A stretch of DNA of 64,000 nt from Henricia sp. BOLD:AAB3569 (Eukaryota > Echinodermata > Asteroidea > Spinulosida > Echinasteridae): NCBI GenBank assembly GCA_037783545.1, contig JBBELK010000003.1:4278001-4342000 (forward strand), written 5' to 3'. The translations under genes were made by a program, and so were the position numbers. Under the pieces are notes generated by a model, which ran no database searches, was not told the origin of the DNA, and saw nothing but the letters and a program-made list of their open reading frames with translations. Position 1 is the first letter of the stretch; each line of letters opens with the position of its first letter. Below are positions 1 through 64,000 of the stretch, piece after piece.

Positions 1-3000
1 GCCAGGTGTGTCGGGGGCCTGCCGTTTGTCATTTTACCGACTTGGCTAGGTTCCGACACGACACAGGTTTCGAAGCGGCACCGGTTCTGACACAACGGGT
101 TCTGACACGGCACGAGTTCCGACGTGACTCTGGTTTCGACGCGACTATAGGGTTGTCATACGGCACGAAACATTTGATCCGAGTGAAAGGTAATGTTTGG
201 GGTCCGGCGTGTGCCAGAGCCCTGTGTATGTCAGGGGTCCAGCGTGCATCAGTGGCCAGGTGTGTCGGGGGCCTGCCGTTTGTCATTTTACCGACTTGGC
301 TAGGTTCCGACACGACACAGGTTTCGATGCGGCACGGGTTCTGACACAACGGGTTCTGACACGGCACGAGTTCCGACGTGACTCTGGTTTCGACGCGACT
401 AGGGTTGTCATACGGCACGAAGCATTTGATCTGGAAGGTAATGTTTGGGGTCCGGCGTGTGCCAGAGCCCTGCGTATGTCAGGGGTCCAGCGTGCATCGG
501 TGGCCAGGTGTGTCGGGGGTCTGCCGTTTGTCGTTTTACCGACTTGGCTAGGTTCCGACACGACACAGGTTTCGAAGCGGCACCGGTTCTGACGCAACGG
601 GTTCTGACACGGCACGAGTTCCGACGTGACTCTGGTTTCGACGCGACTATAGGGTTGTCATACGGCACGAAACATTTGATCCGAGTGAAAGGTAATGTTT
701 GGGGTCCGGCGTGTGCCAGAGCCCTGTGTATGTCAGGGGTCCAGCGTGCATCAGTGGCCAGGTGTGTCGGGGGCCTGCCGTTTGTCATTTTACCGACTTG
801 GCTAGGTTCCGACACGACACAGGTTTCGATGCGGCACGGGTTCTGACACAACGGGTTCTGACACGGCACGAGTTCCGACGTGACTCTGGTTTCGACGCGA
901 CTAGGGTTGTCATACGGCACGAAGCATTTGATCTGGAAGGTAATGTTTGGGGTCCGGCGTGTGCCAGAGCCCTGCGTATGTCAGGGGTCCAGCGTGCATC
1001 GGTGGCCAGGTGTGTCGGGGGTCTGCCGTTTGTCGTTTTACCGACTTGGCTAGGTTCCGACACGACACAGGTTTCGATGCGGCACGGGTTCTGACACAAC
1101 GGGTTCTGACACGGCACGAGTTCCGACGTGACTCTGGTTTCGACGCGACTAGGGTTGTCATACGGCACGAAGCATTTGATCTGGAAGGTAATGTTTGGGG
1201 TCCGGCGTGTGCCAGAGCCCTGTGTATGTCAGGGGTCCAGCGTGCATCGGTGGCCAGGTGTGTCGGGGGTCTGCCGTTTGTCGTTTTACCGACTTGGCTA
1301 GGTTCCGACACGACACAGGTTTCGATGCGGCATGGGTTCTGACACAACGGGTTCTGACACGGCACGAGTTCTGACGTGACTCTGGTTTCGACGCGACTAG
1401 GGTTGTCATACGGCACGAAGCATTTGATCTGGAAGGTAATGTTTGGGGTCCGGCGTGTGCCAGAGCCCTGCGTATGTCAGGGGTCCAGCGTGCATCGGTG
1501 GCCAGGTGTGTCGGGGGTCTGCCGTTTGTCGTTTTACCGACTTGGCTAGGTTCCGACACGACACAGGTTTCGATGCGGCACGGGTTCTGACACAACGGGT
1601 TCTGACACGGCACGAGTTCCGACGTGACTCTGGTTTCGACGCGACTAGGGTTGTCATACGGCACGAAGCATTTGATCTGGAAGGTAATGTTTGGGGTCCG
1701 GCGTGTGCCAGAGCCCTGTGTATGTCAGGGGTCCAGCGTGCATCGGTGGCCAGGTGTGTCGGGGGTCTGCCGTTTGTCGTTTTACCGACTTGGCTAGGTT
1801 CCGACACGACACAGGTTTCGATGCGGCATGGGTTCTGACACAACGGGTTCTGACACGGCACGAGTTCCGACGTGACTCTGGTTTCGACGCGACTAGGGTT
1901 GTCATACGGCACGAAGCATTTGATCTGGAAGGTAATGTTTGGGGTCCGGCGTGTGCCAGAGCCCTGCGTATGTCAGGGGTCCAGCGTGCATCGGTGGCCA
2001 GGTGTGTCGGGGGTCTGCCGTTTGTCGTTTTACCGACTTGGCCAGGTTCCGACACGACACAGGTTTCGAAGCGGCACGGGTTCTGACACAACGGGTTCTG
2101 ACACGGCACGAGTTCCGACGTGACTCTGGTTTCGACGCGACTATAGGGTTGTCATACGGCACGAAACATTTGATCTGAGTGAAAGGTAATGTTTGGGGTC
2201 CGGCGTGTGCCAGAGCCCTGTGTATGTCAGGGGTCCAGCGTGCATCGGTGGCCAGGTGTGTCGGGGGCCTGCCGTTTGTCATTTTACCGACTTGGCTAGG
2301 TTCCGACACGACACAGGTTTCGATGCGGCACGGGTTCTGACAAAACGGGTTCTGGCACTGCACGAGTTCCGACGTGACTCTGGTTTCGAAGCTACTAGGG
2401 TTGTCATACGGCACGAAGCATTTGATCTGGAAGGTAACGTTTGGGGTCCGGCGTGTGCCAGAGCCCTGTGTATGTCAGGGGTCCAGCGTGCATCGGTGGC
2501 CAGGTGTGTCGGGGGCCTGCCGTTTGTCATTTTACCGACTTGGCTAGGTTCCGACACGACACAGGTTTCGAAGCGGCACCGGTTCTGACACAACGGGTTC
2601 TGACACGGCACGAGTTCCGACGTGACTCTGGTTCGACGCGACTATAGGGTTGTCATACGGCACGAAACATTTGATCTGAGTGAAAGGTAATGTTTGGGGT
2701 CCGGCGTGTGCCAGAGCCCTGTGTATGTCAGGGGTCCAGCGTGCATCGGTGGCCAGGTGTGTCGGGGGCCTGCCGTTTGTCATTTTACCGACTTGGCTAG
2801 GTTCCGACACGACACAGGTTTCGATGCGGCACCGGTTCTGACACAACGGGTTCTGACACGGCACGAGTTCCGACGTGACTCTGGTTTCGACGCGACTATA
2901 GGGTTGTCATACGGCACGAAAAACATTTGATCTGAGTGAAAGGTAATGTTTGGGGTCCGGCGGGTGCCAGAGCCCTGTGTATGTCAGGGGTCCAGCGTGC

Positions 3001-6000
3001 ATCGGTGGCCAGGTGTGTCGGGGGTCTGCCGTTTGTCGTTTTACCGACTTGGCTAGGTTCCGACACGACACAGGTTTCGATGCGGCACGGGTTCTGACAC
3101 AACGGGTTCTGACACGGCACGAGTTCCGACGTGACTCTGGTTTCGACGCGACTAGGGTTGTCATACGGCACGAAGCATTTGATCTGGAAGGTAATGTTTG
3201 GGGTCCGGCGTGTGCCAGAGCCCTGTGTATGTCAGGGGTCCAGCGTGCATCGGTGGCCAGGTGTGTCGGGGGTCTGCCGTTTGTCGTTTTACCGACTTGG
3301 CTAGGTTCCGACACGACACAGGTTTCGATGCGGCATGGGTTCTGACACAACGGGTTCTGACACGGCACGAGTTCCGACGTGACTCTGGTTTCGACGCGAC
3401 TAGGGTTGTCATACGGCACGAAGCATTTGATCTGGAAGGTAATGTTTGGGGTCCGGCGTGTGCCAGAGCCCTGCGTATGTCAGGGGTCCAGCGTGCATCG
3501 GTGGCCAGGTGTGTCGGGGGTCTGCCGTTTGTCGTTTTACCGACTTGGCTAGGTTCAGACACGACACAGGTTTCGATGCGGCATGGGTTCTGACACAACG
3601 GGTTCTGACACGGCACGAGTTCCGACGTGACTCTGGTTTCGACGCGACTAGGGTTGTCATACGGCACGAAGCATTTGATCTGGAAGGTAATGTTTGGGGT
3701 CCGGCGTGTGCCAGAGCCCTGCGTATGTCAGGGGTCCAGCGTGCATCGGTGGCCAGGTGTGTCGGGGGTCTGCCGTTTGTCGTTTTACCGACTTGGCTAG
3801 GTTCCGACACGACACAGGTTTCGATGCGGCACGGGTTCTGACACAACGGGTTCTGACACGGCACGAGTTCCGACGTGACTCTGGTTTCGACGCGACTAGG
3901 GTTGTCATACGGCACGAAGCATTTGATCTGGAAGGTAATGTTTGGGGTCCGGCGTGTGCCAGAGCCCTGCGTATGTCAGGGGTCCAGCGTGCATCGGTGG
4001 CCAGGTGTGTCGGGGGTCTGCCGTTTGTCGTTTTACCGACTTGGCTAGGTTCCGACACGACACAGGTTTCGATGCGGCACGGGTTCTGACACAACGGGTT
4101 CTGACACGGCACGAGTTCCGACGTGACTCTGGTTTCGACGCGACTAGGGTTGTCATACGGCACGAAGCATTTGATCTGGAAGGTAATGTTTGGGGTCCGG
4201 CGTGTGCCAGAGCCCTGTGTATGTCAGGGGTCCAGCGTGCATCGGTGGCCAGGTGTGTCGGGGGTCTGCCGTTTGTCGTTTTACCGACTTGGCTAGGTTC
4301 CGACACGACACAGGTTTCGATGCGGCATGGGTTCTGACACAACGGGTTCTGACACGGCACGAGTTCCGACAAGACTCTGGTTTCGACGCGACTAGGGTTG
4401 TCATACGGCACGAAGCATTTGATCTGGAAGGTAATGTTTGGGGTCCGGCGTGTGCCAGAGCCCTGCGTATGTCAGGGGTCCAGCGTGCATCGGTGGCCAG
4501 GTGTGTCGGGGGCCTGCCGTTTGTCATTTTACCGACTTGGCTAGGTTCCGACACGACACAGGTTTCGATGCGGCACGGGTTCTGACAAAACGGGTTCTGG
4601 CACTGCACGAGTTCCGACGTGACTCTGGTTTCGAAGCGACTAGGGTTGTCATACGGCACGAAGCATTTGATCTGGAAGGTAATGTTTGGGGTCCGGCGTC
4701 TGCCAGAGCCCTGTGTATGTCAGGGGTCCAGCGTGCATCGGTGGCCAGGTGTGTCGGGGGCCTGCCGTTTGTCATTTTACCGACTTGGCTAGGTTCCGAC
4801 ACGACACAGGTTTCGAAGCGGCACCGGTTCTGACACAACGGGTTCTGACACGGCACGAGTTCCGACGTGACTCTGGTTTCGACGCGACTATAGGGTTGTC
4901 ATACGGCACGAAACATTTGATCCGAGTGAAAGGTAATGTTTGGGGTCCGGCGTGTGCCAGAGCCCTGTGTATGTCAGGGGTCCAGCGTGCATCAGTGGCC
5001 AGGTGTGTCGGGGGCCTGCCGTTTGTCATTTTACCGACTTGGCTAGGTTCCGACACGACACAGGTTTCGATGCGGCACGGGTTCTGACACAACGGGTTCT
5101 GACACGGCACGAGTTCCGACGTGACTCTGGTTTCGACGCGACTAGGGTTGTCATACGGCACGAAGCATTTGATCTGGAAGGTAATGTTTGGGGTCCGGCG
5201 TGTGCCAGAGCCCTGCGTATGTCAGGGGTCCAGCGTGCATCGGTGGCCAGGTGTGTCGGGGGTCTGCCGTTTGTCGTTTTACCGACTTGGCTAGGTTCCG
5301 ACACGACACAGGTTTCGAAGCGGCACCGGTTCTGACACAACGGGTTCTGACACGGCACGAGTTCCGACGTGACTCTGGTTTCGACGCGACTATAGGGTTG
5401 TCATACGGCACGAAACATTTGATCCGAGTGAAAGGTAATGTTTGGGGTCCGGCGTGTGCCAGAGCCCTGTGTATGTCAGGGGTCCAGCGTGCATCGGTGG
5501 CCAGGTGTGTCGGGGGCCTGCCGTTTGTCATTTTACCGACTTGGCTAGGTTCCGACACGACACAGGTTTCGATGCGGCACGGGTTCTGACACAACGGGTT
5601 CTGACACGGCACGAGTTCCGACGTGACTCTGGTTTCGACGCGACTAGGGTTGTCATACGGCACGAAGCATTTGATCTGGAAGGTAATGTTTGGGGTCCGG
5701 CGTGTGCCAGAGCCCTGCGTATGTCAGGGGTCCAGCGTGCATCGGTGGCCAGGTGTGTCGGGGGTCTGCCGTTTGTCGTTTTACCGACTTGGCTAGGTTC
5801 CGACACGACACAGGTTTTGATGCGGCACGGGTTCTGACACAACGGGTTCTGACACGGCACGAGTTCCGACGTGACTCTGGTTTCGACGCGACTAGGGTTG
5901 TCATACGGCACGAAGCATTTGATCTGGAAGGTAATGTTTGGGGTCCGGCGTGTGCCAGAGCCCTGTGTATGTCAGGGGTCCAGCGTGCATCGGTGGCCAG

Positions 6001-7936
6001 GTGTGTCGGGGGTCTGCCGTTTGTCGTTTTACCGACTTGGCTAGGTTCCGACACGACACAGGTTTCGATGCGGCATGGGTTCTGACACAACGGGTTCTGA
6101 CACGGCACGAGTTCCGACGTGACTCTGGTTTCGAAGCGACTAGGGTTGTCATACGGCACGAAGCATTTGATCTGGAAGGTAATGTTTGGGGTCCGGCGTC
6201 TGCCAGAGCCCTGTGTATGTCAGGGGTCCAGCGTGCATCGGTGGCCAGGTGTGTCGGGGGCCTGCCGTTTGTCATTTTACCGACTTGGCTAGGTTCCGAC
6301 ACGACACAGGTTTCGAAGCGGCACCGGTTCTGACACAACGGGTTCTGACACGGCACGAGTTCCGACGTGACTCTGGTTTCGACGCGACTATAGGGTTGTC
6401 ATACGGCACGAAACATTTGATCTGAGTGAAAGGTAATGTTTGGGGTCCGGCGTGTGCCAGAGCCCTGTGTATGTCAGGGGTCCAGCGTGCATCGGTGGCC
6501 AGGTGTGTCGGGGGCCTGCCGTTTGTCATTTTACCGACTTGGCTAGGTTCCGACACGACACAGGTTTCGATGCGGCACGGGTTCCGACACAACGGGTTCT
6601 GACACGGCACGAGTTCCGACGTGACTCTGGTTTCGACGCGACTAGGGTTGTCATACGGCACGAAGCATTTGATCTGGAAGGTAATGTTTGGGGTCCGGCG
6701 TGTGCCAGAGCCCTGTGTATGTCAGGGGTCCAGCGTGCATCGGTGGCCAGGTGTGTCGGGGGTCTGCCGTTTGTCGTTTTACCGACTTGGCTAGGTTCCG
6801 ACACGACACAGGTTTCGATGCGGCACGGGTTCTGACACAACGGGTTCTGACACGGCACGAGTTCCGACGTGACTCTGGTTTCGACGCGACTAGGGTTGTC
6901 ATACGGCACGAAGCATTTGATCTGGAAGGTAATGTTTGGGGTCCGGCGTGTGCCAGAGCCCTGTGTATGTCAGGGGTCCAGTGTGCATCAGTGGCCAGGT
7001 GTGTCGGGGGTCTGCCGTTTGTCGTTTTACCGACTTGGCTAGGTTCCGACACGACACAGGTTTCGATGCGGCATGGGTTCTGACACAACGGGTTCTGACA
7101 CGGCACGAGTTCCGACGTGACTCTGGTTTCGACGCTACTAGGGTTGTCATACGGCACAAAGGATTTGATCTGGAAGGTAATGTTTGGGGTCCGGCGTGTG
7201 CCAGAGCCCTGCGTATGTCAGGGGTCCAGCGTGCATCGGTGGCCAGGTGTGTCGGGGGCCTGCCGTTTGTCATTTTACAGACTTGGCTAGGTTCCGACAC
7301 GACACAGGTTTCGAAGCGGCACGGGTTCTGACAAAACGGGTTCTGACACGGCACGAGTTCCGACGTGACTCTTGTTTCGACGCGACTAGGGTTGTCATAC
7401 GGCACGAAACATTTGATCTGAGTGAAAGGTAATGTTTGGGGTCCGGCGTGTGCCAGAGCCCTGTGTATGTCAGGGGTCCAGCGTGCATCGGTGGCCAGGT
7501 GTGTCGGGGGCCTGCCGTTTGTCATTTTACCGACTTGGCTAGGTTCCGACACGACACAGGTTTCGATGCGGCACGGGTTCTGACAAAACGGGTTCTGACA
7601 CGGCACGAGTTCCGACGTGACTGTGGTTTCGACGCGACTAGGGTTGTCATACGGCACGAAGCATTTGATCTGGAAGGTAATATTTGGGGTCCGGCGTGTG
7701 CCAGAGCCCTACGTATGTCAGGGGTCCAGCAGCGTGCATCGGTGGCCAGGTGTGTCGGGGGTCTGCCGTTTGTCGTTTTACCGACTTGGCTAGGTTCCGA
7801 CACGACACAGGTTTCGATGCGGCACGGGTTCTGACACAACGGGTTCCGACACGGCACGAGTTCCAACGTGACTCGGGTTTCGACGCGACTAGGGTTGTCA
7901 TACGGCACGAAGCATTTGATCTGGAAGGTAATGTTT
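1..7936. repeat. Satellite 1: 248/254-bp tandem array
   Basis: About 32 head-to-tail copies of a GC-rich unit. The landmark GTAATGTTTGGGGTCCGG recurs at 191, 439, 693, 941, 1189 and onward. Most spacings are 248 bp. A 254-bp form carries ACTATAGGG and GAGTGAAAGG in place of ACTAGGG and GGAAGG. Copies are highly similar and differ at recurring positions. The unit length is not a multiple of three, and both strands give 110-250-codon frames built from the same peptide, so I treat these frames as non-coding. The left boundary is outside the window. The right boundary is sharp, at 7936. Confidence 0.97.
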
Positions 7937-8030
7937 GCCCCGGGGGCGGGGGGCGGGAGGAGGCGGGGGGCGGGAGGAGGCGGGGGGCGGGAGGAGGCGG
8001 GGGGCGGGAGGTGGGAGGGTTGGGGGGGAT
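7937..8030. repeat. 18-bp G-rich minisatellite
   Basis: About four and a half copies of GCGGGGGGCGGGAGGAGG directly abut the last satellite 1 unit, then decay into GGGAGGTGGGAGGG. The many runs of three or more G on the plus strand could form G-quadruplexes. Confidence 0.9.
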
Positions 8031-8261
8031 TGAAAGGTGCGCGCATAAGTCTATCAGTGTCAGAAGTTTGTTTCCCATGATGGAGAGATTTAAGATTTTC
8101 ACCCGATCGGGAGAATGATATTCTTCAAAACCATTTGCGCATGTATCCGCTCATTTGCGCATGCACAGATTTTTTTACATGTAGCTAAAACTGAATTGGG
8201 CGAAGCAAGGTAAGTTTTGCAAAATGAAAATCTATGTAAATTTGGCTTTTCCCGACAATTT

Positions 8262-8427
8262 GACGTCACACTTTTATACACATGGACTGGCAATAAGGTC
8301 ACTAGTGCGTGTCTATGGGCCCCGAGGGACTGTGAGTGACCACAGGAGGGTCCTATTTCCCGAGGCCGAAGGCCGACGTGCACTAGAGACCGAATTATGC
8401 CAGTCCGTATGTGTTTTATAACACGCC
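8262..8427. mobile_element. Small inverted-repeat (MITE-like) element
   Basis: Imperfect terminal inverted repeats, about 40 bp on each side, pair CACATGGACTGGC and CACTAGTGC on the left with GCACTAG and GCCAGTCCGTATGTG on the right. There is no coding content. A target-site duplication could not be fixed, so the borders are approximate. Confidence 0.5.
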
Positions 8428-9153
8428 TCAGGCAAAAATATACACATGTACATGTGTACAGGTGAAATTCAATTTAATACATTAACAAGCGAGTTTGCCA
8501 CAGATTTGGGGTTAGAAACGGCTCCAGGGCTGAGGATTTCTGAAGCCCTGTTCACGGGTCTAGCACAGGCACAATTAATTTACACTTTCTATGACATTAT
8601 CATGATGGTATTTATACCTGTATACCCTTAAACTAAGGGGCTTTTCCAAATCTCGGCTTAATCTCGGCTTCGTCTCCGTCTTCGTACGTCTCTTTCTCCA
8701 GATCTCCATTTGGTTTAAATGGAGCCGGAGCCTGAGCGGCGTCTGAGCCCAAGTCGAGATTTGGAAACATGAAAAGGCCTATTAAATGTCCATGTAGGCC
8801 TAGTCATCATGGTCATGGTAAGAGTATAGTACTAGGCGTATGATTAGTATTGTTGATTTCCCCCAACGTGGCGCGGCCCCTAACGTGGCGGGCTTTACTT
8901 TCCGTTCTCTCTTGGCGCAATAAACAATCTGTTGCACTTGGCATTAAATAGAAATAAAGTTCTCAAGTAGGCCTACCTTCATAAATTATAAAACTGAAAT
9001 ACGGAGAAGAATCATTCAGTTACTAGAAATTCACCGGAATATGAAGGCATCGCCGTTTGCTTCAGGTTGTCATGACACCATACACGGAAGCCTGTAATAC
9101 TAGGCATTTCACGTGAATAAAACCAGGCATAGGGCCTACTGGTGTTGTGTACA
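8428..9153. other. Intergenic, no gene seen
   Basis: AT-rich non-coding sequence without a convincing reading frame. It contains one short inverted-repeat element, listed separately at 8636-8780. Confidence 0.6.
8636..8780. mobile_element. Short inverted-repeat element
   Basis: The left side CTTTTCCAAATCTCGGCTT is mirrored by AAGTCGAGATTTGG then GAAAAGG on the right, giving a hairpin-capable segment of about 145 bp. It looks like a MITE. No clear target-site duplication was found. Confidence 0.45.
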
Positions 9154-9165
9154 GTGTCACAGTGT
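9154..9165. repeat. Target-site duplication of SINE-A copy 1 (left)
   Basis: GTGTCACAGTGT is repeated exactly at 9452-9463, the other side of the SINE. Confidence 0.85.
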
Positions 9166-9451
9166 TGTTGTTGTTGTTGTATATTTTATGGCATCTTCGG
9201 CAACTAAGGCCCTTTATGCCATCAACTATACGGTTTTAGCTTTAACTATACTATATTATCAACTTCAGATGACGAAGAAGGAGTTGCAGTTTTAGAAGTG
9301 GGAGGAAAACCCCCAGAGAAATGCCCCAGGGGAAAACCCACGCGGTCAAGTAGGGACTGCAAACCCAATCCACATACTCGCCCCGGATTCGAACCCGGGA
9401 CCCCAGAGGTGAAAGGCGAGGAAAGAACCCGTACGCCAACCCGACCGCCCC
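9166..9451 (-). mobile_element. tRNA-derived SINE, family A, copy 1
   Basis: On the minus strand the head starts GGGGCGGTCGGGTTGGCG, resembling a tRNA 5' end with a pol III A box. A perfect B box (GGTTCGAATCC) lies at 9385-9395. The element ends in an (ACA)n tail, seen on the plus strand as (TGT)n at 9166-9180. A perfect 12-bp target-site duplication flanks it. A second copy lies at 38586-38850. SINEs are transcribed by RNA polymerase III and moved by a partner LINE. The reading frames here are not genes. Confidence 0.9.
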
Positions 9452-9463
9452 GTGTCACAGTGT

Positions 9464-10282
9464 GTGCGTGCAAGTGGTTTTTGTGGGCCATCGTAGCATA
9501 AGGCATCAAACCGTTTCAGCCAATCAGCGACAGTCCGGGCGATTTCGGGAAAAAAGTGTTCATCGTTTTGTCCTGATTGTTTGTGTTATTTTGTACTTGT
9601 TGATGAGTCAAAATATTAAAGTATTACTTTTTCTTTGAGCCTATGAATTATACTACAAAGTGTGTAAGTTTCAACTAATTCTGCTAGGGGGTTTTGCTAT
9701 AAGGTGAGCGGATTTCCAGTGAGTTGTCGAAGTGCGCCAAGTTAGGGGACGTACACATCACTATATATGAATGATAACTAAGATTGTTGCAGCAAATGCA
9801 TGTAATGTTTACTTAACTTTCGACTTCCAGCCTCAGTGTCAAACTCAAAGCATTGTTTCCTTCCTCCGTGCCGGTCCGTCAAAGTCTAAGCAGAGACGTA
9901 TAGAGAAATAGAAGTCTTTGTAGCTGCTCGAAACTCCAGCGATGGCGCGCACGTTGTCATGTTTACCGTACCGCCGGCGCCCATCCACGCATATGCAACC
10001 GCCAAAACAAATGTTTAAATGTTTAGACTGGTGTCATGACCTCTTATTTCAAGTATACAAATGTAACACGAATGTGATTGGCTGATCAATACATGGCGAT
10101 GAATAATAAGTATAACTCTATGCCACAAATCATATCGTACAAATCCCCATCGCCTATGGAGTAGAGGATGTCAAAACCAGGTTATTTATCGTGATAATTA
10201 CTAATTATCAGAACAAAATACTCATCTGCTGTTCAAAGCTGAAATGTATAGGGACTAAGAACATGTCTATCTCACCTAGATT
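9464..10282. other. Intergenic, no feature seen
   Basis: Unremarkable non-coding sequence with no long frame, repeat or RNA gene that I can support. Confidence 0.6.
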
Positions 10283-10291
10283 GGTTAATCC

Positions 10292-10627
10292 TAGACTGGT
10301 TCCCGTCCACATATTCCACATAGGAGAATATAAGGACAGGTAAAGGGCGCTTCATCTTGATCTGTAATTGGTCGTCTTTGCGCGTGCGCATTGTGTTTTT
10401 TATATTTAAAAATTGGCCAAGCCCTTTGCTTTAGGCAATGTACTTTATTTACATAATTGGATATGTTCGACACGCACGGCCAAGTTACAAATGTCAATGC
10501 AAAATCTGCGCACTTACTAAAAATATAAAAATAATATTAACCACGTGACGGGCAGAATTCTGCCCGTCATGGCTGCCCTTTACCGATCCGTATATTTTTG
10601 CATCTATAGGGATCGGGAACCAATCTA
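10292..10627. mobile_element. TAGACTGG element, copy 1 (9-bp TSD)
   Basis: Starts TAGACTGGTTCCCG and ends CGGGAACCAATCTA, inverted repeats matching at 13 of 14 positions. It is flanked by the perfect 9-bp direct repeat GGTTAATCC at 10283-10291 and 10628-10636. At 336 bp with no transposase frame it is non-autonomous. A 9-bp duplication is typical of the Mutator-like superfamily. The family assignment is an inference from that length alone. Confidence 0.85.
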
Positions 10628-10676
10628 GGTTAATCCGAGCAACATTTAGTAAGCCCGCCCTCCTCTTGTGATTATT

Positions 10677-10811
10677 CCATTGTTACTGCGGTGTATTTTT
10701 GACCACCTGTGATAGCGCCGAGGCTAAAAATCACTGAACCGCGTCCGCTTTTGCAATGGTACTTTTTGCGACGGCCATGATGTTTGGCACACGTCACACT
10801 TCGGTTGTCTA
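10677..10811. mobile_element. CCTAGGCAAT-family MITE, diverged copy 1
   Basis: Shares the core (CTAAAAATCACTGAACC, TTGCAATGGTACTTTTT, CGACGGCCATGATG) and the end CACACTTCGGTTGTCTATA with the clearer copy at 16877-17037. The left end is worn away. Confidence 0.5.
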
Positions 10812-10847
10812 TAGATGTGAGAAAAAAGACTTAATGCACCTATCAAT

Positions 10848-10910
10848 TGTTTCCCCCACCACTCCACTCCATCCCGCACCCTACCCCCACCCCCGCCCCA
10901 CCCCCCAACT
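10848..10910. repeat. C-rich low-complexity tract
   Basis: Pyrimidine-rich run dominated by CCCCCAC-type words, with no coding features. Confidence 0.7.
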
Positions 10911-11106
10911 ACAATTTTATCCGCTTGTTGATTTGTTTTTTACCTAATTGTAAAAATGCACCAAGAAAATTAATTTTATTAATTTTACATCAAATTAACG
11001 TGGCTCGTGTAAAGTTTTCCTAAACATCGCTCACACAGCATAAGCTGTGCAAACAGTTATTCAGCATTTCATGCCCTTAAATTCGTTTGTCACAGCGTGA
11101 AATTAG

Positions 11107-11275
11107 TAGACTATCAAAGTGAATACGTCATTTTGTCTGTTGCCTAGGCAATGGCTCTACACTAAAAATCAACGAACCGTGTCCCTGTGCTTTTGCAATG
11201 GTACTTTTTTTCCGACGGTCATGGTGTTTAGAGCCAATTACTATGGCAACACGTCACACCACGACTGCACAGTGG
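11107..11275. mobile_element. CCTAGGCAAT-family MITE, copy 2
   Basis: GTTGCCTAGGCAATGGCTCTA is mirrored by TAGAGCCAATTACTATGGCAA. The core matches the copies at 10677 and 16877. The outer inverted repeats (TAGACTATCAAAGTG) are weaker than in the 16877 copy. Confidence 0.6.
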
Positions 11276-12227
11276 TTTTAAAGCCAGTACCACCCAGACA
11301 TGACAAAATACCACAAACTTACTTCAATATACCTTCGATGTAGTCACTTTGCACACCCATTCAACCTATTTACAATCCAAAACAACTCATTACCCAGCCG
11401 CAAAACCTCCAAGAGGCTCTAAAACGCACGCAGTTCACGAAAGCTAAAGCGCCTTCTATTGACGATTACTTTGATATCGTTTGAAGTTATGCCCAAGGCA
11501 TTTCAAACTCTCGTTGAGCTGATGCCGCTGATGCCGAATTCTGGCGGTTCGTTTGAAGTGTTCTATGGAGTGGTTTATTAAAAACGCATATTTGAATCAT
11601 GTTTTGTTTATTTTGGGACGTTCATATTGTGTTCCTTTCTCCTAAACATTAACCTCGAAAGCCACTGAAGAAGTTGACAAATAGAGCGCCTTTACCACAG
11701 TCGGTGATAAAGTGTCCATTCGATTTTCCTCATGAGACTTTGGCAAAACCAGACATGCCTCGGCGCGGCCAATAGTTCATCAATATGCTTTTTCCTGATG
11801 AACAGCCTTAATTTTTCCAGCCCTTTTCCCCCACTTATAGGCCTATCCCTCACAATTAAAATTTGTCGTGCGACCTTTTCCTCTCGAATAATCTCTCTCG
11901 CAATCCCACGTAACTCGGTTTTTGCCATCCAACTTATTTTTCTTTCACATACTTTCAATTATCATACAACATTAATCATAACCCCCATCCTCTTCACCAC
12001 TTTCATCGGAAACCTGACGAGAAGTTCACACAATGGACCTCGTAGAGCTAGCTAGCTAGAGCCTACTATAGTCTAGGCCCTAGACGTTGTTATTGTTTCG
12101 TTTTGAACGTCCGTTCCGAAAACCGGTCGCCGCGAGACGGTCAATAACAACGACAAAACGATATGGTGATAGGACTACGAACGAGTCTATCGCGTGATTA
12201 CGCCCTCTTGCGGCAGTCGGGTATCCA
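11276..12227. other. Intergenic, no feature seen
   Basis: Non-coding sequence. Overlapping frames of about 90-107 codons at 11692-12055 on both strands show no recognisable domain and are not called. Confidence 0.55.
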
Positions 12228-12236
12228 ACACATAAT

Positions 12237-12841
12237 TAGACTGGTTCCCGCTCCACATATTCCACATACGACTGAATATGAGGACCGGCTACTGTCGTGT
12301 TTAAAATAGCACTTTAGGCATTACGTCATGCATTTATTTTTAGGAGCACACAACCGTTAATTTTCAAAGCGCGCTGCGCGCTATATATGGCATGAGTGTA
12401 CAACAATTTGAAAGGGGTTATTCCTTATTTGACCAATACAAATTTAATATATTAACCTTAAAATATTAAATATGCCCATGGATCTTAATTTACATGTAGG
12501 CTAGCATCAAAAAGAAAATTCAAACCTTGTCTGCATCACCCAGTGAGCTCCTACGGTTACCGTAACTATAGCCACTGCGTAGTTTTAAATCCGTGGCATC
12601 ACCATAAATACACACGCAGCGGCGCGTGTACGTGCACGCACGTCAATTCAAATTCTCGAAACCATGACGAATTGTACCCGACGATTAACGGTAACGTCCG
12701 GACGACCGGACGTGCATTCGGGTAACTTCGGGAACCTTCGGAAAAAGGAGGAATTCCTCCTGTTTCAAAATGGCGGAATTGGCGGCTGCCGGACCTTAAA
12801 TTCAGTCTAGTCAAAGAATTTTTGGTCCGGGTACCAGACTA
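12237..12841. mobile_element. TAGACTGG element, copy 2 (9-bp TSD)
   Basis: Begins TAGACTGGTTCCCG and ends CGGGTACCAGACTA. It is flanked by perfect 9-bp duplications ACACATAAT at 12228-12236 and 12842-12850. It is 605 bp long and has no transposase. The interior differs from the other copies. Confidence 0.85.
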
Positions 12842-12886
12842 ACACATAATGACCGTCTAGAGCCTAGACTAGCTAGAGCCACGATG

Positions 12887-13695
12887 TAGACTGGTTCCCT
12901 TGTCTACATATTTACTTCCCCTCCGTCGTATATGAGGACAGGTACACGCCGCCATGTTTGGCATAAATATCCAGGAATTCCTGGATGTTTATGCAAATTA
13001 AAAGGACTGTGTCACGGTTTGCGCAAGCGCCAAGCAGGCGCCCATAATACAGCGTGTTGCGCGCCTTCGTTCGTTTTGGCATCGCGCGCGCTACGCAATC
13101 AATGTCATGGGAAAATTACAGCGGCGGAAGCAGCGGTATTTTTGCATCGATAGCAGAAGATATGCCTGTAAAATAGCTGTCAGAACCAAATAAACATACT
13201 GGTTTCGGTGGAAATCAAGGTTGAACAAATAGCTCTATATCCAACCATGTCATTCATATCATTCGATGGGGTTTCTGTCATGTTTTGTCGAGTTTTTTTA
13301 TGCGATGAAAAACTTTTTTTGAACAACGGCCGCACTGTGATATTGATGTTTGGCGGCTTAAAAATACGGCAAACAGCGCCATTTCAAGTAAAAAGTAATG
13401 TATCAGTACAAACCTGGGCGTTGACGAGTACACCACTGCCAAAATTACTAAATAATTATAAGGGATGGCAAAGATTGAATATATGCAAAACCCAGGGACA
13501 AAATTAACGATTGCGAAATTCACTCGTTGTCGAGCAAACTCTAAAAATAGATCATGCATATATTTAATACAACGACCAATCACGCGTGGTAATAGTATAC
13601 TATACAACGGCCAATCACCCGTGGTTATTGCTCGGCGTGTGCCTGTCCTTGTATAGCGAGAGCAGCGTAGTGCACATGGACAGGGGACCAGTCTA
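12887..13695. mobile_element. TAGACTGG element, copy 3 (9-bp TSD)
   Basis: 809 bp, from TAGACTGGTTCCC to GGGGACCAGTCTA, between perfect GCCACGATG duplications at 12878-12886 and 13696-13704. The interior (13190-13620) is closely similar to copy 5 at 14167-14883, so the two are paralogous. A 147-codon minus frame at 13278-13721 has no recognisable domain and crosses the element border. Confidence 0.88.
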
Positions 13696-13776
13696 GCCAC
13701 GATGTTGCTCACTCTCGACAACTGTCGTCAATAGAGGGCGCTATTCATTTACTCTGCGATAGCTGTAGGGAGCAAT

Positions 13777-14149
13777 TAGACTGGTCCCCTGTCCTCATAT
13801 TTACTCCCCCTTCGTCGTATATGAGGACAGGTACACGCCGCCATGTTTGGCATAAATATCCAGGAATACCTAGAGGTTTATGCAAATTAACGGGGCTGTG
13901 TCACAGTTTGCGCAAGCGCCATGTGCGCTTAGAAGAAAGTAGTGCTGCTGCAATCTCGTCACACAACGCTTAACGAAATTGCACTACATTCTTCTAAGCG
14001 CGCTTGGCGCTTGCGCAAACTGTGACACAGCCCCGTTAATTTGCATAAACCTCCAGGTATTCCTGGATATTTATGCCAAACATGGCGGCGTGTACCTGTC
14101 CTCATATACGACGAAGGGGGAGTAAATATGAGGACAGGGGACCAGTCTA
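13777..14149. mobile_element. TAGACTGG element, copy 4: near-complete palindrome
   Basis: 373 bp, almost wholly two inverted arms of about 150 bp around a spacer of roughly 65 bp (about 13932-13995). The arms share the terminal sequence of copies 3 and 5. The flanking perfect 9-bp duplication GGGAGCAAT lies at 13768-13776 and 14150-14158. It is a deletion derivative reduced to its ends. Confidence 0.9.
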
Positions 14150-14166
14150 GGGAGCAATGTGGGCCG

Positions 14167-14883
14167 TAGACGAGGACAGGTACACGCCGCCATGTTTGGC
14201 ATAAATATCTAGGAATTCCTGGATGTTTATGCAAATGAGTAAAGGGCTGTCACGGTTTGCGCAAGCGTCAAGCAGACGCTCAGAAGATTTGGCATCGCGC
14301 GCGCTACGCGATTAATGTCTGAAAAATACTTGAACAGCGGCGGCGCAGCAAAAGATATGCCTGTAACTAGTCAGGACCAAATAAGCATACTGGTTTCGGT
14401 GGGAATCAAGGTTGAACAAATAGCTTTATCCAACCATGTCATTCATATCATTCGATGGGGTTTCTGCATCATGTTTTGTCAAGTTTTTTGATGGGATGAA
14501 AAACCTTTTTTGAACAACGGCCGCACACCTGGTGATATTGATGTTTGGCGGCTTAAAAATACGGCAAACAGCGCCATTTCAAGTAAAAAGTAATGTATCA
14601 GGACAAACCTGGGCGTTGACGAGTACACCACTGCCAAAATTACTAAAGAATTATAAGGGATGGCAAAGATTGAATAGGATATGCAAAACCCAGCGACAAA
14701 ATTAAAGATTGCGAAATTCACTCGCCGTTGAGCAAACTCTAAAAATAGATCATGCATATATTTAATACAACGACCAATCACGCGTGATTATACAACGGCC
14801 AATCACCCGTGGTTATTGCTCGGCGTGTGCCTGTCCTTGTATAGCGCGAGCAGCGTAGCGCACATGGATAGGGGACCAGTCTA
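14167..14883. mobile_element. TAGACTGG element, copy 5 (9-bp TSD, 5' internal deletion)
   Basis: Ends GGGGACCAGTCTA and starts TAGAC, then jumps directly to GAGGACAGGTACACG. About 40 bp present in copies 3 and 4 are missing from the left end. Perfect TGTGGGCCG duplications lie at 14158-14166 and 14884-14892. The left duplication shares its first base with the duplication of copy 4. Confidence 0.87.
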
Positions 14884-14892
14884 TGTGGGCCG

Positions 14893-15531
14893 TAGACGTC
14901 TTTGAAAAGGTCGATTTATTTCGCTCAAAGAGACTTTGCGCTCATTTTGCGGCGGATTACTTTTGTAGCCAAGTAACCAAAGTAACAATTTTTGATAAGA
15001 GTAGAAAGTTTTGCCCTGGCCGATTGTAAAAATATCTGACTAAACACATTTTGCCTGTTTTTCATATATTTCAAAACTTCTCGATAAGCTATCACTGCTT
15101 CGTTTGCCACTTCACTAATAATTATTTAAAACAATCAGTATACCAATGGAAAGAGCATTTCAAGGACTAAAATATAACGCATAGAACATAAAAAAACTGT
15201 TGTTCTATTCGGGAAAATATGAGATTTAGTTCAGTCGACTAGACGTTTTAATTACGCAGCTTATTCTCATAGTGTTACATTAAGGCTACAAATAGGCAAT
15301 TTTTCGGGGCACAACAAAGCTTTTTTGCCCCAAATCCATTTGTTCAGATACAACTGACTTGTTATAAGTCAAAAAACTGCAAACCAAAATCGGCCGAAAT
15401 GTCTGGGTCTTAAACCACTGTGGACTGTCTATTGGATATAAACGAAATAATACATACATCCATCAATTCTCTCATTGAGAGGAAAAAACAGAAATTTAAA
15501 ACCATTTTAAATGACTTATCAAGCCTCAGTA
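14893..15531. other. Intergenic, no feature seen
   Basis: AT-rich non-coding sequence with no gene or repeat that I can support. Confidence 0.55.
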
Positions 15532-15678
15532 TAGACCGTATTGAATAGCTGCCAACTTGTGGGGCACCTTTTGTTAGTTAAGCTGTTCAACAATGTAAGC
15601 ACAATATGTTCAACCATGCACGTCCTCAAGGAACAAAGAAACTGTCCCACAAGATGGCGGCTATTCGATAGTCGATAA
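15532..15678. mobile_element. TAGACCGTAT MITE, copy 1
   Basis: TAGACCGTATTGAATAGCTGCC on the left pairs with a worn GGCGGCTATTCGAT on the right. The interior (GGGGCACCTT, CGTCCTCAAGGAACAAAGAA) matches the better-preserved copy at 25433-25584. Confidence 0.65.
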
Positions 15679-16876
15679 GGCTGGATCCGAATTAGTGGCT
15701 TTGGCTATGCCGTTTCTAAGGACTGTCATTGTCAACCCACAGCAACAGCATAGCAACAGCCAAAGCCAGTGTGTATTTCATGGGCTTTGGGGGGGAAGGG
15801 GTAGTGGGGACGAGTGAAAATGTTTAGTTTGGTCATGCAACTAACTAATTAAACAGAAAGGTTCAATAATTAAAAGTTGTCAGCCACTGGATGTTCTACC
15901 TTTATTATGAGTGTTGTTATTGTTCCAGTTGTCACAGTGATAAATAAACATTTTAACACATTCCACCGACAGACGCTCATTACAAATATCAACATTGTTT
16001 AAAAACTAGTTGAATTTTAATAACTGAAGTCAATGGTCAAACAAAAGTAATTTTCTTGTCTGGCCAGCAAAAGGTCAAGGTCTTCTAAATAAGTTGCAAT
16101 TACATACATTTCAAAATCCTAGGTGAAACTTGGGAACATAAATTGTTTTCCCCACTTTTAATAATTTCTTTTAAGGACAGTAAAAAGGAACATGCAATAA
16201 ACAGCTAAGATACTTTTGGCCTTCTGAAAATATTGACCTTATGTGAGCAAATATGCTGAGCACTTTTCAGGAAAATATTAAAATATTTCTTTTAAATATT
16301 CCTTTCCAATTGTCAATGAAAATGTTAATTGAACAATGGCTGGCCAGTCAAGAGGGAAAGTGACAATTTAAGTCTTGTACTACAGGCAAGTTTCATGAGC
16401 ATTTGTTTTTCTTCAGTTTTCCAGGGAAAATACATCTACAGTATTCATTTATAATCACTTTACCGAAAAGGTTTGTATATACACTGTGTATATCCCCTTC
16501 GACACATGTGTACATTTTGTTTCTTGAAAGGCAGGGTTTCCCCTAAAGCGTTATAGAGTAGTGCTACCACTACCCAGGGGTAGAAATTCCCTCAAAAAAC
16601 TACCTGCGCCTTGCGCAAGTTGGCATTGGAATTAACTTGCGCTTACAAAAAACTTACTTGCATTAAGATGACAAGTTGTCAGAATCTTAAGAAACCGTAC
16701 TTTATGCCAACTTGCGGAGAGTGCAAGCTTGTGCTTTGGGTTACTTGCGTTTGTTCATTTTTACTTGCGTTGCGCAATCACTTCAATGGGAATTTCGAGC
16801 CCTGCTACCCTTTCAAAAATGGCCACCACTCTTTAGCAATCAGCCACTGCCCTTTCACATTCAGAGCTTTCCACAA
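15679..16876. other. Intergenic, no gene seen
   Basis: AT-rich non-coding sequence. A 93-codon plus frame at 16611-16892 has no recognisable domain. Confidence 0.55.
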
Positions 16877-17037
16877 TAGACTGCCGAAGTGAATCTCTTG
16901 TTGGTTGCCTAGGCAATTGGCTCTAAACTAAAAATCACTGAACCCTGTCCCTGTGCTTTGCAACGGTACTTTTTCCGACGGCCATAATAGTTTAGAGCCA
17001 ATTGCCATGGCAAACCGCGTCACACTTCGGCTGTCTA
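16877..17037. mobile_element. CCTAGGCAAT-family MITE, copy 3 (best preserved)
   Basis: Outer inverted repeats TAGACTGCCGAAGTG and CACTTCGGCTGTCTA enclose an inner pair (TTGCCTAGGCAATTGGCTCT and AGAGCCAATTGCCATGGCAA). It is about 161 bp and can fold into one long hairpin. Confidence 0.7.
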
Positions 17038-17287
17038 TATTCTTCGAGAATCACGCTTTCTGGGCTCTCAGACGTTAACATTGATACAAAACTCTCAAGA
17101 AATCGCAGTATTGGATGGCAAAAGTGAACAGACAACCTATGTCATCTCCAATATATTTTACCACTACGCTTTAACAATTTTCTGGGGGAAACACTGAAAG
17201 GGATTTTGTATCTGTCCAAATACCTGTGAGCGAAGGGGATACACCATAAAGTTTTGAGTTATTTACATGTATGTACATTGGATGTAT

Positions 17288-17439
17288 TTATTCCCAGCTT
17301 TCCCAATCATCCAAGTCCACATCATCGTCATCATTAGCAGTAACTTGCGTCTTGGTGTGAAGAGCCGCGGCTGCAAGATCTTCCTCAGTTACATCGATGT
17401 CATCAAAATCTCGCTCCCAATCGTCACTCAGACTCGACT
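17288..17439 (-). CDS. BSDC1: BSDC1 last exon, acidic C-terminus
   Basis: Acceptor TTTTGCCAG/AG. It encodes SLSDDWERDFDDIDVTEEDL and ends DDWESWE before the stop TAA at 17288-17290. Vertebrate BSDC1 ends with the same pattern: DWEKDFD, then MTEEE, then a terminal WEDWE. The stop overlaps an AATAAA (minus strand, 17287-17292). Confidence 0.9.
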
Positions 17440-20400
17440 CTGGCAAAACAAATCAAATGATTTACAGTTGAACATCAATACTAAGAGCACTGTTAATACA
17501 GCACCCCATTTAATAACCACAACAATTTTAGGTCCTAATTTTGTCTGTCATTGACCCCGTTCTCACTAAAGAAATAGCTCCGTTCGACAAAGATTAGTTA
17601 ATGAAACTTGCATTTCTCACTTAAAGGCAGAGGCTCGTCAATGCGCGCGAGGCCAAATAAAGCCACGAAATACGCAGCTCCATAGCAAAGGCATGGAGCT
17701 GCATATTTTGTGGCACGAATTTAGCCTCACGCGTGCACTGACGAGCCTGTGCTTTAAACGAAGATCGAATAAAGAGCGGTACCATTCACATTAGACAACC
17801 ACTAACGAAGATCGAATGAAGCTGTGGAACGAAGCGATTTCTCTACTGAGAAAGTGGTCATTGTGAGGGATGGGATTGGTTAATTCAGAAACTGGTTTGC
17901 AATTCTTTCCAGTGTCGGTTAACTGGTTAAATGTTCGGCTGACTCTAAGGATTGTTGCTGGTGTTTATACATGTTTAATGTACACAATACCCCCAGGCCC
18001 CCAAAATAATCATTGAACCTTTATCTGGTCAAAATTTTAGTACGACTCGATATGAATTTATTTCAGTTTCATGAAGTCATTACAAATCTTCTGAAAACCA
18101 TTGTAAATTCTTTAAAATTGGGTTTCATTTAAATGTTCGGCAAAACTGGTTTTTCAATCTTTTTCGGTTAAACGGTTAAACGTCCCATCCCTATATTGTT
18201 TTCATTCCTGATACACGATTCCTGCTATACCAAGGTAATGTGCAAAGTCTCGAAGACCTCATATTAACAAGTTTTGACTGTATTTTCAAGAAAAGCATTC
18301 TTTTTTACATCGTAATCTCTCAAAGTTCTAGAGCTAATTTTGATTCTGATTCATCTGATGTGCAATAAACACGCACCTTTGTTACTTGCATCCGATCCAG
18401 ACGGCGAAATCTTCTTATCAACGGATGCATCAGATGAGATCTCTTCAGGAGGAGCGGGTACTTGTACTGTCAGCCTGTTTGCATCCTTGTCATTTTGACA
18501 CGAGGAATGACTCAGACCCTCATTGTTCTCATCTTGGTCTTTAGATGTGACATTATCAGTTTCTTGACCGTCAGAGTGACTCATCTGAACAACACTTTCT
18601 CTAGTTTTGTCTAAACTCAATCTGACATTTGTAGATGTTGAATCCGTGTTGCTAGCCTCTTGTTTACAGTGGTCTACTGCACCTATCGGACTGAGCTCTG
18701 TACAGGCATCTTCTCCAGTTGTTCCTTGTTTCATGAGGCCAGAATGTTCCCTCTGATCTTCACACACTTGTTCTGTTGTTGTCATTTCTATTCCCAGCTC
18801 ACCCCTGTCATCCACCAGTCTACATTCCTTAGTCTGTTTCTCATCAGTCCTATTAACACTGCTGCTTGGATCCTGTATCCCGTCTTCATCTAGTACAGAG
18901 ATCAAGTCACTGCTGCCTTCTGTATGCACTGGGACAGACACATCATCTAGTACAGAGATCAAGTCACTGCTGCCTTCTGTATGCACTGGGACAGGCACAT
19001 CATCTAGTACAGAGATCAAGTCACTGCTGCCTTCTGTATGCACTGGGACAGACACATCATCTAGAAGATCAAAGTTTAGAAACCATTAATCATAATGGAT
19101 TTTAAGTTCACACTCTGGTTCCTTGTTCCTCTAAAGCGGGCCTCCCACTGTGAGATTTGTTTCATGATTGAGTACGATTTGGTGAGATTACCAGATACTG
19201 TCCATACACAATTGTACCAAATCGTACATAATCGTTATAAATTCGTGGCAAAAATCGCACAGTGGGAGGCCCACTTTACACCAGGGAAGTAATGGCACTG
19301 GGTAAAACCACTGGCCCTTTCCCCCTCAAGCATCTCATTAGGGTCGACAATGTTGTTGTTGATATCGTCCCCATTACTTGATGCTTCAAGTACGTTTGCT
19401 GCACTCTTGTCTTTGCACTGATACGTTGGTGTAAGCCTCATGGTATATTGGTCTTGAGAGTCCTAGTAGCTCAGCTATGGACACGGCCAGAGACCGGGGA
19501 AACCCCTAACTCTTCACGAAAGAATGCCCTGGGATCTTTTAAGTGCCTTACACAACACACTGGACCAACGGCTTTACATCCCTTCCGAAGGGCACAGGTA
19601 CCCCAGCCAGGTATCGAACCTGCAAACCCCAAGTTTTCACCCAAGTATTGCAAGTCAGTGACCTAAACCGCTCGGCCACGGTACCCCACTCTCTTCACTG
19701 TCAACATCTTTTACATTTACTTGTGCACACAATATTTGCAAGGACAAAAGTTCAATTAGTGCTCTTTTCTCAAGAATAGATGGCATAATAATTTACTTTA
19801 TCACAGGTCTAGCAATGTTCGTGTTCACTTTTTCCCATGCATGATGTGCACGCACGCACGCATCGAATGTTGCTCTCGACGCCGCCTGCATTGTAAAATG
19901 CCTGAATTAGAATTCTCACCTTCCTCATCATCCCACAGAAGCTCCTCCTCATCAAACGTCTGAGATGACGTCATTTCAGCACGTTCCTTAAGCGCTGCTC
20001 GCCGGGCCTCATCTTGGTTTAACTGGTGAACTTTGTAGAAATAACGTCCCCAAAAGTCGGCGTTAGATACACTTGCAGGGACCTGCAAAATGCATAACAG
20101 GCCAATCGTATCATTTGCAAGCACCCAAAGTTTTATTTCAAAGGTTGATAGCAATGGTAACAAACATGGTACTTTCTGTAAGAAATTAACAACTGAAGAT
20201 TTTTAAAAATGTGTTCACACACAAGCATGGATTTTAAAGGTTTCCTGAAGCATTGCTGTATCTATGTAGCTGAAATTTCTGCAGGCTAGTTTACCAACAT
20301 TCTTCTTTAGATATATTATGTCCTTATTTCGGGAATCTGTAAACAAGTTTCATTTTGTACATGTAAATGATACATTGGGTCCTTAGGGTTCATTCACAAT

Positions 20401-23400
20401 GAGCCTTTTCGCACATAATGTTGACGCACGTCGCTTTGGGGTTGATTTAACAAAAATAATTTTCTACGCGCCGTAACAACTGATGAACCCTTCGCACAGT
20501 TACGACTACCAAATAGGTCATCGCAACTTTAACAAGTATAAAGATTGTATAACGTTGCGTAGCGGTGCTGCCAACATACTGCGACGTGTACCCGTCGCAA
20601 GTGTTTTGTGAAATGCAACTCTAAAATCCGTCGTAAACCTACGAAGGGTTTGGCGAGTTGGATTTGATGGCTTGTCACGACCACACGGTCGCGACAAACC
20701 AGGCTGGTCGCGACCACGCGGCCAACCTCGAAATACATGGGTGCGACAGTTCGAGACTTACCACGCAATGTCTGCGCAAGATGAAATATCGCAACTGACC
20801 GGTCGGTCTGGGTGGCTTAACGTCCCTCAGCTGGATACAGAACATCATGATGGATTTGAGCACTTACGACGCGTCAATAGTATTTGTGAAATAGACCCCT
20901 GGTGGGAATTTGGAATGAAAGGACTCACTGAAAACCACAGAATCGACTTCGGCGGAGAGCGTTTTGTGATCTTCAGCGTGTCATTTCACGCCAAATTTAT
21001 GCGCGAGAAAGTTCAGTGTGAATTCACCCTTAACCACTTCGCGACGGCTTGGCATTTTCCAATTTATTCCCCTGGAGCGGGAGACTGCACTAGCAGTTTT
21101 GGTTATGCAGTATACATGTATGTCTCTGGGTCTGGAGACTTGATGACTAGTTTTTATTTCAAGTCGTAAATCAATCAGTCCAGTCACAAGTCATTTTCTC
21201 CAGAGTCAAGTCACAGGTCAAAAACCCAAAACTGACTTGACCCCAAGCCAACAAGATGAGAGACCAGCTCTGCCCTGGTACTGACCCATGGGCTAATTCT
21301 GTATAACCGCCCCCAAGACACTCACACTTAGAACTGCATATGCAGTTCCGTCGTGAAGTGGTTAAACGTACACACATCTTACCAGTTTTGTATATATAGC
21401 CCTGACATCTGTGTTAGCTACCAGTAACTCCGAGATGTCTCCTTTATACTTGTCCGTATCGAATGACTGCAGCCAGTCCTCATACACATTGGCAGGGCAG
21501 TCAGGATCAGTGGTGTATGTACTAAGATCGATCTGCATGGAGTGTAGACGTGCCTGTGGTCAAGAGAAACAAAATCCAGTCTCAGCTTGAATACTCGACA
21601 TCTCTAGCTGGGATCTCAATGTTGGGAAGCCAACTGAATTATAATATTGTGTCTTCCTTCTAAATACAATGGATTTGAAAGTACAATCTAGAATGTAAAA
21701 TCTAAACCAGGAGGTACTGGTAAAGGAATTTGGAGACAACCACTAGGGGGGGGCGAGTCCTGTCGTTTTTAGACTTATTTCAAGTCTGACTTTGTGTACA
21801 ATGTACCAGTTATGCACACGGTACACGATCTCAGACTTGAGTTACAATGGTCAACTCCATTATGCAGTATTTATTAAGGAATGTCTCAAAATCAACCTTA
21901 TTGAGCTATCACTTAAAAAGCATCGATTGTGCTTTGACAAACGCAGGGCTAAAAACGTGGGCAATTAAGCAGGAGTCTGCTGAAAGTAGCTCCCATGGAG
22001 GTCTTAGTGGAAGCTCTGTGAGAGATTTTTGCAGTACACAAGAGCAGGGGAGGTTTCACAAAGCGCTAAGACACGTCTTAAGAAGGGTCACTCTTCTTAT
22101 CTTGGAAAGTTGGTATGAGAATTAGGACGCATTGAACTCATCTTAACTTTTATATCACCCCAGGTTATGTAAAACACCAGCTGTGAGCTTTGTATTTCTA
22201 TGAATGAGGCGGGAGTTAATTTTTGAGTTGTTGAGTGCTAATTGTCAATTTTGAGCCTTGTATATGTTGTGCATTAACGATAAATCAGCAACCTGAACAA
22301 ACCTTTGCTCTATCAAAGATGTGCTGGCTGCTTCTAGATGAAACACCACAAGATTCTTCCTCATTGACCGAGTCTTTGGGAGCAAGGCTTTCTGATAGAC
22401 CACTCAGTAAATTGGAGAATCCTTGCTTGACACGGCTAGTGGTTGATGATGCAGGTAGCTCTGTCTACAAGATAACCAAACAGATCAAAAGACTACCTAA
22501 ATACATGTACTGTACATACTTCACAAATTAGTTTAAAGGCCAAATATATGTATATCATTTGAAAGACTTTACTGATTCCTGGAATAAGAGCATAATATAT
22601 CTTTAAAACCTTTAAAACGTATGCATGGTTTTAGTGTCAAGTCAATGATAAAACAAATGTATGAGCACACACTTTTTCTTTCAAAAACCACCTTCAGTCG
22701 TTAACTTCTCACAGAAAGTATTATCTAGGAATGAAATAAATTCATGTGGTGTTTGTAACCACTGCAGGGCTCGACATTAACGGTTGTCCGACTGTCCGGG
22801 ACAGGTAAAATTTCCAAAACATGCCAGTCGGACAGGTAAAAACACTGCCGTGCCTGTCCGGGACCGATGGACAGGTGAAAATATACTAAATACATGTAAA
22901 AGCCCACCTTCCTCGTTTCTTGGCTGTAAATCGATCCTTACCTGCATTTCGTGCAGTTTGAATATACCACAAAATGTTTTTCAGGTTCATCAATCGTACG
23001 GCTGCATAGCCGGCATGCAACGAACAACAATCTGCAGCGTGTGCATGCATCACCATTTTTCACATACGTTTACTAAATGTATGTACTTCGTTTAGCGGAT
23101 TTTTGACCCTCGAAAGGGGGATCGTATACCTTGTTTGAGGGCTATCAGCACTGGGACCAGTTCATTTGCATGTGTGTTCATATTGACAAAGTACCAGCGA
23201 TCAGTTCTTCGGATATTCTTTGTGCATGACGGCTTCAGTTTCGTTTTGGTTTCGTCTTTTTGCTACTGCGTATTTCTGGTTCAAACACAACCTTAAAATT
23301 CCACGTTATAACAAATCAGATGCATTCTTTTGTGGAGTTTTATTTCATTTCTGTACAATACCTCCTCGGACAGGTAAAACATTTTGTCGGACAGGTAAAA

Positions 23401-24150
23401 TCTAATCTCTACCTGTCCCGTGGACAGGTGCACATGAAAAGTTAATGTCGAGCCCTGCACTGCTATCAATACTTTGAGTAGGTTTTGTTTTCTTCTCGTC
23501 AACTCATGAAGTAATGTTGGCTCACCAAGTTCTTTACATAATTAAAGGGCGTGCTGAGATCTTTAGAATGTTTGGACAAACTGTGACATGATCGAGTCAA
23601 ATTACCGATGATAAGACTGCACATACCTGCATACTGTCTCTGATTTTGCCTGCCGATACAGCGACCACAGACGAAGTGTCTCAAATTACCGATGATAAGA
23701 CTGCACATACATGTACCTGCATACTGTCTCTGATTTTGCCTGCCGATACAGCGACCACAGACGAAGTGTCTCAAATTACTAATGATAAGACTGCACATAC
23801 CTGCATACTGTCTCTGATTTTGCCTGCCGATACAGCGACCACAGACGAAGTGTCTCTTTGTATCGTACTCCCAAATTCTCCCAGATCTTTCTTAACCTGT
23901 TCCAGGGCAACTGCAGTCTGCCATAAATAAACAGGTCAAAAACATTACCATCAAAAATCCACACACAGATTTAAAGGCCCAATATCATCATTATGGATTT
24001 CTGGAATAAGGTCAGTAAACTAACCTGCAGAAAGTCAAGCTAACATTAGACATTATAACAATGAAAGACAATGAAAGTAGAATATTTGTACAAACCTTTT
24101 CCTTTGCAGACTGAATCCACCCATCCCACCAGCTACTCCCATCATCTTCA
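17288..24150 (-). CDS. BSDC1: BSD domain-containing protein 1 homologue (multi-exon)
   Basis: Coding segments in gene order, all minus strand: 24096-24150, 23801-23917, 22303-22458, 21383-21553, 19920-20082, candidate 19282-19410, 18377-19060 and 17288-17439. Each uses GT-AG borders, and the reading phase is consistent throughout. The order of motifs matches animal BSDC1: a Trp-rich N-terminus (SSWWDGW), a helical region, the BSD domain with its conserved FW dipeptide (ADFWGRYFYKV), a long disordered Ser/Asp/Glu-rich segment, and an acidic C-terminus ending DDWESWE, like the DVEWEDWE end of vertebrate BSDC1. The visible part encodes about 541 residues (498 without the candidate exon), against about 430 in vertebrates as I recall. 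The disordered exon explains most of the excess. The start codon is not resolved and probably lies in an upstream exon. The biochemical function of the family is poorly known. The BSD fold is a small helical domain named after BTF2-like factors, synapse-associated proteins and DOS2-like proteins. Confidence 0.87.
17625..17753. mobile_element. TTAA-flanked hairpin MITE in BSDC1 intron
   Basis: Left AGGCAGAGGCTCGTCA and right TGACGAGCCTGTGCT are inverted repeats between TTAA at 17621-17624 and TTAA at 17754-17757. The centre is a second perfect stem (GCAGCTCCAT and ATGGAGCTGC). The whole 129 bp can fold on itself. Confidence 0.82.
18377..19060 (-). CDS. BSDC1: BSDC1 large disordered exon
   Basis: 684 nt, phase 1 in and out, acceptor CTTCTAG/AT and donor AACAAAG/GTGCGT. 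It encodes about 228 residues rich in Ser, Asp, Glu and Thr with no fold visible. It starts with three near-identical 19-residue repeats (core SVPVHTEGSSDLISVL) from a 57-bp tandem repeat. Vertebrate BSDC1 also has a long acidic, disordered stretch here, so position rather than sequence supports the assignment. Confidence 0.75.
18890..19060. repeat. 57-bp coding tandem repeat, three copies
   Basis: ATCAAGTCACTGCTGCCTTC recurs at 57-bp spacing (18901, 18958, 19015). 57 bp is 19 codons, so copy-number change keeps the BSDC1 frame. Copies differ at only a few bases. Confidence 0.93.
19131..19279. mobile_element. MITE at candidate exon donor
   Basis: TAAAGCGGGCCTCCCACTGT is mirrored by CAGTGGGAGGCCCACTTTA. 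These are inverted repeats of about 28 bp on a 149-bp element. Its right end starts 2 nt inside the intron that follows the candidate exon. Confidence 0.7.
19282..19410 (-). CDS. BSDC1: Candidate BSDC1 exon in disordered region
   Basis: The 129 nt (43 codons, phase 1 in and out) are open and encode a Ser/Asn/Asp-rich peptide (NVLEASSNGDD). They can be included or skipped without changing frame. The acceptor (GTGCAAAG/AC) is weak. The donor (CCCTG/GTGTAAAG) is good and lies at the edge of a MITE. Low complexity prevents a family check. Confidence 0.4.
19447..19687 (-). mobile_element. tRNA-derived SINE, family B, copy 1
   Basis: The minus strand starts GGGGTACCGTGGCCGAGCGG, a leucine/serine-tRNA-like head with A box. 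The B box GGTTCGATACC lies at 19610-19620. The body contains CCTTCGGAAGGGATGTAAAG, GTTGGTCCAGTGTGTT and CATTCTTTCGTGAAGAG, shared with the copy at 25956-26222. It lies in the BSDC1 intron just upstream of the candidate exon at 19282-19410. Confidence 0.82.
19920..20082 (-). CDS. BSDC1: BSDC1 exon, C-terminal half of BSD domain
   Basis: Acceptor TTTTGCAG/GTC and donor GAGGAAG/GTGAGA. It encodes VPASVSNADFWGRYFYKVHQ, the strongest BSDC1 match in the window, with the invariant Phe-Trp and the Arg-Tyr-Phe-Tyr segment. A Lys/Arg/Glu helix and the acidic EEELLWDDEE follow. It is 163 nt and leaves phase 1. Confidence 0.92.
20383..21033. mobile_element. Imperfect-TIR element carrying a LINE-like peptide
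   Basis: The left end TTAGGGTTCATTCACAATGA and the right end, read in reverse complement (TTAAGGGTGAATTCACACTG), are similar over about 45 bp. This suggests a degenerate DNA element of about 650 bp. It abuts the TTAA of the next MITE. Confidence 0.5.
20672..20839 (+). pseudogene. Possible LINE ORF2 C-terminal remnant
   Basis: An open plus-strand segment reads SRPRGQPRNTWVRQFE, then MSAQDEISQLTGRSGWLNV. This resembles the basic RGRPRKTW...A.DRSGWR tail found after the reverse transcriptase of several non-LTR retrotransposons. Only the tail is present, with no reverse transcriptase core. The resemblance is from memory and could be chance. Confidence 0.35.
21034..21361. mobile_element. TTAA-flanked MITE beside BSDC1 donor
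   Basis: Inverted repeats CCACTTCGCGACGG and CCGTCGTGAAGTGG (13 of 14 match) lie between TTAA at 21030-21033 and TTAA at 21362-21365. TTAA duplications are typical of piggyBac-like and some other cut-and-paste families. It is 328 bp with no transposase frame. Confidence 0.75.
21383..21553 (-). CDS. BSDC1: BSDC1 exon, N-terminal half of BSD domain
   Basis: Fifty-seven codons, phase 0, with acceptor CCACAG/GCA and donor AAACTG/GTAAGA. It encodes YEDWLQSFD followed by GDISELLVANTDVRAIYTKL, which matches the start of the BSD domain (FDAWLSQF and GEISELL in vertebrates). A TTAA-flanked MITE sits about 17 bp downstream of the donor. Confidence 0.87.
22303..22458 (-). CDS. BSDC1: BSDC1 exon, linker with amphipathic block
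   Basis: Fifty-two codons, phase 0 in and out. Two acceptors lie 2 nt apart. Only the downstream one (ACAGAG/CTA) keeps the frame. It encodes RVKQGFSNLLSGLSESLAPK, corresponding to the KMKKGLSDFLG-type block of BSDC1. The donor is GCAAAG/GTTTGT. Confidence 0.82.
22765..23457. mobile_element. hAT-like non-autonomous element in BSDC1 intron
   Basis: Perfect terminal inverted repeats CAGGGCTCGACATTAAC and GTTAATGTCGAGCCCTG begin with the CAGGG typical of hAT elements. CACTG is repeated on both sides (22760-22764 and 23458-23462), shorter than the usual 8-bp hAT duplication. Several copies of CGGACAGGTAAAA occur near both ends, as sub-terminal transposase-binding repeats often do. There is no transposase frame. 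Confidence 0.75.
23598..23855. repeat. Triplicated exon end plus donor
   Basis: Three head-to-tail copies with spacings of 83 and 90 bp. GATGATAAGACTGCACATAC recurs at 23608, 23691 and 23781. Each copy holds the final 54 nt of the BSDC1 exon at 23801-23917, a donor-like GTATGTGC or GTACATGT, and a piece of intron. Confidence 0.9.
23801..23917 (-). CDS. BSDC1: BSDC1 helical-region exon (3' half triplicated downstream)
   Basis: Thirty-nine codons in phase 0, with acceptor ATGGCAG/ACT and donor ATGCAG/GTATGT. It encodes LEQVKKDLGEFGSTIQRDTS, matching the conserved block after the N-terminus in BSDC1. The last 54 nt of this exon and its donor are copied twice more downstream in the intron (see the repeat at 23598-23855). 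Confidence 0.82.
24096..24150 (-). CDS. BSDC1: BSDC1 exon with Trp-rich N-terminus
   Basis: Acceptor TACTACAG and donor AAAAG/GTTTGT bound 55 nt encoding EDDGSSWWDGWIQSAKEK, which corresponds to the first conserved block of BSDC1. The first base completes a codon begun in an earlier exon. An upstream ATG at 24293 is in frame if translation reads through the acceptor, but that extension does not look like the family. A short first exon ending near 24266 would fit the phase but has a weak donor. Confidence 0.75.
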
Positions 24151-24650
24151 CTGTAGTACCATGGAGGAATGAAAAACAAACAACAATAACGTAGTTGCCA
24201 GCTGGGATAAACACACGCGATGTCAATATAAATTATGCATATTGCACAGTTAGCCGGGCTCCTTGACGTCTCATGATTGAGAAGCGCCACCATTGTCCAG
24301 CATATTAGCTAAGATGGCAGCGCCCAGGGCATAACGCTGAATGAATATTGTCTAATTTTTTAAGACGCCGTAGATGGCTAGCTAAGATAATCTCAGCTCT
24401 TGCTTTATCATTTTTCATTGGGATGTGGTCTTTTTAGCAGTAGAGCTGAGAAGCTTTAAGAACATGAACACGCTATCACAAAACAAATGTGTAATTTTCT
24501 CACCGTGACACACTAATTCCCCCTAAAACTCACCCAAACCTTGTCAGGCATAACCACTACGCAGGTCCTTGAGGGAAATAACCAGCCACGATGATTATTT
24601 TGCCAACAATTCCAGCGAAACAAACCGGTATGCTCACAGCCTAGGCCCTA

Positions 24651-24776
24651 GCCGTTGTCATGTTGTCACGTCTGGCTTACCAGACGTGATCTAAACGTCT
24701 GGTAACCAATGCGCATTGGTATTCCTTTGTACACAGACTAGGCAGATAGACTTTTTGAACACAACATGACAACGGC
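24651..24776. mobile_element. TA-flanked MITE in the left fold-back arm
   Basis: Terminal inverted repeats GCCGTTGTCATGTTGT and ACAACATGACAACGGC lie between TA dinucleotides, like Tc1/mariner derivatives. The matching arm at about 27080-27092 lacks it and shows the empty site. Confidence 0.82.
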
Positions 24777-25049
24777 TAGTAGTAAGGGAATTTTGCTGAA
24801 ACCTGGGAACTAAATCCTTACCAAATAATTTCTTCGCCAATGTGTTAGTGAAGGTGTCTACTAACACCTCTTAAAAAGTTGAAATTCAATTCCCCTAGGA
24901 AACCACGTGACAGCTTCTAAAAGTTTTACCTTAAAAATACAGTACAGACAACAGCCGTTGACAAAGCGCCCATTTGTTTTGAATGGTGTGCGCCTATAAG
25001 CAGACGACTGTTTTGTGTTTCATACTGGCGCAAATGCGGGCAGCGCTGT

Positions 25050-25370
25050 GATTGTATTGGATTCTGGTGCTGCTCCTGTGGTTTTCTGTGGTTCTGAATC
25101 GAATTCTGAGGTTTTTAAAATGATGAAAGGTCAGGGTCACGTGATTAAGCTAAGAATCGGGGCCATTTCCAAGATGGCCGCCATTGAAATTTACAGCTGC
25201 CAGGCGTAGGCCGTGTCAGGATCAGTAGGTATACCTATAGAGTCGGCCGATTTTAAAGATCCTGGTGTTGATACTATGGTTTTCCATGGTGCTGAATCCA
25301 ATTCCGAGGTTTTTATAACGATGAAAGTTCAGAGTCACGTGATTAGGCTGAGGATCAGGGTCATTTCCAG
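25050..25370. repeat. Diverged tandem duplication of about 200 bp
   Basis: Two copies (about 25050-25180 and 25255-25370) share GGTTTTC, GAATTCTGAGGTTTTTA / CAATTCCGAGGTTTTTA, GATGAAAG and AGTCACGTGATTA. The corresponding plus-strand frames give related peptides (SNSEVF, GHVIKLRI / SHVIRLRI). The peptides are not recognisable. Confidence 0.7.
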
Positions 25371-25432
25371 GAACTTGCCTTTTTACTCAGCATGCACCAC
25401 CTGAAAACAGCCCGATTTGCCAGGTAGGCCTA

Positions 25433-25584
25433 TAGACCGTATCGAATAGCCGCCATTTCGTTTTCGTGGGGCACCTTATGTTACTTAAACCGTTCAACAA
25501 TGGAAGCACAATATGTGCAATCATGCATGTCCTCAAGGAACAAAGAAACTGCCCCACAGAATCGCGGCTTTTCGATACGGTCTA
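25433..25584. mobile_element. TAGACCGTAT MITE, copy 2 (TA target)
   Basis: TAGACCGTATCGAATAGCCG and the mirrored CGGCTTTTCGATACGGTCTA lie between TA dinucleotides at 25431-25432 and 25585-25586. It is 152 bp. The interior is shared with 15532-15678. Confidence 0.85.
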
Positions 25585-25652
25585 TAGCGCGAAGGCGGGA
25601 CTGTAGTAGCATTTATGCAAATATAATAGTGCAAATCTATCACGCAACTGGT
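25585..25652. repeat. TATAGCGCGAAGG repeat, copy 1
   Basis: TATAGCGCGAAGGCGGGA, TAGCATTTATGCAAATATAA and GCAAATCTATCACGCAACT recur in the same order at 31078-31160. This is a dispersed repeat of unknown type. Confidence 0.6.
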
Positions 25653-25955
25653 CTATCATTGGCACCGCGTGGCACTAAACGTCCCCGAAATGTACCACAC
25701 ACACTTTCTTAACAATGTGAACATGATCAGAGGCTAAATATTCTTACAAAAGTAGAAGTTTTGCCTTCGGAATTGCTTGGTAATTTCTGGAATCGGCAAG
25801 CTACCACTCATATAATCGAATATAAATGAAAGGAATCGATTTCTACTAGGAATCGATACCTCAAACATCTGGAATCGCGATTACGATTCCTAAAGTGGGA
25901 TAGATTCTACCCGATTCCGGCGCCGAATCGCCCAAGCCCAGTATTATAATGACGT

Positions 25956-26222
25956 GGGGTGTTACTGTTATGTCCGAGCGGTCTAGCGCGTCGAACTCAA
26001 GTTCCTGTGCCAGTACTAGAATGTGGGTTAGATTCCGGGCCGTGACACTTGTGCTCTTGAGCAAGGCACTTAATCACAATTGTTCCGTCCTTCGGAAGGG
26101 ATTTAAAGCCGTTGGTCCAGTGTGTTACATGTAACGCACTTTAAAGATCCCAGAGCATTCTTTCGTGAAGAGCAAGGGGAGTGATTCCCCGGTGTCTCTG
26201 ACCGTTTCTAATTCAACTTAGA
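25956..26222 (+). mobile_element. tRNA-derived SINE, family B, copy 2
   Basis: The head contains TATGTCCGAGCGGTCTAG (A box) and GGTTAGATTCC at 26026-26036 (B box, one or two changes from consensus). The body contains CTTGAGCAAGGCACTTAA, a segment I recall from several metazoan SINEs, and CCTTCGGAAGGGATTTAAAG. The end is shared with the copy at 19447-19687, in opposite orientation. Confidence 0.83.
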
Positions 26223-26248
26223 AGTTGATAGTTATTCGAATATCTATA

Positions 26249-26286
26249 TTAATTGATATCTATGTTAATTGATATCTATGTTAAAT
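26249..26286. repeat. 16-bp micro-tandem repeat
   Basis: TTAATTGATATCTATG occurs twice and begins a third time, immediately after the SINE, possibly derived from its tail. Confidence 0.75.
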
Positions 26287-26427
26287 GATCCCATTCCTGT
26301 AATTGGCGGTTATTCTGCTGTTGGATGTGGTTAATAAATAATAGAGCCTTTCAACCAACAGCCATGCATGTGAGGGACCGGAGCTGCGTTCCACATCAGC
26401 AGCGTAAATACGGGGTGTCAGATTTCT

Positions 26428-26512
26428 CCCCCCCCCCCCTCCCCCCCCCACCCTCCCCCCACCCTCCCCCCCCCACCCCTCCCCCCCCGTCGGTCCTCCC
26501 CCTCCCCCTCGC
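26428..26512. repeat. C-rich homopyrimidine tract
   Basis: About 85 bp almost entirely of C with scattered T and A. It is capable of i-motif or G-quadruplex (minus strand) folding. Confidence 0.9.
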
Positions 26513-27192
26513 TAAAAATCAATGCACCCATGTGAAAACAATCCTGGCTATGCTGCTGTTCCACATACGCGAAAGTTTGCAAACGTTGGCCAAGAAGGGT
26601 ACCCGACTTTTCATAGACGAGTGCATAAAAGTACTGTAACCAGTAGCGAACGTCGGCAGCACATGGTTAAATCAGATTTCTCTCTCGGTCTCTGGTTAAA
26701 TGGAACGCAGCCAGGGTTCTCCCATTCAAATTATGTGACACTATTTTTGCAATCCCATGGTTGGAGAACTACACACAACGCTGTCGGCATTTGCGCCAGA
26801 TGAAACACAAAACAGCCGTCTGACCCAGCGTATACGCTATTCAAAACAAATGGGCACTTTGCGTTTGCCAACGGCTGTTGTCTGATGTACTGCATTTTTA
26901 AGTTTTTACATTTTTAAGTCTGTACTGCATTTTTAAGAAGCTGTCCCGGGCTTTCCTAGGGGAATTGAATTTCAACTTTTTAAGGGGTGTTAGTAGACAC
27001 CTTCAGTAACAAATTGGTGAAGAAATTATTTGGTAAGGATTTAGTTCCCAGATTTGCAAAATATCGGAAAATATTCCCTGACTATAGGGCCTAGGCTGTG
27101 AGCATACCGGTTTGTTTCGCTGGAATTGTTGGCAAAATAATCATCGTGGCTGGTTATTTCCCTCAAGGACCTGCGTAGTGGTTATGCCTGAC

Positions 27193-28972
27193 TACTTCCA
27201 AATACTGAAAGCCACCCAGATCAAACTGCATGGCTTTCAAGAACAGCATTTTTTTCCCCATCAAAACCGTTGCTCAAAATGGAATCTTTAGTTCACTCAT
27301 TTTACAGGAAATTGCTATTTTTGGTAAAATTTGAATCTCCACACGTTCTACATACCTCCCTGGCTGAAATTGTCTAAAAAGTGGCGTACACTCGTCCGTA
27401 AAACCCGAATCTTTCAGGAGCAATCATACCGCGTGCCTTCCCATTTTTTTCCCAATAACAAGATGTCGTCGCCTTAGACCATGTAGACTCGGCGCAGTCG
27501 ATCTTTGGGCCACCAGCACTTACTAGCACGGTACAGACAAGGGGGGCGCTGTTCACATTTATTCGCTCTTGCCCGTGTGGCATGTACCGTACCGCCGGCG
27601 CGAGTATACGTTAAATGTGATATATTTCCTCATGGCTTGCATCTCTGAATTGTTTATATATTTTTGTAAATTGATAGTTAGAAAACCTACAAGCTGTTTA
27701 ATTATCGACCAATTACTCTCAAAATGATTGTCCATGTATGACATGTATTACACGGTTGCCAATGTCTCAACTACGAATGAAGTATGATTTCTTCTTTAGC
27801 AATTCCGTTAGATGACGAAAAATATTGCCACCCAACTCCCCTTCCCTCCCTCCCAATTAAACAAATTGTAAAACAAAAATCAGAAAGGACTCGATGAGAA
27901 TCACAGAACCTCTGGAAATTATACAATTCCATGCCTATAGCTTTTGAGTAAGGATGCCGCCAACTTTTTTAAGCACCTGCAGCCGATTTCACGAATCCTA
28001 ACGCACTGCGTAAGTCCGCTTGCGCAATATTTTATTGCGTAGGCTGCGCAACATTCCTGTGAAAATTACACGCAAGCTATAGGGCTTGCGCCATTTTGCA
28101 AAAGTTGCTCAAGCTGCGCACTCTTTCGTGAAATCGGCTGCAGGTGCTTACAAAAGTTGGCGGCATCCTTACTCAAAGGCTATAGGCATGGAATTGTATA
28201 ATTTCCAGAGGTTCTGTGGTTCTCATCGAGTCCTTTCTGATTTTTGTTTTACAATTTGTTTAATTGGGAGGGAGGGAAGGGGAGTTGGGTGGCAATATTT
28301 TTCGTCATCTAAGGAATTGCTAAAGAAAAAAATCATACTTCATTCGTAGTTGAGACATTGGCAACCGTGTAAACAACGCAATTGTCATACATGGACAATC
28401 ATTTTGAGAGTAATTGGTCGATAATTAAACAGCTTGTAGGTTTTCTAACTAACTATCAATTTACAAAAATATATAAACAATTCAGAGATGCAAGCCATGA
28501 GGAAATATATCACATTTTTAACGTATACTCGCGTCAGTGACTGTGGAATCGCTAGCGGAGCGCCGGCGGTACGGTACATGCCACACAGGCAAGAGCGAAT
28601 AAATGTGAACAGCGACCCCCTTAATTGTCTGTACCGTGCTAGTAAGTGCTTGTGGCCCAAAGATCGACTGCGCCGAGTCTACATGGTCTAAGGCGACGAC
28701 ATCTTGTTATTTGGAAAAAAATGGGAAGGCACGCGGTATGATTGCTCCTGAAAGATTTGGGTTTTACGGACGAGTGTACGCCACTTTTCAGACAATTTCA
28801 GCCAGGGAGGTATGTAGAACGTGTGGAGATTCAGATTTTACCAAAAATAGCAATTTCCTGTAAAATGAGTAAACTAAAGATTCCATTTTGAGCAACGGTT
28901 TTGATGGGGGAAAAAATGCTGTTCTTGAAAGCCATGCAGTTTGATCTGGGTGGCTTTCAGTATTTGGAAGTA
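27193..28972. mobile_element. 1.8-kb palindromic element nested in the fold-back arm (9-bp TSD)
   Basis: Starts TACTTCCAAATACTGAAAGC and ends with its complement. Arms of about 790-820 bp (27193-27978 and 28143-28972) are near-perfect inverted copies. The perfect 9-bp duplication ATGCCTGAC lies at 27184-27192 and 28973-28981. The other arm of the host element holds the uninterrupted site. There is no transposase. The 9-bp duplication again points to a Mutator-like mechanism. Confidence 0.9.
27979..28142. mobile_element. TTGCGCAA palindromic MITE, copy 1
   Basis: GCAGCCGATTTCACGAA and TTCGTGAAATCGGCTGC enclose repeated GCGTAAG/TTGCGCAA words. It forms the exact centre of the 1.8-kb palindrome. 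A second copy stands alone at 31161-31320. Confidence 0.8.
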
Positions 28973-29162
28973 ATGCCTGACAAGGTTTGGGTGAGTTTTA
29001 GGGGGAATTAGTGTGTCACGGTGAGAAAATTACACATTTGTTTTGTGATAGCGTGTTCATGTTCTTATTTAAAGCTTCTCAGCTCTACTGCTAAAAAGAC
29101 CACATCCCAATGAAAAATGATAAAGCAAGAGCTGAGATTATCTTAGCTAGTATATAGATGGC

Positions 29163-31077
29163 CAAATTGACGATTCCGTAAGCTTTACCGTTATTTTATG
29201 AAACACTAGACTCTCAGGATTACAATGTCAATAGTGTATGTGAAAATGCTCTGGTCTGATTAGCCCAGGTTGGACGTCGTCTTCATTGCATTACGAGTGA
29301 CGTCCAGGTTACGATGTCTCTAAACAGGGGGACTGAAACTTCCACATAATTTTTAAGCTATATTACCTTTTAATGGACGTCGAATTTATGTCCATATATG
29401 CTTGACGTCTTCATTTACAGGAACGGGAGGTTTAAATGTCATATACACCAAATTTGATGAAAAAAATAGTGAAATCTAAGGCACAACCTAACGTTAAAGT
29501 TCAAAGAAATAAATAACAGCTGCCGTCGCGTCACGCTTCGTGAAGTTTAGATCGGCTTGCGCGTGCGGCACCACGATTCCAGGCACGCAATGCGCCCACG
29601 GCCGGCCGGCACGCGTACGCGGGACTATACGCGCGCGGTTAGAACAAAATAAGCTAAACGTAACTTGGCTGGCTGTAGTAGTGGATTATTTGTGCACAAA
29701 TATATAGCAAATTAGCGTGACTTTTTGCCGTTTTCCTCCGGAATATGTAGTTCGGTGATGTGTAGTGGATTTCTAAACCCGGCAATCCCAAAGATTAGGA
29801 CACATGGAACTTTGTTAGCACATTGCCGGCTTCCAGGACAAGGTAGAAATATTGATTTTTTCTGTTACAAAAATTTTCACCCTTTTTTTGGAACTTCATA
29901 TCCTGGACTCCGTATCCCCATGTAGTATGCGGTACGGAGTCCAACCTGGGCTATGGTCTGATGTGCTTTGGACGATATTTGTAGTGAAACTTTCTCAGAT
30001 TTCAGCAGTTTCATACTTCGTCCATGCCGACCATGGGGCTGTGAATTGCGACTGTAATAAGTCAGATTTTAAAAGCGAGCTATTTACCATTTACAGCCCA
30101 ATTTGTAGGGCTAGAGCAATACGTACAGCAGTCAAGTTGGTTCAAGTTGATTTGGCAAACGGTCGACTCGCCCTAGTAGTAGGCCTACTAGCCTACTAGT
30201 GGTAATTGAAGTCGAGTTGGTCAACATGGTCAATAAACAATGGCATGCGATGGACGAGTTGGTTCAACGCCACGGTCATGACGGTCGAGTTGACTGTAAT
30301 TTGTAAACCAATTTTGGCATACAAACCAACTTCTTGGGCATGGCAACGGTTACCAAAATAAATGTAGGCCTAGCAAGTAGCATTAGCATGCCCAGGGCCT
30401 ACAGGTTTGGCAGCTGGTTTGGATTATTATTTTGACATCATCATTCTCAAATTCTCAGCTGGGCTAAATAACGTACCGTTTTTCTGCTGCCATCTTGCGA
30501 CGTACGTCATGTACGTGACCGGATCATCGGATCCTGTTTACGCCGTCAGCCAAATGAATGGTTACGGCTAAAATCACATTGACTCGTAAGTACATTGTAT
30601 GAAGCCTCAGCCAGATATTTTGGCTATCGTTGTTTACTCATATCCGAAGAAAACGCACATAGGCCTAATACTAAACTTGTACAAGTACTTTTAGGTTTTT
30701 AACGCTGTCCGAGTCCTGACTGAGAAAATATTGTGGACTGGAAACCAGTTTGTCATGAATAAGATGCGTTCGATTAGCTTAAATCCGCGACACTGATTTT
30801 AAAAGCGTTCAGAATGTCTGAAATTTAATAACAGAGGATTAAGGTTACAAATACACCAAAATCAGCACTTTTTTCAAGGTTCAAGAGGGTACGTAAATAG
30901 GCAATGTACACAATATGACATTTTAGCTTTTATTCTGTTTTCACGTATACAAAATAAGATGTCAGTTTTCATTTTTATTGATTTTTAAAAATAGAAACAC
31001 GAATGTTCTGCCGGGTATCAGGAAATACCATATTTTCTCTTGGTGTAATACATCATTTTAGCATATGGCAAGCGCCA
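29163..31077. other. Intergenic, no gene seen
   Basis: A GC-rich stretch at about 29520-29640 has many CG dinucleotides. A 115-codon plus frame at 29852-30199 has no recognisable domain. I see no RNA gene. Confidence 0.55.
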
Positions 31078-31160
31078 TATAGCGCGAAGGTGGGAATCTA
31101 GCATTTAATATGTAAATATAAGGCGTGACTCCAGGACTTATGCAAATCTATCACGCAACT
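31078..31160. repeat. TATAGCGCGAAGG repeat, copy 2
   Basis: Same ordered words as 25585-25652. It is followed directly by the TTGCGCAA MITE. Confidence 0.6.
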
Positions 31161-31320
31161 GCAGCCGATTTCACGAAACTTACGCAGTTGCGTAAGCCCA
31201 CTTGCGCAACATTTTATTGCGTAAGTTGCGCAACATTCTTCCGAAGATAACACGCAAGCTATGGGGCTTGCGCCATTTGTCAAAAGTTGCGCAAGCTGCG
31301 CAATGTTTCGTGAAATCGAC
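31161..31320. mobile_element. TTGCGCAA palindromic MITE, copy 2
   Basis: GCAGCCGATTTCACGAA at the left and TTTCGTGAAATCG at the right. The interior matches the copy at 27979-28142. Confidence 0.78.
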
Positions 31321-31428
31321 TATTAACAACTTTCGACTATTAACAACTTTCTGTAAAAGATGATGCAAACTTTTCTCACAAACAAGTTCAAAACGTTCCC
31401 CGGGTGGCCTAGGAATATTAATTAATTT

Positions 31429-31457
31429 AACCCCCCCCCCCCATCCCCCCCCCTCCC
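31429..31457. repeat. Short C-rich tract
   Basis: About 29 bp of C with one A and two T. Confidence 0.85.
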
Positions 31458-31641
31458 AATTAACTGTTATTGACGAGCAAAGAGTTGTGAACCATTCAAA
31501 AATCAAAGTCCCCAAAGTGGGCGCAATAATTATCGAAAACAGAACTTTGGTCATGTATACCGAGAAATGAGCCTCTTCAACATCGAGTACACGGTGCATG
31601 TGACTGAATTTACGCAAGATAGGAGAGATAGCAAAATGTTC

Positions 31642-31649
31642 CATTTATT
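31642..31649 (-). promoter_or_regulatory. Possible polyadenylation signal of the THEMIS-like gene
   Basis: AATAAA on the minus strand (31644-31649), about 365 bp after the stop codon. The position is plausible but the word is common in AT-rich DNA. Confidence 0.3.
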
Positions 31650-32011
31650 GAAAAGTACACGAATGACTTTACTTAACTGCATGTAAATCCATTAGACTCA
31701 TCTAAACTAAATCTGATACATGCTTTGAGATACAGTTGCAGGAAACTCCTTTTTGAATTTTACATATAGGGCCTATGAAGGTTTCCATTTTTGTGGCCAG
31801 AAAGTGTCGTATTATCCTTAGTCACATCTGTGCAAAATCTCTTCACATTTAATACCTTTTTCAGCCTTTCGTTATAGAACTTTAAAAGGTAAAGCGATAC
31901 ATTTTGCCTTGATTTCAAAACCAACTATAAGCATTTTCAATGTCCTTTCTGCTTAACAACCTTTTGAATAATGGCTGTTTGAATTGAGAGGTCATTATTT
32001 CCAGGGGCCGT

Positions 32012-32250
32012 CTAAACTGACTTAGACGCGAAGTACATGAGTGTCCACCAGCCCTTTATATCCTCAACTCCAAGCTTCTTTCGTAACAGCTCATCTCCGT
32101 GTCGTTTGTACATCTCACACAATTCGTTGCCATCAATCTGTTTCTTTCTGAAGGTACCAATCATTCCAGGGTCCACTTTCAGGTATTTCAGCAGTATGAT
32201 CATGTCAAGCACGCCATGGTTGGATATGTTGCCATCCTTAGGTGGTACCT
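32012..32250 (-). CDS. THEMIS-like: THEMIS-like exon 5 (SAM domain)
   Basis: Acceptor TGTTACAG/AG, stop TAG at 32012-32014. It encodes VLDMIILLKYLKVDPGMIGT, then FRKKQIDGNELCEMYKRHG and LLRKKLGVEDIKGWWTL. This gives the five-helix SAM pattern with the F..K.IDG..L and L...LGV..I.G signatures. SAM domains mediate homo- or hetero-oligomers. GAREM proteins also end in a SAM domain. Confidence 0.85.
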
Positions 32251-35200
32251 CTGTAACACATAACAGCAAATTTATTTTTAAGCGTGCATTTATATCTTGA
32301 TAAAATAAACACATTTTAGGTTTTCTATAGTTGCTTTTGTTTTCCCGCTCACGTATAACAACAAACGAACTATATGTGTCTCAGATGATGGGTATAATGG
32401 AGAAAATCTGTATAGTTTTTGATTCCGTGTATACGGTGAGAGGAAAACAAACAATCAACCAAAATCATCAGCCAAAACATCTTCAAGTTTTCTTTTCTTC
32501 AAGTATTCGAGCATGCACTGAGTCGCTTCTAGCTCAATTATGGCGTCATTACAACGCACCTTTAGGCCCATGGGGTACTGATTTCTGTATTTCGGTACGG
32601 TCGAATTTTTCATAATCATCATCGTCATTATCAGAATCGGGATTTTCATAATCATGAGAATGACAGACCGATTCCTGAAATTCCCAAATATCTGCAAGAA
32701 AAACAGGAAAAGGAAACAGATCATGAAAATTAAATCTAGATTTCCTGCAACAGAGCTAGTTAAGTTTTCTATAGGAGAAACGCTTTGGAGAGAGGAAGCA
32801 AATTTGCGCAATCTCATGAAACAGGCATAGATAATGCACTGATTAAGAATAAAGTAAAACTGCTAATTGTTTACAAAATAATTTAAACTGCAGAGACGTT
32901 GAAGCAGTGAAACGAAAACGAGGTGGATAGGTTATTGGAAGCAGTTCGTTATAATGAAACAGGCTTTGACATTAAACATACCCCGATTTGAGGTCGTCTC
33001 CGACTGCCCGTCTTTATTCTGTCGGTGCTGCTCCTTGAATCTCTGGCCTTGTTTTTTCCTATAAAAATGATAATCAAAATTAAATCACAAACAGGTGCTT
33101 CCTGGGGCGACCGGTCTCATCACCTCCTTCTTTGAAACATCTTAACCCGTATAGAATGTTGCTATGACACCAAATAACATAGTCATGGTTCTACTCCAAA
33201 TATTCATTGCAAAAGTACAGATAATGGTTGTTATAGTGAAGATGACTCATTGACTCCAGTTTGGATAGGAAAATAAATTACAGAGTTCCCGTTTCTATTT
33301 TCGAGTTCCCGTTTCTATTTTATGTCATCGGAGCCGTTTTCCATTGCGTGATTTGCAAGTCACGATGGTGCAATCGACATGATATTGAGGAAACAAATGA
33401 AAATGAAAGTTTAATTTTGCAGAGTGCGAATTAAATTCGAAGCACAATTTTTGGATCATTATAGGACTAAACTTTTTAAGGCTATATAGGTAAATACGAA
33501 GTTATGTGCATCATGGTAATAAAAATAAAAACTTAATTGGGCACAAACCATGGAAATTGCAGATACTTCAAAACAGACGAGCGACCTGTTGGTGACGATG
33601 GGGGAGATGGTGACATGAGGAAGGGTGGAGTTGAAGGCAGCGGGGGCGGGGACAGCAAGATGTCTGACATGAGGCGTGGCGCTGGGCTTTTAGGTGGGAG
33701 GGGCGGTATTACTCCTTCTTTCTCCTGACGCAGTAGTTTGTCAACCAGATACCGAGGTTTGGGCGGTCTTCCTGGGGCTGTCTTGTCGACTTTTCCGGTT
33801 GGGCTTTTTGCCCCATCACGGTCCGATTGCCGTGATGGAATTGGAGGCGGAAGGGACTCGTACATTTCGTCTTCTGAGCGAATAATTTGCCGCAACTCGC
33901 CTGCAGAAACTTTGATTATTTTAGACATGGAGTTGGGCAGTTTTTCATCTTTGTCAACATTTATTTTTCTGCTTATTGATCGCACGGCAACTTTGCTGAA
34001 TCTCGGAACAATGACAACGTCACCAGGAGACCACTTCTGGCGACTTGGACCAAGTATGCTAACAACAGATAGGCTGATGTTTGGTTGCTCAATGATCTGT
34101 AGAGGCGACATGCGCAATAGCCAATCATCGTCAGTATTAGGTGTTTCATCAATACCCACATCGGGCTGTGTTAATGTTACTTGAATGGGTAAAATCTGCT
34201 TGAGAATTTGTGACATGGGATGATTTCCTGCTAATGGCGAAGTCTCGTGGAATTGAGCTCTAACGTGAATGGACACGGTGACTTTGCCAACTTCACCCGA
34301 CAGGGACCGACTTCTATTCATCTCAACCACATCACATTCGGTTTTGTACAAATACAACGATTCGATTGCCGTGCTTTTTAAACGAACGATGTCATGCTCG
34401 TGCAACGTATCCAAAGACCCATCTCCTTTGCATGTCGTGCCCACGTGGACGTCTTCGTACACTTTTGCTTGGAGTAGGTCTTTTGCAGTAGGCCAAGTTT
34501 TCACGCTAATCTGAAACAAATAATTCATTTGTAATTATAAATACGAGATTAATGAATAATAATCAGGTTTTTGGAGAGTGCGTCGATCTGTGTGTTTGCA
34601 ATTCCGGGACCTTTTCCGATTGCACCCTTTGGTATGTCCCCTTCACAACCATTCTGATGTGTCAGGTTCTTTTGTCATGGGTGCAGCCCTGCAGCAAATG
34701 CAGTACCATATGGTTTGACGGTTTAATGATTTTCGGTTAAGCCTATCGAGTCGCTGCGGCGTGGTTCGCTCTCTTTTCTGACAACGACGTCTTGTAGAAC
34801 AAAAGCTTCTCCACCTCCCACCCCTCCTGCCATGATGTCACTTTTTTTTCTCGGGTTGGGTCATTATGTTGGCTGAACATTATTTCTTTTTTTCGAAAGT
34901 GTACTAAAGATGTGACTTCAGTTCAGAGCCGGGTTAGAAAAGTGAGTCTTTACAAGTATTCTTTTATATAAAAGATAAAATTTAACATTTTTGTGGTTAT
35001 TCATTATTTAGAAATTCGAAATAGTCCTTAATTGTATATCAACTTGGTTATATTGCTGTATTGTGTCTTGTGGCGGTTCGGGCCCATGCACATAACTCTC
35101 TTAAGTTATTGCAGTATTCCTATTTTCAAATGCCTTTTGAGGTTTAAGAAAACCATTGATGTGTTTTGATTATTGCTTCTCCGATTTGTTCCATTTTGTG

Positions 35201-36629
35201 ATAATGGGTTTTCATTGACTGCTAGCTATATGTGAGTTATAAAGATATTTAATTCAGTTGACGATGTTTTGGTAATCATTTGTTGGATTATATTAATAAA
35301 TCATTGGACTCTGAATTCCAGTGTTTGTAAAATGGTTTGTTTCATTCCGACGCGCGAATATACATAAAAATCGATGTTCAGTGTTTAAATAGATATCAAT
35401 CGGTAACCCAATCATGCATAATTTGCTAAGTAACACTGAACACTATACGGAGAGTCCGTTCTCTGAATGCAAGAATCTTTATTGTTTGGGCTTCATATAT
35501 ATGAGGCTGGATGGTGTCATAAATAAAGTAGCAGAAATAATCATTACTATAGCTATTCTTGTCGGTGTTGTTTGAAATAAAATATTTAAAGTAAAATAGA
35601 CTCCAAGTGTACGTTGGTTGCAACTTGTAACAATGAATGAAGACATACCTTAAAGAGCGACGTGTAACTGGCAGGAATGAGGACACTGGTACCATCCCTT
35701 CCTTTAGCCAGTGCGAAGCTATGAATCTGCGTGCCGTGTACTTTAAGAATCGTGTCCTTCGGACACCCAGGGACCGTAGTGTCATTATTAACAACCACAG
35801 CGAGCCTTGGGGACGATGCATCCGCCTCGTGGGCCAAATCATAGATGTCCACAACAGGTCCTATTTTGTCTCCCCAGTCTTTCCTTGGATAAACTGCTAC
35901 CCCAGTTGTCAAAGGAATCCGAAGTGTGTTGTCAGGATTCTCCCAGGGACACGCCTCCACAATTTCAATTTTGTTCAGGATCATGTCTCCGTTGAAATCC
36001 GGATCCAAGCCTGGAATGCCATGATGCACATTCCTCATAGCTTGGCCCACGTCTTGAACTAGACGCACTCGCTGCGGTAGACGATGGTACAAATCGCGTA
36101 AACTCAAGGCATATTTTTCTGACTTTTTGGCAAAGCATTTCTGGAAATCCCCGCATATATTGATCACCTCGCCTGTTCTCACAATTCTGCACTCAATGCT
36201 AGGCATCACTACACTAGCATTTTTCAGTAATTTTAGACGATCACCCTTTTTGATGGTGGTGCCGTATACTTGAACTTTGCGCACCGCATGCACGAACTCG
36301 GGAAAATCGGACACCATTTGGTCGAGTGTTTCATAAAGATGGCCGTCCTCATAGTGTGACTGCACTGTGAACAGGGCGTCAGTGAAGTTTTTGTCGAGAG
36401 TTATTAAACCTTTCTTGCTTGGGCCTGCGTATAACGCGTCGAATGTAATGTTCACTTCTTCTTTGATACAGTTCAAACGCAGAATATCGCCGTGGGAGAA
36501 ATCCCGAACCTCACTGTCCTTCTCGTGCGAACCATAGATACCCTCTGCTATTTCCACAACTACGGGCAAACTAGACCGATTTCTCTCAACAAAACAGTCC
36601 AGGGATTCAGCATTACCACTGGACGCCAT
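32012..36629 (-). CDS. THEMIS-like: THEMIS/GAREM-type CABIT-CABIT-SAM adaptor protein
   Basis: Five coding exons on the minus strand: 35649-36629, 33567-34510, 32982-33058, 32560-32691 and 32012-32250. They total 2373 nt, which is 790 residues plus stop, with matching phases and GT-AG borders. Residues 1-327 and 328 to about 535 resemble the two CABIT modules of THEMIS. Landmarks are LPVVVEIAEGIYG, TIKKGDRLKLL, LRDLYHRLPQRVRL and LIPASYTSLFK. A proline-rich region (about 548-637) has SH3-ligand-like PPPIPSR and GRPPKPR. Residues 668-711 are acidic with Tyr682 in YENP. Residues about 722-786 form a SAM domain. In vertebrates THEMIS has two CABITs and a proline-rich GRB2-binding tail, and acts in T-cell receptor signalling with SHP1. 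GAREM has one CABIT and a SAM domain and acts in EGF-receptor signalling. This protein combines both layouts. It is probably cytoplasmic. The ATG at 36629 is chosen because the longer frame begins with TTG. Confidence 0.87.
32560..32691 (-). CDS. THEMIS-like: THEMIS-like exon 4 (acidic, tyrosine motifs)
   Basis: Acceptor TTCTTGCAG/AT, donor CCTAAAG/GTGCGT, 132 nt. It encodes HDYENPDSDNDDDDYEKF: Tyr682 in a Tyr-x-Asn context, the GRB2 SH2 consensus when phosphorylated, and Tyr694, in a run of Asp/Asn that would favour tyrosine kinases. Confidence 0.78.
32982..33058 (-). CDS. THEMIS-like: THEMIS-like exon 3 (basic linker)
   Basis: Seventy-seven nt between acceptor TTTTATAG/G and donor AATCGGG/GTATGT. 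It encodes a charged linker (KKQGQRFKEQHRQNKDG). It is too short for a stand-alone call. Support comes from the exact phase fit (2 in, 1 out) with both neighbours. Confidence 0.72.
33567..34510 (-). CDS. THEMIS-like: THEMIS-like exon 2 (rest of CABIT 2, proline-rich tail)
   Basis: Acceptor GTTTCAG/ATT, donor TTGAA/GTATCT, 944 nt, phase 0 in and phase 2 out. It opens with ISVKTWPTAKDLL, matching the segment after the LIPTSYKGKF-type motif of THEMIS. It continues to about residue 535 and then becomes proline-rich, with DEMYESLPPPIPSR (Tyr544), GRPPKPRY and PPLPPKSP. Reading on past the donor gives a short tail and a stop, so a retained intron would truncate the protein before the SAM domain. 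Confidence 0.85.
35649..36629 (-). CDS. THEMIS-like: THEMIS-like exon 1 (CABIT 1 and start of CABIT 2)
   Basis: Starts MASSGNAESLDCF with a favourable context (A at -3, G at +4). It ends with donor TTTAAG/GTATGT in phase 0 after 327 codons. The first about 250 residues fit CABIT 1. From about residue 275 the sequence RLAVVVNND, then LKVHGTQIHSFAL and LIPASYTSLFK looks like the opening of CABIT 2, as in THEMIS. Confidence 0.88.
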
Positions 36630-37030
36630 GATGAATACTTCAAGCAAGACGAAGAAGGAAGTTATAAAAAGTAATCGTTTTCCGGGACGATATGAGCGTC
36701 TGTTGACTCTGTGTGCCGCACGTTAATGCACAACTTTATAAACGTTAATTCTGTTCGTTTTTTATTTCCGCCTGTGACGTCTGCCTCACCGCACATCGAC
36801 CTTTATAGCCCTTATGCACGGTCGCATGAAGGAACACAAAAACGCTCTCGGCTTTTACACAATGACTGCACTTTGTATGTAACTGAACTTTACCTTTCAG
36901 CTGACATTTATAACATTGAGAGGGCTAGCATGAGCATTAAAGTTCAGACACTTTGCACTATGGTCATCATTCAAGATTACAGCACCAGATGCAAAAGCAC
37001 TGGCGTCAGAAAAAAATAATATTGTTAACC
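36630..37030. other. Upstream flank of the THEMIS-like gene
   Basis: Presumed 5' UTR and promoter region. I see no convincing TATA box or initiator. A CCGGAAA (ETS-like) word lies on the minus strand near 36682, which may be chance. Confidence 0.3.
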
Positions 37031-38560
37031 TTATAGGGAGAGAAAAAGAAACCTGTTGTTAAGACGGGAGGCATTGTCTTGCCAATACAAGTTCCTCAAG
37101 ACACGAATCGGTGAGGAAGGTGAACTGATTTTCATCATTGGCTTCAGCGATGAGGGATTGGCAATGTCTGGACATTAGTCTAGTAATATTGTCTGCTACG
37201 GGAGATAGGGAGATGATTTGACCGACTAGGAATGGAGATCTCTAACGATGCAAGCCCGAGATTGTCTAAAGGCCGAGATTGAGTGACTAATGCGCCGATA
37301 CGATCTAGAACCTTAAGAGTACCGGAAGCCGAATCCCAAGTCATACCTAGCCATGCACACTATAGAGGTGGACGGACGCCATGAACTTTTGGTTATGTTA
37401 TAAACAAAGCCAGTGCTTTTAAAAGATCCGACTTAACATGGGAAGAAATTTCAGAGGCTTGTTTGAAATGGGAGTCATAAGGATCGGCTTGAGGTACAAT
37501 TATAAGACCATCATCTAGATACAAAGCAATGAAGATGCCGCAGGAGCGCCAATGTGTAACGAGGGGTTTCATGATTTGTGAAAATTAAAGGGGCCGATGA
37601 TAAACCAAAAGGTAAAACTGTAAACTGAAAGTATCTTTGAACGCCGTCGAGACACCAGGAAAATCCAAAAAACTTATGAAATTGTGGGTGAATTTCGACA
37701 TGATGATATCCAGATTTCAAATCAAAAGAGAAAAGCAATGCATTGGAATTGAAATATTGAAGCGCAATCTTCCAGTCGTCAATTTTGAAGTGGCTTTTTT
37801 TGAACGTATATGTTTAACTGACTCAGGTCTAAGATTAAACGGTTTTTGTTAGAGGCTTGAGTTACCGGTACACAGAAAAAGGGCGAATCCACCTCTTTTA
37901 TTCTTTCCGAGGCTAGAAGTTCTGAAATGGAATCGGAAACAAAAGATTGATGACGAAGAGCTGATGCATTGTTGGGAAAGAACATGGAGGGCGGTTCTTG
38001 CAAAAACCAGATTCTAAAACCTTCTTGGATATAATGGGTAAAATCATGTGGGGGCGTTAATACTAGACCAGAAATTGCTATGAGCTCGTAATCTGCCTTT
38101 CACATTGATACTATCGGATGGTAAATCATTGTTATCATGAACGCAAGGTACCTTGATAATGTCATCAAATTTATTGCCAAGAGTACTAAGAGACGGGTCG
38201 GGTCGGTTTGGCTCGTGCTTGGACAGCTCGATTGTTGCCGTGGCGTTCGAGGGTAGGAGAGGTCGATGGGGCATCGGGGAATGTCCGGGGGCGTTTCTGC
38301 TGCCAAATGAGCTGTAGGGGTTGTATCTGTATCTGGCTCCCGAGTGCTGGTTGAAGTTTTGATGTGTGGCGGCAAAGGGGCAGAATCGTGACCAATGTCC
38401 CGGCATACCACAGCTGAAGCAGTTATGGCCTGGCAAGCCTGGGGGAAAATTGAAAAAGAACGAGAAAACAAAGGGAAATATCGATGGGGGATGGGTGGGT
38501 TGGGGAACGCAGTACAAAGTGTATGAAGAATGGGCACTGCAGTGCACTGGCAACATTCAG
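37030..38560 (-). pseudogene. Broken DIRS-like retroelement (gag-like and RT)
   Basis: Minus-strand order: a frame at 38044-38556 with a CCHC zinc knuckle (CFSCGMPGHWSRFC), then reverse transcriptase in three frames. 37779-38003 has NRLILDLSQLN. 37511-37780 has SFDLKSGYHHVEIHP, RYFQFTVLPFGLSSAPLIFT. 37400-37580 has WRSCGIFIALYLDDGL, then HVKSDLL. The FDLKSGYHH, LPFGLSSAP and YLDDG motifs are most like DIRS/tyrosine-recombinase retrotransposons. At least two frameshifts separate the motifs, and stops follow, so it is dead. No recombinase or LTR was recognised. A Gypsy-like origin is the alternative. Confidence 0.78.
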
Positions 38561-38585
38561 TGCATGAACCTGAAGTGAAGAGTTG

Positions 38586-38850
38586 TGGTTGTTGTATATT
38601 TTATGGCATCTTCGGCAACTAAGGCCCTTTATGCCATCAACTATACAGTTTAAGCTTTACTTGAGATGACGAAGAAGGAGTTGCAGTTTTAGAAGTGGGA
38701 GGAAAACCCCCAGAGAAATGCCCCAGGGGAAAACCCACGCGGTCAAGTAGGGACTGCAAACCCAATCCACATACACGCCCCGGATTCGAACCCGGGACGC
38801 CAGAGGTGAAAGGCGAGGAAAGAACCCGTATACGCCAACCCGACCGCCCC
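38586..38850 (-). mobile_element. tRNA-derived SINE, family A, copy 2
   Basis: Same head (GGGGCGGTCGGGTTGGCG), perfect B box at 38782-38792, and the same body and tail as 9166-9451. GTGAAGAG flanks it at 38578-38585 and 38851-38858. It sits just upstream of the gag-like part of the DIRS remnant. Confidence 0.88.
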
Positions 38851-39094
38851 GTGAAGAGCTTTTGTAAAAGACGCTCTTAAATAGTAAAAAAAGGTCCATT
38901 GATAATTGTGTACGTGAAAGAATTTCGTCTAAGAAACGAACAAAGGGCTCAACCAGGTGGTTGACCTTGTACGCACGGTGCGTGCGTGAAGGAATCTCGT
39001 CTATGTGACGAACAAAACTGCAAATCTCCGGGTTAGGCAGTTTGTAGTGGGAAAAGGGTATATATATGGCAGGCAATGGCCATAGACAGTCGTA

Positions 39095-40146
39095 CAGTAA
39101 CGAGGAAACGCCGTATTGGGCATTCCGGTACTGCGCAGTCAATGGCCATAGGACTGTACAGTAACGAGGAAACGCCGTATTGGGCATTTCGCTACTGCAC
39201 AGGCAATGGCCATAGGACTGTACATAACAAGGAAACGCCGTATTGGGCATTTCGCTACTGCACAGCTAAGGGCCATAGGCTGTACAGTAACGAGGAAACG
39301 CCGTATTGGGCATTTCGCTACTGCACAGGCAATGGCCATAGGCTGTACAGTAACGAGGAAACGCCGTATTGGGCATTTCGGTACTGCACAGGCAATAGCA
39401 ATAGACTGTACAGTAACGAGGAAACGCCGTATTGGGCATTTCGTTACTGCACAGGCAATGGCCATAGGACTGTACATAACAAGGAAACGCCGTATTGGGC
39501 ATTTCGCTACTGCACAGCTAAGGGCCATAGGCTGTACAGTAACGAGGAAACGCCGTATTGGGCATTTCGCTACTGCACAGGCAATAGCAATAGACTGTAC
39601 AGTGACGAGGAAACGCCGTATTGGGCATTTCGCTACTGCACAGGCAATGGCCATAGGACTGTATATAACAAGGAAACGCCGTATTGGGCATTTCGCTACT
39701 GCACAGCTAAGGGCCATAGACTGTACAGTAACGAGGAAACGCCGTATTGGGCATTTTGCTATTGCACAGGCAATGGCCATAGGCTGTACAGTAACGAGGA
39801 AACGCCGTATTGGGCATTTCGCTACTGCACAGGCAATGGCCATAGGCTGTACAGTAACGAGGAAACGCCGTATTGGGCATTTCGCTACTGCACAGGCAAT
39901 GGCCATAGGCTGTACAGTAACGAGGAAACGCCGTATTGGGCATTTCGCTACTGCCCAGGCAATGGCCATAGGCTGTACAGTAACGAGGAAACGCCGTATT
40001 GGGCATTTCGCCACTGCACACCTAATGGACATAGACTGTACAGTAACGAGGAAACGCCGTATTGGCCATTTCGCTACTGCACAGGCAATGGCCATAGACT
40101 GTACAGTAACGAGGAAACGCCGTATTGGCCATTTCGCTACTGCATA
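39095..40146. repeat. 63-bp minisatellite, about 17 copies
   Basis: The unit contains GAGGAAACGCCGTATTGGGC, ATTTCGCTACTGCACAGGCA and ATGGCCATAGGCTGTACAG. 63 bp equals 21 codons, so three frames stay open through the array: plus 39076-40242, plus 39206-40174 and minus 39139-40203. The peptides are pure 21-residue repeats with no other domain. I regard the frames as a by-product. Variants with GTACATAACAAGG recur every three to four units. Confidence 0.95.
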
Positions 40147-40167
40147 TCTCCTATACCTTTGTGCACA

Positions 40168-40285
40168 AGCGTAAATCCTATGGGATTTTCGTTTTTCGAC
40201 CACCTATTATGTTTGTGCATAGTTCTTAGTGTCCCAGTGTAAATCCTATGGGATTTTCTGACTGTCGTTTCTTGACCACCTCCCA
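40168..40285. repeat. Two-copy duplication beside the minisatellite
   Basis: GTAAATCCTATGGGATTTTC followed by a CGACCACCT/TGACCACCT word occurs at 40171 and again at 40241. Confidence 0.7.
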
Positions 40286-40439
40286 TATGTTTTGTACACA
40301 AACTGAAGTCCCCATAGGGTATACACTAGTGGTAAGTGCAGTGGCCGAAATAGATCGCGGGGTCGTACGGATTTCTAAAGGGCATCAATATAATGTTATG
40401 GAGAGCGCAATTTTTTGGACCTAATGACCAGTGGTCATC

Positions 40440-43400
40440 GGTGGCCAAAATTGAATAGAGTGGTATTTTCGGACTCGGCGTGAACAGGCGAGTTCAAAAA
40501 TATCACTTCGGACACGAGATGACAAAATTGACACTTTTTCCAAAATGGCCGAAACTGACCATTCGTGGTATTTTCGGAATCAGCGTCGAAAGGCGAGTTC
40601 AAAAATACCAATTTCGACCAAAGTGTCAAAATTGACACTTTGTCCAAAATGGCCGAAACTGACCATGCGTGGTATTTTCGGAATCAGCGTCGAAAGGCGA
40701 GTTCAAAAATACCAATTTCGACCAAAGTGTCAAAATTGACACTTTGTCCAAAATAACGGAAACTGACCATGCGTGGTAATTTCGGAATCAGCGTCGAAAG
40801 GCGAGTTCAAAAATACCAATTTCGACCAAAGTGTCAAAATTGACATTTTGTCCAAAATGGCCGAAACTGACCATGCGTGGTATTTTCGGAATCAGCGTCG
40901 AAAGGCGAGTTCAAAAATACCAATTTCGACCAAAGTGTCAAAATTGACACTTTGTCCAAAATGGCGGAAACTGACCATGCGTGGTAATTTCGGAATCAGC
41001 GTCGAAAGGCGAGTTCAAAAATACCAATTTCGACCAAAGTGTCAAAATTGACACTTTGTCCAAAATGGCGGAAACTGACCATGCGTGGTAATTTCGGAAT
41101 CAGCGTCGAAAGGCGAGTTCAAAAATACCAATTTCGACCAAAGTGTCAAAATTGACACTTTGTCCAAAATGGCCGAAACTGACCATGCGTGGTAATTTCG
41201 GAATCAGCGTCGAAAGGCGAGTTCAAAAATACCAATTTCGACCAAAGTGTCAAAATTGACACTTTTTCCAAAATAACGGAAACTGACCATGCGTGGTAAT
41301 TTCGGAATCAGCGTCGAAAGGCGAGTTCAAAAATACCAATTTCGACCAAAGTGTCAAAATTGACACTTTGTCCAAAATGGCCGAAACTGACCATGCGTAG
41401 TATTTTCGGAATCAGCGTCGAAAGGCGAGTTCAAAAATACCAATTTCTACCAAAGTGTCAAAATTGACACTTTGTCCAAAATGGCCGAAACTGACCATGC
41501 GTGGTATTTTCGGAATCAGCGTCGAAAGGCGAGTTCAAAAATACCAATTTCGACCAAAGTGTCAAAATTGACACTTTGTCCAAAATGGCCGAAACTGACC
41601 ATACGTGGTATTTTCGGAATCAGCGTCGAAAGGCGAGTTCAAAAATACCAATTTCGACCAAAGTGTCAAAGTCGACACTTTTTCCAAAATGGCCGAAACT
41701 GACCATGCGTGGTATTTTCGGAGTTAGCGTCGGAAGGCGAGTTCAAAAATACCAATTTCGACCAAAGTGTCAAAGTCGACACTTTTCTAAAATGGCCGAA
41801 ACTGACCATGCGTGGTATTTTCGGAGTCAGCGTCGGAAGGCGAGTTCAAAAATACCAATTTCGACCAAAGTGTCAATGTCGACACTTTTCCAAAATGGCC
41901 GAAACTGACCATGCGTGGTATTTTCGGAATCAGCGTCGACAGGCGAGTTCGAAAATACCACTTTGGACCAAAGTGTCAAAGTCGACACTTTTTCCAAAAT
42001 GGCCGAAACTGACCATGCGTGGTATTTTCGGAATCAGCGTCGACAGGCGAGTTCAAAAATACAAATTTCGACCAAAGTGTCAAAGTCGACACTTTTCCAA
42101 AATGGCCGAAACTGACCATGCGTGGTATTTTCGGAGTCAGCGTCGGAAGGCGAGTTCGAAAATACCACTTTGGACCAAAGTGTCAATGTCGACACTTTTC
42201 CAAAATGGCCGAAACTGACCATGCGTGGTATTTTCGGAGTAAGCGTCGAAAGGCGAGTTCAAAAATACCAATTTCGACCAAAGTGTCAAAGTCGACACTT
42301 TTTCCAAAATGGCCGAAACTGACCATGCGTGGTATTTTCGGAGTCAGCGTCGGAAGGCGAGTTCCAAAATACCAATTTCGACCAAAGTGTCAAAGTCGAC
42401 ACTTTTCCAAAATGGCCGAAACTGACCATGCGTGGTATTTTCGGAGTCAGCGTCGGAAGGCGAGTTCAAAAATACCAATTTCGACCAAAGTGTCAAAGTC
42501 GACACTTTTTCCAAAATGGCCGAAACTGACCATGCGTGGTATTTTCGGAGTCAGCGTCGGAAGGCGAGTTCGAAAATACCACTTTGGACCAAAGTGTCAA
42601 TGTCGACACTTTTCCAAAATGGCCGAAACTGACCATGCGTGGTATTTTCGGAGTTAGCGTCGAAAGGCGAGTTCAAAAATACCAATTTCGACCAAAGTGT
42701 CAAAGTCGACACTTTTTCCAAACAGGCCGAAACTGACCATGCGTGGTATTTTCGGAGTCAGCGTCGGAAGGCGAGTTCGAAAATACCACTTTGGACCAAA
42801 GTGTCAATGTCGACACTTTTCCAAAATGGCCGAAACTGACCATGCGTGGTATTTTCGGAGTCAGCGTCGGAAGGCGAGTTCAAAAATAACAATTTCGACC
42901 AAAGTGTCAAAGTCGACACTTTTTCCAAAATGGCCGAAACTGACCATGCGTGGTATTTTCGGAATCAGCGTCGACAGGCGAGTTCGAAAATACCACTTTG
43001 GACGCCGTCCGACCAAAACTGAAGGGTGGTCAGTTTTTTTCCAAAATGGCCGAAACTGACCATGCGTGGTATTTTCGGAATCAGCGTCGACAGGCGAGTT
43101 CGAAAATACCAATTTCGACCAAAGTGTCAAAGTCGACGCTTTTTCCAAAATGGCCGAAACTGACCATGCGTGGTATTTTCGGAGTCAGCGTCGGAAGGCG
43201 AGTTCAAAAATACCAATTTCGACCAAAGTGTCAAAGTCGACACTTTTCCAAAATGGCCGAAACTGACCATGCGTGGTATTTTCGGAGTCAGCGTCGGAAG
43301 GCGAGTTCAAAAATACCACTTTGGACACCGTCCGGCCAAAACTGAAGGGTGGTCATTTTTTGTCCAAAATGGCCGAAACTGACCGTGTGTGGTATTTTCG

Positions 43401-46400
43401 GAATCAGCGTCGACAGGCGAGTTCAAAAATACCACTTTGGACACCGTCCGGCCAAAACTGAAGGGTGGTCATTTTTTGTCCAAAATGGCCGAAACTGACC
43501 GTGTGTGGTATTTTCGGAATCAGCGTCGACAGGCGAGTTCAAAAATACCACTTTGGACACCGTCCGGCCAAAACTGAAGGGTTGTCAGTTTTTTTCCAAA
43601 TTGGCCGAAACTGACCATGTGTGGTATTTTCGGAATCAGCGTCGACAGGCGAGTGAGTTCGAAAATACCACTTTGGACGCCGTCCGACCAAAACTGAAGG
43701 GTGGTCAGTTTTTTTCCAAAATGGCCGAAACTGACCATGCGTGGTATTTTCGGAATCAGCGTCGACAGGCGAGTTCAAAAATACAAATTTCGACCAAAGT
43801 GTCAAAGTCGACACTTTTTCCAAAATGGCGGAAACTGACCATGCGTGGTATTTTCGGAGTCAGCGTCGAAATGCGAGTTCAAAAATGCCAATTTCGACCA
43901 AAGTGTCAAAGTCGACACTTTTTCCAAAATGGCCGAAACTGACCATGCGTGGTATTTTCGGAGTCAGCGTCGGAAGGCGAGTTCGAAAATACCACTTTGG
44001 ACCAAAGTGTCAATGTCGACACTTTTCCAAAATGGCCGAAACTGACCATGCGTGGTATTTTCGGAATCAGCGTCGAAATGCGAGTTCAAAAATACCAGTT
44101 TCGACCAAAGTGTCAAAGTCGACACTTTTTCCAAAATGGCGGAAACTGACCATGCGTGGTATTTTCGGAGTCAGCGTCGGAAGGCGAGTTCAAAAATACC
44201 AATTTCGACCAAAGTGTCAAAGTCGACACTTTTTCTAAAATGGCGGAAACTGACCATGCGTGGTATTTTCGGAGTCAGCGTCGGAAGGCGAGTTCAAAAA
44301 TACCACTTTGGACACCGTCCGGCCAAAACTGAAGGGTGGTCATTTTTTGTCCAAAATGGCCGAAACTGACCGTGTGTGGTATTTTCGGAATCAGCGTCGA
44401 CAGGCGAGTTCAAAAATACCACTTTGGACACCGTCCGGCCAAAACTGAAGGGTGGTCATTTTTTGTCCAAAATGGCCGAAACTGACCGTGTGTGGTATTT
44501 TCGGAATCAGCGTCGACAGGCGAGTTCAAAAATACCACTTTGGACACCGTCCGGCCAAAACTGAAGGGTTGTCAGTTTTTTTCCAAATTGGCCGAAACTG
44601 ACCATGTGTGGTATTTTCGGAATCAGCGTCGACAGGCGAGTTCGAAAATACCACTTTGGACGCCGTCCGACCAAAACTGAAGGGTGGTCAGTTTTTTTCC
44701 AAAATGGCCGAAACTGACCATGCGTGGTATTTTCGGAATCAGCGTCGACAGGCGAGTTCAAAAATACAAATTTCGACCAAAGTGTCAAAGTCGACACTTT
44801 TTCCAAAATGGCGGAAACTGACCATGCGTGGTATTTTCGGAGTCAGCGTCGAAATGCGAGTTCAAAAATACCAATTTCGACCAAAGTGTCAAAGTCGACA
44901 CTTTTCCAAAATGGCCGAAACTGACCATGCGTGGTATTTTCGGAGTCAGCGTCGGAAGGCGAGTTCAAAAATACCACTTTGGACACCGTCCGGCCAAAAC
45001 TGAAGGGTGGTCATTTTTTGTCCAAAATGGCCGAAACTGACCGTGTGTGGTATTTTCGGAATCAGCGTCGACAGGCGAGTTCAAAAATACCACTTTGGAC
45101 ACCGTCCGGCCAAAACTGAAGGGTGGTCATTTTTTGTCCAAAATGGCCGAAACTGACCGTGTGTGGTATTTTCGGAATCAGCGTCGACAGGCGAGTTCGA
45201 AAATACCACTTTGGACCAAAGTGTCAAAGTCGACACTTTTCCAAAATGGCCGAAACTGACCATGCGTGGTATTTTCGGAGTCAGCGTCGGAAGGCGAGTT
45301 CAAAAATACCAATTTCGACCAAAGTGTCAAAGTCGACACTTTTTCCAAAATGGCCGAAACTGACCATGCGTGGTATTTTCGGAATCAGCGTCGAAATGCG
45401 AGTTCAAAAATACCAGTTTCGACCAAAGTGTCAAAGTCGACACTTTTTCCAAAATGGCCGAAACTGACCATGCGTGGTATTTTCGGAGTCAGCGTCGGAA
45501 GGCGAGTTCAAAAATACCAATTTCGACCAAAGTGTCAAAGTCGACACTTTTTCCAAAATGGCGGAAACTGACCATGCGTGGTATTTTCGGAGTCAGCGTC
45601 GAAATGCGAGTTCAAAAATACCAATTTCGACCAAAGTGTCAAAGTCGACACTTTTTCCAAAATGGCCGAAACTGACCATGCGTGGTATTTTCGGAGTCAG
45701 CGTCGGAAGGCGAGTTCGAAAATACCACTTTGGACCAAAGTGTCAATGTCGACACTTTTCCAAAATGGCCGAAACTGACCATGCGTGGTATTTTCGGAAT
45801 CAGCGTCGACAGGCGAGTTCGAAAATACCAGTTTCGACCAAAGTGTCAAAGTCGACACTTTTTCCAAAATGGCCGAAACTGACCATGCGTGGTATTTTCG
45901 GAGTCAGCGTCGGAAGGCGAGTTCGAAAATACCACTTTGGACGCCGTCCGACCAAAACTGAAGGGTGGTCAGTTTTTTTCCAAAATGGCCGAAACTGACC
46001 ATGCGTGGTATTTTCGGAATCAGCGTCGACAGGCGAGTTCGAAAATACCAAGTTCGACCAAAGTGTCAAAGTCGACACTTTTTCCAAAATGGCCGAAACT
46101 GACCATGCGTGGTATTTTCGGAGTCAGCGTCGGAAGGCGAGTTCAAAAATACCAATTTCGACCAAAGTGTCAAAGTCGACACTTTTCCAAAATGGCCGAA
46201 ACTGACCATGCGTGGTATTTTCGGAGTCAGCGTCGGAAGGCGAGTTCAAAAATACCACTTTGGACACCGTCCGGCCAAAACTGAAGGGTGGTCATTTTTT
46301 GTCCAAAATGGCCGAAACTGACCGTGTGTGGTATTTTCGGAATCAGCGTCGACAGGCGAGTTCAAAAATACCACTTTGGACACCGTCCGGCCAAAACTGA

Positions 46401-49400
46401 AGGGTGGTCATTTTTTGTCCAAAATGGCCGAAACTGACCGTGTGTGGTATTTTCGGAATCAGCGTCGACAGGCGAGTTCAAAAATACCACTTTGGACACC
46501 GTCCGGCCAAAACTGAAGGGTTGTCAGTTTTTTTCCAAATTGGCCGAAACTGACCATGTGTGGTATTTTCGGAATCAGCGTCGACAGGCGAGTTCGAAAA
46601 TACCACTTTGGACGCCGTCCGACCAAAACTGAAGGGTGGTCAGTTTTTTTCCAAAATGGCCGAAACTGACCATGCGTGGTATTTTCGGAATCAGCGTCGA
46701 CAGGCGAGTTCAAAAATACAAATTTCGACCAAAGTGTCAAAGTCGACACTTTTTCCAAAATGGCGGAAACTGACCATGCGTGGTATTTTCGGAGTCAGCG
46801 TCGAAATGCGAGTTCAAAAATACCAATTTCGACCAAAGTGTCAAAGTCGACACTTTTCCAAAATGGCCGAAACTGACCATGCGTGGTATTTTCGGAGTCA
46901 GCGTCGGAAGGCGAGTTCAAAAATACCACTTTGGACACCGTCCGGCCAAAACTGAAGGGTGGTCATTTTTTGTCCAAAATGGCCGAAACTGACCGTGTGT
47001 GGTATTTTCGGAATCAGCGTCGACAGGCGAGTTCAAAAATACCACTTTGGACACCGTCCGGCCAAAACTGAAGGGTGGTCATTTTTTGTCCAAAATGGCC
47101 GAAACTGACCGTGTGTGGTATTTTCGGAATCAGCGTCGACAGGCGAGTTCGAAAATACCACTTTGGACCAAAGTGTCAAAGTCGACACTTTTCCAAAATG
47201 GCCGAAACTGACCATGCGTGGTATTTTCGGAGTCAGCGTCGGAAGGCGAGTTCAAAAATAACAATTTCGACCAAAGTGTCAAAGTCGACACTTTTTCCAA
47301 AATGGCCGAAACTGACCATGCGTGGTATTTTCGGAGTCAGCGTCGGAAGGCGAGTTCAAAAATACAAATTTCGACCAAAGTGTCAATGTCGACACTTTTC
47401 CAAAATGGCCGAAACTGACCATGCGTGGTATTTGCGGAATCAGCGTCGAAATGCGAGTTCAAAAATACCAGTTTCGACCAAAGTGTCAAAGTCGACACTT
47501 TTTCCAAAATGGCGGAAACTGACCATGCGTGGTATTTTCGGAGTCAGCGTCGGAAGGCGAGTTCAAAAATACCAATTTCGACCAAAGTGTCAATGTCGAC
47601 ACTTTTCCAAAATGGCCGAAACTGACCATGCGTGGTATTTTCAGAGTCAGCGTCGGAAGGCGAGTTCGAAAATACCACTTTGGACCAAAGTGTCAATGTC
47701 GACACTTTTCCAAAATGGCCGAAACTGACCATGCGTGGTATTTTCGGAGTCAGCGTCGAAAGGCGAGTTCAAAAATACCAATTTCGACCAAAGTGTCAAA
47801 GTCGACACTTTTTCCAAAATGGCCGAAACTGACCATGCGTGGTATTTTCGGAGTCAGCGTCGGAAGGCGAGTTCGAAAATACCACTTTGGACCAAAGTGT
47901 CAATGTCGACACTTTTCCAAAATGGCCGAAACTGACCATGCGTGGTATTTTCGGAGTCAGCGTCGGAAGGCGAGTTCAAAAATAACAATTTCGACCAAAG
48001 TGTCAAAGTCGACACTTTTTCCAAAATGGCCGAAACTGACCATGCGTGGTATTTTCGGAATCAGCGTCGACAGGCGAGTTCGAAAATACCACTTTGGACG
48101 CCGTCCGACCAAAACTGAAGGGTGGTCAGTTTTTTTCCAAAATGGCCGAAACTGACCGTGCGTGGTATTTTCGGAATCAGCGTCGACAGGCGAGTTCGAA
48201 AATACCAATTTCGACCAAAGTGTCAAAGTCGACACTTTTTCCAAAATGGCCGAAACTGACCATGCGTGGTATTTTCGGAGTCAGCGTCGGAAGGCGAGTT
48301 CAAAAATACCAATTTCGACCAAAGTGTCAAAGTCGACACTTTTTCCAAAATGGCCGAAACTGACCATGCGTGGTATTTTCGGAGTCAGCGTCGGAAGGCG
48401 AGTTCGAAAATACCACTTTGGACCAAAGTGTCAATGTCGACACTTTTCCAAAATGGCCGAAACTGACCATGCGTGGTATTTTCGGAATCAGCGTCGAAAT
48501 GCGAGTTCAAAAATACCAGTTTCGACCAAAGTGTCAAAGTCGACACTTTTTCCAAAATGGCGGAAACTGACCATGCGTGGTATTTTCGGAGTCAGCGTCG
48601 GAAGGCGAGTTCAAAAATACCACTTTGGACACCGTCCGGCCAAAACTGAAGGGTGGTCATTTTTTGTCCAAAATGGCCGAAACTGACCGTGTGTGGTATT
48701 TTCGGAGTCAGCGTCGGAAGGCGAGTTCAAAAATACAAATTTCGACCAAAGTGTCAATGTCGACACTTTTCCAAAATGGCCGAAACTGACCATGCGTGGT
48801 ATTTGCGGAATCAGCGTCGAAATGCGAGTTCAAAAATACCAGTTTCGACCAAAGTGTCAAAGTCGACACTTTTTCCAAAATGGCGGAAACTGACCATGCG
48901 TGGTATTTTCGGAGTCAGCGTCGGAAGGCGAGTTCAAAAATACCAATTTCGACCAAAGTGTCAAAGTCGACACTTTTTCCAAAATGGCCGAAACTGACCA
49001 TGCGTGGTATTTTCGGAGTCAGCGTCGGAAGGCGAGTTCAAAAATACAAATTTCGACCAAAGTGTCAATGTCGACACTTTTCCAAAATGGCCGAAACTGA
49101 CCATGCGTGGTATTTGCGGAATCAGCGTCGAAATGCGAGTTCAAAAATACCAGTTTCGACCAAAGTGTCAAAGTCGACACTTTTTCCAAAATGGCGGAAA
49201 CTGACCATGCGTGGTATTTTCGGAGTCAGCGTCGGAAGGCGAGTTCAAAAATACCAATTTCGACCAAAGTGTCAATGTCGACACTTTTCCAAAATGGCCG
49301 AAACTGACCATGCGTGGTATTTTCGGAGTCAGCGTCGGAAGGCGAGTTCGAAAATACCACTTTGGACCAAAGTGTCAATGTCGACACTTTTCCAAAATGG

Positions 49401-52400
49401 CCGAAACTGACCATGCGTGGTATTTTCGGAGTCAGCGTCGGAAGGCGAGTTCAAAAATAACAATTTCGACCAAAGTGTCAAAGTCGACACTTTTTCCAAA
49501 ATGGCCGAAACTGACCATGCGTGGTATTTTCGGAATCAGCGTCGACAGGCGAGTTCGAAAATACCACTTTGGACGCCGTCCGACCAAAACTGAAGGGTGG
49601 TCAGTTTTTTTCCAAAATGGCCGAAACTGACCGTGCGTGGTATTTTCGGAATCAGCGTCGACAGGCGAGTTCGAAAATACCAATTTCGACCAAAGTGTCA
49701 AAGTCGACACTTTTTCCAAAATGGCCGAAACTGACCATGCGTGGTATTTTCGGAGTCAGCGTCGGAAGGCGAGTTCAAAAATACCAATTTCGACCAAAGT
49801 GTCAAAGTCGACACTTTTTCCAAAATGGCCGAAACTGACCATGCGTGGTATTTTCGGAGTCAGCGTCGGAAGGCGAGTTCGAAAATACCACTTTGGACCA
49901 AAGTGTCAATGTCGACACTTTTCCAAAATGGCCGAAACTGACCATGCGTGGTATTTTCGGAGTCAGCGTCGGAAGGCGAGTTCAAAAATACCAATTTCGA
50001 CCAAAGTGTCAAAGTCGACACTTTTTCCAAAATGGCCGAAACTGACCGTGCGTGGTATTTTCGGAATCAGCGTCGACAGGCGAGTTCGAAAATACCAATT
50101 TCGACCAAAGTGTCAAAGTCGACACTTTTTCCAAAATGGCCGAAACTGACCATGCGTGGTATTTTCGGAGTCAGCGTCGGAAGGCGAGTTCAAAAATACC
50201 AATTTCGACCAAAGTGTCAAAGTCGACACTTTTTCCAAAATGGCCGAAACTGACCATGCGTGGTATTTTCGGAATCAGCGTCGACAGGCGAGTTCGAAAA
50301 TACCACTTTGGACGCCGTCCGACCAAAACTGAAGGGTGGTCAGTTTTTTTCCAAAATGGCCGAAACTGACCGTGCGTGGTATTTTCGGAATCAGCGTCGA
50401 CAGGCGAGTTCGAAAATACCAATTTCGACCAAAGTGTCAAAGTCGACACTTTTTCCAAAATGGCCGAAACTGACCATGCGTGGTATTTTCGGAGTCAGCG
50501 TCGGAAGGCGAGTTCAAAAATACCAATTTCGACCAAAGTGTCAAAGTCGACACTTTTTCCAAAATGGCCGAAACTGACCATGCGTGGTATTTTCGGAGTC
50601 AGCGTCGGAAGGCGAGTTCGAAAATACCACTTTGGACCAAAGTGTCAATGTCGACACTTTTCCAAAATGGCCGAAACTGACCATGCGTGGTATTTTCGGA
50701 ATCAGCGTCGACAGGCGAGTTCGAAAATACCAGTTTCGACCAAAGTGTCAAAGTCGACACTTTTTCCAAAATGGCCGAAACTGACCATGCGTGGTATTTT
50801 CGGAGTCAGCGTCGGAAGGCGAGTTCGAAAATACCACTTTGGACGCCGTCCGACCAAAACTGAAGGGTGGTCAGTTTTTTTCCAAAATGGCCGAAACTGA
50901 CCATGCGTGGTATTTTCGGAATCAGCGTCGACAGGCGAGTTCGAAAATACCAAGTTCGACCAAAGTGTCAAAGTCGACACTTTTTCCAAAATGGCCGAAA
51001 CTGACCATGCGTGGTATTTTCGGAGTCAGCGTCGGAAGGCGAGTTCAAAAATACCAATTTCGACCAAAGTGTCAAAGTCGACACTTTTCCAAAATGGCCG
51101 AAACTGACCATGCGTGGTATTTTCGGAGTCAGCGTCGGAAGGCGAGTTCAAAAATACCACTTTGGACACCGTCCGGCCAAAACTGAAGGGTGGTCATTTT
51201 TTGTCCAAAATGGCCGAAACTGACCGTGTGTGGTATTTTCGGAATCAGCGTCGACAGGCGAGTTCAAAAATACCACTTTGGACACCGTCCGGCCAAAACT
51301 GAAGGGTGGTCATTTTTTGTCCAAAATGGCCGAAACTGACCGTGTGTGGTATTTTCGGAATCAGCGTCGACAGGCGAGTTCAAAAATACCACTTTGGACA
51401 CCGTCCGGCCAAAACTGAAGGGTGGTCATTTTTTGTCCAAAATGGCCGAAACTGACCGTGTGTGGTATTTTCGGAATCAGCGTCGACAGGCGAGTTCGAA
51501 AATACCACTTTGGACCAAAGTGTCAAAGTCGACACTTTTCCAAAATGGCCGAAACTGACCATGCGTGGTATTTTCGGAGTCAGCGTCGGAAGGCGAGTTC
51601 AAAAATACCAATTTCGACCAAAGTGTCAAAGTCGACACTTTTTCCAAAATGGCCGAAACTGACCATGCGTGGTATTTTCGGAATCAGCGTCGAAATGCGA
51701 GTTCAAAAATACCAGTTTCGACCAAAGTGTCAAAGTCGACACTTTTTCCAAAATGGCCGAAACTGACCATGCGTGGTATTTTCGGAGTCAGCGTCGGAAG
51801 GCGAGTTCAAAAATACCAATTTCGACCAAAGTGTCAAAGTCGACACTTTTTCCAAAATGGCGGAAACTGACCATGCGTGGTATTTTCGGAGTCAGCGTCG
51901 AAATGCGAGTTCAAAAATACCAATTTCGACCAAAGTGTCAAAGTCGACACTTTTCCAAAATGGCCGAAACTGACCATGCGTGGTATTTTCGGAGTCAGCG
52001 TCGGAAGGCGAGTTCAAAAATACCAATTTCGACACCGTCCGGCCAAAACTGAAGGGTGGTCATTTTTTGTCCAAAATGGCCGAAACTGACCATGCGTGGT
52101 ATTTTCGGAATCAGCGTCGACAGGCGAGTTCGAAAATACCAAGTTCGACCAAAGTGTCAAAGTCGACACTTTTTCCAAAATGGCCGAAACTGACCATGCG
52201 TGGTATTTTCGGAGTCAGCGTCGGAAGGCGAGTTCAAAAATACCACTTTGGACACCGTCCGGCCAAAACTGAAGGGTGGTCATTTTTTGTCCAAAATGGC
52301 CGAAACTGACCGTGTGTGGTATTTTCGGAATCAGCGTCGACAGGCGAGTTCAAAAATACCACTTTGGACACCGTCCGGCCAAAACTGAAGGGTGGTCATT

Positions 52401-55400
52401 TTTTGTCCAAAATGGCCGAAACTGACCGTGTGTGGTATTTTCGGAATCAGCGTCGACAGGCGAGTTCAAAAATACCACTTTGGACACCGTCCGGCCAAAA
52501 CTGAAGGGTTGTCAGTTTTTTTCCAAATTGGCCGAAACTGACCATGTGTGGTATTTTCGGAATCAGCGTCGACAGGCGAGTTCGAAAATACCACTTTGGA
52601 CGCCGTCCGACCAAAACTGAAGGGTGGTCAGGCGAGTTCAAAAATACAAATTTCGACCAAAGTGTCAAAGTCGACACTTTTTCCAAAATGGCGGAAACTG
52701 ACCATGCGTGGTATTTTCGGAGTCAGCGTCGAAATGCGAGTTCAAAAATACCAATTTCGACCAAAGTGTCAAAGTCGACACTTTTCCAAAATGGCCGAAA
52801 CTGACCATGCGTGGTATTTTCGGAGTCAGCGTCGGAAGGCGAGTTCAAAAATACCACTTTGGACACCGTCCGGCCAAAACTAAAGGGTGGTCATTTTTTG
52901 TCCAAAATGGCCGAAACTGACCTTGCGTGGTATTTTCGGAGTCAGCGTCGGAAGGCGAGTTCGAAAATACCACTTTGGACCAAAGTGTCAATGTCGACAC
53001 TTTTCCAAAATGGCCGAAACTGACCATGCGTGGTATTTTCGGAATCAGCGTCGACAGGCGAGTTCGAAAATACCACTTTGGACGCCGTCCGACCAAAACT
53101 GAAGGGTGGTCAGTTTTTTTCCAAAATGGCCGAAACTGACCGTGCGTGGTATTTTCGGAATCAGCGTCGACAGGCGAGTTCGAAAATACCAATTTCGACC
53201 AAAGTGTCAAAGTCGACACTTTTTCCAAAATGGCCGAAACTGACCATGCGTGGTATTTTCGGAGTCAGCGTCGGAAGGCGAGTTCAAAAATACCAATTTC
53301 GACCAAAGTGTCAAAGTCGACACTTTTTCCAAAATGGCCGAAACTGACCATGCGTGGTATTTTCGGAGTCAGCGTCGGAAGGCGAGTTCGAAAATACCAC
53401 TTTGGACCAAAGTGTCAATGTCGACACTTTTCCAAAATGGCCGAAACTGACCATGCGTGGTATTTTCGGAATCAGCGTCGAAATGCGAGTTCAAAAATAC
53501 CAGTTTCGACCAAAGTGTCAAAGTCGACACTTTTTCCAAAATGGCGGAAACTGACCATGCGTGGTATTTTCGGAGTCAGCGTCGAAATGCGAGTTCAAAA
53601 ATACCAGTTTCGACCAAAGTGTCAAAGTCGACACTTTTTCCAAAATGGCCGAAACTGACCATGCGTGGTATTTTCGAAGGGTGGTCATTTTTTGTCCAAA
53701 ATGGCCGAAACTGACCGTGTGTGGTATTTTCGGAATCAGCGTCGACAGGCGAGTTCAAAAATACCACTTTGGACACCGTCCGGCCAAAACTGAAGGGTTG
53801 TCAGTTTTTTTCCAAATTGGCCGAAACTGACCATGTGTGGTATTTTCGGAATCAGCGTCGACAGGCGAGTTCGAAAATACCACTTTGGACCAAAGTGTCA
53901 AAGTCGACACTTTTCCAAAATGGCCGAAACTGACCATGCGTGGTATTTTCGGAGTCAGCGTCGGAAGGCGAGTTCAAAAATACCAATTTCGACCAAAGTG
54001 TCAAAGTCGACACTTTTTCCAAAATGGCCGAAACTGACCATGCGTGGTATTTTCGGAATCAGCGTCGACAGGCGAGTTCGAAAATACCACTTTGGACCAA
54101 AGTGTCAAAGTCGACACTTTTCCAAAATGGCCGAAACTGACCATGCGTGGTATTTTCGGAGTCAGCGTCGGAAGGCGAGTTCAAAAATACCAATTTCGAC
54201 CAAAGTGTCAAAGTCGACACTTTTTCCAAAATGGCCGAAACTGACCATGCGTGGTATTTTCGGAGTCAGCGTCGGAAGGCGAGTTCAAAAATACAAATTT
54301 CGACCAAAGTGTCAATGTCGACACTTTTCCAAAATGGCCGAAACTGACCATGCGTGGTATTTGCGGAATCAGCGTCGAAATGCGAGTTCAAAAATACCAG
54401 TTTCGACCAAAGTGTCAAAGTCGACACTTTTTCCAAAATGGCGGAAACTGACCATGCGTGGTATTTTCGGAGTCAGCGTCGGAAGGCGAGTTCAAAAATA
54501 CCAATTTCGACCAAAGTGTCAATGTCGACACTTTTCCAAAATGGCCGAAACTGACCATGCGTGGTATTTTCGGAGTCAGCGTCGGAAGGCGAGTTCGAAA
54601 ATACCACTTTGGACCAAAGTGTCAATGTCGACACTTTTCCAAAATGGCCGAAACTGACCATGCGTGGTATTTTCGGAGTCAGCGTCGGAAGGCGAGTTCA
54701 AAAATACCACTTTGGACACCGTCCGGCCAAAACTGAAGGGTGGTCATTTTTTGTCCAAAATGGCCGAAACTGACCGTGTGTGGTATTTTCGGAATCAGCG
54801 TCGACAGGCGAGTTCAAAAATACCACTTTGGACACCGTCCGGCCAAAACTGAAGGGTGGTCATTTTTTGTCCAAAATGGCCGAAACTGACCGTGTGTGGT
54901 ATTTTCGGAATCAGCGTCGACAGGCGAGTTCGAAAATACCACTTTGGACCAAAGTGTCAAAGTCGACACTTTTCCAAAATGGCCGAAACTGACCATGCGT
55001 GGTATTTTCGGAGTCAGCGTCGGAAGGCGAGTTCAAAAATACCAATTTCGACCAAAGTGTCAAAGTCGACACTTTTTCCAAAATGGCCGAAACTGACCAT
55101 GCGTGGTATTTTCGGAATCAGCGTCGAAATGCGAGTTCAAAAATACCAGTTTCGACCAAAGTGTCAAAGTCGACACTTTTTCCAAAATGGCCGAAACTGA
55201 CCATGCGTGGTATTTTCGGAGTCAGCGTCGGAAGGCGAGTTCAAAAATACCAATTTCGACCAAAGTGTCAAAGTCGACACTTTTTCAAAAATGGCGGAAA
55301 CTGACCATGCGTGGTATTTTCGGAGTCAGCGTCGAAATGCGAGTTCAAAAATACCAATTTCGACCAAAGTGTCAAAGTCGACACTTTTCCAAAATGGCCG

Positions 55401-58400
55401 AAACTGACCATGCGTGGTATTTTCGGAGTCAGCGTCGGAAGGCGAGTTCAAAAATACCAATTTCGACCAAAGTGTCAAAGTCGACACTTTTCCAAAATGG
55501 CCGAAACTGACCATGCGTGGTATTTTCGGAGTCAGCGTCGGAAGGCGAGTTCAAAAATACCACTTTGGATACCGTCCGGCCAAAACTGAAGGGTGGTCAT
55601 TTTTTGTCCAAAATGGCCGAAACTGACCGTGTGTGGTATTTTCGGAATCAGCGTCGACAGGCGAGTTCAAAAATACCACTTTGGACACCGTCCGGCCAAA
55701 ACTGAAGGGTGGTCATTTTTTGTCCAAAATGGCCGAAACTGACCGTGTGTGGTATTTTCGGAATCAGCGTCGACAGGCGAGTTCGAAAATACCACTTTGG
55801 ACCAAAGTGTCAAAGTCGACACTTTTCCAAAATGGCCGAAACTGACCATGCGTGGTATTTTCGGAGTCAGCGTCGGAAGGCGAGTTCAAAAATACCAATT
55901 TCGACCAAAGTGTCAAAGTCGACACTTTTTCCAAAATGGCCGAAACTGACCATGCGTGGTATTTTCGGAATCAGCGTCGACAGGCGAGTTCGAAAATACC
56001 ACTTTGGACCAAAGTGTCAAAGTCGACACTTTTCCAAAATGGCCGAAACTGACCATGCGTGGTATTTTCGGAGTCAGCGTCGGAAGGCGAGTTCAAAAAT
56101 ACCAATTTCGACCAAAGTGTCAAAGTCGACACTTTTTCCAAAATGGCCGAAACTGACCATGCGTGGTATTTTCGGAGTCAGCGTCGGAAGGCGAGTTCAA
56201 AAATACAAATTTCGACCAAAGTGTCAATGTCGACACTTTTCCAAAATGGCCGAAACTGACCATGCGTGGTATTTGCGGAATCAGCGTCGAAATGCGAGTT
56301 CAAAAATACCAGTTTCGACCAAAGTGTCAAAGTCGACACTTTTTCCAAAATGGCGGAAACTGACCATGCGTGGTATTTTCGGAGTCAGCGTCGGAAGGCG
56401 AGTTCAAAAATACCAATTTCCACCAAAGTGTCAATGTCGACACTTTTCCAAAATGGCCGAAACTGACCATGCGTGGTATTTTCAGAGTCAGCGTCGGAAG
56501 GCGAGTTCGAAAATACCACTTTGGACCAAAGTGTCAATGTCGACACTTTTCCAAAATGGCCGAAACTGACCATGCGTGGTATTTTCGGAGTCAGCGTCGA
56601 AAGGCGAGTTCAAAAATACCAATTTCGACCAAAGTGTCAAAGTCGACACTTTTTCCAAAATGGCCGAAACTGACCATGCGTGGTATTTTCGGAGTCAGCG
56701 TCGGAAGGCGAGTTCGAAAATACCACTTTGGACCAAAGTGTCAATGTCGACACTTTTCCAAAATGGCCGAAACTGACCATGCGTGGTATTTTCGGAGTCA
56801 GCGTCGGAAGGCGAGTTCAAAAATAACAATTTCGACCAAAGTGTCAAAGTCGACACTTTTTCCAAAATGGCCGAAACTGACCATGCGTGGTATTTTCGGA
56901 ATCAGCGTCGACAGGCGAGTTCGAAAATACCACTTTGGACGCCGTCCGACCAAAACTGAAGGGTGGTCAGTTTTTTTCCAAAATGGCCGAAACTGACCGT
57001 GCGTGGTATTTTCGGAATCAGCGTCGACAGGCGAGTTCGAAAATACCAATTTCGACCAAAGTGTCAAAGTCGACACTTTTTCCAAAATGGCCGAAACTGA
57101 CCATGCGTGGTATTTTCGGAGTCAGCGTCGGAAGGCGAGTTCAAAAATACCAATTTCGACCAAAGTGTCAAAGTCGACACTTTTTCCAAAATGGCCGAAA
57201 CTGACCATGCGTGGTATTTTCGGAGTCAGCGTCGGAAGGCGAGTTCGAAAATACCACTTTGGACCAAAGTGTCAATGTCGACACTTTTCCAAAATGGCCG
57301 AAACTGACCATGCGTGGTATTTTCGGAATCAGCGTCGAAATGCGAGTTCAAAAATACCAGTTTCGACCAAAGTGTCAAAGTCGACACTTTTTCCAAAATG
57401 GCGGAAACTGACCATGCGTGGTATTTTCGGAGTCAGCGTCGGAAGGCGAGTTCAAAAATACCACTTTGGACACCGTCCGGCCAAAACTGAAGGGTGGTCA
57501 TTTTTTGTCCAAAATGGCCGAAACTGACCGTGTGTGGTATTTTCGGAGTCAGCGTCGGAAGGCGAGTTCAAAAATACAAATTTCGACCAAAGTGTCAATG
57601 TCGACACTTTTCCAAAATGGCCGAAACTGACCATGCGTGGTATTTGCGGAATCAGCGTCGAAATGCGAGTTCAAAAATACCAGTTTCGACCAAAGTGTCA
57701 AAGTCGACACTTTTTCCAAAATGGCGGAAACTGACCATGCGTGGTATTTTCGGAGTCAGCGTCGGAAGGCGAGTTCAAAAATACCAATTTCGACCAAAGT
57801 GTCAAAGTCGACACTTTTTCCAAAATGGCCGAAACTGACCATGCGTGGTATTTTCGGAGTCAGCGTCGGAAGGCGAGTTCAAAAATACAAATTTCGACCA
57901 AAGTGTCAATGTCGACACTTTTCCAAAATGGCCGAAACTGACCATGCGTGGTATTTGCGGAATCAGCGTCGAAATGCGAGTTCAAAAATACCAGTTTCGA
58001 CCAAAGTGTCAAAGTCGACACTTTTTCCAAAATGGCGGAAACTGACCATGCGTGGTATTTTCGGAGTCAGCGTCGGAAGGCGAGTTCAAAAATACCAATT
58101 TCCACCAAAGTGTCAATGTCGACACTTTTCCAAAATGGCCGAAACTGACCATGCGTGGTATTTTCAGAGTCAGCGTCGGAAGGCGAGTTCGAAAATACCA
58201 CTTTGGACCAAAGTGTCAATGTCGACACTTTTCCAAAATGGCCGAAACTGACCATGCGTGGTATTTTCGGAGTCAGCGTCGAAAGGCGAGTTCAAAAATA
58301 CCAATTTCGACCAAAGTGTCAAAGTCGACACTTTTTCCAAAATGGCCGAAACTGACCATGCGTGGTATTTTCGGAGTCAGCGTCGGAAGGCGAGTTCGAA

Positions 58401-61400
58401 AATACCACTTTGGACCAAAGTGTCAATGTCGACACTTTTCCAAAATGGCCGAAACTGACCATGCGTGGTATTTTCGGAGTCAGCGTCGGAAGGCGAGTTC
58501 AAAAATAACAATTTCGACCAAAGTGTCAAAGTCGACACTTTTTCCAAAATGGCCGAAACTGACCATGCGTGGTATTTTCGGAATCAGCGTCGACAGGCGA
58601 GTTCGAAAATACCACTTTGGACGCCGTCCGACCAAAACTGAAGGGTGGTCAGTTTTTTTCCAAAATGGCCGAAACTGACCGTGCGTGGTATTTTCGGAAT
58701 CAGCGTCGACAGGCGAGTTCGAAAATACCAATTTCGACCAAAGTGTCAAAGTCGACACTTTTTCCAAAATGGCCGAAACTGACCATGCGTGGTATTTTCG
58801 GAGTCAGCGTCGGAAGGCGAGTTCAAAAATACCAATTTCGACCAAAGTGTCAAAGTCGACACTTTTTCCAAAATGGCCGAAACTGACCATGCGTGGTATT
58901 TTCGGAGTCAGCGTCGGAAGGCGAGTTCGAAAATACCACTTTGGACCAAAGTGTCAATGTCGACACTTTTCCAAAATGGCCGAAACTGACCATGCGTGGT
59001 ATTTTCGGAATCAGCGTCGAAATGCGAGTTCAAAAATACCAGTTTCGACCAAAGTGTCAAAGTCGACACTTTTTCCAAAATGGCGGAAACTGACCATGCG
59101 TGGTATTTTCGGAGTCAGCGTCGGAAGGCGAGTTCAAAAATACCACTTTGGACACCGTCCGGCCAAAACTGAAGGGTGGTCATTTTTTGTCCAAAATGGC
59201 CGAAACTGACCGTGTGTGGTATTTTCGGAGTCAGCGTCGGAAGGCGAGTTCAAAAATACAAATTTCGACCAAAGTGTCAATGTCGACACTTTTCCAAAAT
59301 GGCCGAAACTGACCATGCGTGGTATTTGCGGAATCAGCGTCGAAATGCGAGTTCAAAAATACCAGTTTCGACCAAAGTGTCAAAGTCGACACTTTTTCCA
59401 AAATGGCGGAAACTGACCATGCGTGGTATTTTCGGAGTCAGCGTCGGAAGGCGAGTTCAAAAATACCAATTTCGACCAAAGTGTCAAAGTCGACACTTTT
59501 TCCAAAATGGCCGAAACTGACCATGCGTGGTATTTTCGGAGTCAGCGTCGGAAGGCGAGTTCAAAAATACAAATTTCGACCAAAGTGTCAATGTCGACAC
59601 TTTTCCAAAATGGCCGAAACTGACCATGCGTGGTATTTGCGGAATCAGCGTCGAAATGCGAGTTCAAAAATACCAGTTTCGACCAAAGTGTCAAAGTCGA
59701 CACTTTTTCCAAAATGGCGGAAACTGACCATGCGTGGTATTTTCGGAGTCAGCGTCGGAAGGCGAGTTCAAAAATACCAATTTCGACCAAAGTGTCAATG
59801 TCGACACTTTTCCAAAATGGCCGAAACTGACCATGCGTGGTATTTTCGGAGTCAGCGTCGGAAGGCGAGTTCGAAAATACCACTTTGGACCAAAGTGTCA
59901 ATGTCGACACTTTTCCAAAATGGCCGAAACTGACCATGCGTGGTATTTTCGGAGTCAGCGTCGGAAGGCGAGTTCAAAAATAACAATTTCGACCAAAGTG
60001 TCAAAGTCGACACTTTTTCCAAAATGGCCGAAACTGACCATGCGTGGTATTTTCGGAATCAGCGTCGACAGGCGAGTTCGAAAATACCACTTTGGACGCC
60101 GTCCGACCAAAACTGAAGGGTGGTCAGTTTTTTTCCAAAATGGCCGAAACTGACCGTGCGTGGTATTTTCGGAATCAGCGTCGACAGGCGAGTTCGAAAA
60201 TACCAATTTCGACCAAAGTGTCAAAGTCGACACTTTTTCCAAAATGGCCGAAACTGACCATGCGTGGTATTTTCGGAGTCAGCGTCGGAAGGCGAGTTCA
60301 AAAATACCAATTTCGACCAAAGTGTCAAAGTCGACACTTTTTCCAAAATGGCCGAAACTGACCATGCGTGGTATTTTCGGAGTCAGCGTCGGAAGGCGAG
60401 TTCAAAAATAACAATTTCGACCAAAGTGTCAAAGTCGACACTTTTTCCAAAATGGCCGAAACTGACCATGCGTGGTATTTTCGGAATCAGCGTCGACAGG
60501 CGAGTTCGAAAATACCACTTTGGACGCCGTCCGACCAAAACTGAAGGGTGGTCAGTTTTTTTCCAAAATGGCCGAAACTGACCGTGCGTGGTATTTTCGG
60601 AATCAGCGTCGACAGGCGAGTTCGAAAATACCAATTTCGACCAAAGTGTCAAAGTCGACACTTTTTCCAAAATGGCCGAAACTGACCATGCGTGGTATTT
60701 TCGGAGTCAGCGTCGGAAGGCGAGTTCAAAAATACCAATTTCGACCAAAGTGTCAAAGTCGACACTTTTTCCAAAATGGCCGAAACTGACCATGCGTGGT
60801 ATTTTCGGAGTCAGCGTCGGAAGGCGAGTTCGAAAATACCACTTTGGACCAAAGTGTCAATGTCGACACTTTTCCAAAATGGCCGAAACTGACCATGCGT
60901 GGTATTTTCGGAATCAGCGTCGACAGGCGAGTTCGAAAATACCAGTTTCGACCAAAGTGTCAAAGTCGACACTTTTTCCAAAATGGCCGAAACTGACCAT
61001 GCGTGGTATTTTCGGAGTCAGCGTCGGAAGGCGAGTTCGAAAATACCACTTTGGACCAAAGTGTCAATGTCGACACTTTTCCAAAATGGCCGAAACTGAC
61101 CATGCGTGGTATTTTCGGAATCAGCGTCGAAATGCGAGTTCAAAAATACCAGTTTCGACCAAAGTGTCAAAGTCGACACTTTTTCCAAAATGGCGGAAAC
61201 TGACCATGCGTGGTATTTTCGGAGTCAGCGTCGGAAGGCGAGTTCAAAAATACCACTTTGGACACCGTCCGGCCAAAACTGAAGGGTGGTCATTTTTTGT
61301 CCAAAATGGCCGAAACTGACCGTGTGTGGTATTTTCGGAGTCAGCGTCGGAAGGCGAGTTCAAAAATACCAATTTCGACCAAAGTGTCAAAGTCGACACT

Positions 61401-64000
61401 TTTTCCAAAATGGCCGAAACTGACCATGCGTGGTATTTTCGGAGTCAGCGTCGGAAGGCGAGTTCAAAAATACCAATTTCGACCAAAGTGTCAATGTCGA
61501 CACTTTTCCAAAATGGCCGAAACTGACCATGCGTGGTATTTTCGGAGTCAGCGTCGGAAGGCGAGTTCGAAAATACCACTTTGGACCAAAGTGTCAATGT
61601 CGACACTTTTCCAAAATGGCCGAAACTGACCATGCGTGGTATTTTCGGAGTCAGCGTCGAAAGGCGAGTTCAAAAATACCAATTTCGACCAAAGTGTCAA
61701 AGTCGACACTTTTTCCAAAATGGCCGAAACTGACCATGCGTGGTATTTTCGGAGTCAGCGTCGGAAGGCGAGTTCGAAAATACCACTTTGGACCAAAGTG
61801 TCAATGTCGACACTTTTCCAAAATGGCCGAAACTGACCATGCGTGGTATTTTCGGAGTCAGCGTCGGAAGGCGAGTTCAAAAATAACAATTTCGACCAAA
61901 GTGTCAAAGTCGACACTTTTTCCAAAATGGCCGAAACTGACCATGCGTGGTATTTTCGGAATCAGCGTCGACAGGCGAGTTCGAAAATACCACTTTGGAC
62001 GCCGTCCGACCAAAACTGAAGGGTGGTCAGTTTTTTTCCAAAATGGCCGAAACTGACCGTGCGTGGTATTTTCGGAATCAGCGTCGACAGGCGAGTTCGA
62101 AAATACCAATTTCGACCAAAGTGTCAAAGTCGACACTTTTTCCAAAATGGCCGAAACTGACCATACGTGGTATTTTCGGAGTCAGCGTCGGAAGGCGAGT
62201 TCAAAAATACCAATTTCGACCAAAGTGTCAAAGTCGACACTTTTTCCAAAATGGCCGAAACTGACCATGCGTGGTATTTTCGGAGTCAGCGTCGGAAGGC
62301 GAGTTCGAAAATACCACTTTGGACCAAAGTGTCAATGTCGACACTTTTCCAAAATGGCCGAAACTGACCATGCGTGGTATTTTCGGAATCAGCGTCGAAA
62401 TGCGAGTTCAAAAATACCAGTTTCGACCAAAGTGTCAAAGTCGACACTTTTTCCAAAATGGCGGAAACTGACCATGCGTGGTATTTTCGGAGTCAGCGTC
62501 GGAAGGCGAGTTCAAAAATACCAATTTCGACCAAAGTGTCAAAGTCGACACTTTTTCCAAAATGGCGGAAACTGACCATGCGTGGTATTTTCGGAGTCAG
62601 CGTCGAAATGCGAGTTCAAAAATACCAATTTCGACCAAAGTGTCAAAGTCGACACTTTTCCAAAATGGCCGAAACTGACCATGCGTGGTATTTTCGGAGT
62701 CAGCGTCGGAAGGCGAGTTCAAAAATACCAATTTCGACCAAAGTGTCAAAGTCGACACTTTTCCAAAATGGCCGAAACTGACCATGCGTGGTATTTTCGG
62801 AGTCAGCGTCGGAAGGCGAGTTCAAAAATACCACTTTGGACACCGTCCGGCCAAAACTGAAGGGTGGTCATTTTTTGTCCAAAATGGCCGAAACTGACCG
62901 TGTGTGGTATTTTCGGAATCAGCGTCGACAGGCGAGTTCAACAATACCACTTTGGACACCGTCCGGCCAAAACTGAAGGGTGGTCATTTTTTGTCCAAAA
63001 TGGCCGAAACTGACCGTGTGTGGTATTTTCGGAATCAGCGTCGACAGGCGAGTTCGAAAATACCACTTTGGACCAAAGTGTCAAAGTCGACACTTTTCCA
63101 AAATGGCCGAAACTGACCATGCGTGGTATTTTCGGAGTCAGCGTCGGAAGGCGAGTTCAAAAATACCAATTTCGACCAAAGTGTCAAAGTCGACACTTTT
63201 TCCAAAATGGCCGAAACTGACCATGCGTGGTATTTTCGGAATCAGCGTCGACAGGCGAGTTCGAAAATACCACTTTGGACCAAAGTGTCAAAGTCGACAC
63301 TTTTCCAAAATGGCCGAAACTGACCATGCGTGGTATTTTCGGAGTCAGCGTCGGAAGGCGAGTTCAAAAATACCAATTTCGACCAAAGTGTCAAAGTCGA
63401 CACTTTTTCCAAAATGGCCGAAACTGACCATGCGTGGTATTTTCGGAGTCAGCGTCGGAAGGCGAGTTCAAAAATACAAATTTCGACCAAAGTGTCAATG
63501 TCGACACTTTTCCAAAATGGCCGAAACTGACCATGCGTGGTATTTGCGGAATCAGCGTCGAAATGCGAGTTCAAAAATACCAGTTTCGACCAAAGTGTCA
63601 AAGTCGACACTTTTTCCAAAATGGCGGAAACTGACCATGCGTGGTATTTTCGGAGTCAGCGTCGGAAGGCGAGTTCAAAAATACCAATTTCGACCAAAGT
63701 GTCAAAGTCGACACTTTTTCCAAAATGGCCGAAACTGACCATGCGTGGTATTTTCGGAGTCAGCGTCGGAAGGCGAGTTCAAAAATACAAATTTCGACCA
63801 AAGTGTCAATGTCGACACTTTTCCAAAATGGCCGAAACTGACCATGCGTGGTATTTGCGGAATCAGCGTCGAAATGCGAGTTCAAAAATACCAGTTTCGA
63901 CCAAAGTGTCAAAGTCGACACTTTTTCCAAAATGGCGGAAACTGACCATGCGTCGGAAGGCGAGTTCAAAAATACCAATTTCGACCAAAGTGTCAATGTC
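40440..64000. repeat. Satellite 2: 103/104-bp and 116-bp monomers, higher-order
   Basis: More than 23.5 kb of head-to-tail monomers, roughly 220 copies, open at the right edge. The core is CCAAAATGGCCGAAACTGAC, then GTGGTATTTTCGGA, TCAGCGTCG, GCGAGTTC, AAAATACCA, and a variable end. The ends are a 103/104-bp type (ACCAAAGTGTCAAAGTCGACAC) and a 116-bp type (CCGTCCGGCC or CCGTCCGACC, AAAACTGAAGGGTGGTC). The first monomer (40440-40545) is the most diverged, as expected at an array edge. All frames of 60-286 codons here, on both strands, are built from this monomer. None looks like a gene. Confidence 0.97.

Follow-up and report, generated by a model that had tools for sequence, protein, structure and literature searches.

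On the minus strand at 36629-32012 of the 64,000-nucleotide stretch analysed here (the window) lies a real and intact protein-coding gene. It reads as four coding exons encoding 758 residues (Table 1), and not as the five exons and 790 residues given in the initial annotation; the claim that the exons join in one phase held in so far as the frame is open and the phases match, but the exons so joined number four. A fifth coding exon was rejected after a consensus-based scan of the three introns for phase-compatible candidates: the first two introns yielded none, and the third a single weak one of 27 bases. Exon 3 is symmetric (1-1), and exon 4 follows a phase-1 intron. The frame of exon 2 continues past its donor to a stop, and a SAM-less product would result if the downstream intron were retained. 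Four AATAAA/ATTAAA motifs occur in the 1 kb searched downstream of the stop codon, one of which is listed as a possible poly(A) signal. An invertebrate-type protein had been claimed, and the echinoderm/flatworm mitochondrial code agrees with this, indicating an ambulacrarian that is probably an echinoderm.

Table 1. Features of the gene and its flank, in window positions (a slash marks the exon-intron boundary)
Feature	Position	Strand	Description
Coding exon 1	35649..36629	-	981 nt, residues 1-327; open frame; donor TTTAAG/GTATGT; start codon, CABIT1, C147 and first part of CABIT2
CABIT1 stretch	36569-36048	-	Residues 21-194, exon 1
C147	36191-36189	-	Candidate core cysteine in CABIT1; pairwise alignment to the THEMIS reference
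CABIT2 stretch		-	Residues 291-447; crosses exons 1-2
Coding exon 2	33586..34510	-	925 nt, residues 328-636; acceptor TTTGTTTCAG/, donor CAACAG/GTCGCT; remainder of CABIT2, then proline-rich linker
KTEC	34334..34345	-	Residues 383-386; C386 is candidate core cysteine of CABIT2; alignment to the THEMIS reference
PGRPPK	33758..33775	-	Residues 573-578; predicted GRB2 C-SH3 dock; PxRPxK motif match
Exon 2 donor read-through to stop	33533..33585	-	In frame; stop at 33533-33535
Coding exon 3	32560..32691	-	132 nt, residues 636-680; acceptor TTTTTCTTGCAG/, donor CTAAAG/GTGCGT; acidic segment with DYENP and DYEKF
DYENP	32653-32639	-	Acidic tyrosine motif, exon 3
DYEKF	32617-32603	-	Acidic tyrosine motif, exon 3
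Coding exon 4	32012..32250	-	239 nt including stop, residues 680-758; acceptor TGTGTTACAG/; divergent SAM-like domain, probably GAREM type
AATAAA	31644..31649	-	3' of stop; possible poly(A) signal; motif only

A second haplotype of the gene (C754) differs at 14 of 2274 exon bases and keeps the frame and all six splice sites, the acceptor and donor of exon 3 both included. Chance does not credibly explain the locus, because all four exons read without interruption and are bounded by consensus splice sites, and this haplotype preserves both frame and sites. Two of the 981 bases of exon 1 differ, and in exon 2 the second haplotype shows nine substitutions in 922 bases and an in-frame deletion of 3 nt. 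The C754 copy was also considered as a recent duplicate or a pseudogene; both were rejected, since the copy is intact and collinear with the window. This collinearity (C754 298001-328000) takes in a BSD-domain gene and the beginning of the satellite on the right, the left-hand satellite lying outside the comparison, and is gapped, chiefly at 24.3 to 30.4 kb of the window. Constraint is not evident from the haplotype differences (six synonymous, eight nonsynonymous), nor is purifying selection evident gene-wide when substitutions in exons (14/2274) are set against those in introns (21/2264; Fisher p 0.24), whereas exon 1 alone falls below the introns (p 0.022, uncorrected).

The two CABIT modules described earlier were recovered by the Pfam CABIT profile (PF12736), which scored the whole protein at 33.1 bits in all, against a curated cut-off of 24, in two stretches under a permissive threshold of E 10. 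When the modules were excised and scanned singly, each fell under the cut-off, at 18.6 and 19.0 bits (E 0.0014 and 0.001). The CABIT references were provisional, only partly checked sequences: that of THEMIS was checked by Pfam and published positions, and the CABIT of GAREM1 by Pfam alone; comparison with THEMIS by sequence was made to THEMIS1 only. Against this sequence CABIT1 pairs best with THEMIS CABIT1 and CABIT2 with THEMIS CABIT2, with 25% identity across 185 aligned columns around CABIT2. C147 and C386 fall in the CABIT core regions of the same pairwise alignment, which is loose there. The nuclear signal KRRPR in CABIT2 of the THEMIS reference aligns in the protein with KISVK and so is not matched there. 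Neither BLASTP nor shuffles revealed any resemblance between CABIT1 and CABIT2 of the protein. A genome profile search with PF12736 gave no matches, even to the present gene itself or in the control genomes, and is uninformative on copy number.

The SH3-ligand motifs that had been reported are present as three P..P.[KR] sites, among them PGRPPK, which lies after CABIT2 and is of the PxRPxK type predicted to dock GRB2. The acidic tyrosine segment was likewise confirmed, as DYENP and DYEKF in exon 3; the YENP of the former fits the GRB2 SH2 type YxN. PxRPxK is the motif by which THEMIS binds GRB2 (PMC4339124), and Themis1/2 carry PPPRPPK (PMC2903609). The protein has the two consecutive CABITs of the THEMIS class, in THEMIS order, and not the single CABIT of the GAREM type; vertebrate THEMIS (THEMIS1) and THEMIS2 share its tandem CABITs in similar register, its PxRPxK-type motif after CABIT2 and its tail tyrosines.

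In contrast to THEMIS, the protein bears a C-terminal SAM-like domain. A SAM-free end belongs to the THEMIS class, and the SAM-like terminal exon is why we call the gene a variant of that class. We call exon 4 a SAM with moderate confidence, on the strength of shuffle tests and rankings against a small number of individual SAM domains. Exon 4 resembles the SAM of PDB 2dkz, taken here to be that of GAREM1, with a score reached by 1 of 3000 shuffles. In a list of 1720 targets, the exon-4 frames of the two haplotypes (E 0.022 and 0.059) come directly below a true SAM, whereas the spliced whole protein reached only E 0.68 in the same SAM profile test. In the other shuffle test the SAMs of SARM1 and 2dkz performed equally (7 and 9 of 5000 shuffles), and that of tir-1 was not outstanding (269 of 5000). 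Because SARM1 equalled 2dkz here, a GAREM type for the domain is probable and not firm. The SAM domain claimed earlier thus stands as a C-terminal exon that resembles 2dkz beyond shuffles, but not as a profile match: the Pfam SAM families (PF00536/PF07647) gave none up to E 10 with either the protein or exon 4. An NCBIfam scan for SAM was also without a match, a PDB sequence search returned nine weak, unrelated matches and no SAM, and BLASTP failed to align exon 4 meaningfully with 2dkz (E 3.0). The single-sequence AlphaFold model of the region was poor (pLDDT 56) and had no PDB match by Foldseek or VIA.

The same genome holds a second CABIT and SAM locus (C882:405758-420494, with a haplotig on C387). 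Its CABIT pieces lie upstream of a C-terminal SAM, on one strand and within 15 kb; the SAM is a strong Pfam match (36.3 bits), and the locus ends in GWRPK. GAREM1 and GAREM2 (FAM59A/B) have, like the present protein, a CABIT and a proline-rich part, and their C-terminal SAM would correspond to the SAM-like exon here (GAREM layout: PMC4082722, PMC8086153). The GAREM-like locus and the present gene share CABIT sequence and a SAM or SAM-like C-terminus but differ in that C-terminus, which in the present gene has no Pfam match, and in PxRPxK, which the present protein has and the 613-residue last exon of the GAREM-like locus does not; neither P.RP.K nor P..P.[KR] was found in that exon.

It is likely that we are dealing with an intact THEMIS-class adaptor gene of a probable echinoderm, carrying a probable GAREM-type C-terminal SAM. 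Of the union of THEMIS and GAREM layouts proposed in the initial annotation, the two CABITs and the GRB2-type proline motif stand, and the GAREM-type SAM is only probable. We regard as unlikely a separate gain of the SAM by a THEMIS-class gene through exon shuffling, which would make the GAREM likeness convergent and which is consistent with a SAM-like domain that occupies a separate exon after a phase-1 intron, next to a symmetric exon, with a SAM far weaker than that of the GAREM-like locus and with the equal score of SARM1. It is quite unlikely that exon 4 lies outside the transcript or is no SAM; a plain THEMIS-like protein ending in the exon 2 read-through, open in frame to 33533, would fit the lack of Pfam and structural matches, but both haplotypes preserve consensus splice sites and compatible phases across exons 2, 3 and 4, and the exon-4 frame ranks directly behind a true SAM. 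The undivided ancestral form favoured in the initial annotation, that is, a gene descended from before the THEMIS/GAREM separation and still doing both jobs, would account for two CABITs and PxRPxK joined to a SAM-like end but is very unlikely, because a GAREM-like CABIT and SAM locus exists elsewhere in the genome and the CABITs pair one-to-one with those of the THEMIS reference. These two observations argue for a THEMIS-class gene with a SAM rather than a pre-split ancestor, and suggest that the present gene arose after both the duplication of the CABIT and the separation of THEMIS from GAREM.

By analogy with vertebrate relatives, from which every binding and signalling step is drawn, PxRPxK would bind the C-terminal SH3 of GRB2 constitutively, and GRB2 would bridge it to SHP-type phosphatases and to complexes of receptor tyrosine kinases. 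The two CABITs may bind the phosphatase and tune it, phosphorylation of tyrosines in the acidic segment (YENP) may create a further contact, and through the SAM the protein could self-associate or bind partners at the membrane. We tentatively propose that the original THEMIS-class adaptor combined two CABITs with a GRB2 dock and a SAM tail and was distinct from GAREM by the time of the deuterostome ancestor. Vertebrate THEMIS would have lost the last exons, perhaps via a fixed intron-retention form like that of exon 2, and the T-cell receptor would have co-opted its GRB2-phosphatase circuit from an older one serving receptor kinases. T-cell selection requires THEMIS, and an invertebrate THEMIS-class gene provides a concrete protein for asking whether CABIT-SHP control and GRB2 docking preceded T cells; the SAM tail, with a separate GAREM-like gene, would place the THEMIS/GAREM split before vertebrates.

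The family is already known from print (PMC4082722, PMC2776533) to predate adaptive immunity, as the initial annotation suggested, and this is not new here. CABIT proteins have been traced to cnidarians (PMC4082722), and Drosophila Serrano (Sano), an invertebrate member likened to the present protein by description only, has been placed in the family with Themis and described as a planar polarity factor that binds Dishevelled (PMC2776533). The combination of a SAM with a THEMIS-class protein whose predicted GRB2 dock predates vertebrates may be new; no two-CABIT and SAM protein was described among the literature matches listed, and Johnson 2009 may describe the layout.

A SAM search of the genome gave eight matches, two of which are the haplotypes of the GAREM-like locus. 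The match on C861 (E 0.0065) was rejected as a CABIT relative, being a coiled coil and SAM with no recognisable CABIT in its 141-residue frame. SAM frames L017-L019 are presumably SAMD9-like, and L021 presumably SARM1-like.

Two CABITs, a proline-rich linker, an acidic segment and a SAM-like final exon are encoded by a minus-strand gene whose spliced model comprises four phase-compatible exons with consensus splice sites (see table), yielding a product of 758 residues. The five exons and 790 residues of the initial annotation were not reproduced, whereas its broader observation, a gene with a CABIT/SAM layout, was largely right. PMC4082722 describes two CABITs plus a proline-rich region for each of the three Themis proteins, against a single CABIT, a proline-rich region and a SAM for the Garem proteins. 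The gene is probably of the THEMIS class and carries what is probably a SAM of GAREM type; the invertebrate genome in which it lies also holds a GAREM-like locus. The earlier proposal of an ancestral THEMIS/GAREM fusion therefore gives way, given this GAREM-like locus in the same genome, to a THEMIS class that has a SAM.

Features of the window, with the spliced gene model (exons 1 to 4) and its surroundings
Feature	Window position	Strand	Remarks
Exon 1	36629-35649	minus	spliced gene model
Exon 2	34510-33586	minus	spliced gene model
Exon 3	32691-32560	minus	spliced gene model
Exon 4	32250-32012	minus	spliced gene model
Satellite array	1-7937		unit 248 bp, ~32 copies
BSD-domain gene, neighbour	~17291-24308	minus	PF03909, 32.7 bits
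57-bp tandem repeat	18886-19064		3.1 copies; inside open frame 18351-19085, adjoining BSD-domain exons
Retroelement remnant	37511-38556	minus	reverse transcriptase PF00078, 34.1 bits; zinc knuckle below cut-off
Minisatellite	39070-40144		63-bp units, 17 copies; several frames open, on both strands
Satellite array, ~23.5 kb	40460-63953		unit 104 bp, higher period 207 bp

We searched the genome from which the window derives (740.7 Mb in 2104 contigs) with the gene's protein and obtained eight matches, all of them exons of just two copies, one in the window and one on contig C754. Over the adjacent BSD-domain gene and the first part of the right-hand satellite, the stretch on C754 runs collinear with the window, and we therefore take the second copy to be the other haplotype. 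It is intact, with splice sites identical to those of the window copy, 14 substitutions in 2274 exon bases and one in-frame 3-nt deletion; the introns differ by 21 substitutions in 2264 bases, plus further length changes. Eight amino-acid substitutions separate the haplotypes: the linker and acidic segment hold six of them, CABIT1 and the SAM exon one each. CABIT2 further differs by the deletion of one proline.

The assignment of exon 4 was assessed by several routes. Library profiles gave no SAM match in this exon, a PDB sequence search did not find one either, and structure prediction of the exon folded alone produced no usable SAM model. Pairwise alignments scored with BLOSUM62 were compared with 5000 shuffles of the exon and with 247 ORFs of the window. 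The score against 2dkz, a SAM domain structure, was reached by 9 of the 5000 shuffles and that against a SARM1 SAM by 7, and exon 4 ranked top among the 247 ORFs against both; it did not do so against a tir-1 SAM, for which 269 shuffles reached the score. With BLOSUM45 and 3000 shuffles, the score was reached once against 2dkz, eight times against the SAM of the GAREM-like locus, and 36 and 656 times against two other SAM frames of the same genome. These four SAMs (2dkz, the GAREM-like locus and the two other frames) were also combined into a profile; among 1720 targets, the exon-4 frames of the two haplotypes (E 0.022 and 0.059) ranked directly below a true SAM, which is itself the haplotig of a training sequence of the profile. 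The spliced protein as a whole gave E 0.68 with the same profile. The PDB entry 2dkz is named 'hypothetical protein LOC64762', which we take to be GAREM1. Judged from sequence, exon 4 would encode a divergent SAM, probably of GAREM type, a reading that we hold with moderate confidence.

The acidic stretch encoded by exon 3 contains DYENP and DYEKF, and we read the YxN as a presumptive GRB2 SH2 site. The linker carries PGRPPK at residues 573-578. According to PMC4339124, PxRPxK is the THEMIS motif that binds the C-SH3 of GRB2, and PMC2903609 gives PPPRPPK as common to Themis1 and Themis2. The PxRPxK pattern appeared in ~2% of shuffled tails. Two other P..P.[KR] sites, PPIPSR and PPLPPK, are present in the tail, and at least three such sites occurred in ~2% of shuffles.

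That the family predates adaptive immunity, as the initial annotation proposed for this T-cell adaptor, agrees with the literature but is not new: PMC4082722 traces the Themis family as far as cnidarians, and PMC2776533 counts Drosophila Serrano in it, so a pre-immune origin was already known. GAREM-like gene names also appear in bivalve studies (PMC9892467, PMC12488463). CABITs are reported in PMC10987373 to bind the phosphatase domain of SHP-1 and to stabilise oxidation of its catalytic cysteine. No description of a protein with two CABITs plus a SAM was found in the literature searched, a scope that leaves out Johnson 2009.

Long frames in the 63-bp minisatellite are most likely a by-product of its unit length; one of them scores above the Pfam cut-off for PF21631 and PF16146, and these scores look spurious. 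The first part of the ~23.5-kb satellite occurs on the other haplotype as well. Exon-like frames of the BSD-domain neighbour resemble, in our judgement, BSDC1. In humans, chromosome 1p carries both THEMIS2 and BSDC1, and the proximity of the CABIT gene and the BSD-domain gene here may reflect a linkage.

Elsewhere in the genome, four loci are frames that start with SAM-like sequence: L017, L018 and L020 on contig C368, and L019 on contig C132. L017-L019 are long and look SAMD9-like. An invertebrate SAMD9-like cluster is possible, with three of the four SAM-starting frames sharing contig C368. COX1 on the mitochondrial contigs reads sensibly with table 9, the echinoderm and flatworm mitochondrial code (AAA = Asn, ATA = Ile, AGR = Ser); we judged its conserved positions to demand Asn and its sequence to be echinoderm-like. 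Contig C955 (loci L039-L041, L043 and L044) carries the mitochondrial genome as a head-to-tail concatemer, with COX1 three times at a period of 16,221 bases, and this concatemer is an assembly artefact.
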